The notes below the pieces were generated by a model. It was not told where the DNA came from and searched no databases. It was given only the letters and a program-made list of their open reading frames with translations. A stretch of 64,000 bases of DNA from Larkinella soli (GTDB taxonomy: Bacteria; Bacteroidota; Bacteroidia; Cytophagales; Spirosomataceae). Shown piece after piece: positions 1 through 64,000 of this stretch (the first letter of the stretch is position 1; the number at the start of each line of letters is the position of its first letter). The stretch is from NCBI RefSeq assembly GCF_003703975.1, contig NZ_QTJY01000002.1, forward strand, positions 372,001 to 436,000. The letters are read 5' to 3'. A program made the translations under genes and the position numbers.

Positions 1-526
1 CCACGTTCGGCCACGACCGTCGCTGATTGCCCATCTGAATGACGTTGCGGTATTTTTTCGCGATCGCCACCAGCATCTCGCCCTCGTTCGGGTTGTGGCT
101 GCACGGTTTTTCGAGGTAGACGTGCTTGCCGGCTTTGGAGGCCAGGATAGCGGCCGGGGCATGCCAGTGGTCGGGCGCGGCCACCACCAGCGCGTCCATG
201 TTCTTATCTTCCAGCGCCCGCCGGAAATCCGGCTGTGCCTTCGGTTTCGACTTCTGGGTGGTCTCGACGGTAGCGATGCACTTGTCGGCCGCCCGCGAAT
301 CGACGTCCGAGACGGAAATCACTTCGCAGTTCGGCTGGAGGGCAAAGTTGGTCGCCAGGGCCAGCCCCCGGCTGTTGACGCCCATCATCCCGACCCGCAC
401 GCGCTCGTTGGCGCCGAGGATCCGGGCATAGCTGCCGGCGCTGAAACCGGGCAGCACCCCGCCCACGGTCAGCACGGTGGTGCCGGCCAGGGTATTCCGG
501 AGAAATTGACGACGAGAGGAATTCAT
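1..526 (-). CDS. Gfo/Idh/MocA family oxidoreductase, N-terminal part (runs off left edge)
   Basis: About 175 N-terminal residues are visible, and the C-terminus lies beyond base 1. The protein opens with a twin-arginine signal (SRRQFLR near residue 4, then a hydrophobic stretch), so it should be exported folded. A Rossmann fold follows, beginning near VRVGMMGVNSRG. The family motif EKP (YLEKPCSHN) is near residue 143, preceded by VVAAPDHWH. Members are NAD(P)-dependent sugar or inositol dehydrogenases, and exported versions often carry tightly bound cofactor. It is the last visible gene of the minus-strand sugar operon, 29 bases after another exported Gfo/Idh/MocA gene, so the two may act in sequence. 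The substrate is unknown. Confidence 0.9.
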   Translation of the reverse strand, partial: MNSSRRQFLRNTLAGTTVLTVGGVLPGFSAGSYARILGANERVRVGMMGVNSRGLALATNFALQPNCEVISVSDVDSRAADKCIATVETTQKSKPKAQPDFRRALEDKNMDALVVAAPDHWHAPAAILASKAGKHVYLEKPCSHNPNEGEMLVAIAKKYRNVIQMGNQRRSWPNV

Positions 527-555
527 ATCTGGAAAAGGGTTTGGGTCTGTTGGAT

Positions 556-1572
556 TCAGGCTTTTTTGGCTTTGGCCAGCACCTCGGCCAGCTGGACGGC
601 CGTACCGCCCCGGCGCTTGCTTTCGTCGGCGGCTTCCATGAAGGTAAAGATTTCCAGCGTTTCTTCGGGCGAAACCGGCACGTTTCCGGTTTCAAAAAAC
701 CGGATGATCTCTTTCAGCAGCGGGTTATAACCGCCGTACGGCCCCAAAACCACGTTGCCGTTTTTGGTATACGCCGTACCGCCATATTCGTGCCTGCCGG
801 TCCGGGTGCCGCGGAACGTGCCGACACGGCCGTCCTCCCAGGTGCCCACGACGATGTCGGTATCGGGCGTGTTGACGCGGACGACGCTTTTGCAGCCCCG
901 GCCCATCACCGTGAACAGCGTTTCGACGCCGTGGATGCCGTACCAGAACAGGTCGGGGTGGGTTTTCTCCAGCACCGCCGGGCTGTAGGTATCCGCCCCC
1001 ACGACCTGGCTTTTGTCGAGCCCCTCGATGCCCTTGATGTAGCGCAGCGACGAGGCCGAAAAGGTCGGAGTTTTGTATTTCCGCGACGCGTCGAAGATGG
1101 CGACGACGTCGCTGAGCGAGGCCGCGATGGGTTTGTCGATGAATACCCGCTTGCCGGCCCTAAACACTTTCTCGACCTGCTCGCGGTGCAGCCGTCCGTC
1201 GTTGGTTTCCAGCAATACCGCATCGACCCTGCCGAGCAGTTCGTCGATGGAGCCGACGATTTCCACGCCCATTTTCTTCACGTCTTCCGTATACCCGGCG
1301 ATGCGTTTGACGCTGGATTCGATGTCGTTGCTGCCCTTCGGGTAGGCCGCCACCACCTTGTAACCGCTCCAGTCGGCCCCGGCGGAAGGGCTGTTGAGTT
1401 CCTTCGTAAAGGCAATGCTGTGGGAGGTGTCCAGACCGATGATGCCGATCCGTTTGCCTTCGGCCGGGCGTCCGAAAGCCAGGGAAGGGACGGAAAGACC
1501 GGCGATCCCGAGACCGGCCCCGGCGGAAGCCGTCAGGCCGAGAAAGTTTCTTCGATTCAGGGTTTGGCTCAT
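556..1572 (-). CDS. Tat-exported Gfo/Idh/MocA family oxidoreductase
   Basis: This 338-residue protein begins with a twin-arginine signal (NRRNFLGL, then an Ala/Gly-rich hydrophobic stretch to about residue 33). The Rossmann domain starts at RIGIIGLDTSHS, and the family Lys-Pro motif is seen as FIDKPIAAS near residue 146. The length is typical of the family. The dinucleotide loop is less canonical than in the neighbouring paralogue (GLDTSHS instead of a glycine-rich turn). It follows the ROK regulator gene by 41 bases and precedes the next oxidoreductase by 29 bases, so it is almost certainly cotranscribed. Family knowledge suggests oxidation or isomerisation of a sugar in the periplasm. The substrate is not readable. 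Confidence 0.9.
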   Translation of the reverse strand: MSQTLNRRNFLGLTASAGAGLGIAGLSVPSLAFGRPAEGKRIGIIGLDTSHSIAFTKELNSPSAGADWSGYKVVAAYPKGSNDIESSVKRIAGYTEDVKKMGVEIVGSIDELLGRVDAVLLETNDGRLHREQVEKVFRAGKRVFIDKPIAASLSDVVAIFDASRKYKTPTFSASSLRYIKGIEGLDKSQVVGADTYSPAVLEKTHPDLFWYGIHGVETLFTVMGRGCKSVVRVNTPDTDIVVGTWEDGRVGTFRGTRTGRHEYGGTAYTKNGNVVLGPYGGYNPLLKEIIRFFETGNVPVSPEETLEIFTFMEAADESKRRGGTAVQLAEVLAKAKKA

Positions 1573-1613
1573 TGGGTATCTATCTGTTTCATAGCCTGTC
1601 AGGGGCTATTCGG

Positions 1614-2825
1614 CTACATAAGTGACAGTAAGCGGTTCCGCACGAGCAGACAGGCGCCGATCAGGCCCGCCTGTTCGCCCAGGGTCGACATCTTCAGCTG
1701 GGTGTCGTTGTTGACCAGGCTCAGCGAATATTTGTTGAGGGCGGTTTTGACCGGCAGCCGGATGTAATCCTCGGTAACCGCCAGGCTTCCGCCCAGAACC
1801 ACCAGTTCGGGGTTGAAGACGTTGATCAGGAAGGCGATGCCCCGCCCCAGGTTCTCGCCGATCCGGGCGATGAGTTCGATGGCCAGCACGTCGTCGTTCC
1901 GGGCGGCCTGGATGATGTCGTCCATGCCGACGTCTTCCGGATCGGGAAACTGCTGACTCAGCACCGACGACGACCCTTCCCGCAGCTTTTCCCGGAACAT
2001 CCGCGTCAGCGCCCAGCCCGACGCTTCGGTTTCCAGACAGCCCTTCTTGCCGCAGCGGCAGAGCAGTTCGTTGTCGAAGATCGGAACGTGGCCCAGTTCG
2101 CCCGCATAGCCGGATTTGCCGTAATAGGGCTTGCCGTTGATCAGAATGCCGACGCCGACCCCGTAGTCGAGGTTCAGAAACAGCACGTCCTTTTCCGTTC
2201 CGACCACCCCGGAGCAGTATTCCCCGTAGGCCATGGCCCGGGAGTCGTTTTCCAGGAATACCCGGATGCCGACCCGGCTTTCGATGGTTTCGGCCAGCGG
2301 CTGGTCATCGAAATGAAAAAAGCTGTAACTGTAGCCGGTGGCGAAGTTGATCCGGCCCGACAGGTTGATGCCGATGCCCAGGATCTTTTCCCGCGAAACC
2401 GCCGACTCCTTCAGAAACGCTTCGATGGTTCCGCACAGGCTTTCCAGCGACTCGGCCGTATTGTCGAGGTGGTAAGGAACCCGCTCGGCCACCCGGACCA
2501 GCTGATTGCGGAGGTCCGACAAGCCGAGGTTGATGTGACTCTGCTTCACGTCCACCCCCACAAAAAAGGCCGAATCCGACACCAGACCGTACAGGCTCGG
2601 CTTGCGGCCGCCCGTCGAATCCACCTTGCCGTTGTCCCGGACCAGCCCCTCCGCCATCAACTCCCCCACCAGCGCCGTCACCTTCGGGACGCTGATGGTC
2701 AGGTTCTTACTGATGTCCGGAATCGTGGCTCTGCCGACCGTGGCAAAATACCCCAGCACCCGTCGTTTGAAATGCTGGCCCTTCGCACTGACCTTAAAAC
2801 CATTGGCGGCTTTATCCATACTCAA
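1614..2825 (-). CDS. ROK family transcriptional regulator (NagC/XylR type)
   Basis: The protein has 403 residues. An N-terminal winged helix-turn-helix lies at about residues 20-68 (GRATIPDISKNLTISVPKVT). A ROK sugar-kinase fold follows, with the zinc motif CRCGKKGCLE near residue 255 and LENDSRAMAYGE carrying the Asp equivalent to the kinase base. The sugar/ATP P-loop region reads VGVDVKQSHINLG, as in ROK repressors rather than active glucokinases. Such proteins bind a sugar or sugar phosphate and release DNA. Its place inside the operon (24 bases after the SGNH esterase gene) suggests that it regulates this operon. A residual kinase role is possible but less likely. Confidence 0.9.
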   Translation of the reverse strand: MSMDKAANGFKVSAKGQHFKRRVLGYFATVGRATIPDISKNLTISVPKVTALVGELMAEGLVRDNGKVDSTGGRKPSLYGLVSDSAFFVGVDVKQSHINLGLSDLRNQLVRVAERVPYHLDNTAESLESLCGTIEAFLKESAVSREKILGIGINLSGRINFATGYSYSFFHFDDQPLAETIESRVGIRVFLENDSRAMAYGEYCSGVVGTEKDVLFLNLDYGVGVGILINGKPYYGKSGYAGELGHVPIFDNELLCRCGKKGCLETEASGWALTRMFREKLREGSSSVLSQQFPDPEDVGMDDIIQAARNDDVLAIELIARIGENLGRGIAFLINVFNPELVVLGGSLAVTEDYIRLPVKTALNKYSLSLVNNDTQLKMSTLGEQAGLIGACLLVRNRLLSLM

Positions 2826-2849
2826 TAATTTCGTCTAAATTCTTCCTTC

Positions 2850-4622
2850 CTACTTCAGATATGGGGAAAGTTTCTCCGCCAGCTTCCGGTAACCGGCCGC
2901 GTTGGGGTGCAGCCCGTCCGAAAACAGCGACTCGTCGATGCGGCCCTCCGCATTCAGGAAGACCGTTCCGGGATTGGCGTAGGTCACGTCCAGTTCCCCG
3001 CAGGCCCGCGCGATGCTTTCGTTGAGGCCGGCCACGCGGGTTTCTTCCTTCCGGCGGGGCAAAAGGCCGATCAGCACCACCCCGGCCCCCGGCTGGCGGG
3101 CTTTCACAGCTAGGACGAGCAGTTTCAGCCCGGCCACGATCTCGGCATCCGAATTCAGGCCGATGTTGTTCGTACCGATCATGATCAGCACTCTGGCGGC
3201 CTTATACCCGTCGAGTTCGTCGTGGTAGACCCGCCAGAGCACATTCTCGACCCGATCCCAGCCGTAGCCGAGGTTCATGACGCCCTGCGGAGCCATGACG
3301 GCCTCCCAGGAATCGCTGCCGGTGGTGATGGCGCTTTTCGGTTCCCTGCCCCAGAAATGCGTAATGGAGTTTCCCAGAAATACCGCCCGGGGCGGTTTGG
3401 CTTTGATCTGCGCCAGGATGGACTGATGCCGGGCGTCCCAGTCGTAGATATTGGCGTCACGGTACTGGATACACGGTTTCATCGTATCGTACGGGCCGGT
3501 CGGTTCGTTCAGGATGGTGCGGAGGCTGCGCTCATAGGCATCGGCATACTGCTGCATGCCGAGGTCCGAGGGGTGCGTGCCGTCCACCATCGCGTCCTGA
3601 TCCAGCGCGATCTCCGAAAACGGCAGCAGATACAGCCGGTCGATGCCCTCGGCCTTCAGCTGGGCGAACGTCTGCCGCAGCAGTTCGTTGGCTTCGGTGT
3701 AGTATTTTTTTCGGACGGGGCTGATGCCGCCTTCCGTATACCCGGCGTGTTCGACCAGCAGGATGGGCGTTGCGGGCCGTTTCTGCCGCAGCAGCCGCAC
3801 GGCCTCCACATACCGCTTCCGGATTTCCTCCGCGGGTATGTTGACCGTCGAGATCAGGTTCGGCAGGCAGTCGATGACGAACACTTTGGCGTCGATCTCC
3901 GGCAGAAAGCCGACCATCTCCGGCTCCATGCGGCCGTTGCCCGAAAAGCCGAGGTTGATGACCGGCCGGTCGAGTTTTCGACCGAGAATGGCGGTCCAGG
4001 CCATGCCCGGACGGGATGCGCAGGCCCCCTGCGCGATGGAAGTGCCGTAAATCACCACCGGCTTGTCCATCCGGACTGGCAGCGGGCTGAAGGCCACTCC
4101 TTTCGGCACGCCGATCCGCAGCCATTTGACACCGTTGTAGAGGGGGAGATACAGCCGGTATTCGCGGCCTTTCTGGTGATACCGATCATTGGCTTCCAAA
4201 TCCGGAAACCGGTAGCGGACGGTATCGCCAAAGCTATATTTTCCGGCACACCACCGCCAGTCCCCGTCGGCGTTCAGGGCGTAGAGATCCACCCCGCTGA
4301 CCCCGGTAGCCGGCATATGCGGCATGGCGTGGTTGCCCGTGGTGCCATACTCGACCACCACCTGATCGGTCGTGGCCCGAAACCGGATCATCAGACCGGC
4401 GCCCTGCCGCGACAGCCGCCAGACCACATCCCGCACCTTGCCCTCGGCCCGGCCCGGCAGCCGGTCATACGGCAGTTTGCGTTCTTTCGGCCAGGCCTGC
4501 CCCTCGATCACCGGCTCCGGATGTTCGGCCGGGTTCCACCAGCTCAGCTCCACGGGCGGGGTCTGGGCCAGAAGGGGGAGATTCAGTAAGAGAAAGCAAA
4601 GGCGGATCAGGTTGTTTTTCAT
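2850..4622 (-). CDS. Secreted double-domain SGNH/GDSL esterase
   Basis: This 590-residue protein has a signal peptide (about residues 1-19) and two complete SGNH hydrolase domains. The first has an N-terminal beta-sandwich with the GVDLY motif (110-114), then catalytic Ser195 in IYGTSIAQG and Asp348/His350 in DGTHPSD. The second starts near residue 410, with Ser419 in FLGNSIT, the block III Asn in GTNN (484-486), and Asp569/His572 in SDGLHPN. Relatives remove acetyl groups from sugars and polysaccharides. Two intact triads in one chain suggest two deacylation specificities. A palindromic repeat lies just upstream, between this start and the dehydrogenase gene. Confidence 0.9.
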   Translation of the reverse strand: MKNNLIRLCFLLLNLPLLAQTPPVELSWWNPAEHPEPVIEGQAWPKERKLPYDRLPGRAEGKVRDVVWRLSRQGAGLMIRFRATTDQVVVEYGTTGNHAMPHMPATGVSGVDLYALNADGDWRWCAGKYSFGDTVRYRFPDLEANDRYHQKGREYRLYLPLYNGVKWLRIGVPKGVAFSPLPVRMDKPVVIYGTSIAQGACASRPGMAWTAILGRKLDRPVINLGFSGNGRMEPEMVGFLPEIDAKVFVIDCLPNLISTVNIPAEEIRKRYVEAVRLLRQKRPATPILLVEHAGYTEGGISPVRKKYYTEANELLRQTFAQLKAEGIDRLYLLPFSEIALDQDAMVDGTHPSDLGMQQYADAYERSLRTILNEPTGPYDTMKPCIQYRDANIYDWDARHQSILAQIKAKPPRAVFLGNSITHFWGREPKSAITTGSDSWEAVMAPQGVMNLGYGWDRVENVLWRVYHDELDGYKAARVLIMIGTNNIGLNSDAEIVAGLKLLVLAVKARQPGAGVVLIGLLPRRKEETRVAGLNESIARACGELDVTYANPGTVFLNAEGRIDESLFSDGLHPNAAGYRKLAEKLSPYLK

Positions 4623-4640
4623 AACGGTTCAGGAATTTTA

Positions 4641-4755
4641 ACCACCCCCCTACCCCCTCCTTACCAAGGAGGGGAGTGCGCTGCCCGGTTAGTTCCCCTT
4701 GAAGGGCTGGGGTTATATCACCCCCTCCTTGGTAAGGAGGGGGCCGGGGGGTGGT
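4641..4755. repeat. Palindromic intergenic repeat, copy 1 of 3
   Basis: The 115-base element is bounded by ACCACC and its complement GGTGGT. It encloses two small hairpins with arms CCCCTCCTT / AAGGAGGGG. A shared centre, AGTGCGCTGCC, sits between the hairpins on the plus strand. Copies 2 (24123-24225) and 3 (47274-47378) have the same architecture. It lies within the sugar operon, between the PQQ-type dehydrogenase and the SGNH esterase, where it could form RNA hairpins that tune expression. No coding potential was seen. Confidence 0.85.
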
Positions 4756-4759
4756 TTAC

Positions 4760-7438
4760 TTATCTCTCAAACATCACCCAGTCCAGCTGGAACAGTTCCT
4801 TCCGGCCGGCGTCGGGGTTCACGAACACGAAATACAGGTCGTGCAGCCCGGCCGTCGGTTTCACCGGGGCCGCCCGGTCCATCCAGCCGTCGGCGGCTTC
4901 GGTGACCGGACCCGCCGGAATGTCCAGCGAACTGACGACCGGCCCCTGCGGGCTGTCGAGGTGGACCTCCAGCCGGCCGCCTTCCCCCTGCGGCCGCACC
5001 CGGAACCGGAGATGGGCGACCTGCGTCAGATCGAGCTGACCGAATTTGACGAAACCGCCCGGCAACAGCCGGCGGATGTAGGACACGAAGCCGGTATTGG
5101 CGGTGGCGATCACCACGCCCACCCGGCCCTCGTCGTAATCCTCCATCTCCAGTTTCGGATACCGCAGCACGAGGTGGCGGCTGGTCGTCAGGGGTTCGAT
5201 GCCGAGCGCGCCTTTGTCCCGGTAGCTCGCCATGAGCACGTAGGCGCCCCCGTTGCCCTTTCCTTCGTGATCGGTCAGCGGCAGTTTCCCCTTCAGGGGA
5301 AGCTGCACCGGCTGCTCGCTCATCGACAGGATGTAGCGCACCATTTCCTGGGCTTCCTGTACGGGCAGGTCGGGGTGGGCCGACATCTGGTAGGTGCCCC
5401 AGACTCCGCTGCCGCCTTTGATCACTTTCTGCGCCAGCTGATCGACCGCCCCGGTTTTGCCCTTATAGCGGTTCGATATGGCTTTCAGGCTCGGACCGAT
5501 GGAGGCCGTTTCCACCGCGTGGCAGGCCTTGCAGTCCGACCCTTTGAACAGCTTTTCCCCCTGGACGTGCTGCACCACCGCCCCCGAGCCGCCGGCCAGC
5601 GCACTCGCCAGGTCGTTGCCGTGTTCGAGGTAGGTGAACGAAACCGCCGTCCGGGCCGGGTCGATGGTGCCGTCCTCCGGGTCGGTGATCCGTACCTGAT
5701 AGTCGAGGCTGCCCTTGTCCCAGTAAAAGGTCCGGTTGGCGCTGGTGCTGAGCTGCACCGTCGGGGGGGTATTGCCCACTTTCACCTGGATGGTGGCGAT
5801 GCCTTCCCCGCCCTGCGGATCGCCGGCCGTCAGGGTGACGTTGTAGACGCCCGGTTTGGTGAAGGTATGCACCACGTCTTTTCCGCTGACTTTTTGATTG
5901 CCGATCTGCCAGGCAAACGTCAGCGCGTCGCCGGGATCGTAGTCTCTGGAGCGGGCGGCCGAGAGCGTCACCTTCAGCGGGGCGGCCCCGTAGACCTTAT
6001 CCACCTGAATATCGGCGATGGGGTTGCGGTTACCCTCGGCGTATTCGATCCGGATCAGCCCGGCGTCGGTATTTTTGGCGAACCAGTTGGTACCATAGGC
6101 GAGCAGGTAGATGGAGCCGTCCTGGTTGAACTGCATATCGATCGGGGCGACCGGCTTCAGGTGGCTCAGGAACGGCTCCATGCCGACATAATTGCCGTCT
6201 TTGTCGAGCGTAACGGCCATGATCCACCGGCGGATCCATTCGAAAATGAACAGTTTACCGTCGTAATAGGCGGGCAGGCGGTATTTAGCCCCTTCGAACC
6301 GGTCGCGGTAATAAACCGGCCCGGCCATGGCGCTGGCGCCCCCTCTCCCGACCAGCGGAAACCGTTTGGATGCCTGTTTGCCGTACCAGATCATGGCCGG
6401 CTGGGCAGGCGGCAGTTCTTTGACGCCGGTATTGTGCGGGGAGTTGTTGACCGGGCGCTGCGGGTCCTGCTTCGGTCCCTCCTGTTTGGTGGCGAAGTCG
6501 TATTTCGGAAAGCCTTCGTTGTTGCCCAGAAAATACGGATACCCGAAAAAGCCGGGCTTCCGGGCCTGGTTGATCTCGTCGTAGTTCATCACCCCCTCCA
6601 GCGACGGCACTTCCGAATCCGGCCCGACATCACCCCAGTAGACATAGTTCGTCTTCGGATCGACCGACACCCGGAAAGGGTTGCGGACGCCCATCACGTA
6701 GATTTCCGGCCGTCCTTTGGAACCGTCTTTCGGAAACAGGTTGCCGTCCGGGATGGTGTAGCTGCCGTCGGGTTCGGGTTTGATACGCAGGATTTTACCG
6801 CGCAGGTCGTTGCTGTTGGCCGTCGAAGCCTGATCGTCGGAGAGTTCGCGGCCGGGCCGTTCGTCGGTGGGATTGTGGCCTTCGATTTCCTCGGCGTTGG
6901 TATTGTCGCCGGTCGAGAGATAGAGCAGGCCGTCGGGGCCGAAGGTAAGGTAGCCCGCCGAGTGGCAGCAGTATTTTCGCTGGGTTTTCACTTCCAGCAG
7001 CACTTTTTTCGAGGCTTCGACCAGCCGGTCGCCCTGGAGTTCATACCGGACCAGCTGGCTCACCCAGCGGTCACCGCCCACGCCGTAGTAGAAATACACC
7101 CAGTGGTTGGTTCTGAAATCCGGGTCGGCGGCCACGCCCAGCAGCCCGTCCTCGATCCCGCTGAACACGTTGAACTTCGCGATGGTTTTCACCTCCTTCG
7201 ACGAGGCTTCGTAGAGCCTGACCCCGCCCTTCCGCTCGACGATCAGCACGTCGTTGTTGGGCAGGATGGCCATCTCCATCGGCTCGTCCAGCCCCTGCAC
7301 CAGCATCATGGGCGTAAACCGGCTGCTGTCGGGCGGGGTGTCGGCCGGCGTCCCGAAGCGGACCCGAACGTGATTTCGCTCGGCCGTAAAGGCGAACGAG
7401 AAGGCCGTAATCAATAAAATGGAAGGAAAGAGTTTCAT
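4760..7438 (-). CDS. PQQ-type sugar dehydrogenase fused to PKD, cytochrome c and carbohydrate-binding domains
   Basis: This 892-residue exported protein has a signal peptide at about residues 1-19. A six-bladed glucose/sorbosone dehydrogenase propeller spans roughly 25-465 (PMEMAILPNNDVLIVERKGG near the start; GVRNPFRVSVDP later). A PKD domain follows at about 471-560, then a class I cytochrome c with heme motif CKACH at 636-640 and a likely Met ligand downstream. A C-terminal jelly-roll of CBM6-like type covers about 745-890. The arrangement suggests periplasmic oxidation of a sugar with electrons passed to the attached heme. It is followed by a repeat element and then the SGNH gene. The exact sugar and the cofactor (PQQ expected from the family) are inferred. 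Confidence 0.88.
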   Translation of the reverse strand: MKLFPSILLITAFSFAFTAERNHVRVRFGTPADTPPDSSRFTPMMLVQGLDEPMEMAILPNNDVLIVERKGGVRLYEASSKEVKTIAKFNVFSGIEDGLLGVAADPDFRTNHWVYFYYGVGGDRWVSQLVRYELQGDRLVEASKKVLLEVKTQRKYCCHSAGYLTFGPDGLLYLSTGDNTNAEEIEGHNPTDERPGRELSDDQASTANSNDLRGKILRIKPEPDGSYTIPDGNLFPKDGSKGRPEIYVMGVRNPFRVSVDPKTNYVYWGDVGPDSEVPSLEGVMNYDEINQARKPGFFGYPYFLGNNEGFPKYDFATKQEGPKQDPQRPVNNSPHNTGVKELPPAQPAMIWYGKQASKRFPLVGRGGASAMAGPVYYRDRFEGAKYRLPAYYDGKLFIFEWIRRWIMAVTLDKDGNYVGMEPFLSHLKPVAPIDMQFNQDGSIYLLAYGTNWFAKNTDAGLIRIEYAEGNRNPIADIQVDKVYGAAPLKVTLSAARSRDYDPGDALTFAWQIGNQKVSGKDVVHTFTKPGVYNVTLTAGDPQGGEGIATIQVKVGNTPPTVQLSTSANRTFYWDKGSLDYQVRITDPEDGTIDPARTAVSFTYLEHGNDLASALAGGSGAVVQHVQGEKLFKGSDCKACHAVETASIGPSLKAISNRYKGKTGAVDQLAQKVIKGGSGVWGTYQMSAHPDLPVQEAQEMVRYILSMSEQPVQLPLKGKLPLTDHEGKGNGGAYVLMASYRDKGALGIEPLTTSRHLVLRYPKLEMEDYDEGRVGVVIATANTGFVSYIRRLLPGGFVKFGQLDLTQVAHLRFRVRPQGEGGRLEVHLDSPQGPVVSSLDIPAGPVTEAADGWMDRAAPVKPTAGLHDLYFVFVNPDAGRKELFQLDWVMFER

Positions 7439-7452
7439 AGGGTTAGTCAGGG

Positions 7453-9165
7453 TTAGGCCGCGGGCCAGTGGGTTTCGATGCCGAGCGACCGGATGCGTCG
7501 CTGAAAGTCGTCCAGCAGGGGTTTCTGTTCGCGCACCGCCCGCGGAATGACCTTTTTCTCAAGGGCATAAGCCGCCAGCAGTCCCACCGACTCGCCGATG
7601 CTCCACTCGACGGGATGCAGGCGGTAACAGCCGTTGGTGATGTGGGTGGTGCCGATGTTCTTGCAGGCCGGCAGCAGGTTCTCCATGCGCCGGGGCAGCA
7701 GCGCCCCCAGCGGAATCTGGAACGGCAGCGACGGGAAGTCGATGTAGTTGTTGCCGCGGCTGCTCGGGTGCAGGTCGATGTGGTAATAACCGACGCCGAC
7801 GCTGTCGTAAAAGTCGGCCGCGCGGGTTTCGGCCTTCCCGGTGATCCGGGCGCGGTTGGCCGCCCCGACGTGTTCTTCCAGCACTGTGAACAGTGCCCGG
7901 ATGCGCCGGGATTCGCGCACGTACGGGTATTTCGCCAGGCCGTCATCGGTGCCCATGATGTCGGGGCGCAGGCGCAGGCCGGGCCAGCCCTGCCCGCCGT
8001 CCGGGCGGGGTGCTTCGGTTTGCAGCCAGTAAAGCAGGGAAAGGCTCAGCTGCTTTCCGCCGTCGACGTGCTTTTTGAACTCCTTCTCGCTCACGCCCAC
8101 CAGGTTCCCCAGAGAATAATCGTTCTGGGGCCAGTTGACGCTGGTGATGTCACCGGGGAAGAAGCCGGGCTGGAAGTTGGCCCGGCTGATGATCCGGCGA
8201 TAGTTCCAAAGGTTGAGTTTATCCCCCAGCGAGATGCCTTCGGGATGAAAACCGAGCGCCTTCGGAACCAGCGTCGAGGGCGTCGGATACATCAGGTCGA
8301 GCAGGCGGCCCGACCAGGCCGGGGTCATTTTCGGGGTAAAATTCCGCCAGAAATCGTAGTCCTTCGGCTTGTCGATCACGTGGTTGGCGCCCGGGATGTA
8401 GTCCATGGCGAAGCAGACCGTAAACGCCTGCTGGTTGTCGGGGTCGGCCTTTTCGGGAGCGTGCAGTTCTCGGGTTTCCTGCCGCGACTCGGTGCCGGTG
8501 ACGAACTCCGTGCCGGTCAGGGGCAGCAGGTCGCCCAGTTCGGTCGCATCGGCAAAATAAGGCGCCGACAGCACGACTTCCCGCCCACTGCGCAGGTCCA
8601 GTGCCTTCAGGGCGCGGACCCGGTCGCCGGTCACGTCCGCACCGGTGATTTTATGCTCCAGCAGTAGGGTCAGTTTGCCCGCGCTGAGGTAAGGGGCGAG
8701 CAGGGCGTTCAGCACCGCCAGGGCTGCGCGGGGCTCGTGGCAAAGCCGGGAAACCGACCCGTTGCCGGGGTTGAGCTGATCCGTTTTGGCGGATTCGACG
8801 AGCGGGTAAGCCCGGATATAATGATCCCGCACGGCCGTCCGGAACCCCCGGTACATCCGCGTAGCCCCGTGGGTTTCGATCCATTGATGTTCATCGGGCG
8901 GCACGCCCTGCTGGGTGATTTGCCCGCCGATCCAGTCGGTTTCTTCCGTCAGGATGACCGTCAGGCCGCTGCGCAGGGCCGCCAGTGCTGCGGCCACCCC
9001 GCCCAGCCCGCCCCCGGCAATGACCAGGTCGGCGGCCCGGTCGTCGCGGGTCCGGGAGGTTACCCGTCGTTCGGTAGTTCCCTGTGCGGAAGCCGGACCG
9101 CTCAGCCCGACGGCCGCAGCCCCGGTGCCGATGGTCAGGTTTTCAATAAAATGTCTTCGGTTCAT
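7453..9165 (-). CDS. Exported FAD-dependent oxidoreductase (FAD_oxidored, PF12831 type)
   Basis: The protein has 570 residues. It begins with an RR-containing export signal (NRRHFIENL, hydrophobic to about residue 27). The FAD-binding Rossmann motif IAGGGLGGVAAAL is near residue 50, followed by TEETDWIGGQITQQG, a characteristic element of this family. The C-terminal half ends with the FAD-closing region (TTHITNGCYRLHPVEWSIGE). Homologues are common in polysaccharide and sugar loci of Bacteroidota, but few have known substrates. The gene ends 14 bases before the PQQ-type dehydrogenase gene and starts 5 bases after the MFS gene, so cotranscription is clear. It may oxidise the same sugar pool. 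Confidence 0.88.
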   Translation of the reverse strand: MNRRHFIENLTIGTGAAAVGLSGPASAQGTTERRVTSRTRDDRAADLVIAGGGLGGVAAALAALRSGLTVILTEETDWIGGQITQQGVPPDEHQWIETHGATRMYRGFRTAVRDHYIRAYPLVESAKTDQLNPGNGSVSRLCHEPRAALAVLNALLAPYLSAGKLTLLLEHKITGADVTGDRVRALKALDLRSGREVVLSAPYFADATELGDLLPLTGTEFVTGTESRQETRELHAPEKADPDNQQAFTVCFAMDYIPGANHVIDKPKDYDFWRNFTPKMTPAWSGRLLDLMYPTPSTLVPKALGFHPEGISLGDKLNLWNYRRIISRANFQPGFFPGDITSVNWPQNDYSLGNLVGVSEKEFKKHVDGGKQLSLSLLYWLQTEAPRPDGGQGWPGLRLRPDIMGTDDGLAKYPYVRESRRIRALFTVLEEHVGAANRARITGKAETRAADFYDSVGVGYYHIDLHPSSRGNNYIDFPSLPFQIPLGALLPRRMENLLPACKNIGTTHITNGCYRLHPVEWSIGESVGLLAAYALEKKVIPRAVREQKPLLDDFQRRIRSLGIETHWPAA

Positions 9166-9170
9166 AGGAT

Positions 9171-10421
9171 TCAGGACCCGGAGCCGCTCCGGTTCGTCTT
9201 ATAGCCGTCGAGGCCATAAAACAGAATGTAAATATAACAAAGCATGGGCAGGCTGAACGCTACGGCCCAGCCCGAAAGGTCGATCAGGACGCCCTGAAAA
9301 TAAGACACCACCGCCCCGCCGGCAATGGCCGTCGACAGCAGGCCCGACGCCCGGGTGGTGTACCGGCCCAGTCCGCTGACGGACAGTGAAAAGATAATGG
9401 CGAACATGACGGAATTGAACAGCCCCACGGCAATCAGAGACCAGACGGCGACGTAACCGGCCGTGCCGACCGAGACTCCGATCAACAGGAAAGCCGCTGC
9501 GGCACAGAAAGCCAGCGCGTTCTGTGGCCGGATGCGCTGGAGCAGCCAGGCCCCCGCCAGCCGGCCGACGAGCATCCCGCCCCAGTAAAAGGAAACGAAC
9601 CCGTTGGCTTCCGACTCCGGGATGGCGAGCGTATCGGCGATGTAATTGGTCAGAAAGGTGCCGACGGTTACCTCCGCCCCCACGTAGAAAAAAATACCGC
9701 CGATGCCGAACCGCAGATTCCGGAACCCGAACATACTCCGGGGTTCCGCTTCGGTTGAATCCGGTTTGGCCGGCCCGACGGCGGGAAGCCGGAGCCGCCC
9801 CACCGCCAGCGCAATGACCAGGAGCAGGGCCGCAATGCCGAGATAGGGATACCGGACAGCCTCGCTTCCGGCCTGCGCCTGCCGGAGCGGGCCGAGAAGA
9901 AACCAGGCGCCGAAGACCGGGGCCGTGGTGGTGCCGACCGACCCTACCCCCTGAATGAGCGTCAGCCGGGAGGAGGCCGTGCGGGCCGGGCCAAGAACGG
10001 TGATGTAGGGATTGGCGGCCACCTGAAGCAGCACGATGCCGACGGCGAGAATGAACAGGGCGGCCAGAAACAGGGAATATTCGTGAAGCAGGGAGGCCGG
10101 ATAAAACAACAGCGCCCCCACGGCCGCCATCCCGAAACCGGCCACCATCCCGCGTTTATAGCCGGTTTTCCCGACGATCCTTCCCGCCGGAACCGACATG
10201 AGTCCGTAGGTCAGGAAGAAATAAAACTGCACCAGCGACGACTGGGCGTAGCTGAGACTGAACCCCTTTTTGAAAAACGGCACCAGCGTATCGTTCAGGC
10301 AGGTGATGAAACCCATCATGAAATACAGCACCGACAGCGAAATCAGGGCCGGGGTGTAGGAGCGGCTTTCCGGATCGGCGGTGGCCGGAAGACCGGCCGT
10401 TCGGGCGGGGAGGTGGGCCAT
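9171..10421 (-). CDS. Sugar MFS transporter, FucP/GluP family
   Basis: This 416-residue protein has 12 predicted membrane helices. The first helix, YFMMGFITCLNDTLVPFFKK, carries the N-D pair typical of the fucose/glucose:proton symporter group. The loop GRIVGKTGYKRG matches the MFS signature between helices 2 and 3. It should import a monosaccharide across the inner membrane with protons. Its position between the AGE-type epimerase and the exported oxidoreductases suggests that it takes up the product of the periplasmic steps. It lies 4 bases after the epimerase gene and 5 before the FAD enzyme gene. Confidence 0.9.
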   Translation of the reverse strand: MAHLPARTAGLPATADPESRSYTPALISLSVLYFMMGFITCLNDTLVPFFKKGFSLSYAQSSLVQFYFFLTYGLMSVPAGRIVGKTGYKRGMVAGFGMAAVGALLFYPASLLHEYSLFLAALFILAVGIVLLQVAANPYITVLGPARTASSRLTLIQGVGSVGTTTAPVFGAWFLLGPLRQAQAGSEAVRYPYLGIAALLLVIALAVGRLRLPAVGPAKPDSTEAEPRSMFGFRNLRFGIGGIFFYVGAEVTVGTFLTNYIADTLAIPESEANGFVSFYWGGMLVGRLAGAWLLQRIRPQNALAFCAAAAFLLIGVSVGTAGYVAVWSLIAVGLFNSVMFAIIFSLSVSGLGRYTTRASGLLSTAIAGGAVVSYFQGVLIDLSGWAVAFSLPMLCYIYILFYGLDGYKTNRSGSGS

Positions 10422-10425
10422 AGGG

Positions 10426-11619
10426 TCAGAGAGGAAGAACCGGGGTGGGCTGCCGGTCTGCGATGGCCTCCAGGGTTTTCCAGCACTGGTACAGCCCGCG
10501 CGGAATGTGGAAACAGCCTTTCCATTTCCCGCCTTTCAGGGGCAGCAGCACCTCCCCCTGCCGGTTGAGGTACCCGTACCATTCCCCGTGGACCGGGTCG
10601 GGAAAATGGTCCCATGTATACCGGTGTACCTTTTCAAACCAGGTCAGGCAGCGTGCGTCGCCGGTATGCAGGTAACCCTTCAGGAGGCTGACGATGGTTT
10701 CGATGTGAACCCACCACAGCTTCTGATCCCATTCCAGTTGCTGGGGCGGGTTTCCCCGGCAGTCGAGGAAGTAGAAAATACCGCCGTATTTCGGGTCCCA
10801 GCCGAATTCGAGGGTGTTGATCGTAATGTCGACGGCCTTTCGGATCGTGGCCTGGTCGGACGAGCGCCCGGCGAGGTCCATGATGAACCACATGGCTTCC
10901 AGGCCGTGTCCCGGATTGACCAGCCGCCCTTCGAACGAATCGGAAAAGGAGCCGTCCGGCCCCACGTTTTCCGAAACGAGGCCGAGTTCCGGCCGGTAAA
11001 AGACGTCCATAACCGTCCGGATGCCGCTGGAGATGGTCCCCTGCACCAGTTCCGGCTCCAGCAGGGGCTCCATTTCCAGCACGAGGTTGCAGAGAATCAT
11101 CGGCAGGGCGAAGCTTTGCAGCGGGCGGGTATCCGGGTAGACTTTCGAGTAACGCCCCTTGGGATTTTCGCGCCGGCGAAGAATGTTCAGGAAGGTATCG
11201 ACGGCCAGATCGGCGTACGGCTTGTGCCGGGTCGCCAGATACAACTGCCCGAAGGCCATGGCCGCGAAGCAGTCGGAGAAGATATTATAAGGCTGTACCA
11301 GCGGCCGGCCCTCGCGGGTAAGGGCAAAATACCAGTTGCCCTCCGCGTCCCGGCCATGCTTCCGGAGAAATTCCGCGCCCTGAACCGCAAAATCGAGCCA
11401 TTCCGGTTTCTTTTCAACCCGGTTGTACAGCATCGAGAACGTCCAGACCTGACGACACTGAAGCCAGACGAACTTATCGGTATCATACACCCGACCGGCG
11501 GTATCCAGACACGTCAGAAAACCCCCGAAGGCCGGATCAGCCGAGTGATCGAGCCAGAAGGGAACGACGTCCTCCAGCAGGTTGTCGCGATATAGATTCA
11601 AATAATCACCCAAATGCAT
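10426..11619 (-). CDS. AGE family epimerase/isomerase (N-acylglucosamine 2-epimerase fold)
   Basis: The protein is about 397 residues with no signal peptide, hence cytoplasmic. It shows the (alpha/alpha)6-barrel pattern of AGE, cellobiose 2-epimerase and mannose isomerase. Conserved motifs include [31 protein letters not shown] and [10 protein letters not shown], which carry the active-site Arg and His positions. The open frame extends 8 codons upstream to a TTG at 11643, but the ATG at 11619 gives the usual family N-terminus ([19 protein letters not shown]) and is preferred. It is the first gene of the sugar operon, transcribed from the AT-rich gap to its right. Whether it acts on GlcNAc/ManNAc, mannose or a disaccharide cannot be told. 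Confidence 0.88.
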
Positions 11620-12187
11620 GCCTGATCGATATGCCAAAATCAAAGACCTCTACAAATTGTTAGCTTCCGGTAAGCTGGAAATCACCTGACTTAATATTTA
11701 TTTTTATAAAGAAGAAGCCAATTTAGCAAACTTATTAAAAAGCCTTCTAAAATAAGTCTTTAAAATTATTAACTGTCCGAAAGGGTTCCTTTCACTGCGA
11801 ACGGTGCGTGCAGACGTATTACTTAGTTTTCATAGTTTAATCCGGCTGGTTAAACCGGCCGGATGCCGGCCTCAGGAATTGTCTTATTCGGACATGGCGG
11901 AAAGTTCTTCGAACAGAAAACCGGCTATGCGGTGACTCTACATATAATAGCTGAACAAAAACAAAATCACGCTATCAGCCTTATAATTACCTTATTATAA
12001 AATTACCACCAATTATAACCACCGTGTTTCCTGCTTTTTACTACCAAATTATTGAGAAATAGAATGATTAAAAATTAGACGATTCCGGTACCGAATAATC
12101 AGATTTCAAGGCCGCTCCCTCGTAAAATTTACTCATCTCCTTTCCAAAAGGTTAGTTTAGTCAACCCTTATACGTTGACCTTGCAAG
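11620..12187. other. AT-rich gene-free gap upstream of the sugar operon
   Basis: This stretch of nearly 570 bases is markedly more AT-rich than its surroundings, and I found no credible reading frame in it. It must hold the promoter of the sugar operon on the minus strand. One exact match to the Bacteroidota -7 box on that strand lies at 11727-11734 (CAAACTTA on the plus strand), without a convincing -33 partner. A weak GC-rich inverted repeat (CCGGCTGGTT / AACCGGCCGG) lies near 11843-11863. It also contains the upstream region of the small plus-strand gene at 12188. Confidence 0.6.
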
Positions 12188-12397
12188 ATGATCAGGCTTT
12201 TGAATCTTCTGTCCTTTGTTCTGATGAGTTTTGGGATCCGGGACTACCTGCTGGGATCCGCCTGGTGGCGGTCATCCGTTCACCACGGCCTGACCGATCC
12301 GCTGTCGACCCTGGTCGGCATGATAATTGGTGGAATCATTACCGTTGGTGTGATGAATCTGGTTGGAGATGCCGTTGACCGGAAAAAGGTCCAATAA
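12188..12397 (+). CDS. Small putative membrane protein, unknown function
   Basis: The 69-residue frame has two hydrophobic stretches (about 3-22, and 42-61 containing GMIIGGIITVGVMNLVG), ending in a short charged tail (DRKKVQ). This looks like a two-helix inner-membrane protein. A hairpin terminator follows 28 bases after the stop, which supports a real transcript. I do not recognise the family. An overlapping frame at 12175-12378 has no such pattern and is discounted. The gene stands alone between the AT-rich gap and the broken LytTR gene. Confidence 0.55.
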   Translation: MIRLLNLLSFVLMSFGIRDYLLGSAWWRSSVHHGLTDPLSTLVGMIIGGIITVGVMNLVGDAVDRKKVQ

Positions 12398-12424
12398 GGA
12401 AGCCATACATTTGGTAGCCTGCAC

Positions 12425-12450
12425 AGACCCGGCATTTTGTCGGGTCTTGT
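12425..12450 (+). terminator. Hairpin terminator after the small membrane protein gene
   Basis: The arms AGACCCG (12425-12431) and CGGGTCT (12441-12447) are separated by 9 bases and followed by a short T-rich run. It lies 28 bases after the stop at 12397. Confidence 0.6.
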
Positions 12451-12664
12451 CTTTGGGGGAATCGACTCTTCCCTTCCCCTCCCTGGACGGTTGACCGCCG
12501 GAAGTTTCACCCCAAAAATTTATTCCCGATACCCGTTAAACCTCCGGCGAAAGGGACTGTCAAACGCTCATTTGTAACCGATTAAGAGAAAATGTTTCGT
12601 TTTTGATACCATTTCGTCGGCTACGGTTTAGACTGCAACCATTTCCAATTAACTATTACATGCA

Positions 12665-13015
12665 ATGACCAACAAATTCCCGGGTTTCCTCCGTCTGCCA
12701 TCCTTAACCTATTTCGTGCCGATCATGGAAGTGGTCTGGCTGGAGGCAAAAGGCAACTACACCCTGGTACATCTTGAAAACGACAGGGAGGTGCTGACCG
12801 CCAAAACACTGGGGGTCTGGCAGCATTAGCTGACTACCTTCATCCGACTGAGCAAAGGTGCGCTTATCAATCGTGAACACATTGCGGAATTGCGGCAGGA
12901 ATCTGCCAAAAAAGTGGAGATTGTTCTGACCAACGGCCTGGTGCTTGGCGTGGCCCGACGCCGGATTGCTCCGGTTCTTGAGGCTCTGAAATCCGAGCCT
13001 ATGCTGATGCTGTAA
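12665..13015 (+). pseudogene. LytTR DNA-binding domain protein interrupted by an in-frame TAG
   Basis: Read from ATG 12665 to TAA 13013-13015, the frame encodes 116 codons of a stand-alone LytTR domain. It has VVWLEAKGNYTLVHLENDRE, the typical strand-loop of the family, then FIRLSKGALINREHIAEL, the second half. A single TAG at 12827-12829 (codon 55) falls exactly between them, within KTLGVWQH-stop-LTTFIRLS. Both sides remain in frame and well conserved, so the loss is recent or the codon is read through. One base change at the TAG would restore an open frame (CAG, for example, would give Gln). Short LytTR-only regulators are common in this bacterial group. A strong hairpin follows the final stop. 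Confidence 0.8.
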
Positions 13016-13024
13016 AACGGTAAA

Positions 13025-13054
13025 GGCCGGATCGGAATTCAGACCGATCCGGCC
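13025..13054 (+). terminator. Hairpin terminator after the LytTR pseudogene
   Basis: A perfect 11-base stem, GGCCGGATCGG (13025-13035) with CCGATCCGGCC (13044-13054), has an 8-base loop. It begins 10 bases after the TAA at 13015. No clear T-run follows, so it may serve the convergent receiver gene as well. Confidence 0.6.
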
Positions 13055-13105
13055 CGTCCGGAGACCTCCCGCTGCCGATCGTCTCTCCGGTTCAGGCCGA
13101 CGCTA

Positions 13106-13456
13106 TCAATTGATTTCCCGCTTCAGCAGAATCTGATTGGCCCCCGCCTGGCGGCACATCGCTTCCCATTCCGGATCATCCAGACTGGTGCAGACTACCG
13201 TATCTATTGTCTGGTAGACGGGGTGGTCACGCAGGGTTTCCAGCACTTCCAGCCCCCGGTGATCCGGCAGGTCGATGTCCAGCAAAAGGAGCTGGGGCAT
13301 CACCGCCTGCTGATCCAGATAATACCAGAGTTCCGAAGCGCCCGGCAGGCAGACAAACTGGAAGCCGTTCCGCCTGTTGTCGGCGGGCACCCTATCGGCC
13401 AGACAGTTGCGCAGGTCCCGGCCAACGAACAGAATATTGTAATGATTTGTATTCAT
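13106..13456 (-). CDS. Single-domain response regulator receiver, degenerate acidic pocket
   Basis: The protein is 116 residues from ATG 13456; an upstream in-frame start at 13492 adds 12 unconvincing residues. The receiver fold is recognisable. The phospho-acceptor Asp is in LLLLDIDLP near residue 61, the switch Ser/Thr in VVCTS, and the conserved Lys in ILLKREIN at the C-terminus. The acidic pair that holds magnesium in the first strand is reduced to FVGRD instead of the usual DDD/DDE, so phosphorylation may be weak. There is no output domain. It converges with the broken LytTR gene and has an exact -7 box 21 bases upstream. Confidence 0.8.
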   Translation of the reverse strand: MNTNHYNILFVGRDLRNCLADRVPADNRRNGFQFVCLPGASELWYYLDQQAVMPQLLLLDIDLPDHRGLEVLETLRDHPVYQTIDTVVCTSLDDPEWEAMCRQAGANQILLKREIN

Positions 13457-13476
13457 CCTTTGTAATGGTTGGAATA

Positions 13477-13484
13477 CAAAATTA
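13477..13484 (-). promoter_or_regulatory. Candidate -7 box for the receiver gene
   Basis: The plus strand reads CAAAATTA, so the minus strand reads TAATTTTG, a match to the Bacteroidota -7 consensus TAnnTTTG. It lies about 21 bases upstream of ATG 13456. No clear -33 element was found. Confidence 0.4.
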
Positions 13485-13604
13485 CGCACCATGTCTGGTA
13501 AACCCGGTTATAGGGCCGTTAAAGTTGCCGATAAGTCGATTAAAAACAAGTTAAATTTTTTGTCTGCTAAATAAAAACGGGATTTCATCCTTCCAAAGTC
13601 GGGC

Positions 13605-14228
13605 TCAGGCTAAATGAGCCGGAAGCGGCAGGCCGGCACTCGTTGCGTCGGGTTGAGGCTGATCCCGGACCGTCCGAACCGGAATCACCCCCGACCAGAT
13701 CGGCAGGGCCAGGTCCTCCGGCTCGTCGTTGGGGCCGCCCGTCCGGACTTTGGCCGAGGCTTCCTCCAGCGGGAAGGCCAGCACCGTCGTTTTCCGGACC
13801 TCGCTTTCGGTTTCCGGCCGCAGGCACTCCCAGCGGCCCGGCACCAGCTGATCCGTGATGCGGGCCAGCGCCTTCACCTTCTCCTCCCCGTTTTCCACCT
13901 TCTCCGCCCGCGCAAAAACCACCACCGAACGGTAATTGACCGAGTGGCTGAAACCGCTTTTAGCCAGCACCAGCCCGTCCACCAGCGTCACCGTGAGGCA
14001 AACCGGCCCGCCGTTTTCGAGTTCCCGGATGAAGTGGCTGCCCACCGATCCGTGAATGAACAGCCGGTTTCCCTCCCGCCCGTACGCGGTCGGAATAGCC
14101 CGGGGTTCGCCGTCGGAAACATAACTGACCGTACAGAAAAGCCCTTCGTCCAGAATGGCATGGATGGTTTCTTCGTCGTAAACGGCTCTTTTTGCCAGGC
14201 GGCTGGGGGTAGTACGGGGTGTTTTCAT
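13605..14228 (-). CDS. Pyridoxamine 5'-phosphate oxidase family protein (split-barrel flavin binder)
   Basis: The 207-residue protein is of the Pyridox_ox_2 type. Its split-barrel begins after residue 20, with FCTVSYVSDGEPRAIPTAYG and LFIHGSVGSHFIRELENG, the usual FMN/F420-contacting strands, then VNYRSVVVFARAEKVEN. It is probably cytoplasmic. The C-terminal tail after about residue 180 is Pro-rich and variable. The gene is divergent from a MocR/PdxR-type regulator with only 90 bases between the starts. In this common arrangement the MocR protein controls a PNPOx-like gene, so a link to vitamin B6 metabolism is likely but unproven. A candidate promoter overlaps the shared region. Confidence 0.88.
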   Translation of the reverse strand: MKTPRTTPSRLAKRAVYDEETIHAILDEGLFCTVSYVSDGEPRAIPTAYGREGNRLFIHGSVGSHFIRELENGGPVCLTVTLVDGLVLAKSGFSHSVNYRSVVVFARAEKVENGEEKVKALARITDQLVPGRWECLRPETESEVRKTTVLAFPLEEASAKVRTGGPNDEPEDLALPIWSGVIPVRTVRDQPQPDATSAGLPLPAHLA

Positions 14229-14255
14229 CTTCGGATTTCATTGATTTTGACCGGA

Positions 14256-14285
14256 CAAAATTGCTCCTTTACCGGCGCATCCCAA
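14256..14285 (-). promoter_or_regulatory. Candidate promoter for the PNPOx-like gene
   Basis: On the minus strand, TTG (14285-14283) is followed after 19 bases by CAATTTTG (14263-14256). This matches 7 of 8 positions of the pattern TAnnTTTG. It sits 28 bases upstream of the start at 14228, within the divergent MocR/PNPOx region. Confidence 0.4.
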
Positions 14286-14318
14286 TCATCCGGTTTTTGG
14301 AAAACAGATAGTCCGGTT

Positions 14319-15875
14319 ATGATTCCCTTCAAGACACTGATTACCCTCGACCGCTCGTCGGCCCAGCCGGTTTTCCTGCAACTGGCCGAGCAACTGGGCC
14401 GGATGGTCCGGGAGGGCGTGCTCGAACCCGGATGGAAACTGCCCGGGACGCGCCGGCTGGCCCAGCTGCTCGACCTGCACCGGCGCACCGTCGTGGCCGC
14501 CTACGACGAACTGCTGGCCCAGGGCTGGCTGGAAGCGCGGCCCGGCAGCGGCACCTACATCCCCGATCATCTTCCCCAGCCGCTTCCCCAGGCCCTGACG
14601 CCCGGAGAAGCCCCACCGGACCCCGGCCGCCGGCCCGGTTATCTGTTTTCCCGGCCGGACCATATCCAGATGCCGGTATTATCGCCCGATACCCCGCTCC
14701 GGCTCGACGACGGTTTCCCCGACATCCGGCTGGCACCGATGGACGAACTCGCCCGCGCCTACCGAAGTTACTTCCGATGGGGAAAACCGCAGCGGCATTT
14801 CGGGTATGCGGACACCCGGGGGCATCCCCTCCTGCAGGCCGAACTTTCGGCCTACCTGAACGAAACCCGGGCGCTGCGCACGACGCCCGAAAATATTCTG
14901 ATTACCCGGGGCAGCATCATGGGCATCCACCTGAGCAGCCTCTTGCTGCTCCGTCCAGGCGATACGGTCGTGGTGGGAGAAACCAACTGGGCCGGCGCCG
15001 ACATGAATTTCCGGCAGGCCGGTGCAGTGGTGCAGACAGTGCCGGTCGACGGGTTCGGGCTGGATGTCGACGCCCTGGCCGACTGGTGTCGCCGGCGGCC
15101 CGTCCGGCTGGTCTACCTCACCCCTCACCACCACTACCCTACCACTGTGACCCTCCGGGCCGACCGGCGGCTTCAGCTCCTGCAGCTGAGCCGGGAATAC
15201 GGTTTTGCCGTCATCGAGGATGACTATGATTTCGATTTTCACTACCTCGGCCGGCCTATTCTGCCGCTGGCGAGCGCCGACCGGCACGGAATGGTGATCC
15301 ACGTCGGCTCCCTGTCCAAATCCATCGCTCCGGCCTTCCGGATCGGCTATGTGGCGGCTCCGGTCGAGGTGATCGACGAACTGGCCCGGCTGCGCCGGAT
15401 CATCGACCGGCAGGGCGACCCCATGCTGGAATTTGCCGTCGGGCAGCTCTTCCGGAACGGCGACATCCGACGGCATCTGAAAAAATCCCTGAAAACCTAC
15501 CAGACCCGGCGGGATCATTTCTGCCGCCTGCTGACGAGCGAACTGGCCGGGGCGGTGGAGTTCACCAGACCGGACGGCGGGCTGGCCGTCTGGACCCGGT
15601 TCGACCCGGCCATCGACCTGCCGCTGCTGGCGCGACAGGCCCGGCAGGAGGGCCTGTTCTTTTCCGACGGAACCCAGCACGATCTGCCCGGCCGCCGGCT
15701 GAACGGCACCCGGCTGGGCTTTGCCTCCAGCACCGAAGAAGAACTCGAAAAAAGTGTGGCGATCCTGCACCGACTCCTCGGTCGGACCGGCGCCGTTCCG
15801 GCCGGAATCCGCGCTAAGAAAACTTCTGAAATAAAGGAGATAAATCCTGTTCAACTAAAAACGGCCGTAGACTAA
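14319..15875 (+). CDS. MocR/PdxR-type transcriptional regulator (GntR HTH plus aminotransferase fold)
   Basis: The protein is 518 residues from ATG 14319. The open frame reaches much further upstream, but that part runs antisense through the PNPOx-like gene and is spurious. A GntR winged helix occupies about 10-80 (KLPGTRRLAQLLDLHRRTVV; GSGTYIP). A proline-rich linker follows, then a fold-type I aminotransferase domain. Visible PLP contacts are DDYDFDF near 301 and the Schiff-base lysine Lys334 in HVGSLSKSIAP, followed by Arg341. Such regulators sense PLP and control vitamin B6 genes. The adjacent divergent PNPOx-like gene is the natural target. The last ~20 residues are AT-rich and unconserved. 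Confidence 0.9.
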   Translation: MIPFKTLITLDRSSAQPVFLQLAEQLGRMVREGVLEPGWKLPGTRRLAQLLDLHRRTVVAAYDELLAQGWLEARPGSGTYIPDHLPQPLPQALTPGEAPPDPGRRPGYLFSRPDHIQMPVLSPDTPLRLDDGFPDIRLAPMDELARAYRSYFRWGKPQRHFGYADTRGHPLLQAELSAYLNETRALRTTPENILITRGSIMGIHLSSLLLLRPGDTVVVGETNWAGADMNFRQAGAVVQTVPVDGFGLDVDALADWCRRRPVRLVYLTPHHHYPTTVTLRADRRLQLLQLSREYGFAVIEDDYDFDFHYLGRPILPLASADRHGMVIHVGSLSKSIAPAFRIGYVAAPVEVIDELARLRRIIDRQGDPMLEFAVGQLFRNGDIRRHLKKSLKTYQTRRDHFCRLLTSELAGAVEFTRPDGGLAVWTRFDPAIDLPLLARQARQEGLFFSDGTQHDLPGRRLNGTRLGFASSTEEELEKSVAILHRLLGRTGAVPAGIRAKKTSEIKEINPVQLKTAVD

Positions 15876-15902
15876 ACAGACAAAAAAGTCAGCGGATAAG
15901 GG

Positions 15903-15933
15903 TTGACTTTCGCAGGGATTCGCTTTATATTTA
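15903..15933 (+). promoter_or_regulatory. Candidate promoter for the WapI-like gene
   Basis: TTG (15903-15905) is followed after 20 bases by TATATTTA (15926-15933). This fits the Bacteroidota pattern TTG-N19-21-TAnnTTTG at all but the last base, 24 bases upstream of ATG 15958. Confidence 0.5.
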
Positions 15934-15957
15934 TCTGAAAATCTGGAACAAACATCT

Positions 15958-16431
15958 ATGCTGATTTTACGACAGGGAGGAAATAGTCTGCTTCTTGACG
16001 TACTGGACTATCAGGAAGCGGAAGCCGCTGATACGCTCGCCAGCAATGAGCTTCTGGTAAGCATCGAACTTCGGTCCCGGGGTCGGTCCTCGCTGATCAC
16101 GGCGGTGCTTCTCTCCACCTTTGAACTTTCTTCCATTGCCGACTGGCTGGAGGTCGTTGCCTCCGGGACCGGCTGCGATCCCATCCGGCTGGCCACCCCT
16201 GATCTTCACTTCGACGTCGTCCGGCAGCCGGGCAACCTCTACCACCTGAGCATTTATATGGAGGGCAATGCGGCTCCCCAGTGGAACGGCGACCATTTCG
16301 TGGCCGAACCGTTTACGATCCGGTTCGAGGTGGACTCCATCCAGCTCCGGAATGCCGCCCGCGAATTGCGTCTCCTCCACTTCCGGTTCCCGACTCAGGC
16401 CGGACGTCCGCTCGATCGGCAGCTTCACTGA
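15958..16431 (+). CDS. WapI-like small protein, function unknown
   Basis: The 157-residue soluble protein has no signal or membrane segment. The layout resembles the WapI immunity family: a strand with NELLVSIELRSRGRSS, a helix with LSTFELSSIADWLEVVASG, a strand with PDLHFDVV, then an acidic C-terminal half with FTIRFEVDSIQLRNAARELR. WapI itself is the antitoxin of a contact-dependent nuclease toxin, but many solitary homologues occur without any toxin, and none is seen here. The match is by pattern only, so the function should be treated as unknown. It has a good candidate promoter of its own. Confidence 0.6.
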   Translation: MLILRQGGNSLLLDVLDYQEAEAADTLASNELLVSIELRSRGRSSLITAVLLSTFELSSIADWLEVVASGTGCDPIRLATPDLHFDVVRQPGNLYHLSIYMEGNAAPQWNGDHFVAEPFTIRFEVDSIQLRNAARELRLLHFRFPTQAGRPLDRQLH

Positions 16432-16698
16432 ACGTTGGTACCATTAAAAAAGATGTTGCCTTTCTGTTGAACCCTGAATCAACAAATTCGCTGAAAAACA
16501 TTAAATTAGGTGCGTATACTATACGTCCGGAGAAGTGGCCGGTTTGTAGAAGCAGGCTTCGACACGCGTATACAAAATGGCCCTGGAAGCGAATGCAGGC
16601 CGGTTGGCCGCTGGCCCTTTTGCCTTCGGTCGATCCGGAAAACCGTCTGACTGCCCGATGGAGGCCGTCGTAAGATTAAACAAAACCCTGGTAAACCC

Positions 16699-17052
16699 AT
16701 GAAAACCCTGAAATTCGGAGCGGCCGCACTGCTGCTGACCCTCGGCACCGCCTTTACGGTTCTGCACCACGGCTGGTCCAACTACGACCAGAATATCGTT
16801 CTGGATTATACCGGGACCATCGAGTCCTCCAAATACGAAAACCCCCATGCCACCGCCCGCCTGAAGGACAAGGACAAGACCTGGACGGTCGTGCTGGCCC
16901 CCACCACCCGTATGCAGGACCGGGGCGTCACGCCCGAGATGATCAGGGCCGGGGCGTCGGTCCGCGTGGTGGGCTATCCGCACAAGCAGATCAAGGATGA
17001 AATGCGGGTGGAACGCATCTTCATCGACGGCCAGAAATACGAACTGCGCTGA
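16699..17052 (+). CDS. DUF6152 family exported protein
   Basis: The 117-residue protein has a signal peptide (about 1-20, AAALLLTLGTAFTVLHHG). The family pattern follows: HHGWSNYDQNIVLDYTGTIE, PHATARL, TWTVVLAPTTRMQDRGV and a C-terminal ERIFIDGQKYELR. It probably folds as a small OB-like beta barrel in the periplasm. DUF6152 proteins have no established function. The stop overlaps the start of the DUF6644 membrane protein by one base, so the two are translationally coupled and probably act together. Confidence 0.8.
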   Translation: MKTLKFGAAALLLTLGTAFTVLHHGWSNYDQNIVLDYTGTIESSKYENPHATARLKDKDKTWTVVLAPTTRMQDRGVTPEMIRAGASVRVVGYPHKQIKDEMRVERIFIDGQKYELR

Positions 17053-17525
17053 TGGAGGAAGGGCTGGCCTGGCTGGAAAAAACCGCCTGGGCGGTGGCGA
17101 TCCGGCAGTCGGACTGGCTCTATCCCTGGCTGGAAATCATTCACATTCTGGGCATCGTACTGCTGGTCGGCACCGCCCTCCTGTTCGACCTGCGGCTGCT
17201 GGGGTATGCCCGCCCGTTGCCGGTCACGGGGCTGGCCCGCTACCTGCTGCCCTGGTCACGGCGGGGGCTGGCCCTGGTCATTCCCACCGGGCTGCTGCTG
17301 TTCACCACCAATGCCGTGGAACTGGGCCGCAACCCGACCTTCTGGCTGAAAATGAGTCTGCTGGTCATTGCCGGACTCAACGTGGCGGTTTTTCACCGGC
17401 GTACGTTCCGGTCGGTTTCCGCCTGGCCCGACCATCCCACCCCGTTGGCGGCCCGGCTGGCGGCCGTCTGTTCCATTCTGGTCTGGGTGGCTCTCATCGC
17501 CTGCGGGCGGCTGCTCGCCTACTGA
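17052..17525 (+). CDS. DUF6644 family integral membrane protein
   Basis: The 157-residue protein has four predicted membrane helices (about 25-47, 70-92, 96-116 and 133-155). The N-terminal motif AIRQSDWLYPWLEIIHILG holds a conserved Trp and His and is typical of DUF6644. It overlaps the DUF6152 gene by one base. The convergent molybdopterin oxidoreductase ends six bases away, so these genes form a compact block. The His in the first helix raises the possibility of heme or metal binding, which is only an inference. Confidence 0.8.
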   Translation: MEEGLAWLEKTAWAVAIRQSDWLYPWLEIIHILGIVLLVGTALLFDLRLLGYARPLPVTGLARYLLPWSRRGLALVIPTGLLLFTTNAVELGRNPTFWLKMSLLVIAGLNVAVFHRRTFRSVSAWPDHPTPLAARLAAVCSILVWVALIACGRLLAY

Positions 17526-17531
17526 AACCGC

Positions 17532-19766
17532 TCAGGACTTCCGGCCGGTCATCAGCCCGGGCGAATCCATCGGCAAGCTGCGGATGCGAACGCCGGTGAG
17601 GGCAAAAACCGCATTGCTGAAAGCCGGGGCCAGCGCCGGCACCCCCGGTTCGCCGGCGCCGGAGGGCGGTTCGTCACTGTCGATCAGATGCACTTCAATC
17701 TCCGGTGCTTCGTGCATCCGGATCATCCGGTAATCGTGGAAATTGCTCTGCTGCACCCGGCCCTCCTGGAGCCGGATTCCGCCGTACCATACCGCCTGCA
17801 ATCCCCAGATAATGCCGCCTTCGACCTGTCCCTTCACCAGCGAGGGGTTGATGACCATGCCGCAGTCGATGACGGCCACTACCTTTTTCACCCGCAGATT
17901 CTCCCCCGCCCGCTCGACCTGCACGACCTGGGCGCAATAGTTCGTGACGGCGACGCCCATGCCCCGGGCTGGATGGCTCCCCAAAGGAAGCCAGCCGGAT
18001 ACTTCCGCCACCCGTTCGAGCAGCCGGCGGGTTTTGCGCCGGTCATATTCGGCCTTCGCCAGCCAGTCGGCCGGGTTAGCCTGGCCCTCCGGTACAACCG
18101 GCGGTTCGGCGAGCAGTTCGAGCCGGAAAGCCAGCGGGTCCCTGCCGAGCGAGTGGGCCATTTCATCGACGAAACACTCCCGGGCGAAGGTCTCCCGGTG
18201 GGAGCCCACACTCCGCCAGGACCCGGTCTGCAGGGGCGACGGCAGCAGAACCGCCCGCATCCGGGCGGCCGGAATACCGTAGCGGTAAGGATTCCAGGAC
18301 CAGCCCGCAAAAAAGTCGAAGGTGAATCGCCGGAGGTCCCAGGCCCGGATTTTCCCGGCGGCATCGAGGGCCACGCGGTGGTGATCCCGCTCGGCCGCGT
18401 GGTAATAGTCGTGCCGGATTTCATCCTCCCGCGTCCAGGTCACCTTGACCGGTTTACCGACCTCCTTCGAAATCAGGGCCGCTTCCACGACGAAATCGGC
18501 CTCCCACCGCCGGCCGAACGCGCCCCCCGACGGCAGGATATGCACCCGAACCTGATCGGTCGGTCGGTTCAGGACGGCAGCCACCTCCCCGGCCACCCGG
18601 CGGCCGTACTGATGCCCCGCCCAGAGTTCGCAGGCGTCCGGCCGGACGTCGGCCACGGCGGTCAGCGGTTCCATCATGGCATGGGCCTGAAAACCCGTAT
18701 CATACGTTCCTTCCACCACACGGCCGGCTTCCCCGAAAGCCCGGTCGACGGGCCCGTACTCGAAAACGGTTTTGCCGGTTTCCGTCCGGGCGGCCGAAAG
18801 CTGATCCTGAACCGTCTGGTCCGACACTCCGCCGAACGGCCCTCCCTCCCACTCGATCTTCAGTGCCTTTTTGCCCTGAAAGGCCGCCCAGGTGGAGGTA
18901 GCGACCACGGCCACGCCTTCGGCCACCGTGTAGGGATAGGTGGCCGTATCGCCCTCGAACGGGCTGAGCCTGATGTCTTTGCGCAGTCCGGAGATCCGAA
19001 CCACGGCCACGACCCCGGGCATCCGTCGGGCCGCCGAATCGTCAACGCTTTTCAGCTTCCCCAGGAACACCGGGCAGCGTTCGACGGCCGCATGGAGCAT
19101 TCCCGGAAGTTCGAGATCGAGGCCGTACCGGGCCTGCCCAAGAACGATGCTCCGGGTACGATGGTTAGCGACCGGCTTTCCGATGTAGCGATATTCCTTC
19201 GGGTCTTTCAGCGGGGCCGTGGCCGGGAGGTCAAGCCGCGCGGCCCGGTCGAGCAGGTCGGCGAAAGCCAGCCGGCGGCCGGTGGAACGGTCGATGACGA
19301 ATCCGTTTTCGGTGTAGCAGCCGGCGGGTTGCGCGTTCCAGACCCCGGCGGCAGCGGTAATGAACAGCGCCCGAACCCGGGCGGCCGCTTCCCGCAGCGG
19401 TTTCCAGCACGCCCGGATAGAATTGCTGCCACCCGTTACGCCCTGAACGACATCGCCGAACTGCGGGTTATAATCCGCCTGAGCGACGGTCATCCGGCTC
19501 AGGTCGGCCCCGAGTTCGTCGGCAAAGACCATCGCCAGCCCCGTGCCGATGCCCTGGCCCATTTCCTGCTTGGGCAGATTGAAGATCACCGAGCCGTCCG
19601 GCCCGAACCGGACAAACAGGCTGGGCGAAAACCCGCCGGCAGGCGTACCCGGGCGAGCGGCCGAAACCGCAGCGGGCAGATCGACGGAAAGGGTTAGCCA
19701 GCCGCTCAGCAAAGCACTCATTTTCAAAAAGTCCCGGCGGTTTGGATTGGAATCGTTCGGACGCAT
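17532..19766 (-). CDS. Molybdopterin-binding oxidoreductase, IorB-like (xanthine dehydrogenase family large subunit)
   Basis: The protein has 744 residues with a twin-arginine signal (NRRDFLKMSALLSGW). The molybdopterin-binding Ald_Xan_dh_C2 architecture follows, with LPKQEMGQGIGTGLAMVFAD near 65-85, a central GAFGRRWEADFVVEAAL and a C-terminal GEPGVPALAPAFSNAVFALT. The length fits isoquinoline-oxidoreductase-type aldehyde dehydrogenases. Normally it works with a small [2Fe-2S] subunit encoded next to it. No such gene is present on either side, so it must use a partner encoded elsewhere or work without one. The gene follows the DUF5916 gene by only two bases, suggesting cotranscription. Confidence 0.9.
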   Translation of the reverse strand: MRPNDSNPNRRDFLKMSALLSGWLTLSVDLPAAVSAARPGTPAGGFSPSLFVRFGPDGSVIFNLPKQEMGQGIGTGLAMVFADELGADLSRMTVAQADYNPQFGDVVQGVTGGSNSIRACWKPLREAAARVRALFITAAAGVWNAQPAGCYTENGFVIDRSTGRRLAFADLLDRAARLDLPATAPLKDPKEYRYIGKPVANHRTRSIVLGQARYGLDLELPGMLHAAVERCPVFLGKLKSVDDSAARRMPGVVAVVRISGLRKDIRLSPFEGDTATYPYTVAEGVAVVATSTWAAFQGKKALKIEWEGGPFGGVSDQTVQDQLSAARTETGKTVFEYGPVDRAFGEAGRVVEGTYDTGFQAHAMMEPLTAVADVRPDACELWAGHQYGRRVAGEVAAVLNRPTDQVRVHILPSGGAFGRRWEADFVVEAALISKEVGKPVKVTWTREDEIRHDYYHAAERDHHRVALDAAGKIRAWDLRRFTFDFFAGWSWNPYRYGIPAARMRAVLLPSPLQTGSWRSVGSHRETFARECFVDEMAHSLGRDPLAFRLELLAEPPVVPEGQANPADWLAKAEYDRRKTRRLLERVAEVSGWLPLGSHPARGMGVAVTNYCAQVVQVERAGENLRVKKVVAVIDCGMVINPSLVKGQVEGGIIWGLQAVWYGGIRLQEGRVQQSNFHDYRMIRMHEAPEIEVHLIDSDEPPSGAGEPGVPALAPAFSNAVFALTGVRIRSLPMDSPGLMTGRKS

Positions 19767-19768
19767 CT

Positions 19769-22018
19769 TCAGAATTGTTTCAGGTACGATATTTTTCCGA
19801 TCAGGTGCCGTTCCCGCTGGGGAACCCCGAAATCTGAAAAACTATACCCCTGGTTATAAATCAGATAGACGAAAGAAAGCGGTTTGAATTCCCAGGAAAA
19901 CCGGATATTTCGGCCGCTCGTGGCCGTGTAGGTATTCCGCTGGTAAAAGCCGATCACCTGAAGACGCGGGTTCAGCGCCAGCCGGCATTCCAGGCTGTAA
20001 AGGCCGATGGTACGGGAAAACCGGTCGGCCCCGACGGCCCGAAACCGGCTGAGTTCACCGGCGGCCGTCACCGACACCTGCGGCACGGGCGATAGCCGGA
20101 GCTGGCCCTGGAGGTTCGCCATACGCCCGTCGTAATACCCACCGGTTTCGCCGATAAGCTGGTAAGCCACTTTTCCGGAAGGGTCATTGCCGAGGGCGAA
20201 GGCAAACCGCAGGTAGCGATAGGTCGTCGAAGCAAGTTTCAGGTTCAGGGGCCGGACATCTTCCGGGTCCAGACGCTGGAAAGCCGGTTTGGCAAACAGG
20301 CCGAAAAAGCCGCCGTTCTGAAACATGAACCAGACCGGACTCAGGATCACCTGCCCTTCCTGCAGCCGCCCGGTGGAAAGTTTGTGGTAGACTTCGACAT
20401 ACATCCCCGGGTCGAACTCCCGGATGCGGGCGGGGAGCCACCGCCCCCGGTTGACGGCGTAAAAGCCGGGCGTATGGGCCAGCACGTCGCTGCGGGACAC
20501 AAACCCCATCTCCGGCGAAAAGCCCTTCGACACCACTGACTGCGTCAGCCAGGCCACCAGCTGGTTGGAGCGGTAATAGAACTGGCTGTAACCGGCAAAG
20601 CCCCGGCCCGTATGTCCTGCGGAAGCCGAAGCCACCGCCATGGCCTGGTAGGAAAGGGAATTATTGATACGAAAAAAACCGTCCACGGCACCCACGCCGT
20701 TTTGTCGGGCCTCCCCTGCCCCGGCCTGACGGTTTTTGAGCGTTATAAGCCCCCCGATCCGGTTCTGACTGCCGAGGTTCCGGGAATACCGCCCCACCAT
20801 GAAGTCGGTCGCGGGGCCATCGTCGGCCGGGCGCTGCCGCATGAGGAGCCCTCCGAAGTTCTGCCGGGCCGACCGGTACACGAACCGCGCCCCGGCCGCA
20901 ATGGGGATTGGGATGCCGGTCCCGTCCGGCCGGGTCGCCAGGCCGATGGTGCGGCTGAAGAACGGCCGGATCACCATGCTTCCGCCCCCAACCGTACCGG
21001 CATACCCGATGAAGTCGGGGGCCAGACCGGCTCCGAACAGGCTCGCATTCTCCAGAAAAAAGGCCCGCCGTTCCGGAAAAAACACCGACAGCCGGCTCAG
21101 GTTATTGACCTGCCGGTCGACGTCGGCCTGGGCAAAGTCGGTATGGAAGGTCAGGTCGAGGACGGCGTTCGGGTTGATGGCCCACTTCAGGTCGCCCCCG
21201 GTTTTCAGGCTCCGCCGAACCGACCCCGGGTGCTCCGGGCCGGAATCCCCGGCAAAGAGCAGATAGGGCTGAACCCGCAGGTTGGTCGAGGGCGGGGGCG
21301 GTTTCAGGCCGGTCAGCCGGCCGGCGTAGGCCATGCGGTTGGGCGAAAAGGCTCTCGGAAACGGCGACCATGCCGACAGCTCATTGATCGAACGACGATT
21401 ACGAAAAAAATTAATTCCCCAGTCCGCCGTCGAATCGGTCGTGCGGGCATAGCGCAGGGTTTGCCAGGGAATCGCGATTTCGGCCACCCAGGCGGTGTCG
21501 GTCCGGCTGGTCCGCACTCGCCAGAGGGCGTCCCAGTCGAGGTCGGTCAGCACGTCGTCGAAGGCGATCAGGTCGCGCTGGGTGCCGAAGGGGTTGGTCA
21601 GAAAGGCCATGGCGTTCCGGCGGTCGTTGAAGCCGTCGAGCGACAGGCCGAAATAGTCATGCCCGCCGGGGTTGAAATCCCGTCTGAAATCCGGAGCGCG
21701 AAGCCCCCGGGAGCCGAGCGAGTCGTAGTTGATCGCTGCGATATACAGATACTTCCGGTTGAACAGGACCCGTACTTCCGTCGGTGAGCGGGGGCGGCCG
21801 CCCTGCACGGGGTCGATCTGCCGAAAGTCGGCGACCGGCCGGGCCTGCCGCCACTCCGTTTCGCTGAGAAGACCGTCGACGGTCAGATTCTTTTCGATGG
21901 CGACGGCCTGAACGGCTTTTTGAACGGAGTCCGGCCGGAAGGTGCGGGCCGTCGGCTGGCTGTGGACCGACGGTGCAATCATCAGAAGCAGAAGCAGCAA
22001 ACCGGGGGTGGACTTCAT
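19769..22018 (-). CDS. DUF5916 family secreted protein (CBM9-like domain plus beta barrel)
   Basis: The protein is about 749 residues from ATG 22018. An in-frame start 32 codons upstream lacks a signal, while this one gives a clean signal peptide (KSTPGLLLLLLMIAPSVHSQ). The N-terminal ~200 residues match the CBM9-like sandwich (LTVDGLLSETEW; LYIAAINYDSL; DYFGLSLDGFNDRRN). The rest is the DUF5916 region, with alternating amphipathic strands and an aromatic C-terminus (EFKPLSFVYLIYNQGYSF), suggesting an outer-membrane barrel. The function of this large Bacteroidota family is unknown. It is divergent from the LytS/LytTR pair and is followed by the molybdopterin enzyme. Confidence 0.88.
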   Translation of the reverse strand: MKSTPGLLLLLLMIAPSVHSQPTARTFRPDSVQKAVQAVAIEKNLTVDGLLSETEWRQARPVADFRQIDPVQGGRPRSPTEVRVLFNRKYLYIAAINYDSLGSRGLRAPDFRRDFNPGGHDYFGLSLDGFNDRRNAMAFLTNPFGTQRDLIAFDDVLTDLDWDALWRVRTSRTDTAWVAEIAIPWQTLRYARTTDSTADWGINFFRNRRSINELSAWSPFPRAFSPNRMAYAGRLTGLKPPPPSTNLRVQPYLLFAGDSGPEHPGSVRRSLKTGGDLKWAINPNAVLDLTFHTDFAQADVDRQVNNLSRLSVFFPERRAFFLENASLFGAGLAPDFIGYAGTVGGGSMVIRPFFSRTIGLATRPDGTGIPIPIAAGARFVYRSARQNFGGLLMRQRPADDGPATDFMVGRYSRNLGSQNRIGGLITLKNRQAGAGEARQNGVGAVDGFFRINNSLSYQAMAVASASAGHTGRGFAGYSQFYYRSNQLVAWLTQSVVSKGFSPEMGFVSRSDVLAHTPGFYAVNRGRWLPARIREFDPGMYVEVYHKLSTGRLQEGQVILSPVWFMFQNGGFFGLFAKPAFQRLDPEDVRPLNLKLASTTYRYLRFAFALGNDPSGKVAYQLIGETGGYYDGRMANLQGQLRLSPVPQVSVTAAGELSRFRAVGADRFSRTIGLYSLECRLALNPRLQVIGFYQRNTYTATSGRNIRFSWEFKPLSFVYLIYNQGYSFSDFGVPQRERHLIGKISYLKQF

Positions 22019-22258
22019 AACGGCAGAGACGGGTTTCTCCAAAAATAGGACGCCCGAAAGCCGCCCTGCCGGGATTTTATCCCAACGCCCGCCACCGGCA
22101 ACACTCTTCCGCAAACCCCTGACGAACCGCTTCCGGCCGCAGAAACCGCCGTTCGTCCGACGAAACGGTTGTTTGTCCCAAAACGGCTTCCGGCGGGCCG
22201 CTTTTCCCCGGAAACCCGCTACCTTGAAGGGATTTTTTTCCGCTGATCTTCACGGCTT

Positions 22259-23398
22259 ATGATGCGCAGAACCTTACCGCGACCGGCGCTCCATGCGGTA
22301 TTCTGGACGGTCTACTTCCTGTACTCCTGGCTGGGGCTGGGAAGTCTGAAGGCCGCCTACGACGGATGCCTTTTCGGCAACCCGTTCGAAACCGAACTGC
22401 TCTATTCGCTGGCCTATGTGCCCATGCTGGCCGGGGGGGTATATGTCACCCGCTACGGGCTGATCGAGCGGTTTCTGCTCCGGCAGCAATACCGGCTGTT
22501 CTTTGGTGGGCTGGCCCTGACGGTGGTGTCGGTGGCGGTCCTGTACCGCATCGTGACCTATTACTGGATTCAGCCGCTCCACCGGCCGGAACTGAACAAC
22601 CTGCCGCTGTTTTTCTTTCCGACGCTGCTGGTTTCGGCCATCGACTTCAGCACCCAGCTCGGCGTGGCGGTGCTGCTGTACTTCGTCAGCCAGTGGTACC
22701 GCCAGCGGCAGATGGCCCAGCAACTGCTGCTCGACAAGCGCGAAGCCGAACTGGAACTGCTCAAATCCCAGGTGCAGCCCCATTTTATTTTCAATACGCT
22801 CAATAACATCTACGCGCTCTCGCTCCGGAATTCGCCCCAGACCTCGGAGATGATCTACCGGCTTTCGTCGCTGCTCGATTACATGCTTTATGACAGCCGG
22901 AACCAGCGCATCCCGCTGCAACACGAACTGGAATACATCGACAACTACATCCGTCTCCAGAAAATCCGGTACGGCGACCACCTGAACGTGAACGTCACCG
23001 TCGATCCGCTGCCCGACCGGCTCACTATCTCCCCCCTGCTGCTGCTGCCGTTCGTCGAAAACTGCTTCAAACACGGCCTGGGCGGGCGGCAGGCTGACCC
23101 CTGGATCGAGGTCCGGGTGCAAATGGAAGGACCGAATCTGGTGGTCCGGATCGCCAACAGCCGCACGGAGCCGCAGCCCTCCGGGAGCAAGTCGGGCATC
23201 GGCCTCCAGAACGTCCGGCGACGGCTCGATCTGCTGTACCGGGGCGCCCACACGCTCGACATCCGCCCCGAGGCCGACCGGTTTACCGTCTGCCTGACCC
23301 TTTCACTCGCGGCCCTGGAGGATTCCGCCGACCTTTCCGTCTCCACCGAGCCTGAAACCGAACCCGCCTATGAAGATGCGATGCCTGATCGTCGATGA
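22259..23398 (+). CDS. LytS/YpdA-type sensor histidine kinase
   Basis: The 379-residue protein has four N-terminal membrane helices (roughly 10-140) and then a His_kinase domain. The phospho-accepting His175 is in VQPHFIFNTLNNIYALS. The ATPase domain shows ISPLLLLPFVENCFKHG (N box) and SGIGLQNVRRRLDLLY (G box). No separate sensor domain is present, so the signal is probably sensed in or near the membrane. It overlaps the LytTR response regulator gene by 29 bases, which implies coupled translation. It is divergent from the DUF5916 gene, a possible target. Confidence 0.93.
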   Translation: MMRRTLPRPALHAVFWTVYFLYSWLGLGSLKAAYDGCLFGNPFETELLYSLAYVPMLAGGVYVTRYGLIERFLLRQQYRLFFGGLALTVVSVAVLYRIVTYYWIQPLHRPELNNLPLFFFPTLLVSAIDFSTQLGVAVLLYFVSQWYRQRQMAQQLLLDKREAELELLKSQVQPHFIFNTLNNIYALSLRNSPQTSEMIYRLSSLLDYMLYDSRNQRIPLQHELEYIDNYIRLQKIRYGDHLNVNVTVDPLPDRLTISPLLLLPFVENCFKHGLGGRQADPWIEVRVQMEGPNLVVRIANSRTEPQPSGSKSGIGLQNVRRRLDLLYRGAHTLDIRPEADRFTVCLTLSLAALEDSADLSVSTEPETEPAYEDAMPDRR

Positions 23399-24086
23399 CG
23401 AACCGCTGGCCGCCGACCTGATCGCTTCCTACATGGAAAAAGTCCCGTATCTCGAACCGGTGGGCCTGTGTCACAGTGCCGAAGACGCTTTTCAACTCCT
23501 CCAGCGGAAGCCGGTGGACCTGCTGCTGCTCGACATCCAGATGCCCCGGCTCACCGGCCTCGACCTGCTCCGGACCCTGCCCCAGCAGCCGCAGGTCATC
23601 ATCACGACGGCCTACCGCGAGTTTGCGCTCGACGGCTACGAACTGGACGTCGTGGATTTTCTGCTGAAACCCATTCTGTTCGAGCGGTTTCTGAAAGCCA
23701 TCGGCAAAGCCTGGCAGCGTCGGCAGACGGAGACGATGCTTCCGGACAAGGAGGGCAAATCGCCCTCCCACCTTTACGTACGGGTCGACCGGGAGATGGT
23801 AAAGGTGCAGCTCGACGAAATCCTGTGGGTCGAGAGCATGAAGAACTACATCAAAATCCGGACGGCGGAACGTCAGCTGGTGACGTATTTGAAGATCAGC
23901 TCACTGGAAGAAAAACTGCCCCCCGACCGGTTTCTGCGGATTCATCGCTCCTTTCTGGTGGCCGTCGACCGGGTGCAGGCGTTCAACCCCACCGGCGTCC
24001 GGATCGGGCGGATGGAGCTTCCCATCGGCCGCAATTACAAAGGCGAGGTACTCCGCCGGCTCGAACAGCAGGGCGTTCCACAGTGA
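23370..24086 (+). CDS. LytTR-family response regulator
   Basis: The protein has 238 residues. The receiver domain (1-120) contains CLIVDDEPLA, the phospho-acceptor Asp55 in LLLLDIQMP, TAYREFALDGYELDVVDFLLKP with the switch Thr, and the conserved Lys. The C-terminal LytTR domain (about 135-235) shows ILWVESMKNYIKI and FLRIHRSFLVAVDRV, the DNA-contacting strands. The start chosen (23370) lies inside the end of the kinase gene; a second ATG two codons later is also possible. It forms a classic LytS/LytTR pair with the upstream kinase. Confidence 0.93.
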   Translation: MKMRCLIVDDEPLAADLIASYMEKVPYLEPVGLCHSAEDAFQLLQRKPVDLLLLDIQMPRLTGLDLLRTLPQQPQVIITTAYREFALDGYELDVVDFLLKPILFERFLKAIGKAWQRRQTETMLPDKEGKSPSHLYVRVDREMVKVQLDEILWVESMKNYIKIRTAERQLVTYLKISSLEEKLPPDRFLRIHRSFLVAVDRVQAFNPTGVRIGRMELPIGRNYKGEVLRRLEQQGVPQ

Positions 24087-24122
24087 GCCGCATCGCTGCC
24101 GCCGGGGGTTTGGGGAAGGCCG

Positions 24123-24225
24123 ACCACCCCCCGCCCCCCTCCTTACCAAGGAGGGGGTGGCTTCGCAGGTCTTAAAAATGGCAGCGCACTCCCCCTCCTG
24201 TTTTAGGAGGGGGCCGGGGGGTGGT
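24123..24225. repeat. Palindromic intergenic repeat, copy 2 of 3 (inverted core)
   Basis: The 103-base element has the ACCACC / GGTGGT ends and two hairpins, like copies 1 and 3. The central AGTGCGCTGCC lies on the minus strand here, so the core is inverted relative to the other two. The second hairpin has a diverged loop (CTGTTTTAG). It sits between convergent genes, the LytTR regulator (ends 24086) and the modular dehydrogenase (ends 24317), where it may act as a bidirectional terminator. The flank GCGGGATAACAAAA resembles the flank of copy 3. Confidence 0.85.
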
Positions 24226-24316
24226 CTGCGGGATAACAAAACGGGTACGAACCGGATGCCCTCCGTTGGATCCCGAAGTGACCGAAGACTCTCAGCCGTC
24301 ACCACTAAACGACTTT

Positions 24317-27019
24317 TTACCGGCGCAGCAGCCGGACCTGGCGGCTTTTTTCCGGGGTGCTTACCTTCAATACCATCAGCCCCGTCGCCGGCGTTCTCAG
24401 GTCGAACCGCTGATATTCAACCTTTGCCGCTTTTTCCAGCCGACGGCTTTCAATCACCCGCCCCTGCAGATCGATCAGTTCGAAACGAAGCGGACGGCTT
24501 TCAGCGCCCTGCACTTCCACCTCCAGTTCCTCCCCGACCGGGTTTCCCCGCACGACCACATGGAAGTCAGCCACCGGGGCGGTGCCGATCCGGCCCGCCG
24601 GCGCACACGTAAAGGTTTTGGGCGCCCCTTTCAGGACGTAGGCACTGCCCGCGATCCGGGCGCCGACGGAGTGCGCCCGGCCGTCCCGGAAAGCGGAGGG
24701 AATGGGGAAGCTGTAACCGTGAACCCCGTTGCCTTTGCCGGCATCCTTCAGGTCCTGCCGGAATAGATCGGCTCTCACCTGACCCAGCACGGTGCTACCC
24801 TCGTAAAATTCAACGACCATGACCGTATTGGGTTTGTTGCGGTCCCATACCCAGCCCCGCAACCCTCCGCAGTCGGCTTTGTCGAGGTAGCCTTCAAAAT
24901 TGCCGGTCACCGGGCCGGGCGGGGGCGGTGCGGCCGTTCCGACGGTCAGGCTGAGGGCCAGACTGGTGGTTTGCGGTTTAGTATCGGTGGCGGAATAGGT
25001 CAGGCTGAAGGGCCCGGTGACGCTCGGCGTTCCGCTGATGGTACGGGATAGGGCCGAAAAACTCAGCCCGCCCGGCAGGCCGGTCAGAGCATAGGTGAGC
25101 GGTCCGTCTTCGGGGTCGGTGAAGGCAGGAAGCACGGTCGAAAAGGCGACGCCCTGGGTCGCGGAAAGGGGGCCGGCCGCGGGGGCCGCCGGAGGAAGGT
25201 TGACGGGGGGCGGTGGCGGATTCCCGGAAGTGGGGCAGGTCACCGTTTTCGGAGAAAGTTTCAGGAGATAGGTGCTGCCCTGCACCCGCGCCCAGACGGT
25301 ATGTGCCCGGCCGTCGCGCAGGCTCGCGGGCGTGTTCAGCAGAAAGCCGTGGACACCGTTTCCTTTCCCGGCATTTTTCAGGTCCTGCCGAAAGATATTG
25401 GCTTCCGTGGTTCCCTGCACCGTTGCCGATCCGGCCGTGGCTCCGTCCAGAAACTCCACCGTATAGCTGACGTTGGGTTTGTCCCGGTTCCAGACCCAGC
25501 CGTACAGGGAGTTACAGTCGGCCCGGTCGAGAAAGCCCTCGAAATTGCCGGTGACGGTCACCGGGCCGGGCGCAGAGACGGCAAGATTCAGCGAAACCGA
25601 TGCGGAAACCAGCCCGTCCGTAGCTGCGTAAGCCACGGTAAATGAGCCGGTCTGGGAGGTGGTGCCCGAAAGCGTGCGGGTAGACGGAACGAAAGTCAGG
25701 CCGGGAGGAAGCCCGGTCACGGAATAGGTCAGGTAGTCGTTGTCGGCATCGGTAAACGCAGGCAGAACCGCCCTGAAGGTCTGGCCGGCCGTCGCACTCA
25801 GGGAGGAAACCGCCGGGGCGGCCGGGGCGCGGTTGGCGGTGGGATCTCCGGCCCTCAGCCGGTATACGGTCCCTTCATTGAAGGTCAGGACGTACAATTC
25901 GCCGTCGGCCCCCTGTCCGAACCCGACGGGATTGGCGAGAACCGGCGTCTGAAGCGTATTTTGCAGGCTGCCGGCTTCCCGGCGAAGCAGCCACAGCTTC
26001 CCCTGGGCGTAGTCGCCGTAGACGTACCAGCCCTGAAGGCCCGGAAACCGGCTTCCACGATAGACGAAACCGCCCACCACGGAACTGCTCTGCCCGCCGT
26101 TGTTGGAAAAGCCCGCATACTCCAGCAGGGGCATCGTAAAATTGGCGGCCGGCGCGCAACCCGTCGCCACGTAGGGATGAGATCCCTCATAACACCGCCA
26201 GCCGAAGTTCAGACCGGCCGGAAGCGAGCCGCTCGAGGCCGGGACGAAGTTCACCTCCTCGTAACCGTCCTGCCCGTTGTCGCCCAGCCAGAGGTCGCCG
26301 GTCTGACGGTCGAAGCCGGCGCGCCAGGGGTTCCGCAGGCCGGCGGCCCAGATTTCATCCGGGATGCTGTCGCCGGGAGTTTGATACGGGTTAGTGGCAG
26401 GAATCCGGTAGGGCGGGGCGACGTCGACGTCGATGCGCAGGATTTTGCCGTACGGTTTTTTCAGGTTCTGGGCGTTGCCGAGCGGGTCGCCCGTCTTTCC
26501 CCGGTCGCCGTTGCCGTCGTCGCCCAGAAAAATGTACAGAAAGCCGTCGGGACCGAACAGCAGGCGTCCGCCCCGGTGGCCGTTGTCCGGAAAGGGGATC
26601 GCCATGACCACCGACTCGCTCGCCGGGTCGGCCACGTTCGGATTGCCGGCATTGCGGGTGAAGCGCGACACGACCGAGTAGCCGTCACTGCGGGCGTAAT
26701 AGACATATAGAAACCCGTTGCCCTGAAAATCCGGGTGAAACGCCATACTGAAGATACCGTTGAACTTCGTATCCCTCAGTTGGGAAGCCGGTATCTGAAG
26801 GAAGGGCGTCGAAAGGACGGTTCCCGACGACTCCAGAATCCTGATCCGTCCGCCGGCTTCCGCCACATACAGCCGGTCGGTTCCTCCGTGCGCCAGGTCG
26901 ACCGGTGCCTGGAAACCGGAAGCCACCGGCTGCAACTGGAGTTTCGGTACCTGGGAAACGGCCGGACCGGCGAAAAGAGAGCAGGAAATAAAGAGGAAAA
27001 CCCGGTAGAAACAGCACAT
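24317..27019 (-). CDS. T9SS-exported glucose/sorbosone dehydrogenase-like protein with repeated accessory modules
   Basis: The protein has 900 residues. A signal peptide (1-22) precedes a six-bladed PQQ-type dehydrogenase propeller (about 25-385; PVDLAHGGTDRLYVAEAGGR; FGPDGFLYIFLGDDGNGD; GLRNPWRAGFD). Then come a putative-Ig domain (~395-485), a Cys-bracketed module (~491-595), a second putative-Ig (~603-695), a second module (~706-805), and a C-terminal T9SS sorting domain (~812-900) ending in KSRQVRLLRR. The modules share a GWVWxRxKPN core and one Cys near each end. The same module occurs three times in the rhamnosidase at 33426-38600. It is probably a surface-attached sugar oxidase or lectin; the cofactor is inferred. 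Confidence 0.88.
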   Translation of the reverse strand: MCCFYRVFLFISCSLFAGPAVSQVPKLQLQPVASGFQAPVDLAHGGTDRLYVAEAGGRIRILESSGTVLSTPFLQIPASQLRDTKFNGIFSMAFHPDFQGNGFLYVYYARSDGYSVVSRFTRNAGNPNVADPASESVVMAIPFPDNGHRGGRLLFGPDGFLYIFLGDDGNGDRGKTGDPLGNAQNLKKPYGKILRIDVDVAPPYRIPATNPYQTPGDSIPDEIWAAGLRNPWRAGFDRQTGDLWLGDNGQDGYEEVNFVPASSGSLPAGLNFGWRCYEGSHPYVATGCAPAANFTMPLLEYAGFSNNGGQSSSVVGGFVYRGSRFPGLQGWYVYGDYAQGKLWLLRREAGSLQNTLQTPVLANPVGFGQGADGELYVLTFNEGTVYRLRAGDPTANRAPAAPAVSSLSATAGQTFRAVLPAFTDADNDYLTYSVTGLPPGLTFVPSTRTLSGTTSQTGSFTVAYAATDGLVSASVSLNLAVSAPGPVTVTGNFEGFLDRADCNSLYGWVWNRDKPNVSYTVEFLDGATAGSATVQGTTEANIFRQDLKNAGKGNGVHGFLLNTPASLRDGRAHTVWARVQGSTYLLKLSPKTVTCPTSGNPPPPPVNLPPAAPAAGPLSATQGVAFSTVLPAFTDPEDGPLTYALTGLPGGLSFSALSRTISGTPSVTGPFSLTYSATDTKPQTTSLALSLTVGTAAPPPPGPVTGNFEGYLDKADCGGLRGWVWDRNKPNTVMVVEFYEGSTVLGQVRADLFRQDLKDAGKGNGVHGYSFPIPSAFRDGRAHSVGARIAGSAYVLKGAPKTFTCAPAGRIGTAPVADFHVVVRGNPVGEELEVEVQGAESRPLRFELIDLQGRVIESRRLEKAAKVEYQRFDLRTPATGLMVLKVSTPEKSRQVRLLRR

Positions 27020-27118
27020 AAAGACAGAGCTGGTTTTGCCGATAATTTACTAAGAATCTGAGGATTGACGAAATCAGACCGAACTTTTGACAAAAAATTC
27101 CAATCCATACCGCCGTCC

Positions 27119-27147
27119 GGGGCCGGGCAGTCAGGCCGCCCGGCCCC
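27119..27147 (-). terminator. GC-rich hairpin at the end of the efflux operon
   Basis: A perfect 10-base stem, GGGGCCGGGC (27119-27128) with GCCCGGCCCC (27138-27147), straddles the stop codon of the RND pump gene. No T-run follows on the minus strand, so termination is only suggested. Confidence 0.35.
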
Positions 27148-30100
27148 GGTAGAATACGTAGAAGACGAGCGGGAAGACCAGCAGCGTCAGCACGGTGGCG
27201 GTGATCAGCCCGCCGATGACCACGATGGCCAGCGGTTTGGAGGTTTCCGAACCGATGCCGGTCGCCACGGCCGCCGGGATCAGACCGATGGCGGCCATCA
27301 TGGCGGTCATGACCACCGGCCGGACCCTCGACAGGACGCCCTGCAGGATAGAGTCGTTCAGCGACAGCCGGTTATGCAGGTTTTTCTTGAACACCGACAC
27401 TAGAATGACCCCATTCTGAATGCAGATGCCGAAGAGGGCGATGAAACCGATCCCGGCCGAAATGCTGAAGTTGACGTGCGTAATGAGCAGGGCCGCAATG
27501 CCGCCGATCATGGCGAAGGGGACGTTGAGCAGCACCATGCCGGCATCCCGCACATTCCCGAACAGCACGAACAGAATCAGGAAGATGCCGAACAGGCTGA
27601 CCGGGACGACCTGTTCCAGCCGTTGGGTGGCCCGCTGCTGGTTTTCGAAGTCGCCGGCCCATTTGATGGTGTAGCCCTGCGGCAGCTTGACGTGGGCATT
27701 CACCTTCTGCTGCGCTTCGGCCACGGTGCTGCCCATGTCACGACCCCGCACTGAGAACTTGACGGCCCCGTACCGCTGGTTGCCTTCGCGGTAGATCAGC
27801 ACCGGGCCGGTCTGCGTGTACACTTTCGCAATCTCCTTGATGGGAATCTGGGTGCCGTTGCGGGTCGGCACCATCAGTTCGGCGATCTGGCTTTCATTGG
27901 ACCGGAACGAGGGGATGTACCGGATGCGGAGGTCGAATTTACGTTCGCCTTCGTAGATTTCCGTAGCGGCTTTTCCGCCGATGGCCATTTCCACGACGGC
28001 CTCGGCTTCGGCCTTATCGACGCCGTAGAGCGCCAGTTTCTGCTCGTCCAGTTCGATGCGCAGTTCCGGCTGGCCGATGTTCCGGATCACACCCAGGTCC
28101 CGGATGCCGTCGACGGTCGCCAGTTGCTTCTCGACTTCCCGGGATTTGTTTTCCAGGGTATAGAGGTCGGGGCCGTAGATCTTCACCGCAATGGAACCTT
28201 TGACGCCCGAGACGGCCTCGGCCACATTGTCCATGATGGGCTGCGAAAAGCCGAAATCCACACCGGGGAAAACCTTCAGTTTCTCCTGCATCCGGTCGAT
28301 GAGCTGCTCCTTGGTGATGGACTCCTTCCACTCGTCTTTCGGGTAAACGTCTACCAGAAACTCGACGTTGTAGAAACCGGTCGGGTCGGTGCCGTCGTTG
28401 GGGCGGCCGGTCTGCGAGATGACGCCCTTCACCTCCGGAAACTCCTCGAACACCTGCCGCATCCGGGTCGTGAGCCAGACCGACTCGGACAGTGAAATGC
28501 TCATCGGCATGCCGGCCCGGACGTAGATGGAGCCTTCGTCGAGTTCGGGCAGAAATTCCGTTCCGAGCAGCGTAAAGCCCGACAGGCCGATTACCACCAA
28601 CGCCACGGCCGCCAGCAGGCTGGCCCGTTTGTGGGCGAACGTATAGCCGAAAGCCCGGGTAACGTGGCGGCTGATGAACGCCACGAAGGGGTTGTGTTTT
28701 TCCCGTACGTTCTGCTTCAGCAGGATGCTCGTCAGGGCCGGCACCAGCGTCAGCGTAAAGATCAGGGCGCCCAGCAGGGCGAAGCCGAGCGTCCAGGCCA
28801 GCGGGGAGAACATCTTGCCCTCCACCTTCTGGAAAGAGAAGATCGGGATGAGGCAGGTGATGATGATCAGCTTGGAGAAAAAGATGGCTTTGCCCATCTC
28901 GGTGCCGGTTCGGCGCAGCACGCCCAGTTTGGCGAGTTTATTGAACTTCTCCATACCGTTGTGGTGTGCCATCTCGTCGAGGGTGACGAAAATCCCCTCC
29001 ACCATGACCACGGCCCCGTCCACGATGATGCCGAAGTCGATGGCCCCCATCGAGAGCAGGTTGGCCGACATGCCCCGAAGCCGCAGGCAGATGAACGCAA
29101 ACAACAGCGCCAGCGGGATGATGACCGACACGGTGACGGTGGTGCGCCAGTCGGCCATGAACAGGAAGACGATGACCGTCACGAACACGATGCCCTCGAT
29201 GAGGTTGTGCGTCACGGTATGGGTGGCGAAGTGAATGAGCGTTTCCCGGTTGTAGAACGTGTCGATTTTAACGTCCGACGGCAGGATCCTCGTATTCAGT
29301 TCCGTGATCTTGTCTTTAACCCGTTCGATGACTTCGCTGGGGTTTTCGCCCTTCCGCATCACCACGATGCATTCCACCACGTCGTTCTGCCGGTCGCGGC
29401 CGGCCTGACCCAGCCGGGGCAGGGCCGACTCGCTCACCTGAGCCACGTTCCGCACCATGATGGGGGTACCGTGAACGTTTTTGATGACGATATTCTGAAT
29501 ATCCTGGCTGTTTCTGAGCAGGCCGATGCCCCGGACGACGTAGGCTTCCGAGTTCTTTTCGATCACGTCGCCCCCGACGTTGACGTTGGAATTGGCCACG
29601 GCCTGATAGAGTTGCAGCGGGGTGATGTCGTAGTCGAGGAGCCGGCGCGGGTCCACCGAGATTTCGTAGGTTTTCACCTCCCCGCCGAAGCTCACGACGT
29701 CGGCGACGCCCGGAACGCTTTTCAACTGGCGGTCAATCACCCAGTCCTGGAGGGTTTTCAGGTCACGGGCGGAGCGGGTGCCGCTTTTGAGCGTATACCG
29801 GAAAATCTCACCGGTGGGGCCGTAGGGCGGCTGCACCTCCGGTTTGACGCCCTCGGGCAGATCGACGTTGCTGAGCAGGTTGTTGACCTGCTGGCGGGCG
29901 AAGGCATCGTCCACACCGTCCTCGAACAGCACCTTCACGACCGACAGGCCGAAGAGGGTGGTCGAGCGGATGTCGGTTTTCTTCTGGACCGGGTTCAGCC
30001 CGATCTCGACGGGAATGGTGACGAACTTCTCGATTTCCTCGGCGCTGCGGCCCGGCCACTGGGTGATGAGCGTGATCTGGGTGTTGGTCACGTCCGGAAA

Positions 30101-30223
30101 CGCTTCGATGGGCGTATTCCGGTAGCTGATGTACCCGGCCACGGCGGCCACGGCCGTCAGAAAGAAGACAAAGAACTTGTTCTTCAGCGAGAAGGACAGG
30201 ATATTTTTTATGAACTTATTCAT
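27131..30223 (-). CDS. CusA/CzcA-family heavy-metal efflux RND transporter
   Basis: The 1030-residue inner-membrane proton antiporter is of HME-RND type, and its length is normal for the family. The proton-relay helix 4 reads GAIDFGIIVDGAVVMVEG with both Asp and the Glu. NDGTDPTGFYNVEF in the periplasmic porter region and TPIEAFPDVTNTQITL at the N-terminus are typical of CzcA/CusA proteins. It would drive metal cations out through the adaptor and outer-membrane channel encoded just upstream in the same operon. Whether the ion is Cu/Ag or Co/Zn/Cd cannot be fixed from sequence alone; the motifs look more like the divalent-metal group. Confidence 0.93.
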   Translation of the reverse strand: MNKFIKNILSFSLKNKFFVFFLTAVAAVAGYISYRNTPIEAFPDVTNTQITLITQWPGRSAEEIEKFVTIPVEIGLNPVQKKTDIRSTTLFGLSVVKVLFEDGVDDAFARQQVNNLLSNVDLPEGVKPEVQPPYGPTGEIFRYTLKSGTRSARDLKTLQDWVIDRQLKSVPGVADVVSFGGEVKTYEISVDPRRLLDYDITPLQLYQAVANSNVNVGGDVIEKNSEAYVVRGIGLLRNSQDIQNIVIKNVHGTPIMVRNVAQVSESALPRLGQAGRDRQNDVVECIVVMRKGENPSEVIERVKDKITELNTRILPSDVKIDTFYNRETLIHFATHTVTHNLIEGIVFVTVIVFLFMADWRTTVTVSVIIPLALLFAFICLRLRGMSANLLSMGAIDFGIIVDGAVVMVEGIFVTLDEMAHHNGMEKFNKLAKLGVLRRTGTEMGKAIFFSKLIIITCLIPIFSFQKVEGKMFSPLAWTLGFALLGALIFTLTLVPALTSILLKQNVREKHNPFVAFISRHVTRAFGYTFAHKRASLLAAVALVVIGLSGFTLLGTEFLPELDEGSIYVRAGMPMSISLSESVWLTTRMRQVFEEFPEVKGVISQTGRPNDGTDPTGFYNVEFLVDVYPKDEWKESITKEQLIDRMQEKLKVFPGVDFGFSQPIMDNVAEAVSGVKGSIAVKIYGPDLYTLENKSREVEKQLATVDGIRDLGVIRNIGQPELRIELDEQKLALYGVDKAEAEAVVEMAIGGKAATEIYEGERKFDLRIRYIPSFRSNESQIAELMVPTRNGTQIPIKEIAKVYTQTGPVLIYREGNQRYGAVKFSVRGRDMGSTVAEAQQKVNAHVKLPQGYTIKWAGDFENQQRATQRLEQVVPVSLFGIFLILFVLFGNVRDAGMVLLNVPFAMIGGIAALLITHVNFSISAGIGFIALFGICIQNGVILVSVFKKNLHNRLSLNDSILQGVLSRVRPVVMTAMMAAIGLIPAAVATGIGSETSKPLAIVVIGGLITATVLTLLVFPLVFYVFYRGRAA

Positions 30224-30277
30224 GATTGTTCATGGAAATGGCGGCAAGGCCGTTGCGTGGGTGATACCGGGAAGACT

Positions 30278-31396
30278 TTAATGGCCCAGAGCGCTGTAAA
30301 CCAGCAGGCTGTTCCGGGTGACGACGCGGTCGCCGGGGGCCAGGCCGCCGGTCAGGTAGGTTCGGTTGCCGATGGTCTTGAAAACCGTCACCTCCCGGAC
30401 CACCGGCTGGCCGGCCCGGGTCAGGGCCACCACGAAATTCCGGCTCTGATCGAACACCAGGGCTTTGGACGGCACCGTCACCCGCTGGTCGTGACCGGCA
30501 AACTGCACCGTCACGGTGGCGAACATTTCCGGCTTGAGGGTGTAGTCGGCGTTGGCCAGCGTCACCCGGACTTTCAGGGTCTTGCTTTCCGGATCGAGCA
30601 CGTTGAAAATCTTGTCGATTTTGCCGCGGAATAGCCGGTCGGGGTATGAGAGGGTAGCAATCGTGGCGTCGTCGCCTTCCTTCACCTGCGAGAGGTCGGA
30701 TTCATAGACGTTCGCCAGCACCCAGACCTGATCGAGGTTGGAGATGGTAAACAGGTTTTCGGGGTCGTCGGAGCGGATTTCCATGCCCTGCGAGGCATTT
30801 TTCTCCACCACGAACCCGTTCACCGGCGACTTGACGACATAGACCGAGCCCGATCCGCCCAGGATGCTCCGGCGTTCGGCCACCCGGTTTACCTCCCCTT
30901 TGGCGGCCTCCAGCTGCTCGCGGGCGGCCACCAGCTCCCGTTGGGAAGCCAGACCGGCCTGGGCCATATCTTCGGTTACCTGAAGGTTCTTGCGGGCGAC
31001 GGATAATTGCCCTTTGGCCGCAATGGCCTGCTGGGCGAGGTCGGCCAGGTCGCCGGACCGGATCACGGCCAGCACCTGCCCTTTCTCAACGTAAGAACCG
31101 AGCTCGGCCTTCACCGCGTCGACATGGCCGCCCACCAGCGGGAACACCTTCACGACCTTGTCCTGATTGAAGGTGATTTTTCCGGTCAGACTCAGCTCAT
31201 TTCGAACCGTTTCCAGCCGGGCCGTGTCGATTCCGGCCATGGCCGGCAGGTTCGTTTCCTTCGGCTGCCCGGCGGCCGCATCCTCCGGGTTCGCCGACGA
31301 CCGGCAGCCCGTCAGGCTCCAGGTCAGGCCCACCAGAATGAGCAGCAGCGGTCGGACGAAGGCGGGGATAATCAGGGTGTGTTGGGGTATGTTCAT
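30278..31396 (-). CDS. RND efflux periplasmic adaptor lipoprotein (CzcB/CusB type)
   Basis: The protein is about 372 residues from ATG 31396. An upstream in-frame ATG at 31465 would overlap the TolC gene and spoil the signal. The chosen start gives a lipoprotein signal ending in SLTGCRSS. A hairpin-type membrane-fusion protein follows: PLVGGHVDAVKAELGSYVEKGQVLA (barrel-sandwich half), coiled-coil helices near AQQAIAAKGQLSVARKNLQV, and KSPVNGFVVEKNASQG. No extra metal-binding N-terminal domain is visible. It bridges the RND pump and outer-membrane channel, and lies between their genes. Confidence 0.92.
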   Translation of the reverse strand: MNIPQHTLIIPAFVRPLLLILVGLTWSLTGCRSSANPEDAAAGQPKETNLPAMAGIDTARLETVRNELSLTGKITFNQDKVVKVFPLVGGHVDAVKAELGSYVEKGQVLAVIRSGDLADLAQQAIAAKGQLSVARKNLQVTEDMAQAGLASQRELVAAREQLEAAKGEVNRVAERRSILGGSGSVYVVKSPVNGFVVEKNASQGMEIRSDDPENLFTISNLDQVWVLANVYESDLSQVKEGDDATIATLSYPDRLFRGKIDKIFNVLDPESKTLKVRVTLANADYTLKPEMFATVTVQFAGHDQRVTVPSKALVFDQSRNFVVALTRAGQPVVREVTVFKTIGNRTYLTGGLAPGDRVVTRNSLLVYSALGH

Positions 31397-31442
31397 GATC
31401 GAAATTCTTTTGAGACGGTTATTCAGGAAAAAGAAGCAAGGA

Positions 31443-32711
31443 TCAGGGGCGGAACAGGTCGGCACCGACCGCGTAGTTCAGTTCCTCCAGACTCTGCTGC
31501 CGGTCGTTCTGAAGCTGCGTAAACTGAATCTGGCTGGATTTGTAGGAGTCGAAGAAATCCAGGAACTCGACGACGTCGATGTTCTGCTTGCGGTAGTTGA
31601 GCGTTACGCCCTGAATCAGCCGGCTGAAATCGCTGTTGAAACGCCGGTCGAAGGTGCGGGCCATGCGGTCCGCCTGCTGCGCCTTTGCGTAGGCCTTCTG
31701 CACGTCGCTTTCCACCTGAAGGGCATAGGCTCCGGCGGCCTGCCGGCTGCTCTGCGTCCGGATGGTGGCAGCCTGAATGTTCCCCTGATTCCGGTTGAAG
31801 ACCGGCAGATTGATCCCGACCCCAACGCCGACGTAGTTCGGAAGGTAGCCGGCATTGCGATCGTAGGTGGCCTGGACGGTCAGGTCCGGAACGGCCATCG
31901 CCTTCTGGAGTGCCAGATTCTGCTGCTCCTGTCGGGCCTGATCTTCAAATGCCTTCAGGTCGAAACGGTGTTCTTCGGCGGTTTTCACCAGTTCGTCGAC
32001 CTTCAGGCCGGCCACCGACGGCCGGTTCAGATCGGCTTCCGACAGCACCGGCACGATGGTTTGCAGGGGACTTTGATTGAGCAGAACGGCCAGGTCGGCC
32101 TGATCGTCGATGGCCCGCTTCAGTGCCAGTTGGCGCTCGGTCGTCAGCGTAAACAGATAGGCCTTGAGCCGGGCCAGATCTTTCAGCGGCACGTTTCCTT
32201 TGTCGAACTGCTGCTGGTAAAGATCGACCGTCTGCTCCAGCGTCTGAATCTCCTGATCGTATACCGTCAGGGCCTGCCGGGTGAAATACAGGTCGTAAAA
32301 CGTACTCCGGAGCTGGAAACTCAGCGTCCGGATGAGGTCGTAATACCGGTCGCCGGCCAGGGCCGTTCCCGTCCGGGCGACGGCCAGCTGCCGGTTGCGC
32401 TTCCCGGCCAGCAGCAGCAGTTGCTGGAACTGCACCACCTGCTCGGAGTTGGCCTGGCGCACCGGCATGAACTCTTTCGTGTGAGCATTATACGGCATCT
32501 GCTCGATATAAACGCCGGGATTGTTCCGGAGCCGGGTCTGGTATTCATAAGCCTGGCCTTCGTCGATGCCCATTCGGGCGGCAATCAGCTGGAGGTTACC
32601 GCGCCGGAAATCAGCCTCGGCCTGAGGCAGTGTGTAGGTAAGCGTGTCACCGGCAGTCGCCCGGGTGACCAGAAGCCCGAACAAGGCTCCAGATGCCAAT
32701 AGAATTTTCAT
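31443..32711 (-). CDS. TolC-family outer membrane efflux channel (CzcC/CusC type)
   Basis: The 422-residue protein has a signal peptide (1-20). Two outer-membrane efflux repeats of long alpha-helices are seen, for example ERQLALKRAIDDQADLAVLL and ADRMARTFDRRFNSDFSRLI. The motif VGVGINLPVFNRNQGNI, marking the strand-to-helix turn, is typical of CzcC-like proteins. There is no lipobox. It is the outer-membrane exit duct of the metal pump encoded downstream and lies 46 bases before the adaptor start. A small secreted protein gene precedes it. Confidence 0.92.
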   Translation of the reverse strand: MKILLASGALFGLLVTRATAGDTLTYTLPQAEADFRRGNLQLIAARMGIDEGQAYEYQTRLRNNPGVYIEQMPYNAHTKEFMPVRQANSEQVVQFQQLLLLAGKRNRQLAVARTGTALAGDRYYDLIRTLSFQLRSTFYDLYFTRQALTVYDQEIQTLEQTVDLYQQQFDKGNVPLKDLARLKAYLFTLTTERQLALKRAIDDQADLAVLLNQSPLQTIVPVLSEADLNRPSVAGLKVDELVKTAEEHRFDLKAFEDQARQEQQNLALQKAMAVPDLTVQATYDRNAGYLPNYVGVGVGINLPVFNRNQGNIQAATIRTQSSRQAAGAYALQVESDVQKAYAKAQQADRMARTFDRRFNSDFSRLIQGVTLNYRKQNIDVVEFLDFFDSYKSSQIQFTQLQNDRQQSLEELNYAVGADLFRP

Positions 32712-32802
32712 GGCCTGGTGTGATCAGATGAGGGGTATTCCTAAAACGGTTGATTTCAGGCGCACCCCGCACGGGGCGGCCCTGCCGACGGAACCGTTCG
32801 GG

Positions 32803-33147
32803 TCAGGGAATCCGGAGGGAGCAAAAGAGGACGTAGAGGGCAATTTTCCGTCCGGTGGCGTTTCCGGCTTCGGGCCGGTAAACCCGGCAGAACGGTGAAA
32901 AGCGACCGTTCCACACCCGTTCCGGGAAGCTGGAAAGCAGGGCCGGCGACGGGTCCGGCAGATGATCGGGCGTTTCATCGGGGGTGGCACACACCCAGGC
33001 CGGCCCGACGGCCCAAAACGCATCGGCCGTTTTTTTGAAACGCAGTCCGCTCCGGCCGTCTTCCCCGGCTGCCGCCGGTACGATGGCCTGAAAAGCCAGC
33101 ACCCAGAGGAAGCCGAGAAAAATACCGATTCGGGTGGCTGCGGACAT
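32803..33147 (-). CDS. Small secreted protein at the head of the metal efflux operon, unknown function
   Basis: The 114-residue protein has a signal peptide (TRIGIFLGFLWVLAFQAIVPAAAGE, cleavage near 28), followed by a mature part rich in Trp, Pro and Cys (AFWAVGPAWVCATPDETP; FSPFCRVYRPEAG; YVLFCSLRIP). I do not recognise a family. It lies 91 bases upstream of the TolC gene on the same strand, where Bacteroidota metal-efflux operons often carry a small metal-related protein, but no His-rich site is seen. A longer overlapping frame (32724-33170) lacks a signal and looks spurious. Confidence 0.55.
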   Translation of the reverse strand: MSAATRIGIFLGFLWVLAFQAIVPAAAGEDGRSGLRFKKTADAFWAVGPAWVCATPDETPDHLPDPSPALLSSFPERVWNGRFSPFCRVYRPEAGNATGRKIALYVLFCSLRIP

Positions 33148-33343
33148 CTTGCGTCAGGATTTAGGCGCAACCTATACCCCGCAGATAAAAAAGGGATGAA
33201 TTAGCCATTAAAAGCTAATTAAACGAAGGCCCCGGCCGGCACTACCTAAGTAGATACTGCCCGGGTCGGGCGCATCCTTTTCGGAAAGGCATTCATTTGT
33301 CGGACAAGCCGATAGGGATTATCAATAAATTAAAGTAACCGAT

Positions 33344-33351
33344 TATCTTTG
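33344..33351 (+). promoter_or_regulatory. Candidate -7 box for the rhamnosidase gene
   Basis: TATCTTTG matches the Bacteroidota -7 consensus TAnnTTTG. It lies 74 bases upstream of ATG 33426 in an AT-rich stretch. No convincing -33 element was seen. Confidence 0.4.
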
Positions 33352-33425
33352 AATGGAATACTTATTGATACAATTTCTCCCATAGAATCACCAACGTATA
33401 TCGACAAAACCTCTCCGACCCTTTC

Positions 33426-36400
33426 ATGAACCGGGTTCTGCTTTTTTTACTGCTGCTCCTGGCCGTTCCGGTCCTGGGCCAGCGCACCGTAACGCTTTCC
33501 GCTCTCCGTACCGAGAACCTTGCCGACCCTCAGGGCATCACCAAACCGGCTCCCCGGCTGAGCTGGACCATGAGCAGCGACCGGCGCGGCCTCCGGCAGG
33601 CCGGCTACCGGATTCTGGTGGCCTCCACCGCCGAAAAACTCAGTCAGGACGAGGGCGATCTCTGGGATTCGGGTGAGGTCTCGGGCGATCAGTCGCAGTG
33701 GGTACCGTATGGCGGAAGCCCGCTGACCAGCCGCCAGGTCTGTTACTGGAAAGTGCGTATCCGGAGTCAGGACGGCGTTACCTCCGCCTGGAGTGCGCCT
33801 GCCCGCTGGGACATGGGCCTCATGCAGGCCTCCGACTGGACGGCGCAGTGGATCGGGCTGGACTCGGCTTTTGCCTGGGATGCCCCCACGGCCGTCAACA
33901 CCCGGCTGTCGGCCCGGTATTTCCGCAAACAGGCCCATCTGCCGAAAACCATCCGGCACGCTACGGCCTACGTCAGCGGGCTTGGCCTGTATGAACTTTC
34001 GCTCAACGGCCGTAAAGTCGGCGATGCGGTGCTGGCCCCCGGCCCGACCGAATACGACAAACGGGTGCTGTACAACACCTACGACGTCACCGGTCTCCTC
34101 CAGACCGGCCTGAATGCCGTCGGGGTGACGCTCGGCAACGGACGGTATTTCGCCATGCGGGTCAACCAGCCGTCGGTGCCGGCCATGACGCACTACGGCT
34201 ACCCGAAGCTGCGGCTCCAGATCGAGGTCGTCTACACCGACGGCACCACCGACCGGATCGTCAGTGACGGCTCCTGGAAAATGACCGCCGACGGCCCCAT
34301 CCGGGCCAACAACGAATTCGACGGGGAGGAATACGACGCGACCCGTGAACTGAAAAACTCCTCCGGCACCGCCTGGGACCAGCCCGGTTTCGACGACCAG
34401 AGCTGGCTGAATGCCCGCCTGGTGGCCGAACCTGCCGGCCGGCTCGAATCGCAGATCAACCCGCCCATCCGGGTGGTGGAAACCCTGCGGCCGGTGTCGG
34501 TGAAGGAGGTGAGCGCCGGCCGGTTCATCGTCGATATGGGGCAGAACATGGTCGGCTGGGTCCGGCTGCGGGTGCAGGGCGCCCGCGGAACGAAAGTGAC
34601 GATGCGGTTTGCCGAGACGCTCAAGGAAAGCGGTACGCTCTACATCGATAACCTGCGCTCGGCCCGGGCCACGGACATCTACATCCTCAAAGGGGAGGGC
34701 GAGGAACTCTGGGAACCCCGTTTTACCTACCACGGCTTCCGCTACGTAGAGCTGACCGGCTTTCCCGGCACACTCACCACCGCCGGCGTGGAGGGCCGGG
34801 TGGTGCATGACGACCTCCCGCAGGCCGGTACCCTCACCACCTCCAGCGACCTGCTCAACCAGATCTATAAAAGCGCCTTCTGGAGCGTCCGGGGCAATTA
34901 CCGGGGCATCCCGACCGACTGCCCGCAACGGGACGAACGCATGGGCTGGCTGGGCGACCGCACCGTCGTGGCCGCCGGGGAAAGCTATCTGTTTGCCAAC
35001 CACGCGCTTTACGCCAAGTGGCTCGACGACATTGAAAATGCCCAGAAGGACGACGGCAGCCTGCCCGACGTGGCTCCGAGCTACTGGAAGAAATATACCG
35101 GCAACATGACCTGGCCGGCGGCTTACGTCTTCGTCGCCAATATGCTGTATGAACAGTTCGGCGACGACGAGCCGATTCGGAAGCATTACGAGTCGATGAA
35201 AAAATGGCTCAGCTACGCCGGCAGTAAATTCGTGAACAGTTCCGGTATCTACTGGAAGGACGAATACGGGGACTGGGCCGTGCCGCCCGAATCCCCTTCG
35301 CTGGTACACACCCAGGATCCCGCCCGCAAGACCGACGGCGGTCTGCTCGGGACGGCCTATTATTATTCCGTGCTGAAGCTGATGGAGCGGTTTGCCGGTG
35401 TGGTGGGCAACGAAACCGACCGGACGGCCTTTTCCTCCCGGGCCGAAACCGTGCGAAATGCCTTCAATCAGGCCTATCTGAAGCGCGACCAGCTCCAGTA
35501 CGGCAACAATACCACGACGGCCAACCTGCTGGCTCTGGCCTGCGGGCTGGTTCCTGATGACCTCTACCGGGGCGTTTTCCGGCAGATGACGGGCCGGATG
35601 GAGGGCGAATACAAAAGCCATATCAGCACCGGCATCATCGGCACTTCCTGGCTTATGCGGAACCTGACCGCCAACGGACGGGGCGACCTCGCCTACCGGC
35701 TCGCAACCAATACCGACTACCCGAGTTGGGGCTACATGATGCGGAACGGGGCCACCACCCTCTGGGAGTTATGGAACGGCAACACGGCCTCTGCCTCGAT
35801 GAACTCGGGCAACCACGTCATGCAGCTGGGCGATCTGTTGCAGTGGTATTACGAAAACCTGGCGGGCATCCGATCCGGCGGCCCCGGCTTCCGGACCGTC
35901 GAAATGCGGCCCTATCCCTCCGGCGACCTGACCCGGGTGGCGGCCACCTTCGCATCGGTGTATGGCCTGACCGGCAGCGAGTGGACAAAAACCGCCCGCG
36001 AATTCCGCTGGAAGGTGACGGTACCGGGCAACGCAACGGCCACGGTATTTATTCCGGCCAGGGACGCGGCCGAGGTCCTGGAAGGCAGCAGCTCTGCCGC
36101 GAACGCCGAGGGCGTAACCTTCCTGCGGATGGAGGGCGACCGGGCGGTTTTTCAGGTCGGCTCGGGGCAGTACAGCTTTTTTTCCACCCTGCCCGACACC
36201 ACGAATCGCCCCCCGACGGCACCCGGGTACAATCCCCCGCCGGCCAAAGTCGGAACGCCGTACAGCTACACCCTTGCTCCCTTCACGGACCCGGAAAACC
36301 GGCCGATTACCTACGCCTACGGCGGCACCGTTCCCGGCATGACCTTCGACACTACCAGCCGGGTGATGAGCGGGACGCCGACGCAGACCGGCACGTACTC

Positions 36401-38600
36401 CTTTACGGTGACGGCCACCGACGACAAGGGGCTGTCCGCCACCGCCGTTCTGACGTTTGCGGTCACTACCGGCTCGACCCAGCCGATCGCCAGTTATGAA
36501 GGCTTTCTGGATGCGGTCCGCTGCGACAACGACATCTGGGGCTGGGTTTGGGACCGCAATCAGCCTAACCTCGCGCTCACGGTTGAAATCCTCGACAGCA
36601 CGGTCGTGATCGGAACCGTCAGGGCCGATCTGTTCCGGCCCGATCTGCTCACGGCCAAAAAAGGCGACGGCGAACACGGGTATTCCTTCCTGACCCCGGC
36701 CTCGCTGAAAGACGGAAAACCGCACAGCATCATCGTCCGGGTGAAAGGCGCGGGCTACCAGTTGAAAAGTACGCCGAAGGTCGTGACCTGTGCGGTGACA
36801 CCGCCCCCTCCGGTCAACCAGCCGCCGGCGGCTCCGGCCGTCAGTCCTCTTTCGGCCACGGTCGGCACTGCCTTTAGCACGACCCTGGCGGCCTTCACCG
36901 ATCCGAACAACGATGCGCTGACCTATACGCTGAGTACACCGCCTTCGGGGCTGACCTTCAATGCCACCACCCGGGTGCTGAGCGGCACGCCCACGGCCTC
37001 CGGCAGCTTCAGCCTGACCTACACGGCCAACGACGGACAGGCCTCGGCCAACACCTCCGTATCCATCACGGTCAGTCCCCAGCCGCCGGTCAACCAGCCG
37101 CCGGCGGCTCCGGCGACGGCTCCGCTGTCGGCTACGGTCAATGCGGCTTTCTCGGCCACCCTTCCGGCCTTTACCGATGCCGACAACGATGTGCTGACGT
37201 ATTCGCTGGCGGGCCTTCCGGCCGGTCTGACCTTCAATGCCACCACCCGGGCGCTGAGCGGCACGCCGACCCAGGCCGGGAGTTTCACTCTGACCTACAA
37301 GGCTTCGGACGGCAAGGCACATGAGGTGAGCGCGACGGTTTCGCTGGCGGTCAGCCCGGCGGCTCCGGTGGTGACCGGTAACTTCGAAGGGTATCTGGAA
37401 GGGGCTAACTGCGGCTCTCTCTGGGGTTGGGTCTGGAACCGCGACAAGGGAAATACCGCCTACACGGTGGAGTTTCTGGACGGGGCCACGGTAGCCTCTG
37501 CGGTGGTCGTCGGGACGGTCGAAGCCAACGTCTTCCGGCAGGATCTGAAGAACGCGGGCAAGGGCAACGGGGCGCACGGGTATACCTTCCTCACGCCCGA
37601 AAGCCTGAAAGACAACCGGAGCCACACCCTCTGGGCGCGGGTGGCCGGCAGTACATATGTGTTGAAATATGCTCCGAAAACCATTACCTGCGCCGGAACC
37701 TCCACTCCCCCGCCGGTCAATGCCCCACCGGTGGCTCCGGCGGTTCCGGCCCTGTCGGCCACCGTCGGCACCGTCTTCACCACGACCCTGGCGGCCTTCA
37801 CCGATGCTAACAACGATGTGCTGACGTATTCGCTGGCGGGCCTTTCGGCCGGTCTGACCTTCAATGCCACCACCCGGGTGCTGAGCGGCACACCCACGGC
37901 GGCCGGCAGCTTCACCCTGACCTATGCAGCTTCGGACGGCAAGGCGACGGCTTCGACGCCGATCAGTTTGTCGGTCGCGGCCGCCCCGACGAAACCGGCC
38001 TCCTACGAGGGCTTTTTCGACAAGCTCGACTGCTCCGGCGGCCAGGGCTGGGTCTGGGACCGCAACCAGCCCAACACCCCGCTGACGGTCGAACTGCTGG
38101 AAGGAACGACGCTGATCACGACCTTCGAAGCCAACGTCTTCCGGCAGGATCTGAAAGATAAAGGGAAAGGCAACGGCCAGCACGGCATTTCGTTCGCGTT
38201 GCCGGTTTCGCTGAAAGACAACCGCCCCCACGCGCTCAGCCTGCGGGTTCAGGGTTCGGCCTTTCTGCTGAAGAATTCACCCCGCCCGGTCACCTGTCCG
38301 TCGGCGGCCCGGCTTTCGGCTCCGCCTTCATCGGAGGTGGAAATTTCCGGCGATCTGACGCCGGCCCCTAACCCGACCTCCGGACGCACGCGGGTCCGGT
38401 TCCGGCTGGCGGAAAACGAGCCGGCCACGCTGTCGGTTACGGACGTGCTGGGCCATATCCTGCACCAGCGACCGATACGGGGTACGGGGCAGACGCAGGA
38501 GGAAGTGGTCGAACTGGGCGGTTATTCACCCGGCATTCATTACATCCGGCTGCAAACCGGACAGCAGTCCAGGACGGGGCGGGTGCTGCTCCACCGTTAA
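33426..38600 (+). CDS. GH78 alpha-L-rhamnosidase with putative-Ig repeats, Cys-bracketed modules and T9SS sorting domain
   Basis: The protein has 1724 residues. After a signal peptide (1-18) comes a full GH78 region (~20-910). GIPTDCPQRDERMGWLGD near 495-512 carries the Glu/Asp catalytic site, and TTLWELWNGN and MNSGNHVMQLG follow. The C-terminal part alternates four putative-Ig domains (~926-1015, 1127-1212, 1217-1312, 1430-1517) with three Cys-bracketed modules (~1023-1122, 1318-1422, 1526-1624). It ends in a T9SS sorting domain (~1635-1724). It should release L-rhamnose from plant or microbial glycans at the cell surface. The catalytic half alone is the normal length for GH78; the 800-residue tail is the unusual part. 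A strong terminator follows. Confidence 0.93.
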   Translation: MNRVLLFLLLLLAVPVLGQRTVTLSALRTENLADPQGITKPAPRLSWTMSSDRRGLRQAGYRILVASTAEKLSQDEGDLWDSGEVSGDQSQWVPYGGSPLTSRQVCYWKVRIRSQDGVTSAWSAPARWDMGLMQASDWTAQWIGLDSAFAWDAPTAVNTRLSARYFRKQAHLPKTIRHATAYVSGLGLYELSLNGRKVGDAVLAPGPTEYDKRVLYNTYDVTGLLQTGLNAVGVTLGNGRYFAMRVNQPSVPAMTHYGYPKLRLQIEVVYTDGTTDRIVSDGSWKMTADGPIRANNEFDGEEYDATRELKNSSGTAWDQPGFDDQSWLNARLVAEPAGRLESQINPPIRVVETLRPVSVKEVSAGRFIVDMGQNMVGWVRLRVQGARGTKVTMRFAETLKESGTLYIDNLRSARATDIYILKGEGEELWEPRFTYHGFRYVELTGFPGTLTTAGVEGRVVHDDLPQAGTLTTSSDLLNQIYKSAFWSVRGNYRGIPTDCPQRDERMGWLGDRTVVAAGESYLFANHALYAKWLDDIENAQKDDGSLPDVAPSYWKKYTGNMTWPAAYVFVANMLYEQFGDDEPIRKHYESMKKWLSYAGSKFVNSSGIYWKDEYGDWAVPPESPSLVHTQDPARKTDGGLLGTAYYYSVLKLMERFAGVVGNETDRTAFSSRAETVRNAFNQAYLKRDQLQYGNNTTTANLLALACGLVPDDLYRGVFRQMTGRMEGEYKSHISTGIIGTSWLMRNLTANGRGDLAYRLATNTDYPSWGYMMRNGATTLWELWNGNTASASMNSGNHVMQLGDLLQWYYENLAGIRSGGPGFRTVEMRPYPSGDLTRVAATFASVYGLTGSEWTKTAREFRWKVTVPGNATATVFIPARDAAEVLEGSSSAANAEGVTFLRMEGDRAVFQVGSGQYSFFSTLPDTTNRPPTAPGYNPPPAKVGTPYSYTLAPFTDPENRPITYAYGGTVPGMTFDTTSRVMSGTPTQTGTYSFTVTATDDKGLSATAVLTFAVTTGSTQPIASYEGFLDAVRCDNDIWGWVWDRNQPNLALTVEILDSTVVIGTVRADLFRPDLLTAKKGDGEHGYSFLTPASLKDGKPHSIIVRVKGAGYQLKSTPKVVTCAVTPPPPVNQPPAAPAVSPLSATVGTAFSTTLAAFTDPNNDALTYTLSTPPSGLTFNATTRVLSGTPTASGSFSLTYTANDGQASANTSVSITVSPQPPVNQPPAAPATAPLSATVNAAFSATLPAFTDADNDVLTYSLAGLPAGLTFNATTRALSGTPTQAGSFTLTYKASDGKAHEVSATVSLAVSPAAPVVTGNFEGYLEGANCGSLWGWVWNRDKGNTAYTVEFLDGATVASAVVVGTVEANVFRQDLKNAGKGNGAHGYTFLTPESLKDNRSHTLWARVAGSTYVLKYAPKTITCAGTSTPPPVNAPPVAPAVPALSATVGTVFTTTLAAFTDANNDVLTYSLAGLSAGLTFNATTRVLSGTPTAAGSFTLTYAASDGKATASTPISLSVAAAPTKPASYEGFFDKLDCSGGQGWVWDRNQPNTPLTVELLEGTTLITTFEANVFRQDLKDKGKGNGQHGISFALPVSLKDNRPHALSLRVQGSAFLLKNSPRPVTCPSAARLSAPPSSEVEISGDLTPAPNPTSGRTRVRFRLAENEPATLSVTDVLGHILHQRPIRGTGQTQEEVVELGGYSPGIHYIRLQTGQQSRTGRVLLHR
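37183..37877 (+). repeat. Near-identical internal DNA repeats in the rhamnosidase tail
   Basis: The 68 bases at 37183-37250 recur at 37810-37877 with a single difference (67/68), spanning the core of putative-Ig domains 3 and 4. A related copy lies near 36949. The flanking modules also share an identical run of about 30 bases, including GTCTTCCGGCAGGATCTGAA. The degree of DNA identity implies recent duplication or gene conversion. Confidence 0.85.
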
Positions 38601-38634
38601 CGAAAGCGCCACGACCCAGGTCGTGGCGCTTTCG
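38601..38634. terminator. Strong bidirectional hairpin terminator
   Basis: A perfect 16-base stem (38601-38616 with 38619-38634) begins directly after the rhamnosidase stop, and its outer arms AAAGCGCC / GGCGCTTT supply T-runs. The convergent small gene ends at 38638, so one hairpin serves both. Confidence 0.85.
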
Positions 38635-38637
38635 GTT

Positions 38638-38922
38638 TCAGGGCGTCCCGACGGAAGTGCCGGTGCCGGGCTGTGTGTCGTCGCCGTCGGTGCCGCCGTC
38701 GGGGACGAGCGTATCGGGATGATCCGAGGGAGCGATCTGGTTCGGAGCCATCAATTCGGTCGCGCCCGGTTCGGTGTTCGGGTCGGGGCTGGCATAGGTT
38801 GCGTTCTCGCTGGCCCGCATTCCCGTATCCGACCGGCCGATCCGCCGTCCTCCCGAAGAACCGGAGTTGGGGTCGCTGCTCAGGCTGGCCCCGGCCCGCG
38901 AATGTTTCTGCTGATTTTCCAT
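38638..38922 (-). CDS. Small disordered hydrophilic protein, unknown function
   Basis: The 94-residue frame from ATG 38922 has no hydrophobic segment and is made almost wholly of Ser, Gly, Pro, Asp, Thr and Asn (SLSSDPNSGSSGG; TYASPDPNTEPGATE; GGTDGDDTQPGTGTS). It looks intrinsically disordered. The longer frame to 39270 runs antisense-shifted into the phosphoesterase gene and is not credible. The gene follows the metallophosphoesterase by 77 bases and ends at a shared terminator. Low-complexity composition makes recognition by family impossible, so I give moderate confidence that it is translated. Confidence 0.5.
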   Translation of the reverse strand: MENQQKHSRAGASLSSDPNSGSSGGRRIGRSDTGMRASENATYASPDPNTEPGATELMAPNQIAPSDHPDTLVPDGGTDGDDTQPGTGTSVGTP

Positions 38923-38999
38923 ATAGTTGATGATTGATTCCGCACGTTTTCCCAGGCAATGAGGGTATCTGGATAACCGCCCGTCCGCCCGAATGTTTC

Positions 39000-39821
39000 C
39001 TACAACGCCTTCGCATTGACGATCGGCCGCACTTCCGGGTTGAACTGATACGTGGAGATTTTCCCGTCGGCGAAGACCTCCACGATGCGGTATCCCTTGT
39101 AGGCGGTGCCCCAGCTGCCGCCGAAGTGACCGTCGAAGATATACGGCTTGCCGCCGGACACCTTGACGTCGTCCTGATCGTGTTCGTGGCCATGAAAGAC
39201 GGCCTTCACGTTCGGATACCGTTCGATGGTTTCCATCACCGCGGGGCAGTCGATGCCGTTGGCCGTCCATTTCCGCTGCGGGATGTGCAGCAGCACGAAA
39301 ACGTGTTTCTTCCGGCGCTGCTTGTCCAGGGCCGAACCCAGCCAGCGGGGATCGGCGCAGACGTATTCGCCTTTCGGGTTGGAGGTATTGCCCAGCACGA
39401 AGGCACAGTCGTCCAGTTCCACCACGTGATTTTCCTCATAGCCCCAGATCTGTTTCCAAACCTCCGGACTGACCATGTCGTGGTTGCCACGGGTAACGTA
39501 ATAGGGCATGGTCAGCCGGTCGAAGGCGGTTTTGACTTCCGGCATGAACCGGGGGTCGTCGTGGATCAGGTCCCCGTTGAAGAAGCAGAGATCCAGTCCG
39601 CTGCGTTCCTTTTCGGCGTTCAGATGATCGACCACGTTGCGGGTAAAGGTCTGATAGTCCGTTTTGGGCTGGCCGAAATGGCCGTCGGAAGCCACCGCAA
39701 ATCGCAGCACGCGGGCATGATCGGTACGGGTTTCCGGTGCCGAAGCCGGCGTCAGCAGGGACGGAGAAGCCAGGGCGATTCCGGCCGATTGTTTCAGAAA
39801 GTCACGTCTTGAATGTTCCAT
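39000..39821 (-). CDS. Tat-exported metallophosphoesterase (calcineurin-like)
   Basis: The protein is 273 residues from ATG 39821; the in-frame upstream extension to 39956 lacks a signal. The start gives a twin-arginine signal (HSRRDFLKQSAGIALASPSL). Metal-binding motifs of the family follow in order: FAVASDGHFG, FFNGDLIHDD, YYVTRGNHDMV, FVLLHIPQRKW and AVFHGHEHDQDD. The first motif has DGH in place of the usual DxH, which is common in this branch. It likely hydrolyses a phosphoester in the periplasm. It is divergent from the alpha/beta hydrolase gene with 153 bases between the starts. Confidence 0.9.
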   Translation of the reverse strand: MEHSRRDFLKQSAGIALASPSLLTPASAPETRTDHARVLRFAVASDGHFGQPKTDYQTFTRNVVDHLNAEKERSGLDLCFFNGDLIHDDPRFMPEVKTAFDRLTMPYYVTRGNHDMVSPEVWKQIWGYEENHVVELDDCAFVLGNTSNPKGEYVCADPRWLGSALDKQRRKKHVFVLLHIPQRKWTANGIDCPAVMETIERYPNVKAVFHGHEHDQDDVKVSGGKPYIFDGHFGGSWGTAYKGYRIVEVFADGKISTYQFNPEVRPIVNAKAL

Positions 39822-39974
39822 AAGGCAGGGGTTGCTCCGGCCCGGACGTAGAAGCCTGCCGGAATCTGTCGTGAAAGTAAAAAAATCGGCGGGTTTCGGA
39901 CCGTTCGGAAAGATTACTTTTTTGTTATGCGTCCCGGCCGCAAACCACAGCCCCACCGAGTCCGTTATAGTATC

Positions 39975-40907
39975 ATGAAGTCATTTTTGCGGGCCCTGCG
40001 GTGGGCATTCATTGTTATTCTGATTCTGTTGGCGGGGCTGCTGGCTGGTGCACACTGGTTTGATTTCCGGCAAAGTGATGCCGACATTGCCGAGGAGTTC
40101 CGGGACGAACCCGTCAAACCGGTGGTTCATCGCTACCGGGTCGGGGACCGGACCATCCGGTATATCGAAGCGGCCAGGCCGGGAAGCGATTCGCTGCCGG
40201 TGGTGCTGTTCGTGCATGGCGCCCCAAGTTCGCTTTCGTTTTTCGAGGATTTTTTCAAGGACACTACCCTTCTCAACCGGGCGCGGCTGGTGGCCGTCGA
40301 CCGGCCCGGCTACGGCTATTCGGATTTCGGGCGGGTCGAAACCTCGGTCGTCCGGCAGGCCCGGATTCTCCAGCCGCTGATCGAACGGTATAAGAAGGCG
40401 CCCTTCCTGATGGTGGTGGGGTCGTCCTACGGCGGGTCGGTTTCGGCCCGGCTGGCGATGAACAACCCCAACGTCATCGACCACGTCGTTTTCGTTTCCT
40501 CGGCCCTCGGTCCGGGTCTGGAGCGAACCTACCCGATCAGTTACCTCGTCGACGCCCCGCCCCTGCGCTGGATCGTTCCGCCCCTGCTGCGGCTGGCCAA
40601 CGACGAGAAGCTGGCGCACCGGCAGGCCCTGGAGGAAATCCTGCCCGACTGGCCCAAAATTACAGCGGGGGTGACCTTCCTGCACGGTCAGCGCGACGAT
40701 CTGGTCTTTCCGACCAATGTCGCCTTCGGCCGCAGCCACCTCGTCAATGCCCGCGCCAAGGAGTTTCTGCTTCCTGAAAACCGGCACGATATCGTCTTCT
40801 ATAAGCGGGACTACGTAACCGAAATCCTCCTGAACGTGCTGTCGGAACCGTCGCGGCCGGAGGCTCCGACGAAATCCGGAAAAAAGGAATACATGACCGT
40901 AAAATGA
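39975..40907 (+). CDS. Membrane-anchored alpha/beta hydrolase
   Basis: The protein is 310 residues from ATG 39975, which gives an N-terminal membrane anchor (LRWAFIVILILLAGLLAGAH). A codon 16 positions upstream is also in frame but adds only a polar, Arg-rich stretch. The hydrolase fold shows the oxyanion motif FVHGAPSS, the nucleophile in VVGSSYGGS, the acid in HGQRDDLVFP and the His in LPENRHDI, so the triad is complete. The substrate is unknown; family members are esterases, lipases or epoxide hydrolases. The GH130 gene follows after three bases, so the two are cotranscribed. Confidence 0.88.
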   Translation: MKSFLRALRWAFIVILILLAGLLAGAHWFDFRQSDADIAEEFRDEPVKPVVHRYRVGDRTIRYIEAARPGSDSLPVVLFVHGAPSSLSFFEDFFKDTTLLNRARLVAVDRPGYGYSDFGRVETSVVRQARILQPLIERYKKAPFLMVVGSSYGGSVSARLAMNNPNVIDHVVFVSSALGPGLERTYPISYLVDAPPLRWIVPPLLRLANDEKLAHRQALEEILPDWPKITAGVTFLHGQRDDLVFPTNVAFGRSHLVNARAKEFLLPENRHDIVFYKRDYVTEILLNVLSEPSRPEAPTKSGKKEYMTVK

Positions 40908-40910
40908 ACC

Positions 40911-41939
40911 ATGAAGAACTACTCCCTGCGCCGGCTTTCCGACGGTCCGATTCTCACGGCCGCCGACGTCAGGCCCTCGCATCCGCAGTTCGAAGTGATG
41001 GGAGCCTTCAACCCGGCCGCCTGCGTTTTTGGCGATGAGGTGTTGCTGCTCCTCCGCGTGGCCGAAGCCGTTCCTCCCCAGCCGGGCCTGATCCGGGTGC
41101 CGGTGGTGGAACAGCGGACCGACGCCTTTATGCTTTCCATCAAAACCTTCCCCGAGCCCGAGGGCGACTACGACCCGCGTGTGGTGCAGGTCGGCGATCA
41201 GGCCTATCTGACCTCGCTCAGTCACCTGCGGCTGGCCCGCAGCCGGGACGGCATCCACTTCACGGTGGACGACCAGCCGTTTCTGTTCCCCGACCGCCCC
41301 GACGAATCCTTCGGCGTGGAAGACGCCCGGGTCACCTTCCTCGACGGGCAGTACTGGATCACCTACACGGCGGTTTCCGCCAACGGGCCGGGGGTGAGCC
41401 TGGCCGTGACCCGGGATTTTAAGACGGTGGAACGGAAGGGCATGATTCTGCCCCCTCCCAACAAGGACGCCTGCCTGTTTCCGCAGAAAATCGACGGCTG
41501 TTACTACCTGCTTCACCGCCCGATGGTATCGGAGATCGGAAAACCGTCGGTCTGGCTCGCGGCCTCACCCGACGGGGTTCACTGGGGCAACCACCGGTTT
41601 CTGTTCGGGGCCGCCGGAACGGAGTGGGAATACCAGAAAATCGGGGCCGGGCCGGAGCCCCTCCTGACCGACGAAGGCTGGCTGGTCTGTTACCACGGCA
41701 CGAGCGCCGACACGGTCTATTCCCTCGGGCTGGCTTTGCTCGACCGCCACGATCCTACGAAAATCCTGGACCGTTCCACCCGGCCGCTGATGAGTCCCGA
41801 ACTCAACTGGGAAAAGGAAGGTTTCTTCCCGAATGTGGTCTTCACCAACGGCTGGGTCCGAAGGCCCGACGGCCGTATTCTGGTCTATTACGGTGCCGCC
41901 GACTACTGCGTCGGGGTGGCCGAACTGGTCCGGGAATAA
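40911..41939 (+). CDS. GH130 family glycoside phosphorylase/hydrolase
   Basis: The 342-residue cytoplasmic protein has a five-bladed propeller pattern. It shows GAFNPAACVFGDEVLLLLRVAE near the N-terminus, FGVEDARVTFLDGQYWITYT with the conserved Asp, DACLFPQKIDGCYYLLHRP, and GAGPEPLLTDEGWLVCYHG. These match beta-mannoside phosphorylases of family GH130, which split mannosyl-GlcNAc, mannosyl-glucose or mannobiose. The subfamily cannot be assigned with confidence. It follows the alpha/beta hydrolase gene by three bases and converges with the MFS gene, leaving three bases between the stops. Confidence 0.88.
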   Translation: MKNYSLRRLSDGPILTAADVRPSHPQFEVMGAFNPAACVFGDEVLLLLRVAEAVPPQPGLIRVPVVEQRTDAFMLSIKTFPEPEGDYDPRVVQVGDQAYLTSLSHLRLARSRDGIHFTVDDQPFLFPDRPDESFGVEDARVTFLDGQYWITYTAVSANGPGVSLAVTRDFKTVERKGMILPPPNKDACLFPQKIDGCYYLLHRPMVSEIGKPSVWLAASPDGVHWGNHRFLFGAAGTEWEYQKIGAGPEPLLTDEGWLVCYHGTSADTVYSLGLALLDRHDPTKILDRSTRPLMSPELNWEKEGFFPNVVFTNGWVRRPDGRILVYYGAADYCVGVAELVRE

Positions 41940-41942
41940 GGG

Positions 41943-43226
41943 TCAGCGGGTCGGTTGCGGGCGTTCGACGCCGGCGGGCGCGCCGGCCGGATGGTCTGTC
42001 TGCTGCTTTCGGCTCACATACCGGTCGATCACGTACATCATCGCGATGGTGATGAGCATGGCGACGGCCACGATGTAACCCAGAAGCGGATACCGCTGCA
42101 GCGTCCCGTCCGGGGCCTGCACCACGATCAGACCGGCAATCACCGAGGCCACCCCGCCCGAAATCTGCTGCACCGAGGAGTTGACCCCCATGAAAGCCCC
42201 GCGATCCTGCGGTTCGGGGACGGCCGACATCAGGGCCGAAGCCGACACCATCCGGGCCGAAATCCCGGCGAACAGCAGCACATTCAGGAAGATAAGCGCC
42301 CAGAGGGGGGTTATACCGAGGTTACAATAGACGATGGTGACGGCCATGCCCCAGAGCGAGGCAAAACAGAACATTCTGAACTTGCCGATGCGGTCGCTGA
42401 GCTTGCCGGCCAGCGGGCCGAGAATGATCGACGCCACCCCGGTGACCATGTAGATCATCGGCAGTTCGTTCTGGGTAACGCCGAGGTTATGGATGGCGAA
42501 GGCGCTTCCGAACGGCATCAGCATGAAACCGCCGGTGGCCAGCAGCGTGGTGGCCGCAAACCCGCGCAGGTAATCCGGTTTGGAAACCGTATGGATCAGG
42601 TGCTGGAGGGGATTCCGGTCGGTTTTCAGCTGAAGATGGGCCGTAATCGGCTTCATGTTCGAAAAGATGGCGATTCCGGCCGCCACGCTCAGGCCCACGA
42701 TCAGCAGGAAGGGCGAATGCCAGCCGAAGTGATTGGCCAGATACAGCCCGATCGGAATCCCCAGAACCTGGCTGGCCGCAAAAGACGTCTGGACGACGCC
42801 CATGACGCGGCCCCGTACCTGCCAGTCGAACAGGTCGGTGATGATGGCGAAACTGATGGACGAGATCACCCCGCCGAAAATACCGGTAACGATCCGGGCC
42901 ATCAGCAGGAAATAATAATCGGGCGCAATGCCGCAGAGAAACGTGCCGAGGACGAACCCCGTATAGAAAAACAGGAGCAGTTTTTTCCGGTCGAAACGGT
43001 CGGCGAAACCGGCCGTGAGCAGACCCGAAATGCCCGCGCTGAAGGCATAGGCGGAAACCACCCAGCCGAACTGGGCGGTGCTGATGTGCAGTTCCTGCAG
43101 CAGTTGGGCGCCCAGGGGCGACAACACCATAAAATCCAGCACGACCGTAAACTGGATGAAAGCCAGCATGGCGATGATCGCCTTCTGGTAGGTAGTGAAA
43201 ACGCTTTTACCGGGGGTATTTTCCAT
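41943..43226 (-). CDS. MFS transporter, drug/proton antiporter-like (DHA1 type)
   Basis: The protein has 427 residues and 12 predicted membrane helices. The signature ADRFDRKKLLLF lies between helices 2 and 3, LDFMVLSPLGAQL is in helix 1, and ARIVTGIFGGVISSISFAII covers helices 4-5, where antiporters carry the conserved motif. A hydrophilic C-terminal tail (YVSRKQQTDHPAGAP) ends it. It is the last gene of the TetR / small HMA-fold protein / MFS operon and is likely controlled by that TetR. Export of a toxic compound is the usual role, but the substrate is unknown. Confidence 0.88.
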   Translation of the reverse strand: MENTPGKSVFTTYQKAIIAMLAFIQFTVVLDFMVLSPLGAQLLQELHISTAQFGWVVSAYAFSAGISGLLTAGFADRFDRKKLLLFFYTGFVLGTFLCGIAPDYYFLLMARIVTGIFGGVISSISFAIITDLFDWQVRGRVMGVVQTSFAASQVLGIPIGLYLANHFGWHSPFLLIVGLSVAAGIAIFSNMKPITAHLQLKTDRNPLQHLIHTVSKPDYLRGFAATTLLATGGFMLMPFGSAFAIHNLGVTQNELPMIYMVTGVASIILGPLAGKLSDRIGKFRMFCFASLWGMAVTIVYCNLGITPLWALIFLNVLLFAGISARMVSASALMSAVPEPQDRGAFMGVNSSVQQISGGVASVIAGLIVVQAPDGTLQRYPLLGYIVAVAMLITIAMMYVIDRYVSRKQQTDHPAGAPAGVERPQPTR

Positions 43227-43238
43227 ACATCTCAGGCT

Positions 43239-43481
43239 TTAATCTTCCAGTTCTTCACACAGAAAACCCGCCTGACTGACCAGACGGATAATATCGTAAC
43301 AGGAGAGGCCGACGGCTTCGATCCGCAGCACCCTGTCGCAATCGTCGAGATCGACGTTCCATTTCAGGATGCCGTCCAGGGATTCCAGCAGTACGGCGAC
43401 CCGGCTTACCTCGCCGGGATGCCGGAGTCCGGTTTTGAATACCAGAATGTCCGGCCTGATTTCGGAAGGCTGAGTCATCAT
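43239..43481 (-). CDS. Small HMA-like fold protein lacking the metal-binding CxxC
   Basis: The protein is 80 residues from ATG 43481; the open frame extends 15 codons upstream to 43526 with low-complexity residues. The pattern beta-alpha-beta-beta-alpha-beta with VSRVAVLLESLDGILKWNVDLD, RVLRIEAVGL and DIIRLVSQAGFLCEEL closely mirrors heavy-metal-associated (CopZ/Atx1) domains. The metal loop GMxCxxC is replaced by GLRHPGE, so copper binding is unlikely. It lies 12 bases before the MFS gene and 66 after the TetR gene. A role as a protein-interaction module of the transporter is possible, but this is inference. Confidence 0.7.
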   Translation of the reverse strand: MMTQPSEIRPDILVFKTGLRHPGEVSRVAVLLESLDGILKWNVDLDDCDRVLRIEAVGLSCYDIIRLVSQAGFLCEELED

Positions 43482-43547
43482 GGGAGATGGAGTGGTGTGG
43501 TAGTGAGATGGCATACGATTGCTCATTAAGATGATCAGGCAGCGGCT

Positions 43548-44138
43548 TCAGGGCTTCAGCGCCTTCAGAACCAGCTCAAGGGTCTGGTCGATCAGCGGTT
43601 CCGAAAGTTCAAAATTTCCGGTACCCGGCATTCCCTTCCCCCCCATGTGAAACTTCACCAGCTGGTACAGGGGAGCGAAGGCGATGGACCAGTAGACCTC
43701 CACCGGCAGAGGCACGAGCTCCTTGCGCCGGATGGCATTGGAAACGAAGGTTTTCATGGCCACGACAAAGGGCGTTCCGAATTCGCGGAACTTGTCGTGC
43801 AGCGGAGAATGACGCATCTGCTCCATGAAATACATCCGCTGCGGGTGCTGCAGGCAGTAGGCGGCCCGGTTCAGCCACTGGACCCGAAGGCCCTCCTCGA
43901 AATGCATTTCGGGGTCGAAATTCTTCAGGGTGGCATCGCTCATGCGGATGCTTTCCTCGAAATACAGCTGCAGAATGAGGTCTTCCCGGTCTTTGAAGTA
44001 GATGTAGATGGTGGCGGGCGAAACCCCGGCGGCCTTGGCAAGTTTGTGCATGCTCAGCCCGTCGAAACCGTCCTTCACGATCATTTCCAGCGCCTTTTCC
44101 CGAATGGCGAACCGCTTATTTTCGTCCCGAAGTCTCAT
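43548..44138 (-). CDS. TetR/AcrR-family transcriptional regulator
   Basis: The protein is 196 residues from ATG 44138. The longer in-frame starts at 44183 and 44300 would place the palindromic operator inside the gene, so 44138 is preferred. The N-terminal HTH is IREKALEMIVKDGFDGLSMH followed by KLAKAAGVSPATIYIYFKDREDL, a textbook TetR recognition helix. The C-terminal ligand domain is unassigned. The downstream genes (small HMA-fold protein, MFS transporter) are cotranscribed, so it probably represses its own efflux operon. The S9 peptidase lies divergently upstream. Confidence 0.92.
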   Translation of the reverse strand: MRLRDENKRFAIREKALEMIVKDGFDGLSMHKLAKAAGVSPATIYIYFKDREDLILQLYFEESIRMSDATLKNFDPEMHFEEGLRVQWLNRAAYCLQHPQRMYFMEQMRHSPLHDKFREFGTPFVVAMKTFVSNAIRRKELVPLPVEVYWSIAFAPLYQLVKFHMGGKGMPGTGNFELSEPLIDQTLELVLKALKP

Positions 44139-44145
44139 GAAGTCA

Positions 44146-44172
44146 CAAAAATAAACGAACGTTCTTTTATTT
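44146..44172 (-). promoter_or_regulatory. TetR operator overlapping the operon promoter
   Basis: Positions 44149-44172 form a 24-base palindrome centred on GAACGTTC. Each arm differs at only one position, and the flanks AAATAAA / TTTATTT pair perfectly. It lies 11 bases before the TetR start. The minus-strand -7 box TATTTTTG (44146-44153) overlaps it, so repressor binding would block RNA polymerase. Confidence 0.75.
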
Positions 44173-44219
44173 AAAAATTCCATGCCTGTTTTTCTCCTCC
44201 AAATGACCGGTTTATTCGT

Positions 44220-44227
44220 TAAATTTG
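44220..44227 (+). promoter_or_regulatory. Candidate -7 box for the S9 peptidase gene
   Basis: TAAATTTG matches the Bacteroidota -7 consensus TAnnTTTG and sits 24 bases upstream of ATG 44252. The -33 region is not clear. Confidence 0.45.
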
Positions 44228-44251
44228 TGTTACCCGACTTAGACACAGCAC

Positions 44252-47236
44252 ATGAATACCGCATTTCGGCTCCTTGCCGTATTCCTACTCCCTCTTTCAC
44301 TTCAGGCCCAGATTCAAAAACGTCCGCTCCGCCATTCCGACTACGACCGCTGGCAGAGCGTCCGGTTCGAAAAGCACTCCAACAACGGCCGCTGGCTCTG
44401 TTACCAGATCGACCCTCAGGAGGGCGACGGCGTGCTCGAACTGATCGACCTGTCGAAAAAAACCGCCCCGCAGGCCGCCGGCAACACCGCCCGGCAGTCG
44501 GGCGGCCCCTCGGCCGCGACGCCCGACTTCAGCCCGGCCTTCGCCGACCGGAATCTGAACCCGGCGCACCGCTTTCCGCGCGGGTACCTGGCGCAGTTCA
44601 CGCCCGACAGCCGGTTTCTCGTCATGCGGCTCCGCGCTCCCTACAAACTGACCCGCGAGGCAAAGCGAAAGAAGCTGAAAGCCGACCAGATGCCGAAAGA
44701 CAGCCTGCTGGTCTTCAACCTGACCACGGGCGGCCGCATCCTTTTTACCGGAGTCAAATCGTTCACGATGCCGAAGGAAAGCGGTTCGTGGGCGGCCATT
44801 CTACAAGAACACCAGGAAGTAAAGGGTGTCAAAAAGGATTCGACCATCGTCCGGACCTCTCCCCGCTCGCGCACCGTCACGATCACGAAGAAACCGAAGG
44901 GCGACGACCTGGTTCTGCTGAACTTTGAAACCGGGGCGACCCAGACGTTCCGGTATGTCTCCCATGTGGCGGTTTCGGACCGGGGAAATGTGATCTTTTA
45001 CAACAAGGAAGCCATCAACGATACGCTGAAAACACCGGGGGTATATCTGTTCGATACGAAAAAGCAAACCGAGATGCTGGTGGATACCAGCTCGAAGCGT
45101 CGGGTCTACAAGGGGCTGGCCGTCGACAAAACCGGTTCCCAGCTGGCCTGGATGGCCACGGCCGACAGTGCCGACGCCGACGTGAGGGCCTATACGTTGT
45201 TTTATAAGCGGCTGAACCCGGCGCCGGAAGCCACCGCCCGCAAAAACAGGAAAACGGCGGTACAGGCCTTTGGGGGACTGAGCGGAACGCTCACCGTTCT
45301 GGCCGACACCCTGACGAAAGCGTATCCCAAAGGGTGGAGCGTCAATGAATACCGGACGCCCTCCTTTTCGGAAGACGGAAAACGGCTTTATTTCGCCACC
45401 TCCATCCTGCCGCCCAAACCGATCAAGGACTCGACCCAGCTCGACGAGGAACGCGTAAAGGTCGACATCTGGAGTTGGAACGACCCGCAAATCCAGCCCA
45501 TGCAGCAGCGCCAGCTTCGGCAGGAGAAGGAACGCGGTTTTCTGGCGGTCTGCGACCTGACCTCGGGCACCGTGACCCAACTGGGCGACCGCGACGTGCC
45601 GAACGTGCAGGTGGACCTGAAGGCCGATCATCCCTTCTGGCTCGGCCAGAGTTCGATTCCGTACCAGATCACGAGCATGTGGGATCCCGGCCAGACGGAC
45701 CTGTACCTGGTCGAGGCCCGAACGGGCCGGAAAACCCGCATTGCCGGCGACGCCCGGGTTTCCTACGCCCAGCTTTCGCCGGGGGGCCGGTATGCGTGGT
45801 GGTACGATGAGCGGGACTCGCTCTGGCGGGCCTGGTCCATCGCCCAGAACCGGCGCATCGACCTGACGCGCGGCATCGCGGCCAGATTCTTCGATGAGGA
45901 ACACGACACGCCCGACCTGCCCGGCAGTTACGGGGCCGCGGGCTGGACCAGAGACGACCGCTACGTGCTGATCTATGACCGCTTCGACCTCTGGAAAATC
46001 GACCCGACGGGTCAGGAAAAACCGGTCAACCTCACGGCCGGCTACGGACGCAAAAACCGGGTGCGGCTCCGGCGGACCGACCTGGACCCCGACGAAAAAC
46101 ACATCAGCCTGGTGGGTGACCTGTGGCTGACCGGCTTCTGGGAAAGCGACAAATCGACCGGCATCCTGAAGAAATCCATCGCCGACCCGGCGGAGGAACC
46201 GGCCATCCAGACGCGGGGCAATTACCGGTATTCCTCCTTGTCCAAAGCCCGCAGCGGGCCGACGCTGACCTTTCAGAAGGGGAATTTTCAGGAATCGAAC
46301 AACCTGTATCTGACCGATACGACCTTCGCCGAGCCGGTCCGGCTGACCCGGATCAACCCGCAACAGGACAGCGTGCGCTGGGGCAACGTGGAGCTGGTCA
46401 GCTGGATGGGTACCAACGGTGTCCGGCTGGAGGGACTGCTCTATAAGCCGGAAGATTTCGATCCGAAGAAGAAATACCCGATGCTGGTGTATTTCTACGA
46501 ACGGAATGCCGAGACGCTGAACGACTACCGGGCTCCGGCTCCCAGCCGCTCCACGATCAACATGGCCTACAGCGTTTCGAACGGCTACCTGGTGTTCGTG
46601 CCGGACATCGTCTACACGACCGGAACCCCCGGCCAGAACGCCTACGACTGCATCGTTCCGGGCGTGCTGAGCCTGATCGACAAGGGGTTCGTCGACCGCG
46701 ACCGCATCGGGCTTCAGGGCCAGAGCTGGGGCGGCTACCAGACCGCCTACCTGGTGACCCGGACCAACCTCTTCCGGGCCGCCATGGCCGGTGCGCCGGT
46801 TGCCAATATGACCAGCGCCTACGGGGGGATCCGCTGGGGAACGGGCCTGAGCCGGATGTTCCAGTACGAGAAAACCCAGAGCCGCATCGGCGGAACGCTC
46901 TGGGATAAACCGATGAACTACATCGAAAACTCCCCGCTCTTCTACGCCAACCGCATCCAGACGCCCCTGCTGATGATGCACAACGACGCCGACGGCTCCG
47001 TTCCCTGGTACCAGGGCATTGAGATGTATTCGGCGCTGCGCCGGCTCAACAAACCGGCCTGGATGCTGGTGTACAACGGGGAAGATCATAACCTGACCCA
47101 GCGGCATAACGCCAAGGACCTCAGCATCCGGATGTACCAGTTCTTCGATCACTACCTGAAAAACGCACCGCTGCCGGCCTGGATGAAGGAAGGCCGGACA
47201 GCGGTGGAGAAGGAACTGGGTAATATGAAATACTGA
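44252..47236 (+). CDS. S9 family serine peptidase (prolyl oligopeptidase/DPP-type)
   Basis: The protein has 994 residues. A signal peptide (1-19) directs it to the periplasm. The middle part is a beta-propeller-like region, and the C-terminal catalytic domain (~730-985) has nucleophile Ser825 in LQGQSWGGY, Asp in MHNDADGSVPW and His in NGEDHNLTQRH. The length is above that of DPP4-like enzymes because of an enlarged N-terminal region. It probably trims peptides from imported or surface-degraded proteins. It stands alone on its strand, is divergent from the TetR operon, and is followed by repeat copy 3. Confidence 0.93.
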   Translation: MNTAFRLLAVFLLPLSLQAQIQKRPLRHSDYDRWQSVRFEKHSNNGRWLCYQIDPQEGDGVLELIDLSKKTAPQAAGNTARQSGGPSAATPDFSPAFADRNLNPAHRFPRGYLAQFTPDSRFLVMRLRAPYKLTREAKRKKLKADQMPKDSLLVFNLTTGGRILFTGVKSFTMPKESGSWAAILQEHQEVKGVKKDSTIVRTSPRSRTVTITKKPKGDDLVLLNFETGATQTFRYVSHVAVSDRGNVIFYNKEAINDTLKTPGVYLFDTKKQTEMLVDTSSKRRVYKGLAVDKTGSQLAWMATADSADADVRAYTLFYKRLNPAPEATARKNRKTAVQAFGGLSGTLTVLADTLTKAYPKGWSVNEYRTPSFSEDGKRLYFATSILPPKPIKDSTQLDEERVKVDIWSWNDPQIQPMQQRQLRQEKERGFLAVCDLTSGTVTQLGDRDVPNVQVDLKADHPFWLGQSSIPYQITSMWDPGQTDLYLVEARTGRKTRIAGDARVSYAQLSPGGRYAWWYDERDSLWRAWSIAQNRRIDLTRGIAARFFDEEHDTPDLPGSYGAAGWTRDDRYVLIYDRFDLWKIDPTGQEKPVNLTAGYGRKNRVRLRRTDLDPDEKHISLVGDLWLTGFWESDKSTGILKKSIADPAEEPAIQTRGNYRYSSLSKARSGPTLTFQKGNFQESNNLYLTDTTFAEPVRLTRINPQQDSVRWGNVELVSWMGTNGVRLEGLLYKPEDFDPKKKYPMLVYFYERNAETLNDYRAPAPSRSTINMAYSVSNGYLVFVPDIVYTTGTPGQNAYDCIVPGVLSLIDKGFVDRDRIGLQGQSWGGYQTAYLVTRTNLFRAAMAGAPVANMTSAYGGIRWGTGLSRMFQYEKTQSRIGGTLWDKPMNYIENSPLFYANRIQTPLLMMHNDADGSVPWYQGIEMYSALRRLNKPAWMLVYNGEDHNLTQRHNAKDLSIRMYQFFDHYLKNAPLPAWMKEGRTAVEKELGNMKY

Positions 47237-47273
47237 GTGCGCCCCAAACCCCCTGAAGAACGAGGGACGCCAG

Positions 47274-47378
47274 ACCACCCCCCAGCCCCCTCCTTAGCAA
47301 GGAGGGGGAGAGTGCGCTGCCCCTTTTCAGTCCTGCGGAGTCACCCCCTCCTTAGCAAGGAGGGGGCCGGGGGGTGGT
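47274..47378. repeat. Palindromic intergenic repeat, copy 3 of 3
   Basis: The 105-base element has ACCACC / GGTGGT ends and two hairpins that are both CCCCTCCTT AGC AAGGAGGGG. The central AGTGCGCTGCC is on the plus strand, as in copy 1. It lies between convergent genes, the S9 peptidase (ends 47236) and the DUF1573 gene (ends 47415). The flanks hold GAACGAGGGA and GCGGGATGACAAAA, which resemble the insert at 49207-49389. Confidence 0.85.
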
Positions 47379-47414
47379 CGGCGGGATGACAAAAACCCTT
47401 CCCCAAATAACCTC

Positions 47415-47795
47415 TCAGGGGGTTACTTCTCCCTTGATGGTCAGCACGGCCTGGCCGCCTTCGGCGTTGGATTCTACGGTGACCGTTTTGTTGAACGTAC
47501 CGACGGAAGCCGCGTTGAAGGTGGCCCTGATTTTTCCGGAGTTGCCGGGCATAATGGCCTCCTTCGGGAAAACGACGCCGGTGCAGCCGCAGGAGCCCCG
47601 GGCGTTGCTGATGACCAGCGGTACCCCGCCCCGGTTTGTGAAATTAAATTCGGCCACTACGGGTTTACTCTGCCGGATTTTACCGAAATCATGGACGGTT
47701 TCGTCCCATTTGAAGACCGCCAGCAGGGAATTGGCGATCAGAACGCCGGCGGCTATCAGCCACAGGACCGAAGCAAAAATCAAAGTGCGCTTCAT
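47415..47795 (-). CDS. DUF1573 domain-containing protein
   Basis: The protein is 126 residues from ATG 47795; an earlier frame start at 47834 adds 13 residues before the membrane segment. The N-terminal helix (LIFASVLWLIAAGVLIANSL) anchors or exports it. An Ig-like DUF1573 domain follows (VHDFGKIRQSKPVVAEFNFT; SNARGSCGCTGVVFPKEAI; GTFNKTVTVESNAEGG). The SCGC motif is the family hallmark. The molecular role is unknown. It is divergent from the histidine kinase gene. Confidence 0.88.
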   Translation of the reverse strand: MKRTLIFASVLWLIAAGVLIANSLLAVFKWDETVHDFGKIRQSKPVVAEFNFTNRGGVPLVISNARGSCGCTGVVFPKEAIMPGNSGKIRATFNAASVGTFNKTVTVESNAEGGQAVLTIKGEVTP

Positions 47796-47964
47796 GGTTG
47801 GATTATTGGAAAGGTTTAACATTACTGTCGCCACAAACGTACTGCATTCGGCCTTCGGCTGCTGTTAACGGCTGCCCAACGCTTGTTAACGGGTTGTTAA
47901 CGGGTTGACTTTTGCCGGCCGGACGCAGACCTTTGAGAACTGATTGGTGTTTAACCCCCTTTCC

Positions 47965-49206
47965 ATGTCCCGGCGCGTCATCCGTACACTGGTCATTCTG
48001 TCGGTGGTTTCGATCATCGGGATCGTCACGGTCCAGATTTTCTGGGTGAGGAAGGCGTATGCGCTGCGCGAGCGGCAGTTCCGGCAGACCGCCTTCATCG
48101 CCCTCCAGGACGTAGCCGACCGCGTGGCCCGGCTCAACCGGGTGACTTCCGGCCGGAGCGCCGTCACCCAATTGTCTCCCGACTACTTTATCGTCAATAC
48201 CGATTCGCCCATCGACCCGGCGACACTGGAGTATTTCATTCAGGTCGCGCTGCGGGAACACCGGCTGGTGACCGACTTCGAATACGGTATCTACAACTGC
48301 GACAGCGGGCGCATGACCTACGGGGCCTACGTGAGCCCGAATGCGTCGAAAGTGCCGGTGCGGGCCTCGGGGAACCTGCCCAAATTCTCGCGCTATACCT
48401 ACTATTTCGGCATTCGGTTTCCGTCACAGGCGGGTTTCGTCGTCGGCCAGCTCGACGGCTGGATCATTTCCTCGGCGGCCGTCCTGCTGGTGGTCCTGGT
48501 ATTCGGCTACACGCTGGTCGTGGTGCTGCGGCAGCGCCGGCTGACGGAGGTGCAGCGGGATTTTATTAACAATATGACCCATGAGCTGCAGACGCCGGTC
48601 GCCACCATCCGGATTGCGGCCGACGTGCTGGGTTCGGAGTCGATTTTCAGCCAGCCCGATCGCCATCGTCAGTATGCCCGGGTGCTGCGGGAAGAGAGCA
48701 ACCGGCTTCAGAAGCAGGTCAGCAGCGTCCTGCAGCTGGCCCGCTCGGAGCGCATCCGGTTTACGCTGAACCTCGAAGAGGTAGATCTCCACCAGGTGCT
48801 GACGGATGCCGCTCAGGGGGTGCAGGTCCCGGTCCGGCTCGACCTGACCGCCACCCGGCCCCAGATCCGCGCCGACCGTTACCATCTCGAAAATATTGTC
48901 AACAACCTGCTCGACAACGCCGTCAAGTATACCTCCGTTTATCCCCAGATCGTTCTGCACACCCGCAACGAGGGCGACCGCATCGTCTGGTCGGTCCGGG
49001 ACAACGGCATCGGCATCGGCCGGGAACACCAGAGCCTGATCTACAACCAGTTCTACCGCATCCCAACCGGCAATATCCATAATGTAAAAGGCTTCGGCCT
49101 GGGGTTGTATTACGTCCGGAAAGTTATCCGCGCCCACCGCTGGCACCTCCGTTTACGAAGTGAACCAGGGATGGGGAGCGAGTTTATTATTAGTTTGGGG
49201 GTGTAG
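47965..49206 (+). CDS. Membrane sensor histidine kinase
   Basis: The protein is 413 residues from ATG 47965; the frame also opens at a TTG at 47944. Two membrane helices (about 5-26 and 166-187) frame a periplasmic sensor of roughly 140 residues with no recognised domain. The HisKA dimerisation helix holds His206 in NNMTHELQTPVATIR. The ATPase domain follows (NNLLDNAVKYTS, DNGIGIG, GFGLGLYYVRKV). No HAMP domain is visible. The partner response regulator lies 183 bases downstream, separated by a repeat-like insert. Confidence 0.92.
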   Translation: MSRRVIRTLVILSVVSIIGIVTVQIFWVRKAYALRERQFRQTAFIALQDVADRVARLNRVTSGRSAVTQLSPDYFIVNTDSPIDPATLEYFIQVALREHRLVTDFEYGIYNCDSGRMTYGAYVSPNASKVPVRASGNLPKFSRYTYYFGIRFPSQAGFVVGQLDGWIISSAAVLLVVLVFGYTLVVVLRQRRLTEVQRDFINNMTHELQTPVATIRIAADVLGSESIFSQPDRHRQYARVLREESNRLQKQVSSVLQLARSERIRFTLNLEEVDLHQVLTDAAQGVQVPVRLDLTATRPQIRADRYHLENIVNNLLDNAVKYTSVYPQIVLHTRNEGDRIVWSVRDNGIGIGREHQSLIYNQFYRIPTGNIHNVKGFGLGLYYVRKVIRAHRWHLRLRSEPGMGSEFIISLGV

Positions 49207-49389
49207 GAGTTGAGGGGTTGGGGTGGTTGAGGAGCTTAAGAGGTGGGATCTTATGGCTCAATGACCCAACTGACGGAGTGCCCTGCCACAGGATCCCTCG
49301 TTCCTCGGGATGACAAAACTACCCACACTCGTTAACCCTTAAATCCCCTAATCCCACAACTCCCCAACCCCTAAACTGCCCAAACTAAA
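49207..49389. repeat. Low-complexity, inverted-repeat-like insert between kinase and regulator
   Basis: The left end is G-rich on the plus strand (GGGGTTGGGGTGGTTGAGG). The right end is its rough complement (CCCCAACCCC near 49362-49371). They enclose a palindromic motif CCTCGTTCCTCGGGATGAC near 49296-49314. The GGGATGACAAAA portion recurs beside repeat copy 3. No coding potential is seen. Two-component partners usually abut, so this looks like a small mobile-element remnant. Confidence 0.5.
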
Positions 49390-50076
49390 ATGTCCGCTTC
49401 CATCCTTTACGTCGAGGACGATGTCAATCTGGGTTTTGTGACGAAGGACAACCTGGAGCTGGCCCGGTTTCAGGTCGTGCATTGCAGCAACGGGGCGGAG
49501 GCCTGGGAGGTGTTCCGGCAGCAGCCGTTCGACCTTTGCATCCTGGACGTCATGCTGCCCCTGAGCGACGGCTTTACGCTGGCCCGGCAAATCCGGCAGG
49601 TGGACCCCAACGTTCCGATTCTTTTCCTCAGCGCCCGCGCCGACAGGGACGACCGGCTTCAGGGCCTTCGCCTGGGAGCCGACGACTACCTCACCAAGCC
49701 GTTCAGCATCGAAGAGCTGATCCTGAAAATCAACGTCTTTCTTCGGCGCAGCCGGTCACAGCCCTCCGCCCCGGCCGACCCGTCGGTGGTCCTGGGCGCC
49801 TACCGGTTCAACTTCCGGGACCTGACGCTTGGATTCGGAGAAGACCGCCAGACCCTTACCTACCGGGAGGCCGAGGTGCTGAAATACCTGCTCGAACGGC
49901 CCAACCGGCTCGTGCGTCGCGATGAAATCCTGAAAGCCATCTGGGGCGACGACGACTATTTCATGGGCCGCAGCCTCGACGTGTTCATTTCCCGGCTGCG
50001 CAAGCGGCTGGGCCGGGACGAATCCATCCGGATCGAGAATCTCCACGGAATCGGATTCCGGCTTCTAATGACGTGA
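49390..50076 (+). CDS. OmpR/PhoB-family response regulator
   Basis: The protein has 228 residues. The receiver domain (1-120) shows ILYVEDDVNLGF, the phospho-acceptor Asp53 in LCILDVMLP, the switch Ser in FLSARAD, and Lys in DYLTKPF. The winged-helix output domain (~130-225) has LTYREAEVLKYLLERPNRLV, RDEILKAIWGDD and DVFISRLRKRLG, the usual recognition helix. It pairs with the histidine kinase at 47965-49206. A separate unit with its own promoter follows. Confidence 0.93.
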   Translation: MSASILYVEDDVNLGFVTKDNLELARFQVVHCSNGAEAWEVFRQQPFDLCILDVMLPLSDGFTLARQIRQVDPNVPILFLSARADRDDRLQGLRLGADDYLTKPFSIEELILKINVFLRRSRSQPSAPADPSVVLGAYRFNFRDLTLGFGEDRQTLTYREAEVLKYLLERPNRLVRRDEILKAIWGDDDYFMGRSLDVFISRLRKRLGRDESIRIENLHGIGFRLLMT

Positions 50077-50114
50077 AGGAAGCCAAAATAAAGTTTTCCG
50101 GACGTCGGCGCAGC

Positions 50115-50146
50115 TTGATGGAAATTGCTGTTTTCGGTTATATTTG
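50115..50146 (+). promoter_or_regulatory. Candidate promoter for the beta-propeller gene
   Basis: TTG (50115-50117) is followed after 21 bases by TATATTTG (50139-50146), a full match to TAnnTTTG. It lies 35 bases upstream of ATG 50182. This is the best Bacteroidota-type promoter in the window. Confidence 0.55.
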
Positions 50147-50181
50147 CGTAATTCCAAAGATATAACCCTTCTATTATCAGC

Positions 50182-51453
50182 ATGAAAAGAAAGAGTTTGG
50201 TTGCGCTTGCCACCTTGTTAAGCACCGGGGTCTTTGCCCAGCAGGAACCCATTCAGTTTTCGGCCAAAGGAATCGTGGCGCTTTCGGACGCCGATATGTC
50301 GGCTTCGACGCTGGTAGACGGGAACCTTTACAAAAGCCGAACCAGCCGGGATGCGCTGACGGTCATCAAATTTCCGCTCGACCGCAGCGGACAGAATATG
50401 TCCACTGCCCCCATTTCCAATTCTTCGGCTCTGTACGATAAAGCCGCCGTCGTAACCCCGAACGGCCGTTTCGCTTTCGTGCTGGAAGGACGCGGCCCCC
50501 TCGGCGACAGCCTTACGGCCCTGAAAGGCGGGGTCAAGGATCTGCCGGCGGCGGCCCGGATGTTTATCGTAGACCTGGCACCGGCCAAACCGAGCGCGAA
50601 GGTGGTCAACGTCGGTTCGCTGCCGACGGCCGTCACCATCAACCCGCAGGGAAACACGCTCGCCGTGGCATCCGGTGAAAGCGGGAAGGAGTTGCGTCTG
50701 GTCGAGTTTGACAATACCGGAACGCCGAAACGGGTCATTACGGCGCCCTCGCCGGTTCCGGGGGCCCGCATCACCGACCTCGTCTGGAGCCCGGCCGGTG
50801 ATTTCATCGCCTACGTCATCGAGGATACGCAGGAAGTCGGTGTGATGAAATACTCCCTCGACCAGACCAAGAAACCGAATATCGTACCGCACGGCAAACC
50901 CATCAAGGTGGGCGGCCTGCCGGCAACGGGCCGGTTCTCGCCCGACGGCAAGTTCTTCATCGTGTCGGACATCAAGAAAGCCGCCAACGCACAGGGCGCC
51001 GGCAAAGGCGAACTGTTCGTGGTGCAGTTCAGCACGGAGGATACGCCGGGTGAACACAAAGTGGTGTCGCAGACGGCAGGCGGTGAAAGCGCCGAAGCTA
51101 TGGCGGTCAGCCCGGACGGCTCGATGGTGATCGTCGCCAACTCCGGCCAGTCGTACCAGCCGTTCAATAATGCCGGTGCGGGAAAAAGCTCGCTGTCGGT
51201 GTATTCACTGGATAAGGAAGGCAAGCTGACGCTGGCGAACGAATATCCGTTCGAGGGCATCCTGCCGCAGAGCATCGAGTTCGACAAGAGCGGAAACGCG
51301 ATCGCCGTGGCCGTATCCGAATACCTGGATTACGGGGACCGGACGGGCGGTATCGAATTCTGGAAAGTGTCGAAAGGGGACAAGCCCGCCCTGGAAAAGA
51401 TGCCGGGCCGGATCAGCCTGACCCGGGGCTGCCATACGGTCCGGGTATATTAA
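50182..51453 (+). CDS. Secreted beta-propeller protein (lactonase/YncE-like)
   Basis: The 423-residue protein has a signal peptide (KRKSLVALATLLSTGVFAQ). The rest shows repeated propeller blades with the pattern VTPNGRFAFV, INPQGNTLAVASG, FSPDGKFFIVSD and VSPDGSMVIVANSG. This resembles YncE and the 6-phosphogluconolactonase-like family. No catalytic residues can be assigned by eye, so an enzyme role is uncertain. It stands alone between a good promoter and a strong bidirectional terminator, with a convergent lipoprotein gene downstream. Confidence 0.82.
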   Translation: MKRKSLVALATLLSTGVFAQQEPIQFSAKGIVALSDADMSASTLVDGNLYKSRTSRDALTVIKFPLDRSGQNMSTAPISNSSALYDKAAVVTPNGRFAFVLEGRGPLGDSLTALKGGVKDLPAAARMFIVDLAPAKPSAKVVNVGSLPTAVTINPQGNTLAVASGESGKELRLVEFDNTGTPKRVITAPSPVPGARITDLVWSPAGDFIAYVIEDTQEVGVMKYSLDQTKKPNIVPHGKPIKVGGLPATGRFSPDGKFFIVSDIKKAANAQGAGKGELFVVQFSTEDTPGEHKVVSQTAGGESAEAMAVSPDGSMVIVANSGQSYQPFNNAGAGKSSLSVYSLDKEGKLTLANEYPFEGILPQSIEFDKSGNAIAVAVSEYLDYGDRTGGIEFWKVSKGDKPALEKMPGRISLTRGCHTVRVY

Positions 51454-51476
51454 TTATCTGGTCCTGATCCGCTAAC

Positions 51477-51508
51477 AAAAAAGGAAGAGCCGAAGCTCTT
51501 CCTTTTTT
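51477..51508. terminator. Bidirectional Rho-independent terminator
   Basis: A perfect 14-base stem runs from AAAAAAGGAAGAGC (51477-51490) to GCTCTTCCTTTTTT (51495-51508) with the stable tetraloop CGAA. It serves the propeller gene and the convergent lipoprotein gene ending at 51512. Confidence 0.9.
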
Positions 51509-51511
51509 GTG

Positions 51512-51808
51512 TTACATCCGCTCCCAGCGGAAGCGTTTCTTGAATTTTTGCTTTTTCTTTCCGTCGCTGCCTCCCTCGTCGCTGCCTTTCTTATCCCGGG
51601 CCATCGAAGCCGAGGCTCCCTCCCCTTTCCGGTTGGAAACCCACCAGGCCGGCCCGTGCATCGTTCCCAGGACCGTTCCCCGGTAGACCTTACCGCCGTG
51701 CGGGTGTTCCATGCGGACATGACAGCTTTTGATCGGGCAATTCGGGGCCATACAGCCCGTTACCACAAAGCTCAGAAGCAGGATCACAAAACCGTAATCG
51801 TTTCTCAT
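51512..51808 (-). CDS. Small lipoprotein with His/Cys motif and Lys-rich tail, unknown function
   Basis: The 98-residue protein has a lipoprotein signal (FVILLLSFVVTGC, lipid on Cys19). The mature part starts CMAPNCPIKSCHVRMEHPHG, a Cys/His-rich stretch that could bind metal, then WWVSNRKGEG and a basic tail (KKKQKFKKRFRWERM). I recognise the CHVRMEH pattern from uncharacterised proteins of related bacteria, but no function is known. It ends at the shared terminator. Confidence 0.7.
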   Translation of the reverse strand: MRNDYGFVILLLSFVVTGCMAPNCPIKSCHVRMEHPHGGKVYRGTVLGTMHGPAWWVSNRKGEGASASMARDKKGSDEGGSDGKKKQKFKKRFRWERM

Positions 51809-52024
51809 ACCTTCCCGGATTCAACCTTTTGACCGGTTGATTCTGAAAAGAATACGTCATTACCGGAAAAATATTGAACGGACCGGAAAGAAAGCGGACT
51901 AAATCGAGCCAATGGGAAAAGGAGCAGGCCCACCGGGGAGATGAAGGAAAGAGCGGGGAAAGGGAAACCGAACAGAGGGCAGACCGAGCGGGAAGCAGGT
52001 TTCTACCCTTCCGGCGTTTGCAGA

Positions 52025-52276
52025 TTATCTTCCGAAGGCCAGTTCATAACCGGCACTGACCAGGTACTCGGCCACCCGGGGCCGCACCACCCAGTAAACC
52101 CCGTTGTCGCCACGAACGATCCAGTGATCGTTTCCTTTCACGTAGCGATTATTTGCGCAGTCGATCGCCTGCATCAGGGTTTTAAACTCTGACTGACGCG
52201 CTTCCTTCAACATTTCCGCCAGCCTTGGAAAGGCCGCAGATTGTCTGATTACTCCAGATGCGTCTCGCGAATGCAT
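52025..52276 (-). CDS. Small conserved-looking soluble protein, unknown function
   Basis: The 83-residue frame from ATG 52276 also opens at ATG 52213, which gives a compact 62-residue protein beginning MLKEARQSEFKTLMQAI. The C-terminal half (HWIVRGDNGVYWVVRPRVAE) has the alternating pattern of a small beta-sheet. No signal or membrane segment is seen. I do not recognise the family. The upstream gap to the right is AT-rich. Confidence 0.55.
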   Translation of the reverse strand: MHSRDASGVIRQSAAFPRLAEMLKEARQSEFKTLMQAIDCANNRYVKGNDHWIVRGDNGVYWVVRPRVAEYLVSAGYELAFGR

Positions 52277-52697
52277 ACACGTTGATTGTAAGAGTGCAAA
52301 AAACGCACATTACTTGGCATATAACAAATCGGCTGTAAACTTTTTGTAACCGCTCAGTAATTACCTGACTAACGAACGGCAAACCCCTTTTGTTCTAAGG
52401 AAAGATAGAGTTTTTAATTAAAAGCTACCAATTCTATGGACATAACTTTAACTATTTAAACCAATAAGTTATCCAAATGTCTATACTGTGGAGTCGCTTC
52501 CACAAAACCGGTTTTCCGTGACGGAGCTTCCACACCGGACCGGTCCGTTCAGGCGATTTAACAATAACGCAATTTATTTCACAAAACATTGATTCACAAT
52601 GAAAAAGGCTGAAAATATTGTTGATAAACCCCAAACGGGTTCCCAACTGGTACGGCTTTTGGCATCCCTTAAGCAATACCAACCATTTGCATTCAAG
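52277..52697. other. Gene-free divergent region upstream of the OmpA lipoprotein
   Basis: About 420 bases show no credible gene; the ORF at 52452-52715 on the minus strand looks spurious. The region holds the paired palindromes described separately (52496-52547) and probably promoters for both flanking genes. An in-frame extension of the OmpA gene to ATG 52599 is possible but would give an overlong signal. Confidence 0.55.
52496..52547. promoter_or_regulatory. Paired 12-base palindromes with 30-base direct repeat
   Basis: AAAACCGGTTTT (52504-52515) and CGGACCGGTCCG (52536-52547) are perfect palindromes 32 bases apart. The motif GCTTCCACA precedes each, at 52496-52504 and 52526-52534, a spacing of 30 bases or three helix turns. 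This suggests two binding sites for one dimeric regulator ahead of the OmpA gene. Confidence 0.45.
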
Positions 52698-53429
52698 ATG
52701 AACAGTCCGACTCATTCTCTGAAACTACTGAAGGTAAGAACGGTAACGATAGCATTGGCCGTAAGTGTTCTGGCGGTGGATATGCTTTCCGGATGTAAAA
52801 CGGTAAGGAACAAAACGAACCGAACCCAACGGGGAGCACTGATCGGCGCCGGTGCCGGTGCGGTGGCCGGTGGTCTGATCGGAAAACGGTCCGGTAACAC
52901 GGCCATCGGTGCCATCCTGGGGGCCACCGTCGGTGGAGCCGCCGGTGCGCTGATCGGTCGCCGGATGGATAAACAGGCGGAGGAACTTCGCCGGGGTCTG
53001 GAAAACGCCCGCGTTGAACGGGTCGGTGAAGGGATCAAAATTACCTTCGACTCGGACCTGCTTTTCGACGTCGACAAATCCGACCTGAAATCCACGAATC
53101 GTGAAAATCTGGCCCGACTGGCGGAAACGCTCAAGAAATACGAGGATACCGAGGTGCTGATCGAAGGCCATGCCGATAATACGGGCTCGGATAGTTATAA
53201 TATGAAGCTCTCGGAACGCCGGGCCAAGGCCGTCGCCAGAATCCTTCAGTCCCAGGGGGTGAAGAACAACCGCCTGATTGAAAAGGGGTACGGCGAAAGC
53301 CAGCCGATCGCCGATAACAACAACACGAACGGCCGTCAGCAGAACCGCCGGGTCGAAGTAGCGATCTACGCGAACGATAAACTGAAAAAGGCCGCCGAGC
53401 GGGGCGATCTCGGTACGGTCAATGGTTAA
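52698..53429 (+). CDS. OmpA-family outer membrane lipoprotein
   Basis: The protein is 243 residues from ATG 52698. The open frame starts 33 codons earlier at 52599, but that would give a 65-residue pre-Cys region, so 52698 is preferred. The lipobox is MLSGC (Cys33). A glycine-zipper segment follows (LIGAGAGAVAGGLIGKRSGN; ILGATVGGAAGALIGRRMD). The OmpA domain (~95-235) shows FDSDLLFDVDKSDLK, EGHADNTGSDSYN and LSERRAKAVARILQ, which binds peptidoglycan. It anchors the outer membrane to the wall and is of the stress-type YiaD kind. Confidence 0.9.
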   Translation: MNSPTHSLKLLKVRTVTIALAVSVLAVDMLSGCKTVRNKTNRTQRGALIGAGAGAVAGGLIGKRSGNTAIGAILGATVGGAAGALIGRRMDKQAEELRRGLENARVERVGEGIKITFDSDLLFDVDKSDLKSTNRENLARLAETLKKYEDTEVLIEGHADNTGSDSYNMKLSERRAKAVARILQSQGVKNNRLIEKGYGESQPIADNNNTNGRQQNRRVEVAIYANDKLKKAAERGDLGTVNG

Positions 53430-53456
53430 GCCCAATTCCATTCGGTCTCATAGTGG

Positions 53457-53496
53457 GGAACCTGCAGGGATTCAAAACCTTGCAGGTTCCTTTTTG
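53457..53496 (+). terminator. Rho-independent terminator after the OmpA gene
   Basis: The stem GGAACCTGCA (53457-53466) with TGCAGGTTCC (53481-53490) is followed by a T-run. Confidence 0.85.
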
Positions 53497-53537
53497 TTAA
53501 CCAAATAGTATTCAACTCCAAACCATTCGACAACGTT

Positions 53538-53993
53538 ATGAACGTGACTAATGCAAGCAGCGAGATTCTGGACCGTCTGAACAAGCTGCTGACCCGCACC
53601 CGCGACGGCGAGCGGGGCTATCAGGAAGCCGCTGAAAACGTGGACGACGCTGAACTGAAAAGCCTGTTTCTGGCCCAGTCACGGCAGCGGGGCGAATTTG
53701 GCCTTGAGATTGCCAGCGAAATCCGCGCCCTGGGCGGTGATCCGGACACCAGCACGAGCCTCGCAGCCGATCTGCACCGGGCCTGGATCAACGTCAAGGC
53801 CGCCGTCACCGGCAACAACGACAAGGCCGTGGTGGAAGAATGCAAGCGGGGTGACGCCCAGGCGCTGGAAGATTACCAGGACATCCTGCAAAGTACCAGT
53901 CTGATGGCCAGCACCCGCGAACTGCTCCTGCGTCAGAAGGAACGGATCGATTCGGCGCATGCTTCCATGACCCGGCTGGCCAATGTCGTATAG
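53538..53993 (+). CDS. DUF2383 (PA2169 family) four-helix-bundle protein
   Basis: The 151-residue helical protein has LNKLLTRTRDGERGYQEAAE, ELKSLFLAQSRQRGEFGLEI, SLAADLHRAWINVKAAVTGN and NDKAVVEECKRGDAQALEDY. These are the four amphipathic helices with Glu residues seen in ferritin-like DUF2383 proteins. No signal peptide is present. The family is often stress-induced, but the function is not established. It stands alone between terminators. Confidence 0.88.
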   Translation: MNVTNASSEILDRLNKLLTRTRDGERGYQEAAENVDDAELKSLFLAQSRQRGEFGLEIASEIRALGGDPDTSTSLAADLHRAWINVKAAVTGNNDKAVVEECKRGDAQALEDYQDILQSTSLMASTRELLLRQKERIDSAHASMTRLANVV

Positions 53994-54002
53994 AACTTTC
54001 CC

Positions 54003-54054
54003 GAATACAAAAAAGCCTTATCCTCATTTGCAGGGATAGGGCTTTTTTGTATTC
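54003..54054 (+). terminator. Long Rho-independent terminator after the DUF2383 gene
   Basis: The arms GAATACAAAAAAGCC (54003-54017) and GGCTTTTTTGTATTC (54040-54054) pair perfectly and extend inward through TATCC / GGGATA. It lies 10 bases after the stop. Confidence 0.9.
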
Positions 54055-54188
54055 CAAACATTACCCGATCCGAATGGTTGATTGATTAAACGGCCAAAGC
54101 CGCCATTTTTCGAAGGAAGGAAGAGAACCAGAACGGTAAACCCCCATTCGATATATCAACAATTCAATAATTTTACCATTTAATTTTA

Positions 54189-56288
54189 ATGAACCACACA
54201 GCCACCGTGAAAAGCCCGGACGACATTCGGTCCAAGCCGGGTAAACCGTATCCTTTAGGAGCGACCTGGGACGGCGCAGGTGTAAACTTCGCCCTGTTCA
54301 GCGAACACGCTACGGGTGTCATCCTCTGCCTCTTCGATGCCGAAAACCCCGGGACGGAAACGCTTCAGATTCCACTGCTGGAACAGACCGAGCATGTCTG
54401 GCATATTTATCTTGAAGACCTGAAACCGGGTCAGTTGTACGGCTATCGGGTGGAGGGTCCCTATGCCCCGGCGCAGGGCCTCCAGTTCAACCCGAACAAG
54501 CTGCTACTGGATCCCTATGCCAAAGCGATCAGCGGCCCCTTCATCGCCCACAATTCGCAGCTCAGCTACGACCCGCTCAACCAGGACGAAGACCGCTTCC
54601 TGGTACCCGACCCGGAAGACAGTGCCCCGCACGTGCCGAAATCGATCGTAATCGATCCGAATTTCGACTGGGAAGACGATAAACACCCCGACATCCCGCT
54701 GAACCGGACGGTCATCTACGAGGCCCACGTGAAAGGCTTTACGGTCAACCATCCGTCTCTCCGCAAAAAAATCCGGGGCACGTATGCCGGTCTGGGCAGC
54801 CCGGAAGTGGTCGAATACCTCAAAGCGCTGGGCATCACCACGATCGAGCTGATGCCGATCCACCAGTTCACGGGAGAGAGTTACTGGGGTTATAACTCCA
54901 TCGGCTACTTCGCTCCGCACAGCGAATACGCTTCGAAAGACATTCCCGGCCATGCGGTCCAGGAGTTCAAGGCCATGGTAAAGGCGCTGCATAAGGCCGG
55001 CATCGAAGTGATCCTCGACGTGGTTTACAACCACACCGCCGAAGGCAATCATATGGGCCCGACGCTGTCGCTCCGCGGCATCGACAACCCGGCCTACTAC
55101 TGGCTCGTCGAGGACAACAAGAAATTTTACATGGATTATACAGGGACTGGCAACACCCTGAATATGAGTCATCCGCGAACGCTGCAACTGGTCATGGACA
55201 GCCTCCGCTACTGGGTGACCGACATGCACGTCGACGGGTTCCGCTTCGACCTCGCCACCGCCCTGGCCCACAGCCTGAATGCCGCCGGGCAGCTTTCGGC
55301 CTTTCTGGATACGATCCACCAGGACCCGGTTCTGTCGCAGGTCAAACTCATCGCCGAACCCTGGGATATTCAGGCCTACCACGTCGGGAACTTCCCCGTC
55401 AACTGGTCGGAATGGAACGGAAAATACCGCGACTGCATCCGGGCTTACTGGAAGGGCGACGAAGGCCAGGCATATGAGCTGGCCCTGCGTGTGCTGGGCA
55501 GCCCCGACCTGTATAACGACGGCCGCTCACCGGCCAACAGCATCAACCTCGTCACGGCCCACGACGGCTTCACGCTCAACGATCTCGTCAGCTACAACGA
55601 CAAACACAACGAAGCCAACGGCGAAAATAACCGCGACGGCGCAGACGATAACCGCAGCTGGAACCACGGGGTGGAAGGCCCGACAAACGACGAAGTGATC
55701 CGACAGCTGCGCGAACAGCAGAAACGCAACTTCCTGGCCACGCTCCTGTTCAGTCAGGGGACGCCGATGCTTGTGATGGGCGACGAATACGGCCGGACCC
55801 AGCAGGGCAACAACAACGCCTACGCCCAGGACAACGACATCAGTTATTTCGACTGGAAATGGACCGAAGACCAGCAGGCGCTGTTCGACTTCACGAAGCA
55901 GCTGATGGAACTGCGCCGGGAGATCCCGCTTCTCCGCCGAAGAAAGTTCTATGCCGAGGATGAAATCGTCTGGTTCCGGGTCGACGGAAAGCCGATGAAG
56001 GAGAAAAACTGGCACGACGGCATCACCCGCTGCCTGGGCCTCCTGATCGACGGCACCCGGGTCGACGAGCAGGACGAAGACGGGAACCCCATCGGTGCAG
56101 GGTATTATCTGCTTCTGCTGAATTCCTTCTGGGAGCCGCTGCGTTTCAAAATTCCGAAGATCGGCCAGCGGCACCAGTGGCAGGTGCTGGTCGATACGAG
56201 CAAAGGGCAAATTGAGCCGTTCGGGGTGTCGGCCCGCAAACCGGTCGACATTCAGGGCCGGTCGCTCATGCTCCTGAAAATGGACTGA
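54189..56288 (+). CDS. glgX: Glycogen debranching enzyme GlgX (isoamylase type, GH13)
   Basis: The protein has 699 residues, typical for GlgX. The N-terminal CBM48 domain (~18-140) has PLGATWDGAGVNFALFSEHA and GYRVEGPYAP. The GH13 barrel has ELMPIHQFTG, VILDVVYNHTAEGN, nucleophile Asp354 in GFRFDLAT, acid Glu390 in IAEPWD, and Asp459 in TAHDGF. It hydrolyses alpha-1,6 branches of glycogen in the cytoplasm. It has a bidirectional terminator just downstream and stands alone, so it may be part of a stress-linked carbon-store response. No other glycogen gene is visible in the window. Confidence 0.95.
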   Translation: MNHTATVKSPDDIRSKPGKPYPLGATWDGAGVNFALFSEHATGVILCLFDAENPGTETLQIPLLEQTEHVWHIYLEDLKPGQLYGYRVEGPYAPAQGLQFNPNKLLLDPYAKAISGPFIAHNSQLSYDPLNQDEDRFLVPDPEDSAPHVPKSIVIDPNFDWEDDKHPDIPLNRTVIYEAHVKGFTVNHPSLRKKIRGTYAGLGSPEVVEYLKALGITTIELMPIHQFTGESYWGYNSIGYFAPHSEYASKDIPGHAVQEFKAMVKALHKAGIEVILDVVYNHTAEGNHMGPTLSLRGIDNPAYYWLVEDNKKFYMDYTGTGNTLNMSHPRTLQLVMDSLRYWVTDMHVDGFRFDLATALAHSLNAAGQLSAFLDTIHQDPVLSQVKLIAEPWDIQAYHVGNFPVNWSEWNGKYRDCIRAYWKGDEGQAYELALRVLGSPDLYNDGRSPANSINLVTAHDGFTLNDLVSYNDKHNEANGENNRDGADDNRSWNHGVEGPTNDEVIRQLREQQKRNFLATLLFSQGTPMLVMGDEYGRTQQGNNNAYAQDNDISYFDWKWTEDQQALFDFTKQLMELRREIPLLRRRKFYAEDEIVWFRVDGKPMKEKNWHDGITRCLGLLIDGTRVDEQDEDGNPIGAGYYLLLLNSFWEPLRFKIPKIGQRHQWQVLVDTSKGQIEPFGVSARKPVDIQGRSLMLLKMD

Positions 56289-56307
56289 CCGGTATTCCGA
56301 TATAATG

Positions 56308-56337
56308 AAAGCCGGGCCTGTGAACGGGCCCGGCTTT
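56308..56337. terminator. Bidirectional terminator between glgX and the sulfatase gene
   Basis: The stem AAAGCCGGGCC (56308-56318) pairs with GGCCCGGCTTT (56327-56337) and is followed by T residues. It overlaps the first base of the sulfatase stop. Confidence 0.85.
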
Positions 56338-57743
56338 TATTTTTGCACGTATTTCGGATTGGGCGCCGGCATGTTGGCGTTCACCTCTTTCCGCCATTTT
56401 CGGAGCAGGTCGGCCAGTTCCCGGGTTTTGTCGGGCTGGACGGCCGCCAGGTTATTTTTCTCGGCCACATCCTCCTTCAGATTATACAGTTCAAGTTTTC
56501 CGGTTTCATAGAGTTCAACCAGTTTGTAGTCCCCTACCCTGACGGCCCCGGCCGGGCGGCCCATCTGGTTGCTGAAATGCGGGTAATGCCAGTACATCGG
56601 CCCCCGGTCCACCGGTTTGGCGGGATTGGTCAGGACGCCGTAAAAACTCCGGCCGTCGGGGCTGACCGGCTGGTCCCGGATTCCCAGCATCTCCAGAAAG
56701 GTCGGCACGAAGTCGGTTCCGGTAATCCGGTTCGTCGTCTCGGTGCCGTCCGGAATCCGGCCGTTCCAGCTGAAAATAAGCGGCACCCGAATACCGCCTT
56801 CGTACACGTGCCCCTTCCAGGCCCGGAGCGGGTCGAGCCGGGTCGGCACCGGACCCAGTTCAGGCAGGCCGACCCCGCCGTTATCCGAGGTAAACACCAC
56901 GATGGTATTGTCCAGCAATTGATGACGGGACAGTTCGGCCATTATCCGGCCCACTCCGTCGTCCATACTTTCGATCATGGCCCCGTAATTGGGGTTATAC
57001 CGGCCCCCGAACTTTTCGTAGTTGTCGAAATAATACCTGAGCTTGTCGGCTCTCGGAACCAGCATGATGTGGGGAGCGGAGTATGCCAGATACAGAAAAA
57101 AAGGCTGCGCTTTGTTCTGATCGATAAACTCCAGCGCGTAGTCCGTCAGCCGGTCGGTCAGGTAGGTGGTGCCTTTGTCCTCGAAGACGGTTTTGCCCCG
57201 GGAGGTAATCGAATAATTGTAATAATCCAGCCCGTTCCGGCCGATGACGCGGTCGTAGGTGAAACCCTGTGCTGCGGGGGCGGTGGTGTCGGCTCCACCG
57301 AGGTGCCATTTGCCGATCATGGAGGTCTGATAACCCCGGCTTTTCAGCATTTCGGCGAGGGTGGTTTCCGAGGGCGGCATGTACTTCCGCCAGTTGGCCG
57401 GAAACACCGGTGATGTGGAATCCCGGCGTTCGCCCACCAGAAAGTTCGTCAGTTGCATCCGGACCGGGTGTTTTCCGGTAAGAATGGCCGCCCGCGAGGG
57501 AGAGCAGACGGGACAGGCGGAGTAGGCATCGCGGAACTTCAGCCCTTTCTTTGCCAGGCCGTCGATGTTCGGCGTCCGGTTATAGGGGTTGCCGTAGCAA
57601 CCCAGATCCGAATAGCCCAGATCATCGGCCAGAATGAAAACGATGTTCGGGCGGGATTTTGCCGGTGGATTCTGCCCGGCCGCGCGGCCCGCCGAAATCA
57701 GGAAAATAAGAATCGGCAGGATCAAAAAGGGACTGACTTTCAT
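56337..57743 (-). CDS. Type I sulfatase (arylsulfatase-like, FGly enzyme)
   Basis: The protein has 468 residues. The signal peptide (1-23) exports it. The metal-binding Asp pair is in FILADDLGYSD. Cys80 in CPVCSPSRAAILTGKHPVR is in the CxPxR motif modified to formylglycine by a maturase. TSMIGKWHLGG and IVVFTSDNGG complete the active site. It removes sulfate esters from a glycan or aromatic substrate. No maturase or other sulfated-glycan gene is visible nearby, so the target is unknown. A -7 box lies about 20 bases upstream. Confidence 0.93.
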   Translation of the reverse strand: MKVSPFLILPILIFLISAGRAAGQNPPAKSRPNIVFILADDLGYSDLGCYGNPYNRTPNIDGLAKKGLKFRDAYSACPVCSPSRAAILTGKHPVRMQLTNFLVGERRDSTSPVFPANWRKYMPPSETTLAEMLKSRGYQTSMIGKWHLGGADTTAPAAQGFTYDRVIGRNGLDYYNYSITSRGKTVFEDKGTTYLTDRLTDYALEFIDQNKAQPFFLYLAYSAPHIMLVPRADKLRYYFDNYEKFGGRYNPNYGAMIESMDDGVGRIMAELSRHQLLDNTIVVFTSDNGGVGLPELGPVPTRLDPLRAWKGHVYEGGIRVPLIFSWNGRIPDGTETTNRITGTDFVPTFLEMLGIRDQPVSPDGRSFYGVLTNPAKPVDRGPMYWHYPHFSNQMGRPAGAVRVGDYKLVELYETGKLELYNLKEDVAEKNNLAAVQPDKTRELADLLRKWRKEVNANMPAPNPKYVQK

Positions 57744-57762
57744 GGTGAAGGGTTTTTCTTCC

Positions 57763-57770
57763 CAAACCTA
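57763..57770 (-). promoter_or_regulatory. Candidate -7 box for the sulfatase gene
   Basis: The plus strand reads CAAACCTA, so the minus strand reads TAGGTTTG, matching TAnnTTTG. It is about 20 bases upstream of the start at 57743. Confidence 0.4.
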
Positions 57771-57894
57771 CCATTTCCGGCAGAAAGTCGGTAAAACCGG
57801 TTAGTAAAAAGCCGAAGGTCACCGTCGAAGGATTGCCGTATTTTAATTTACTTATGATTGATTTTCAATCTTCTCACCTTTATCCAGCATTTCC

Positions 57895-58065
57895 ATGAAA
57901 GTCCTGCATTGCCGCGACGTCGGCTTCGACTGCCCGGGCGTGGTTAAAGCCGAAACCGAAGAACAGGTTCTCCAGATGGCCGCCCAGCACGCCGGCGAAG
58001 CTCATCAGGTCACGATCACGCCCGAAATGGCTGAACAGATCAAACCGCTCATCAAAGACGAATAG
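57895..58065 (+). CDS. DUF1059 family small protein
   Basis: This 56-residue gene is easily missed because of its size. It reads MKVLHCRDVGFDCPGVVKAE, then TEEQVLQMAAQHAGEAHQVT, ending in PLIKDE. This matches DUF1059: one Cys in the HCRDVG motif, a second in FDCPGVV, and an AAQHAGEAH helix. Members are widespread, cytoplasmic and of unknown function, often near stress genes. A perfect bidirectional hairpin starts directly after the stop. Confidence 0.85.
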   Translation: MKVLHCRDVGFDCPGVVKAETEEQVLQMAAQHAGEAHQVTITPEMAEQIKPLIKDE

Positions 58066-58088
58066 GAAAACCGGGTTACCCGGTTTTC
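58066..58088. terminator. Bidirectional terminator between DUF1059 and hydrolase genes
   Basis: A perfect 10-base stem, GAAAACCGGG (58066-58075) with CCCGGTTTTC (58079-58088), has a 3-base loop. It ends at the stop of the convergent hydrolase gene. Confidence 0.8.
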
Positions 58089-58872
58089 AGTGCGTCTGAA
58101 GCCAGTTCAGGATGTAGTCGGCGTCTTCCTTCCAGGTTTTCTGCCCGAGAACGAAGTGGTTCCGGCCCGGAAACTCCTTGTAGTCCAGCACCGAACCGTT
58201 CTTTTTATACCGCTTGAAGTTCCTGAAGTTCAGGTGCGCCGGGAGAATATTATCAAATTCCCCGGAGGTGATGAGCAGGGGCGCGTGCGGCTTTTCGAAA
58301 TCCACTTTGGCTGCGCTCGTCAGGCCGCCCCGGGCAACGGTTTTCGATTCGGGGATGGTATTGGCCTCATAGGCGGCTTTCTGCTCCTCCAGCGGCATAC
58401 CGTTCACAAATGCATATTGCCAGTCTGCAAACGACATCAGATACGTCTTTTTCAGGGAGGTAAACAGGCCGAGGGCCTTCCATCCGGCTTTCAGGAAAGA
58501 GAACTCATAGGGAATGATGCCGAGGGGCGGTACGGGGTGAATGGCTACGCCGGCGGCCGCCAGATCCCGGTTTACGATGATCTGGGTGATCAGCCCGCCC
58601 AGCGAGTGCCCGATGACGATGGGTTTTTCCGGGCATTGTTTCACAATTTCCGCATAGTGGTCGACCAGTTCGCCCAGGGTCAGGGCCGCCAGGTCGGTGT
58701 CGTTGGGCTGTCGGGCCCGCAGCTCGGCGGCCGTGCCGTCTTTAAAGGGCCAGGGCGGGGCCATCGTCGTGAATCCTTTCTCCTCGAAATACTTCCTCCA
58801 CTCCTCCCACCCGTGGTGGGTCACGAACGCGCCGGTAACGAAAACGATGGTTTTCGACTGAATGGTTGTCAT
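58087..58872 (-). CDS. Cytoplasmic alpha/beta hydrolase
   Basis: The protein is 261 residues from ATG 58872; the frame extends 15 codons upstream with no better start. The fold shows FVTGAFVTHHGWEEW, the nucleophile in VIGHSLGGLITQ, the acid in ITSGEFDNILP and His in PGRNHFVLGQK, so the triad is complete. There is no signal peptide. The group resembles 2-hydroxymuconate hydrolase-like or esterase proteins of unknown substrate. A 13-base inverted repeat lies directly upstream. Confidence 0.88.
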   Translation of the reverse strand: MTTIQSKTIVFVTGAFVTHHGWEEWRKYFEEKGFTTMAPPWPFKDGTAAELRARQPNDTDLAALTLGELVDHYAEIVKQCPEKPIVIGHSLGGLITQIIVNRDLAAAGVAIHPVPPLGIIPYEFSFLKAGWKALGLFTSLKKTYLMSFADWQYAFVNGMPLEEQKAAYEANTIPESKTVARGGLTSAAKVDFEKPHAPLLITSGEFDNILPAHLNFRNFKRYKKNGSVLDYKEFPGRNHFVLGQKTWKEDADYILNWLQTH

Positions 58873-58891
58873 GGCAGCAACGGTTAGAATG

Positions 58892-58930
58892 GACGGTATT
58901 CCGGCCGGGCGGTTCACCCGGAATACCGTC
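58892..58930. promoter_or_regulatory. Perfect 13-base inverted repeat upstream of the hydrolase gene
   Basis: GACGGTATTCCGG (58892-58904) and CCGGAATACCGTC (58918-58930) are perfect complements with a 13-base spacer. It lies 20 bases upstream of ATG 58872, consistent with an operator or a leader hairpin. Confidence 0.55.
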
Positions 58931-59052
58931 TGATGATCAGAACATTGGAAGGGGCCAGTGCCTCAAATATGAAGAAAAATGAGACAGGACGAACAGAATC
59001 GGAGGGAAAAGAACCGGGTTTTGCAAAAAATTAATACCCCGACCCGGAATCG

Positions 59053-59784
59053 TTACTCTTTTTCCTTAAACCGCCATACTTTTTCGATGACCGGCGATTT
59101 CTGAAGCGTTTCGTACAGTTCCTTATCGCTCTGAAAGCTAAGCTGATGCAGAAGGTAGGCTTCTACGAAAACCGAAAACTCGGGCCGGTCGAACGGCCAG
59201 GGATCGACGCCCAGGGTCTGGTTCGGTCGCTGGAAAATGTAGTAAATCGTCCCGTCCGGACCGGGGCTGATTTCGAGCCGGCGGTTGTTGTCGGGCAGAC
59301 GGCCCTGGCACAGGATGAGCGACAGGGCGTCGCACCATTGCACGAAGGCGTAGGCAAACCGGGCATCGTCTTTCCGGACGTCGAGTTTCTTCAGCCAGTT
59401 CGTCTGATTCTGTTTCTGTTCTTTCAGGAAGACCGCCATCTCCGGGTTTTCCTTCTCCAGCGATTCATACAGGAAGGTCGCGTGCATCGACACCATCAGG
59501 GCATTCCAGCGGCTTTTTTCGAGGGCGATTTCGACCATGCGTTTCGCCTGTGGCACGGAGTATTCCAGGATGCGGAAGTCCATCGGCGCCCCCGCTTCGG
59601 TGAGGTGGTTCCGACCCTCCCAGGGGTCCTGGCCATCGTCGTGTTCCGTCAGGGCAACCAGGGTTTCGATCCAGCGGATGGGTCGCTTATCGGGGTGCCA
59701 GTGATTGGCGGCCTGCACGGCGAGCAGCCCGTGGGCCTGCTGATGAATCACTTCCCAGCCGAAATCCGTATTTTTTACGATCAT
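59053..59784 (-). CDS. DUF3891 family protein
   Basis: The 243-residue protein has the DUF3891 pattern. Examples are VIHQQAHGLLAVQAANHW near the start, LVALTEHDDGQDPW with His and Asp residues resembling an HD-type metal site, and VQWCDALSLILCQGR and IYYIFQRPNQTLGVDPWPF. It is soluble with no signal. The function is unknown. The terminator of the PNPOx-like gene lies 35 bases upstream, so it is likely a separate transcript. Confidence 0.85.
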   Translation of the reverse strand: MIVKNTDFGWEVIHQQAHGLLAVQAANHWHPDKRPIRWIETLVALTEHDDGQDPWEGRNHLTEAGAPMDFRILEYSVPQAKRMVEIALEKSRWNALMVSMHATFLYESLEKENPEMAVFLKEQKQNQTNWLKKLDVRKDDARFAYAFVQWCDALSLILCQGRLPDNNRRLEISPGPDGTIYYIFQRPNQTLGVDPWPFDRPEFSVFVEAYLLHQLSFQSDKELYETLQKSPVIEKVWRFKEKE

Positions 59785-59818
59785 TGGGTATAGTGTGAGG
59801 TATGGGATTTACACAAAA

Positions 59819-59841
59819 ATGCCGACTCCCGGAGTCGGCAT
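59819..59841 (-). terminator. Rho-independent terminator after the general-stress PNPOx-like gene
   Basis: The near-perfect palindrome ATGCCGACTCC / GGAGTCGGCAT (59819-59829, 59831-59841) is followed on the minus strand by TTTTTG. It ends the transcript of the gene stopping at 59874. Confidence 0.8.
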
Positions 59842-59873
59842 TCGGTTGGTTGATAACGGATTTGCTGAGAGAA

Positions 59874-60380
59874 TCAGGACGGATTCTCGACCAGTTTGTT
59901 CTCCCCCTCCTTGTAGGTGTCGCCGGTCAGGGCGGCCCGGGCCATTTCAAACAGTCGGATCATCCGGCTGGAGGTAGAATCCCAGTATTCGGCGGTTTCG
60001 GTATGCACCTTCAGTACCGCCAGTTCCGGGTCATCCTTGCCTTCGGGGAACCAGGGTTTAGCCATCGGCGACCAGATTTCCTCAATTTTGGCACGGTCGT
60101 GCAGTTCCTGGGCCTCTCCGCTGATGGAAACGTAAGAAGCCTTGTCGGGGTGAGCGAAGGCCACATTGACCTGATAATTCCTGTCGATGTGGTCGGTTTT
60201 CGGTGAATGGGATTTAGTCAGAAACCACAGATTGCCCTCTTCATCGAACTTCATAGCGGCCATCGGGCGGCTCACCAGGCGCCCTTGTTCATTCTGGGTG
60301 GTCAACATACCGATCCGAATCTGTTCAACCAGTTCACTGACTTTCTGCATGCCCGGATCGAGCGGTTTTTTCGTTTCCAT
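59874..60380 (-). CDS. General-stress type pyridoxamine 5'-phosphate oxidase-like protein
   Basis: The 168-residue protein is of the GSP26 type: GMLTTQNEQGRLVSRPMAAM, GNLWFLTKSHSPKTDHI, NYQVNVAFAHPDKASYVSIS and AEYWDSTSSRMIRLFEMARA. The split-barrel fold probably binds FMN or FAD, not pyridoxamine phosphate. It is cytoplasmic. A very strong imperfect inverted repeat (60408-60463) and a near-match -7 box (60394-60401) lie upstream. It resembles a stress-induced gene in Bacteroidota. Confidence 0.9.
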   Translation of the reverse strand: METKKPLDPGMQKVSELVEQIRIGMLTTQNEQGRLVSRPMAAMKFDEEGNLWFLTKSHSPKTDHIDRNYQVNVAFAHPDKASYVSISGEAQELHDRAKIEEIWSPMAKPWFPEGKDDPELAVLKVHTETAEYWDSTSSRMIRLFEMARAALTGDTYKEGENKLVENPS

Positions 60381-60393
60381 AACGTTGTGTCAT

Positions 60394-60463
60394 CAAGGAT
60401 AAGACGACTGTCGGGCAGTAATCGTCGTAGTGGATGGACTACAAACCGATTAGTGCCCGACAG
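60394..60463. promoter_or_regulatory. Large inverted repeat upstream of the stress PNPOx-like gene
   Basis: CTGTCGGGCAGTAATCG (60408-60424) and CGATTAGTGCCCGACAG (60447-60463) are complementary in 16 of 17 positions. A second inner stem, GTAGT / ACTAC, lies at 60427-60431 and 60438-60442. A near-match -7 box TATCCTTG (60401-60394 on the minus strand) lies between it and the start. It could be a dimer-binding operator or a cruciform. Confidence 0.6.
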
Positions 60464-60790
60464 CCTTGAATTGAATAAGTATATAAGGTGCCGGCTTTCA
60501 GGCTGTGGGTCTTCATCGGTATCCGCATCCGGAGCGAAACACAGTTTCTATCGTCCGTCCGGAAATTCGGATACACACCGGAAACAACTACGTCGAAAAG
60601 GATCGGATCCGCCTGGCAATATTGGACTCCCCGCCCCTGATACCATTCCCCTGCTTTCGCTCGTGATGGCTGGATTGCCTTCCTGACGTCCTTCCGGTGC
60701 TGATGGCCCCGCCGGTTGTTCGACCGGCACCGATTTGAACCCGATTTCAGGCAGCGGAGATCAGTGACCTCCGGCCCGGTCCGGGTGCTG
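60464..60790. other. Gene-free gap, nothing convincing seen
   Basis: About 330 bases separate the stress PNPOx inverted repeat from the end of the Cys-rich protein gene. An open frame on the plus strand (60207-60686) is low in coding character and is rejected. A weak hairpin GCCGGT / ACCGGC lies at 60711-60728 without a T-run. Confidence 0.5.
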
Positions 60791-61195
60791 TTAATTGTAA
60801 AGCATCTCCTGACGGCCCAGGGCGTCGAATAAGGTCCGCGAAATTTCGGATTCGCGTTCGGGCCGGCTCGTCATGTCCAGAATAGTCATGCAAACCCGGA
60901 TGCACTGGCGGCAGACCGATGCGATCTGGCAGGCCCGTTCCAGGCTCATCCGCTCACATTCCTCGGCGCATTTTTCACAGACTTCGATGCAGGTTTTGGC
61001 GACCAGACGCGTGTTTTCGGAACCGCGAACGTACAGCATCGCCACCTGACGACAAAGATCGGAGCAGTCGAGACTTAAAAAGATACAGCGATACAGTTCT
61101 TCAATGTCCTGCTGGCGTGAACATTCCGTTGCGTACTCATCACACACCGTGGCGCATTCAACCAGCGTGTCGTAAACGTTTTTCTTCCAGATCAT
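60791..61195 (-). CDS. Cys-rich four-helix bundle copper-binding protein (DUF326/Csp-like)
   Basis: The 134-residue protein has 14 Cys residues, at positions 14, 18, 25, 37, 44, 48, 69, 73, 76, 80, 89, 95, 98 and 102. They are spaced on helices with CxxxC-type patterns (LVECATVCDE; CIEVCEKCAEECERM; VCRQCIRVC). This matches four-helix-bundle copper storage proteins. No signal peptide is seen, so it likely acts in the cytoplasm. It could buffer Cu(I). The nearby YdaT-like gene is on the same strand just upstream. No copper ATPase or CopZ is in the window. Confidence 0.9.
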   Translation of the reverse strand: MIWKKNVYDTLVECATVCDEYATECSRQQDIEELYRCIFLSLDCSDLCRQVAMLYVRGSENTRLVAKTCIEVCEKCAEECERMSLERACQIASVCRQCIRVCMTILDMTSRPERESEISRTLFDALGRQEMLYN

Positions 61196-61227
61196 AACGG
61201 TATTAAACTAAACTGGGTTTTAAATTC

Positions 61228-61485
61228 TTATGAAACAGCCTGTCTTTGCCCACCCAGACTATCCATCTGGCGATCATCCCAGACTCCCTGGGATCTCATC
61301 CCATCAGCTTCCGTGATCCGGCGACGAGCCCAGGAGCGCGCTTCGCAAATGCTGGTCAGAATGACATCATGCTTATCGAGGCCGCCCTGTTCCAGCAGGG
61401 AATTAGCAATCTCGATGGCTTTGGCCCGCACGCTTGGAGTGAGGGATCGCATGGCTGCCGGGAAGTGAGTCTGGCTCCAGATCAT
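61228..61485 (-). CDS. YdaT-like small protein
   Basis: The 85-residue protein has the N-terminal pattern HFPAAMRSLTPSVRAKAIEI, then ANSLLEQGGLDKHDV. This resembles the N-terminus of B. subtilis YdaT (DUF2188 group). The C-terminal half is charged and unassigned (ARSWARRRITEADGMRS). It is soluble. It precedes the copper-binding protein gene by 32 bases on the same strand, so the two may be cotranscribed. The family match is by pattern only. Confidence 0.65.
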   Translation of the reverse strand: MIWSQTHFPAAMRSLTPSVRAKAIEIANSLLEQGGLDKHDVILTSICEARSWARRRITEADGMRSQGVWDDRQMDSLGGQRQAVS

Positions 61486-61563
61486 GGCTGTGACGTCTTA
61501 TTGGTACCGGCTATAGTGAGATTTTTATGCCAGTCTGGCGGGGCCGGGAAAGATGCCTAAATC

Positions 61564-61606
61564 AAAAAAGCCAAAGACCTGAATGTCACAGGTCTTTGGC
61601 TTTTTT
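61564..61606 (-). terminator. Strong terminator after the sensor kinase gene
   Basis: The 18-base arms at 61564-61581 and 61589-61606 are perfect complements with a 7-base loop. On the minus strand a T-run ends the stem, 100 bases after the kinase stop at 61707. It separates the kinase operon from the YdaT-like gene. Confidence 0.9.
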
Positions 61607-61706
61607 ACCTTTGTTAAATCCAAATAAACAGTTGACTTGCAGAGCGATGGATGTAGAATTCACACGCGTCAGTGTGTATAAAAATACACAGCCCGCCACA
61701 CCCCGT

Positions 61707-63191
61707 TTATTTGGGAAACAGTAAGCGAAACGTAGTGCCGGCCCCTACCTGGCTCTCCACTTCGATCGAGCCCCGGTGGCTGTTGATGATGTTCTGAGTG
61801 GTGGTCAGGCCCAGGCCCATCCCGCCCTGTTTGCCGGTAAAGAAGGGGTCGAACAGCCGCTGGCGGTTTTCCTCCGAAATACCGGTCCCATTGTCTTCCA
61901 CGACGACCATGACGGCGCGGTCCTGCAGGGGCTGGGTCCGGACGGTCAGGACGCCTTTTTCGTCTTCCATAGCCTCCACCGCGTTGATCAGGATGTTGAG
62001 CAGGGCGGTTTTGAACTGCTCCTTGTCGAGCGGCACCGCGCAGTCGTCCGACGAAAAGTCGGTCACGAGCTTCATGCCTTTCAATTGCAGCCGGTCATTG
62101 ACCAGAAACAGCGTCTCCCGGACGGCATCGTTCAGGTCGTTGGGCTGAAGTTCCAGTTCCCGCGGCTTCGAGGAGTTGAGCATTTCGGTGATCAGCTGCC
62201 CGATGCGCTCGGCGTTCCGGCGAATGATGCTGAGGTAGAGCGTCAGGCCGGGGTCATCATCAGGCAGGTCTTCCTTCAGCTGTTCCAGCGCCAGATGCAG
62301 ATTGGTCAGCGGGTTACGGACCTCATGCGCGATGCTCCGGGCGATCTTGCCCGTCATGCTGAGTTTTTCGGCGATCAGAATGTCACGCTGGGCTTTTTTC
62401 TGCTGCGTCACATCCCGAACGATGGCCTGATACCAGGTAATGGCTCCGCTCTTGTCGGTGATGGCAACCGCCGACAGCAGGCAGTCGATTTTCTTCCGGT
62501 CCTTGCTGACCAGCACGATTTCCATATCCTTGACCTGCTCCGACTCGGCGATGCGGTCCCGGATCTGATCATAGACCGCCGGGTTCTCAAACAGCTGTCG
62601 GATGTCCATCTGCCGCAGTTCATCGATGCCGTAGCCGGTCAGGTTCCGGAACGAAGGATTGATTTCCTGAAAATCGAAATGCCGGTCGGTGACGAAAATG
62701 GCGTCGATGGAACGCTCGAACAGCGAGCGGTATTTGTTCTCCTTTTCCGCCACTTCGCCCATGATCTCCGACTGGCGGAGGGCATACCGGATACTGCGTC
62801 CGAGCAGCTGCGCGTCGATGCGGCCTTTGACGAGGTAATCGGCCGCTCCCAGCTTCAGGGCCGAATAATCCACTTCCAGATCGTCCTGGCCGGTCAGCAG
62901 GATCATGGGAGCCAGACAACCCACCTTGAAGGCTTCCTGGATCAGTTCGATCCCGGTCCGCTCGCCCAGCCGGTAATCGACCAGATAGACGTCGTACTGA
63001 TCGTCGCAGACGCGTTCCAGGGCATCGTCGAATTCACTGACCCAATCGAGCTGGATGTTGGCATTGTCGCGGGTTGAAACCAGGGTTTTCGTCAGAACAA
63101 AATCGTCTTCGTCATCCTCAACCAGAAGCACCCGGATGGTCTTTTCCGGCGCACTATCGGGTTGAGTCGTCTGGTAAGGAAACGGTGTCAA
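61707..63191 (-). CDS. Hybrid sensor histidine kinase: receiver, PAS and kinase domains
   Basis: The protein has 494 residues and no membrane segment. The receiver domain (~18-135) has LLVEDDEDDF, phospho-acceptor Asp72 in LVDYRLGERTG, and AADYLVKGR. A PAS domain follows (~150-265; IFVTDRHFDFQEINPSFRN). The HisKA domain holds His289 in RSIAHEVRNPLTNLHLALEQ. The ATPase domain ends with DNGTGISEENRQRLFDPFF and GLGLTTTQNIINSHRGSIEV. The N-terminal receiver ahead of PAS is unusual and suggests that the kinase is an intermediate in a relay. It overlaps the stand-alone receiver gene by 38 bases. Confidence 0.92.
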   Translation of the reverse strand: MTPFPYQTTQPDSAPEKTIRVLLVEDDEDDFVLTKTLVSTRDNANIQLDWVSEFDDALERVCDDQYDVYLVDYRLGERTGIELIQEAFKVGCLAPMILLTGQDDLEVDYSALKLGAADYLVKGRIDAQLLGRSIRYALRQSEIMGEVAEKENKYRSLFERSIDAIFVTDRHFDFQEINPSFRNLTGYGIDELRQMDIRQLFENPAVYDQIRDRIAESEQVKDMEIVLVSKDRKKIDCLLSAVAITDKSGAITWYQAIVRDVTQQKKAQRDILIAEKLSMTGKIARSIAHEVRNPLTNLHLALEQLKEDLPDDDPGLTLYLSIIRRNAERIGQLITEMLNSSKPRELELQPNDLNDAVRETLFLVNDRLQLKGMKLVTDFSSDDCAVPLDKEQFKTALLNILINAVEAMEDEKGVLTVRTQPLQDRAVMVVVEDNGTGISEENRQRLFDPFFTGKQGGMGLGLTTTQNIINSHRGSIEVESQVGAGTTFRLLFPK

Positions 63192-63603
63192 TCCAGTATT
63201 TCTTTATGGTGGTCGTAATATCCAGCAAAGTTCCAAAATCGAACGGTTTGGAGATATACGAGCTGACCCCCAAATCATAGGTCCGCAGGATATCTTCTTC
63301 GGCCGTAGAGGTCGTCAGAACGACGACCGGGATCTGACGGAATTGTTCGTTCGCCTTAATTTCGCGAAGGGCCTGAATTCCGTTTTTTCGGGGCATATTC
63401 AAATCCAGTATTATCAGGCTGGGACGGGGCGAAGCGGCATACGGTTCGCGCTGATGGAGATAATCCATCAGTTCTTCTCCATCCTCTACAAAACACAACT
63501 GGGCCTGAAGGTTGGATTCGCGAAACGCCTGCTCGAGCAGCATCCGGTCGTCGGCGTCGTCATCAGCAATTAATATACTGGTTTTAGGTTGCTTGCCAGT
63601 CAT
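63154..63603 (-). CDS. Single-domain response regulator (Rcp1-like)
   Basis: The protein is 149 residues from ATG 63603; a start three codons earlier at 63612 is also in frame. The receiver shows ILIADDDADDRMLLEQAFRE, the phospho-acceptor Asp in LIILDLNMPRKNG, LTTSTAEEDILRTY with the switch Thr, and Lys in SSYISKPFDFG. No output domain is present. It overlaps the hybrid kinase gene by 38 bases, so the two are coupled and form a phosphorelay. The output target is unknown. Confidence 0.93.
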   Translation of the reverse strand: MTGKQPKTSILIADDDADDRMLLEQAFRESNLQAQLCFVEDGEELMDYLHQREPYAASPRPSLIILDLNMPRKNGIQALREIKANEQFRQIPVVVLTTSTAEEDILRTYDLGVSSYISKPFDFGTLLDITTTIKKYWIDTVSLPDDSTR

Positions 63604-63612
63604 TCTTCTCAA

Positions 63613-63979
63613 TCAGGTTAAATGATACGAAGCACTCGTCAGATTTTCTGTAACGGCTCTATACTCACAAGTTAGTAACAAGATCAAAAACCGTTAGTTT
63701 TTTTCACGGCGAAATGATTAAGTATATACGTTCCAAAACCTGCAATTTAGCCTTATTTTACGTCATCCTCAGCAAAATCTTTCTTGTAATATTCCACACT
63801 CTGTAGAATCCGATCTACACCCTGCTTCAATGCCGACGCCCGATAAATCCAAAATCAGAGGAAATTTCATATATTTATGATCTTGATAATCAGCCACATA
63901 TTACAAAATTCGCTAACCTTCTTCTTGATTTGGCACAAAATTGTTGGTATGCTTTTCATACAACCAACTCTGTTTTCCT
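63613..63979. other. AT-rich gene-free gap before the right edge
   Basis: About 367 AT-rich bases show no credible gene. They should hold the promoter of the relay operon on the minus strand and of the gene starting at 63980. A TATGCTTT-like box lies near 63949-63956 on the plus strand, 15 bases after TTTG. Confidence 0.5.
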
Positions 63980-64000
63980 ATGAAAAGACCGATCAATAAA
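63980..64000 (+). CDS. Possible gene start at the right edge (7 codons only)
   Basis: ATG at 63980 opens a frame reading MKRPINK, then the window ends. The upstream AT-rich gap fits a promoter. An N-terminus of this kind often starts an exported protein in this group, but nothing can be said about the function. Confidence 0.25.

What the first reader, a model, noticed from the sequence alone, without database searches (positions are those of the whole stretch)
24317..38600. Shared Cys-bracketed, Trp-rich module in two T9SS cargo proteins
A ~85-105 residue module with a core GWVWxRxxxN, a first Cys about 10 residues in and a last Cys at its end (e.g. 1033 and 1122 in the rhamnosidase) occurs five times. 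Two copies are in the dehydrogenase-like protein (~491-595, 706-805) and three in the GH78 rhamnosidase (~1023-1122, 1318-1422, 1526-1624). It alternates with putative-Ig domains and precedes a T9SS sorting signal. I do not recognise it as a named family. The two Cys suggest one disulfide per module. It may be a surface glycan-binding or adhesion unit shared by unrelated enzymes, which would make it a reusable surface-protein cassette.
Basis: partly seen in the sequence, partly recalled or inferred. Interest (0 to 1): 0.72.

Follow-up and report, generated by a model that had tools for sequence, protein, structure and literature searches.

The report
Uncatalogued surface-protein module, amplified in Larkinella
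Two unrelated exported enzymes share a small building block with two fixed cysteines that the databases searched do not name; the same block occurs dozens of times per genome in this bacterial genus, on many different enzymes, and probably helps them hold on to sugars.

Summary
Five copies of a 97-102-residue module lie where stated, each with exactly two cysteines at fixed positions, between putative-Ig domains and the C-terminus. No Pfam, NCBIfam or PHROGs family fits it and no solved protein matches credibly by sequence. AlphaFold2 predicts a compact all-beta domain (pLDDT 97). The window lies in a Larkinella-type genome with 45 copies in 21 reading frames; 9 of 9 genomes held for the genus have 25-102 matches. 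Hosts include GH78, GH42-like, GSDH, CotH, SASA-esterase, PA14 and ricin-B proteins. The rhamnosidase keeps three modules in 7 of 7 species where it was found, while Ig spacers vary from 4 to 10. Sporadic homologues, mostly without the cysteine pair (8 of 39 rows have it), occur in Acidobacteriota, Planctomycetota, Proteobacteria, Clostridia and phage amidases; 5 of 19 such hosts scanned are glycosyltransferase-type. Best reading: an Ig-like accessory domain, disulfide-locked when exported, probably glycan-binding. Family and expansion are shown; disulfide and binding are inferred.

The parts
24317..27019 (-). GSDH-like exported protein, 900 aa, with two modules
   Evidence: ORF; PF07995 E 6.4e-36 at 37-385, He_PIG 1.2e-21
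25865..26911 (-). GSDH (glucose/sorbosone dehydrogenase-type) domain
   Evidence: PF07995, residues 37-385
25577..25813 (-). putative-Ig (He_PIG) spacer 1 of the GSDH protein
   Evidence: PF05345 residues 403-481
25235..25540 (-). module A1 (long type, 102 aa, residues 494-595)
   Evidence: (1.6e-35)
24950..25174 (-). Ig spacer 2 of the GSDH protein
   Evidence: PF17963 residues 616-690, just below its cut-off; Ig model
24605..24895 (-). module A2 (short type, 97 aa, residues 709-805); modelled by AlphaFold2 with 3 extra residues at each end
   Evidence: (the query)
24326..24544 (-). T9SS-tail-like C-terminus, below both cut-offs
   Evidence: TIGR04183 13.8 bits (cut-off 23), residues 826-898; PF18962 13.6 bits
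33426..38600 (+). GH78 alpha-L-rhamnosidase, 1724 aa, with three modules
   Evidence: ORF; PF17389 1.8e-108, PF08531 8.9e-55
33498..36077 (+). rhamnosidase region (residues 25-884)
   Evidence: PF25788, PF08531, PF05592, PF17389, PF17390
36204..36458 (+). Ig spacer before module B1 (start from the Ig model, end approximate)
   Evidence: start 946 in the 1743-residue frame = residue 927
36498..36791 (+). module B1 (short type, 98 aa)
   Evidence: (3.8e-30)
36816..37352 (+). two Ig spacers between modules B1 and B2
   Evidence: PF17963 1131-1215, PF05345 1229-1309; Ig model
37386..37691 (+). module B2 (long type, 102 aa)
   Evidence: (4.3e-36)
37719..37973 (+). Ig spacer between modules B2 and B3 (start from the Ig model, end approximate)
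   Evidence: start 1451 in the 1743-residue frame = residue 1432
38007..38297 (+). module B3 (short type, 97 aa)
   Evidence: (6.9e-35)
38367..38588 (+). T9SS type A sorting domain
   Evidence: TIGR04183 29.2 bits over cut-off 23, residues 1648-1721

Best explanation
The module is an uncatalogued family of Ig-like, all-beta accessory domains. In Larkinella it has been copied 25-102 times per genome onto many exported proteins, usually between the enzyme domain and the C-terminal sorting tail. Its two cysteines sit just after the first and just after the last strand of the model and probably form one disulfide that locks the domain outside the cell (inferred). Its most likely job is to bind a glycan, on plant or algal polysaccharide or on the cell's own surface coat, so that the enzyme is held near its substrate. 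Ig domains between the modules act as variable-length spacers. Shown: family, confident fold prediction, fixed Cys pair, host range, constant module number in orthologues. Inferred: disulfide, binding, ligand.
For: 45 modules in 21 own-genome frames on unrelated proteins; 9 of 9 Larkinella genomes held with 25-102 matches. AF2 pLDDT 97.1, pTM 0.87, seven strands and a short helix; an alignment of 19 homologues without the Cys pair gives the same order for six of the seven strands and the helix, pLDDT 82.5. 40 of 40 full own modules have exactly two Cys at the same two columns; Cys 2.00% in modules against 0.79% elsewhere in the same frames. GH78 orthologues: 3 modules in 7 of 7, Ig spacers 4-10; GSDH orthologues: 2 modules in 6 of 6. 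R46 is kept in 45/45 own and 41/41 other-genus modules, D48 in 44/45 and 41/41. Hosts include GH78, GH42-like, SASA, ricin-B, and farther away GT2, GT4, PMT_2, F5/8-C and a phage amidase-module-LysM protein. The only PDB fold match with E at or below 0.001 is the alginate-gel-binding Ig-like B1 domain of the T9SS enzyme CelAly.
Against: The CelAly B1 match has TM 0.40 and rmsd 7.5, so it shows at most the general fold; the Cys-less model has no PDB match with E below 0.2. Many hosts are not carbohydrate enzymes (CotH, GNAT, PhyH, radical SAM, subtilase), and 14 of 19 distant hosts scanned have no glycosyltransferase-type domain. No binding assay or ligand. Model coordinates were not on hand, so the Cys-Cys distance and exposed aromatic patches could not be measured. 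Constant module number may partly reflect that single modules between Igs cannot slip as tandem Igs do. Phage and Clostridia copies, which probably also act outside the producing cell, lack the Cys pair.
Confidence: 0.5

Rival explanations
1. The module is a structural bead: a rigid, protease-resistant spacer that extends enzymes from the surface, with no ligand.
For: Generic Ig-like fold neighbours; in one other genus 9 modules lie back to back shortly before a tail that looks like a T9SS tail, with no Ig between (G032, L201); alternates with known Ig spacers.
Against: In GH78 orthologues the Igs vary 4-10 while modules stay at 3; conserved polar residues R46 and D48, though these could be structural; occurs on glycosyltransferases and GNAT enzymes that need no surface stalk.
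Confidence: 0.28
2. The module is a protein-protein docking or self-association unit that assembles the exported enzymes into a surface complex, in the manner of a scaffold.
For: Many unrelated proteins share it in one genome; an Ig-like sandwich is a common docking fold (general knowledge); distinct long (101-103 aa) and short (96-98 aa) types coexist in one protein.
Against: No partner domain family is known, and none was searched for; single matches occur in distant genomes.
Confidence: 0.12
3. The module is a secretion or folding checkpoint for T9SS cargo: a disulfide-closed cap that protects the cargo or helps its passage.
For: Often directly before the sorting tail; Cys pair nearly constant in Spirosomataceae-family copies.
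Against: Three own-genome hosts show no sorting tail (by eye); homologues occur in Acidobacteriota, Proteobacteria, Clostridia and phages; few Bacteroidota sampled have it (3 of 345 genomes matched, with at most 14 candidates scored per genome).
Confidence: 0.07

Closest known systems
Pfam Big_7 (PF17957), bacterial Ig domain
   Same: Nearest curated family: sub-threshold match in 5 of 103 members (best E 0.0016); modules of the own-genome protein at C2:48858-50900 (L032) reach 22.7 bits and 22.3 bits, E 2.1e-4, in the whole-protein scan.
   Different: Below the 24.1-bit cut-off in this genome (0 matches over it); no Pfam hit at E 0.1 for the window module that heads the alignment; covers at best 51 of 70 positions.
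B1 Ig-like domain of CelAly (PDB 9kvu)
   Same: Ig-like domain in a T9SS-exported polysaccharide-degrading enzyme; reported to bind alginate gel beads through Lys and Arg on a flat face (PMC13235733, passages read); only PDB fold match with E at or below 0.001.
   Different: TM 0.40, rmsd 7.5, 18% identity; not among the sequence-search hits.
He_PIG (PF05345) putative-Ig domain
   Same: Interleaved with the modules in the same proteins.
   Different: A separate family: Ig-model hits lie between, not on, the modules; copy number varies where modules do not.
C-terminal domain of enterococcal phage endolysins (Zip, IME-EFm5 type)
   Same: Similar layout (GW..., RxDV, GF); BFVD fold match E 8.8e-4, TM 0.50.
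   Different: Profile-profile E 0.07 and 0.014 with probability 0.8% and 3.2%, HMM 3.5 bits: common origin not shown.
Phage amidase-module-LysM protein (L181-L183)
   Same: Contains a clear homologue of the module, 58.5 bits, between Amidase_2 and LysM.
   Different: No Cys in the module; function of that module is not known.

Membership tests
Pfam Big_7 (PF17957) | Score over the curated cut-off of 24.1 bits | tested here: not met
   Best own-genome match 22.7 bits, 0 over cut-off
Pfam DUF6805 (PF20620) | A stretch over the cut-off of 27 bits on a module | tested here: not met
   One distant host with six divergent modules (L202, another genus) passes as a whole protein (27.6 bits, no stretch on its own), but searched by place its module reaches 12.8 bits; real members in that genome are other proteins; own genome none over cut-off
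Any Pfam-A, NCBIfam or PHROGs family | Match over a curated cut-off (or significant E-value where none exists) by a stretch on the module | tested here: not met
   Window proteins and modules. 103 members one by one: best E 0.0016 Pfam, 0.012 NCBIfam, 0.012 PHROGs. Whole-protein sums over modules that pass or come near without any stretch passing: L202 DUF6805 27.6/27 and BPL_LplA_LipB 26.1/21 bits; L028 C6 22.9/27.9 and Auxin_repressed 22.1/25 bits
Carbohydrate-binding module (CBM) | Demonstrated carbohydrate binding | not testable with these tools
   No assay
Carbohydrate-binding module (CBM) | Attached to carbohydrate-active enzymes | tested here: inconclusive
   GH78, GH42-like, SASA, GT2, GT4, PMT_2 hosts, but also CotH, GNAT, PhyH, radical SAM, subtilase
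Carbohydrate-binding module (CBM) | Sequence match to a CAZy/dbCAN CBM family | not tested
   dbCAN is not on hand; the only Pfam CBM-named hit listed is CBM_4_9, E 0.095 in 1 of 103 members
T9SS type A cargo (host proteins) | C-terminal sorting domain over cut-off | tested here: inconclusive
   GH78 protein met in NCBIfam (29.2 bits, cut-off 23) but not in Pfam (19.3, cut-off 27); GSDH protein not met. Of the 19 other own-genome hosts 7 have Por_Secre_tail at E 0.001 or better, 3 of these over its cut-off; 3 run off contig ends (L024, L031, L033), 3 show no tail and 6 look tail-like by eye only
Enterococcal endolysin C-terminal domain | Significant profile-profile match | tested here: inconclusive
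   hhalign E 0.07 and 0.014, probability 0.8% and 3.2%
Ig-like beta-sandwich | All-beta domain of about seven strands with Ig-like topology | tested here: inconclusive
   Seven strands plus one short helix, pLDDT 97.1; the 50 PDB neighbours listed are mostly Ig, Fn3, antibody and Rel domains, but TM is only 0.30-0.46; coordinates not available to trace the topology

The most novel reading that the evidence does not exclude
An unnamed, cross-phylum glycan-recognition domain family that lacks the Cys pair on intracellular glycosyltransferases and in phage amidases and is disulfide-locked on exported enzymes of some phyla, and that Larkinella has turned into a genus-wide tag: dozens of swappable copies that target otherwise unrelated enzymes to one common surface or plant-derived glycan.
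Probability: 0.33. Interest if true: 0.72.

Novelty: new variant of a known kind. Interest (0 to 1): 0.55.

Why it matters
A domain present 25-102 times in every genome held for a genus, partly on enzymes that degrade or modify polysaccharides, has no family name in the libraries searched, so these proteins are annotated with a large blind part. If it binds glycan it is a new carbohydrate-binding module with many natural variants to compare; if it only spaces or docks, it reveals how one genus builds a common surface architecture. The fixed module number against variable Ig number in orthologues makes the question directly testable.

Tried and rejected
Named-family assignment: Pfam, NCBIfam and PHROGs scans, rejected as below threshold. 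The subthreshold Acylphosphatase hits (best 0.0043) cover 27-34 residues in 3 of 5 copies. DUF6805 and BPL_LplA_LipB just pass as whole-protein sums in one other-genus host (L202) without any stretch passing; for DUF6805 a search by place gave 12.8 bits on a module; BPL_LplA_LipB was not followed further. PDB sequence searches found nothing credible (the fluorinase matches, best E 0.016, cover about 25 residues of the GKGNG loop).

Membership in the enterococcal endolysin domain was tested because of a fold hit and not accepted. Phage-collection tblastn with a window module (2 records at E 6) and with a Butyrivibrio-MAG module (none) found nothing useful.

Module exchange between genes: in the tree of 70 modules (3 partial own modules left out) rhamnosidase modules m1, m2 and m3 of six other Larkinella each form a clade by position (100/99, 97/86, 98/84), but the window species' three do not join them. 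Forcing them in is rejected for m3 (AU p 0.0038) but not for m1 (0.122) or m2 (0.138). The Larkinella knui GSDH m1 joins the rhamnosidase m2 clade (98/95), but a single GSDH m1 clade is not rejected (p 0.30). So exchange is likely for one position and otherwise unproven. One very long row (own_L028_6251_9112_557) was dropped; it is in the tree. The program warns of few columns and long branches.

Selection bias: loci were found through the pattern [AK][GL][KG]G[ND]GxHG[FY], and those through DLxxAGKG[ND]G, so conservation of that stretch in A3 and A6, and part of the strength, is biased. Conservation is therefore quoted from own-genome modules and from 41 modules of five other genomes of the family, found by profile, not by that pattern. 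Whole-genome searches scored at most 14-34 candidates per genome, so absences there are not proof.

Literature: full-text searches for GWVWDRN, GWAWDP, AGKGNG, GKGNGVHG, GWVWDR, GKGNGKHG and GKGDGRHGF found no paper; that says little, since papers rarely print such strings. Searches on Larkinella genomes, CBM/Por-tail terms, endolysin binding domains and T9SS/CBM terms were seen as listings only and the listed titles and abstract starts show nothing on the module; ctiV651 gave no paper. Only passages of PMC13235733 were read.
Full report
OBSERVATION. The window holds a 900-aa GSDH-like protein (24317-27019, minus) and a 1724-aa GH78 rhamnosidase (33426-38600, plus). They alternate with He_PIG/Ig domains. 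The rhamnosidase ends in a T9SS type A sorting domain over NCBIfam's cut-off (not over Pfam's); the GSDH tail looks alike but scores below both.

NOT A NAMED FAMILY. Scans of both proteins, of the five modules and of 103 family members one by one gave no stretch over any cut-off in Pfam and NCBIfam at a module, and nothing below E 0.01 in PHROGs. The nearest is Big_7, a bacterial Ig family: 5 of 103 members, best E 0.0016; in the window's genome its best match, on a module of another protein, is 22.7 bits against a cut-off of 24.1. In one host of another genus, with six divergent modules, DUF6805 and BPL_LplA_LipB just pass as whole-protein sums without any single stretch passing; searched by place, DUF6805 gives 12.8 bits there and its real members are other proteins. 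PDB sequence searches with one module and with three profiles found nothing credible.

GENOME-WIDE AMPLIFICATION. An HMM found 45 modules (at least 40 bits) in 21 reading frames of the own genome. 40 are full length, and 40 of 40 have exactly two Cys, in the same two columns. Cys make up 2.00% of module residues (86/4294) and 0.79% (161/20384) of the rest of the same frames. Hosts with a recognised domain are 14 of 21: GSDH 3, GH78 1, GH42-like 3, CotH 3, SASA esterase 2 (one also ricin-B lectin), PA14 2; 7 of 21 have none beyond Ig-type domains and tail. Five module genes run into contig ends (C9, C10, C17, C27, C39), so counts may be low and some genes are split.

DISTRIBUTION. So the window's genus is Larkinella by inference. 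All 9 genomes held for the genus match: 46, 25, 57, 41, 44, 60, 102, 70 and 78 matches (102 and 70 are lower bounds). In the family 52 of 150 genomes and 14 of 36 genera match. In the order sample 7 of 194 match, all 7 in the same family. In the phylum sample 3 of 345 match: own, one of the same family, one of another family. Outside: 10 of 149 genomes in the phylum of an Acidobacteria MAG and 12 of 190 in the class of the Sphingobium locus, both counts including the centre genome. Not all candidates were scored in these sampled searches.

FOLD. AlphaFold2 on module A2 with 103 sequences gave mean pLDDT 97.1 and pTM 0.87: strands 3-11, 14-21, 29-35, 38-45, 61-66, 77-84, 96-99 and one short helix 50-54. 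In this numbering the two Cys are residues 12 and 100, just after the first and just after the last strand. A separate run on 19 homologues without the Cys pair, headed by a Sphingobium copy, gave six strands and the helix in the same order at pLDDT 82.5, with a C-terminus below 50. Foldseek against PDB gave one match with E at or below 0.001: the B1 Ig-like domain of CelAly (6.3e-4, TM 0.40, rmsd 7.5), then Rel, Fn3 and antibody domains. The second model had no match with E below 0.2. So the fold class is Ig-like at best, and no close solved relative was found. In BFVD the best match is an uncharacterised Siphoviridae protein (2.1e-7, TM 0.76).

CONSERVED CORE. Judged on modules not selected by the search pattern, R46 is kept in 45/45 own and 41/41 other-genus modules, D48 in 44/45 and 41/41, W15 in 44/44 and 38/41, A42 in 44/45 and 41/41, G60 in 40/44 and 38/41, P66 in 42/44 and 40/41; H59 is kept in 42/44 own modules but in under 80% elsewhere. 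The first Cys is kept in 43/44 and 40/41, the last in 41/41 and 23/23 modules whose match reaches it. In the Larkinella loci, 146 of 166 modules show both Cys; in most of the rest the match stops short of the last column. Outside Larkinella and the fetched other genera, 8 of 39 rows have the pair (Acidobacteriota, Phycisphaerales, Telluribacter); it is not seen in the Sphingobium, Stappia, Azospirillum, Clostridia and phage rows, and 7 rows have the first Cys only. The proteobacterial glycosyltransferase rows have no pair. This fits a disulfide used outside the cell, but phage and Clostridia rows, probably also extracellular, lack it.

HOMOLOGY OF THE TWO BRANCHES. Profile comparison of the 40 own-genome modules with the 19 homologues without the pair: probability 99.9, E 3.7e-37 over 92 columns, helped by the search pattern in one stretch. 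Of 19 distant hosts scanned with Pfam, 5 are glycosyltransferase-type: GT4 (Sphingobium, Salinicola), GT2 (Stappia, an Acidobacteria MAG), PMT_2; others are F5/8-C, subtilase, Amidase_2 with LysM in phage contigs, GNAT, PhyH, radical SAM, Lcl_C, SH3_3, WD40, or nothing recognised.

ORTHOLOGUES. The rhamnosidase has orthologues of 68-70% identity in 6 of 8 other Larkinella; more distant GH78 proteins (about 34-38% identity) have frames of 910-1125 aa in other species and 1220 aa in the own genome, where no module match falls in that frame. All 7 orthologues (own and 6) have exactly 3 modules while the Ig count is 4, 10, 5, 5, 6, 9, 4 and the frame length 1743-2290. The GSDH protein has 2 modules and 2 Igs in 6 of 6. 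A caution: single modules between Igs cannot slip as tandem Igs do. In another genus nine modules lie back to back (G032), so modules can also form arrays.

MECHANISM. Most likely an exported accessory domain that holds the enzyme to a glycan. Supports are the hosts, the phage amidase context, the fixed polar residues, the constant copy number and the fold precedent: CelAly B1 is an Ig-like domain of a T9SS enzyme reported to bind alginate gel (PMC13235733, passages). None of this is a binding test. Rivals are a structural bead, a docking unit and a T9SS folding aid; the last is least likely because the family is wider than T9SS.

NOVELTY. A new, unnamed domain family of a known kind (Ig-like accessory domains), with an unusual genus-wide amplification. 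No paper with its signature strings was found; dbCAN, InterPro and AlphaFold DB could not be searched, so an existing entry there cannot be excluded.

Noticed in passing
L028:6251-9112 (C2, near 119835) and L030:4932-8492 (C11, near 94887): Two proteins share the N-terminus MHLPLRSRTL and three closely similar modules but have different C-terminal parts and no visible T9SS tail; a variable-tail family. The C-terminus of L028 resembles that of L206 in another genus of the family.
   Followed up: partly
G000 contig ends C9, C10, C17, C27, C39: Module genes run off contig ends, suggesting that repeats broke the assembly; frames on C17 and C27 may belong to one large GH42-like protein (not joined).
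   Followed up: no
L201 (G032, C6), ORF 3284-7039 minus: Nine modules back to back with a period of about 103 residues and no Ig spacers; two copies are identical and another two differ by one residue.
   Followed up: no
L103:7539-13016 (Sphingobium sp. YR768): Five Cys-less modules in tandem on the N-terminal side of a multi-domain glycosyltransferase (GT4 and GT2).
   Followed up: partly
L181-L183 (IMG/VR contigs): Phage amidase with the module between Amidase_2 and LysM, a usual place for a cell-wall-binding domain (general knowledge).
   Followed up: partly
L158:9756-10118 and relatives (alignment A4): Enterococcal and Listeria phage endolysins carry a C-terminal domain whose layout resembles the module (no Pfam hit there in the Zip endolysin); remote relation unproven.
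   Followed up: partly
window 27131-32711: Frames that read like an RND efflux pump, its adaptor and a TolC-like outer-membrane protein lie between the two module proteins (judged from the translation; not scanned).
   Followed up: no
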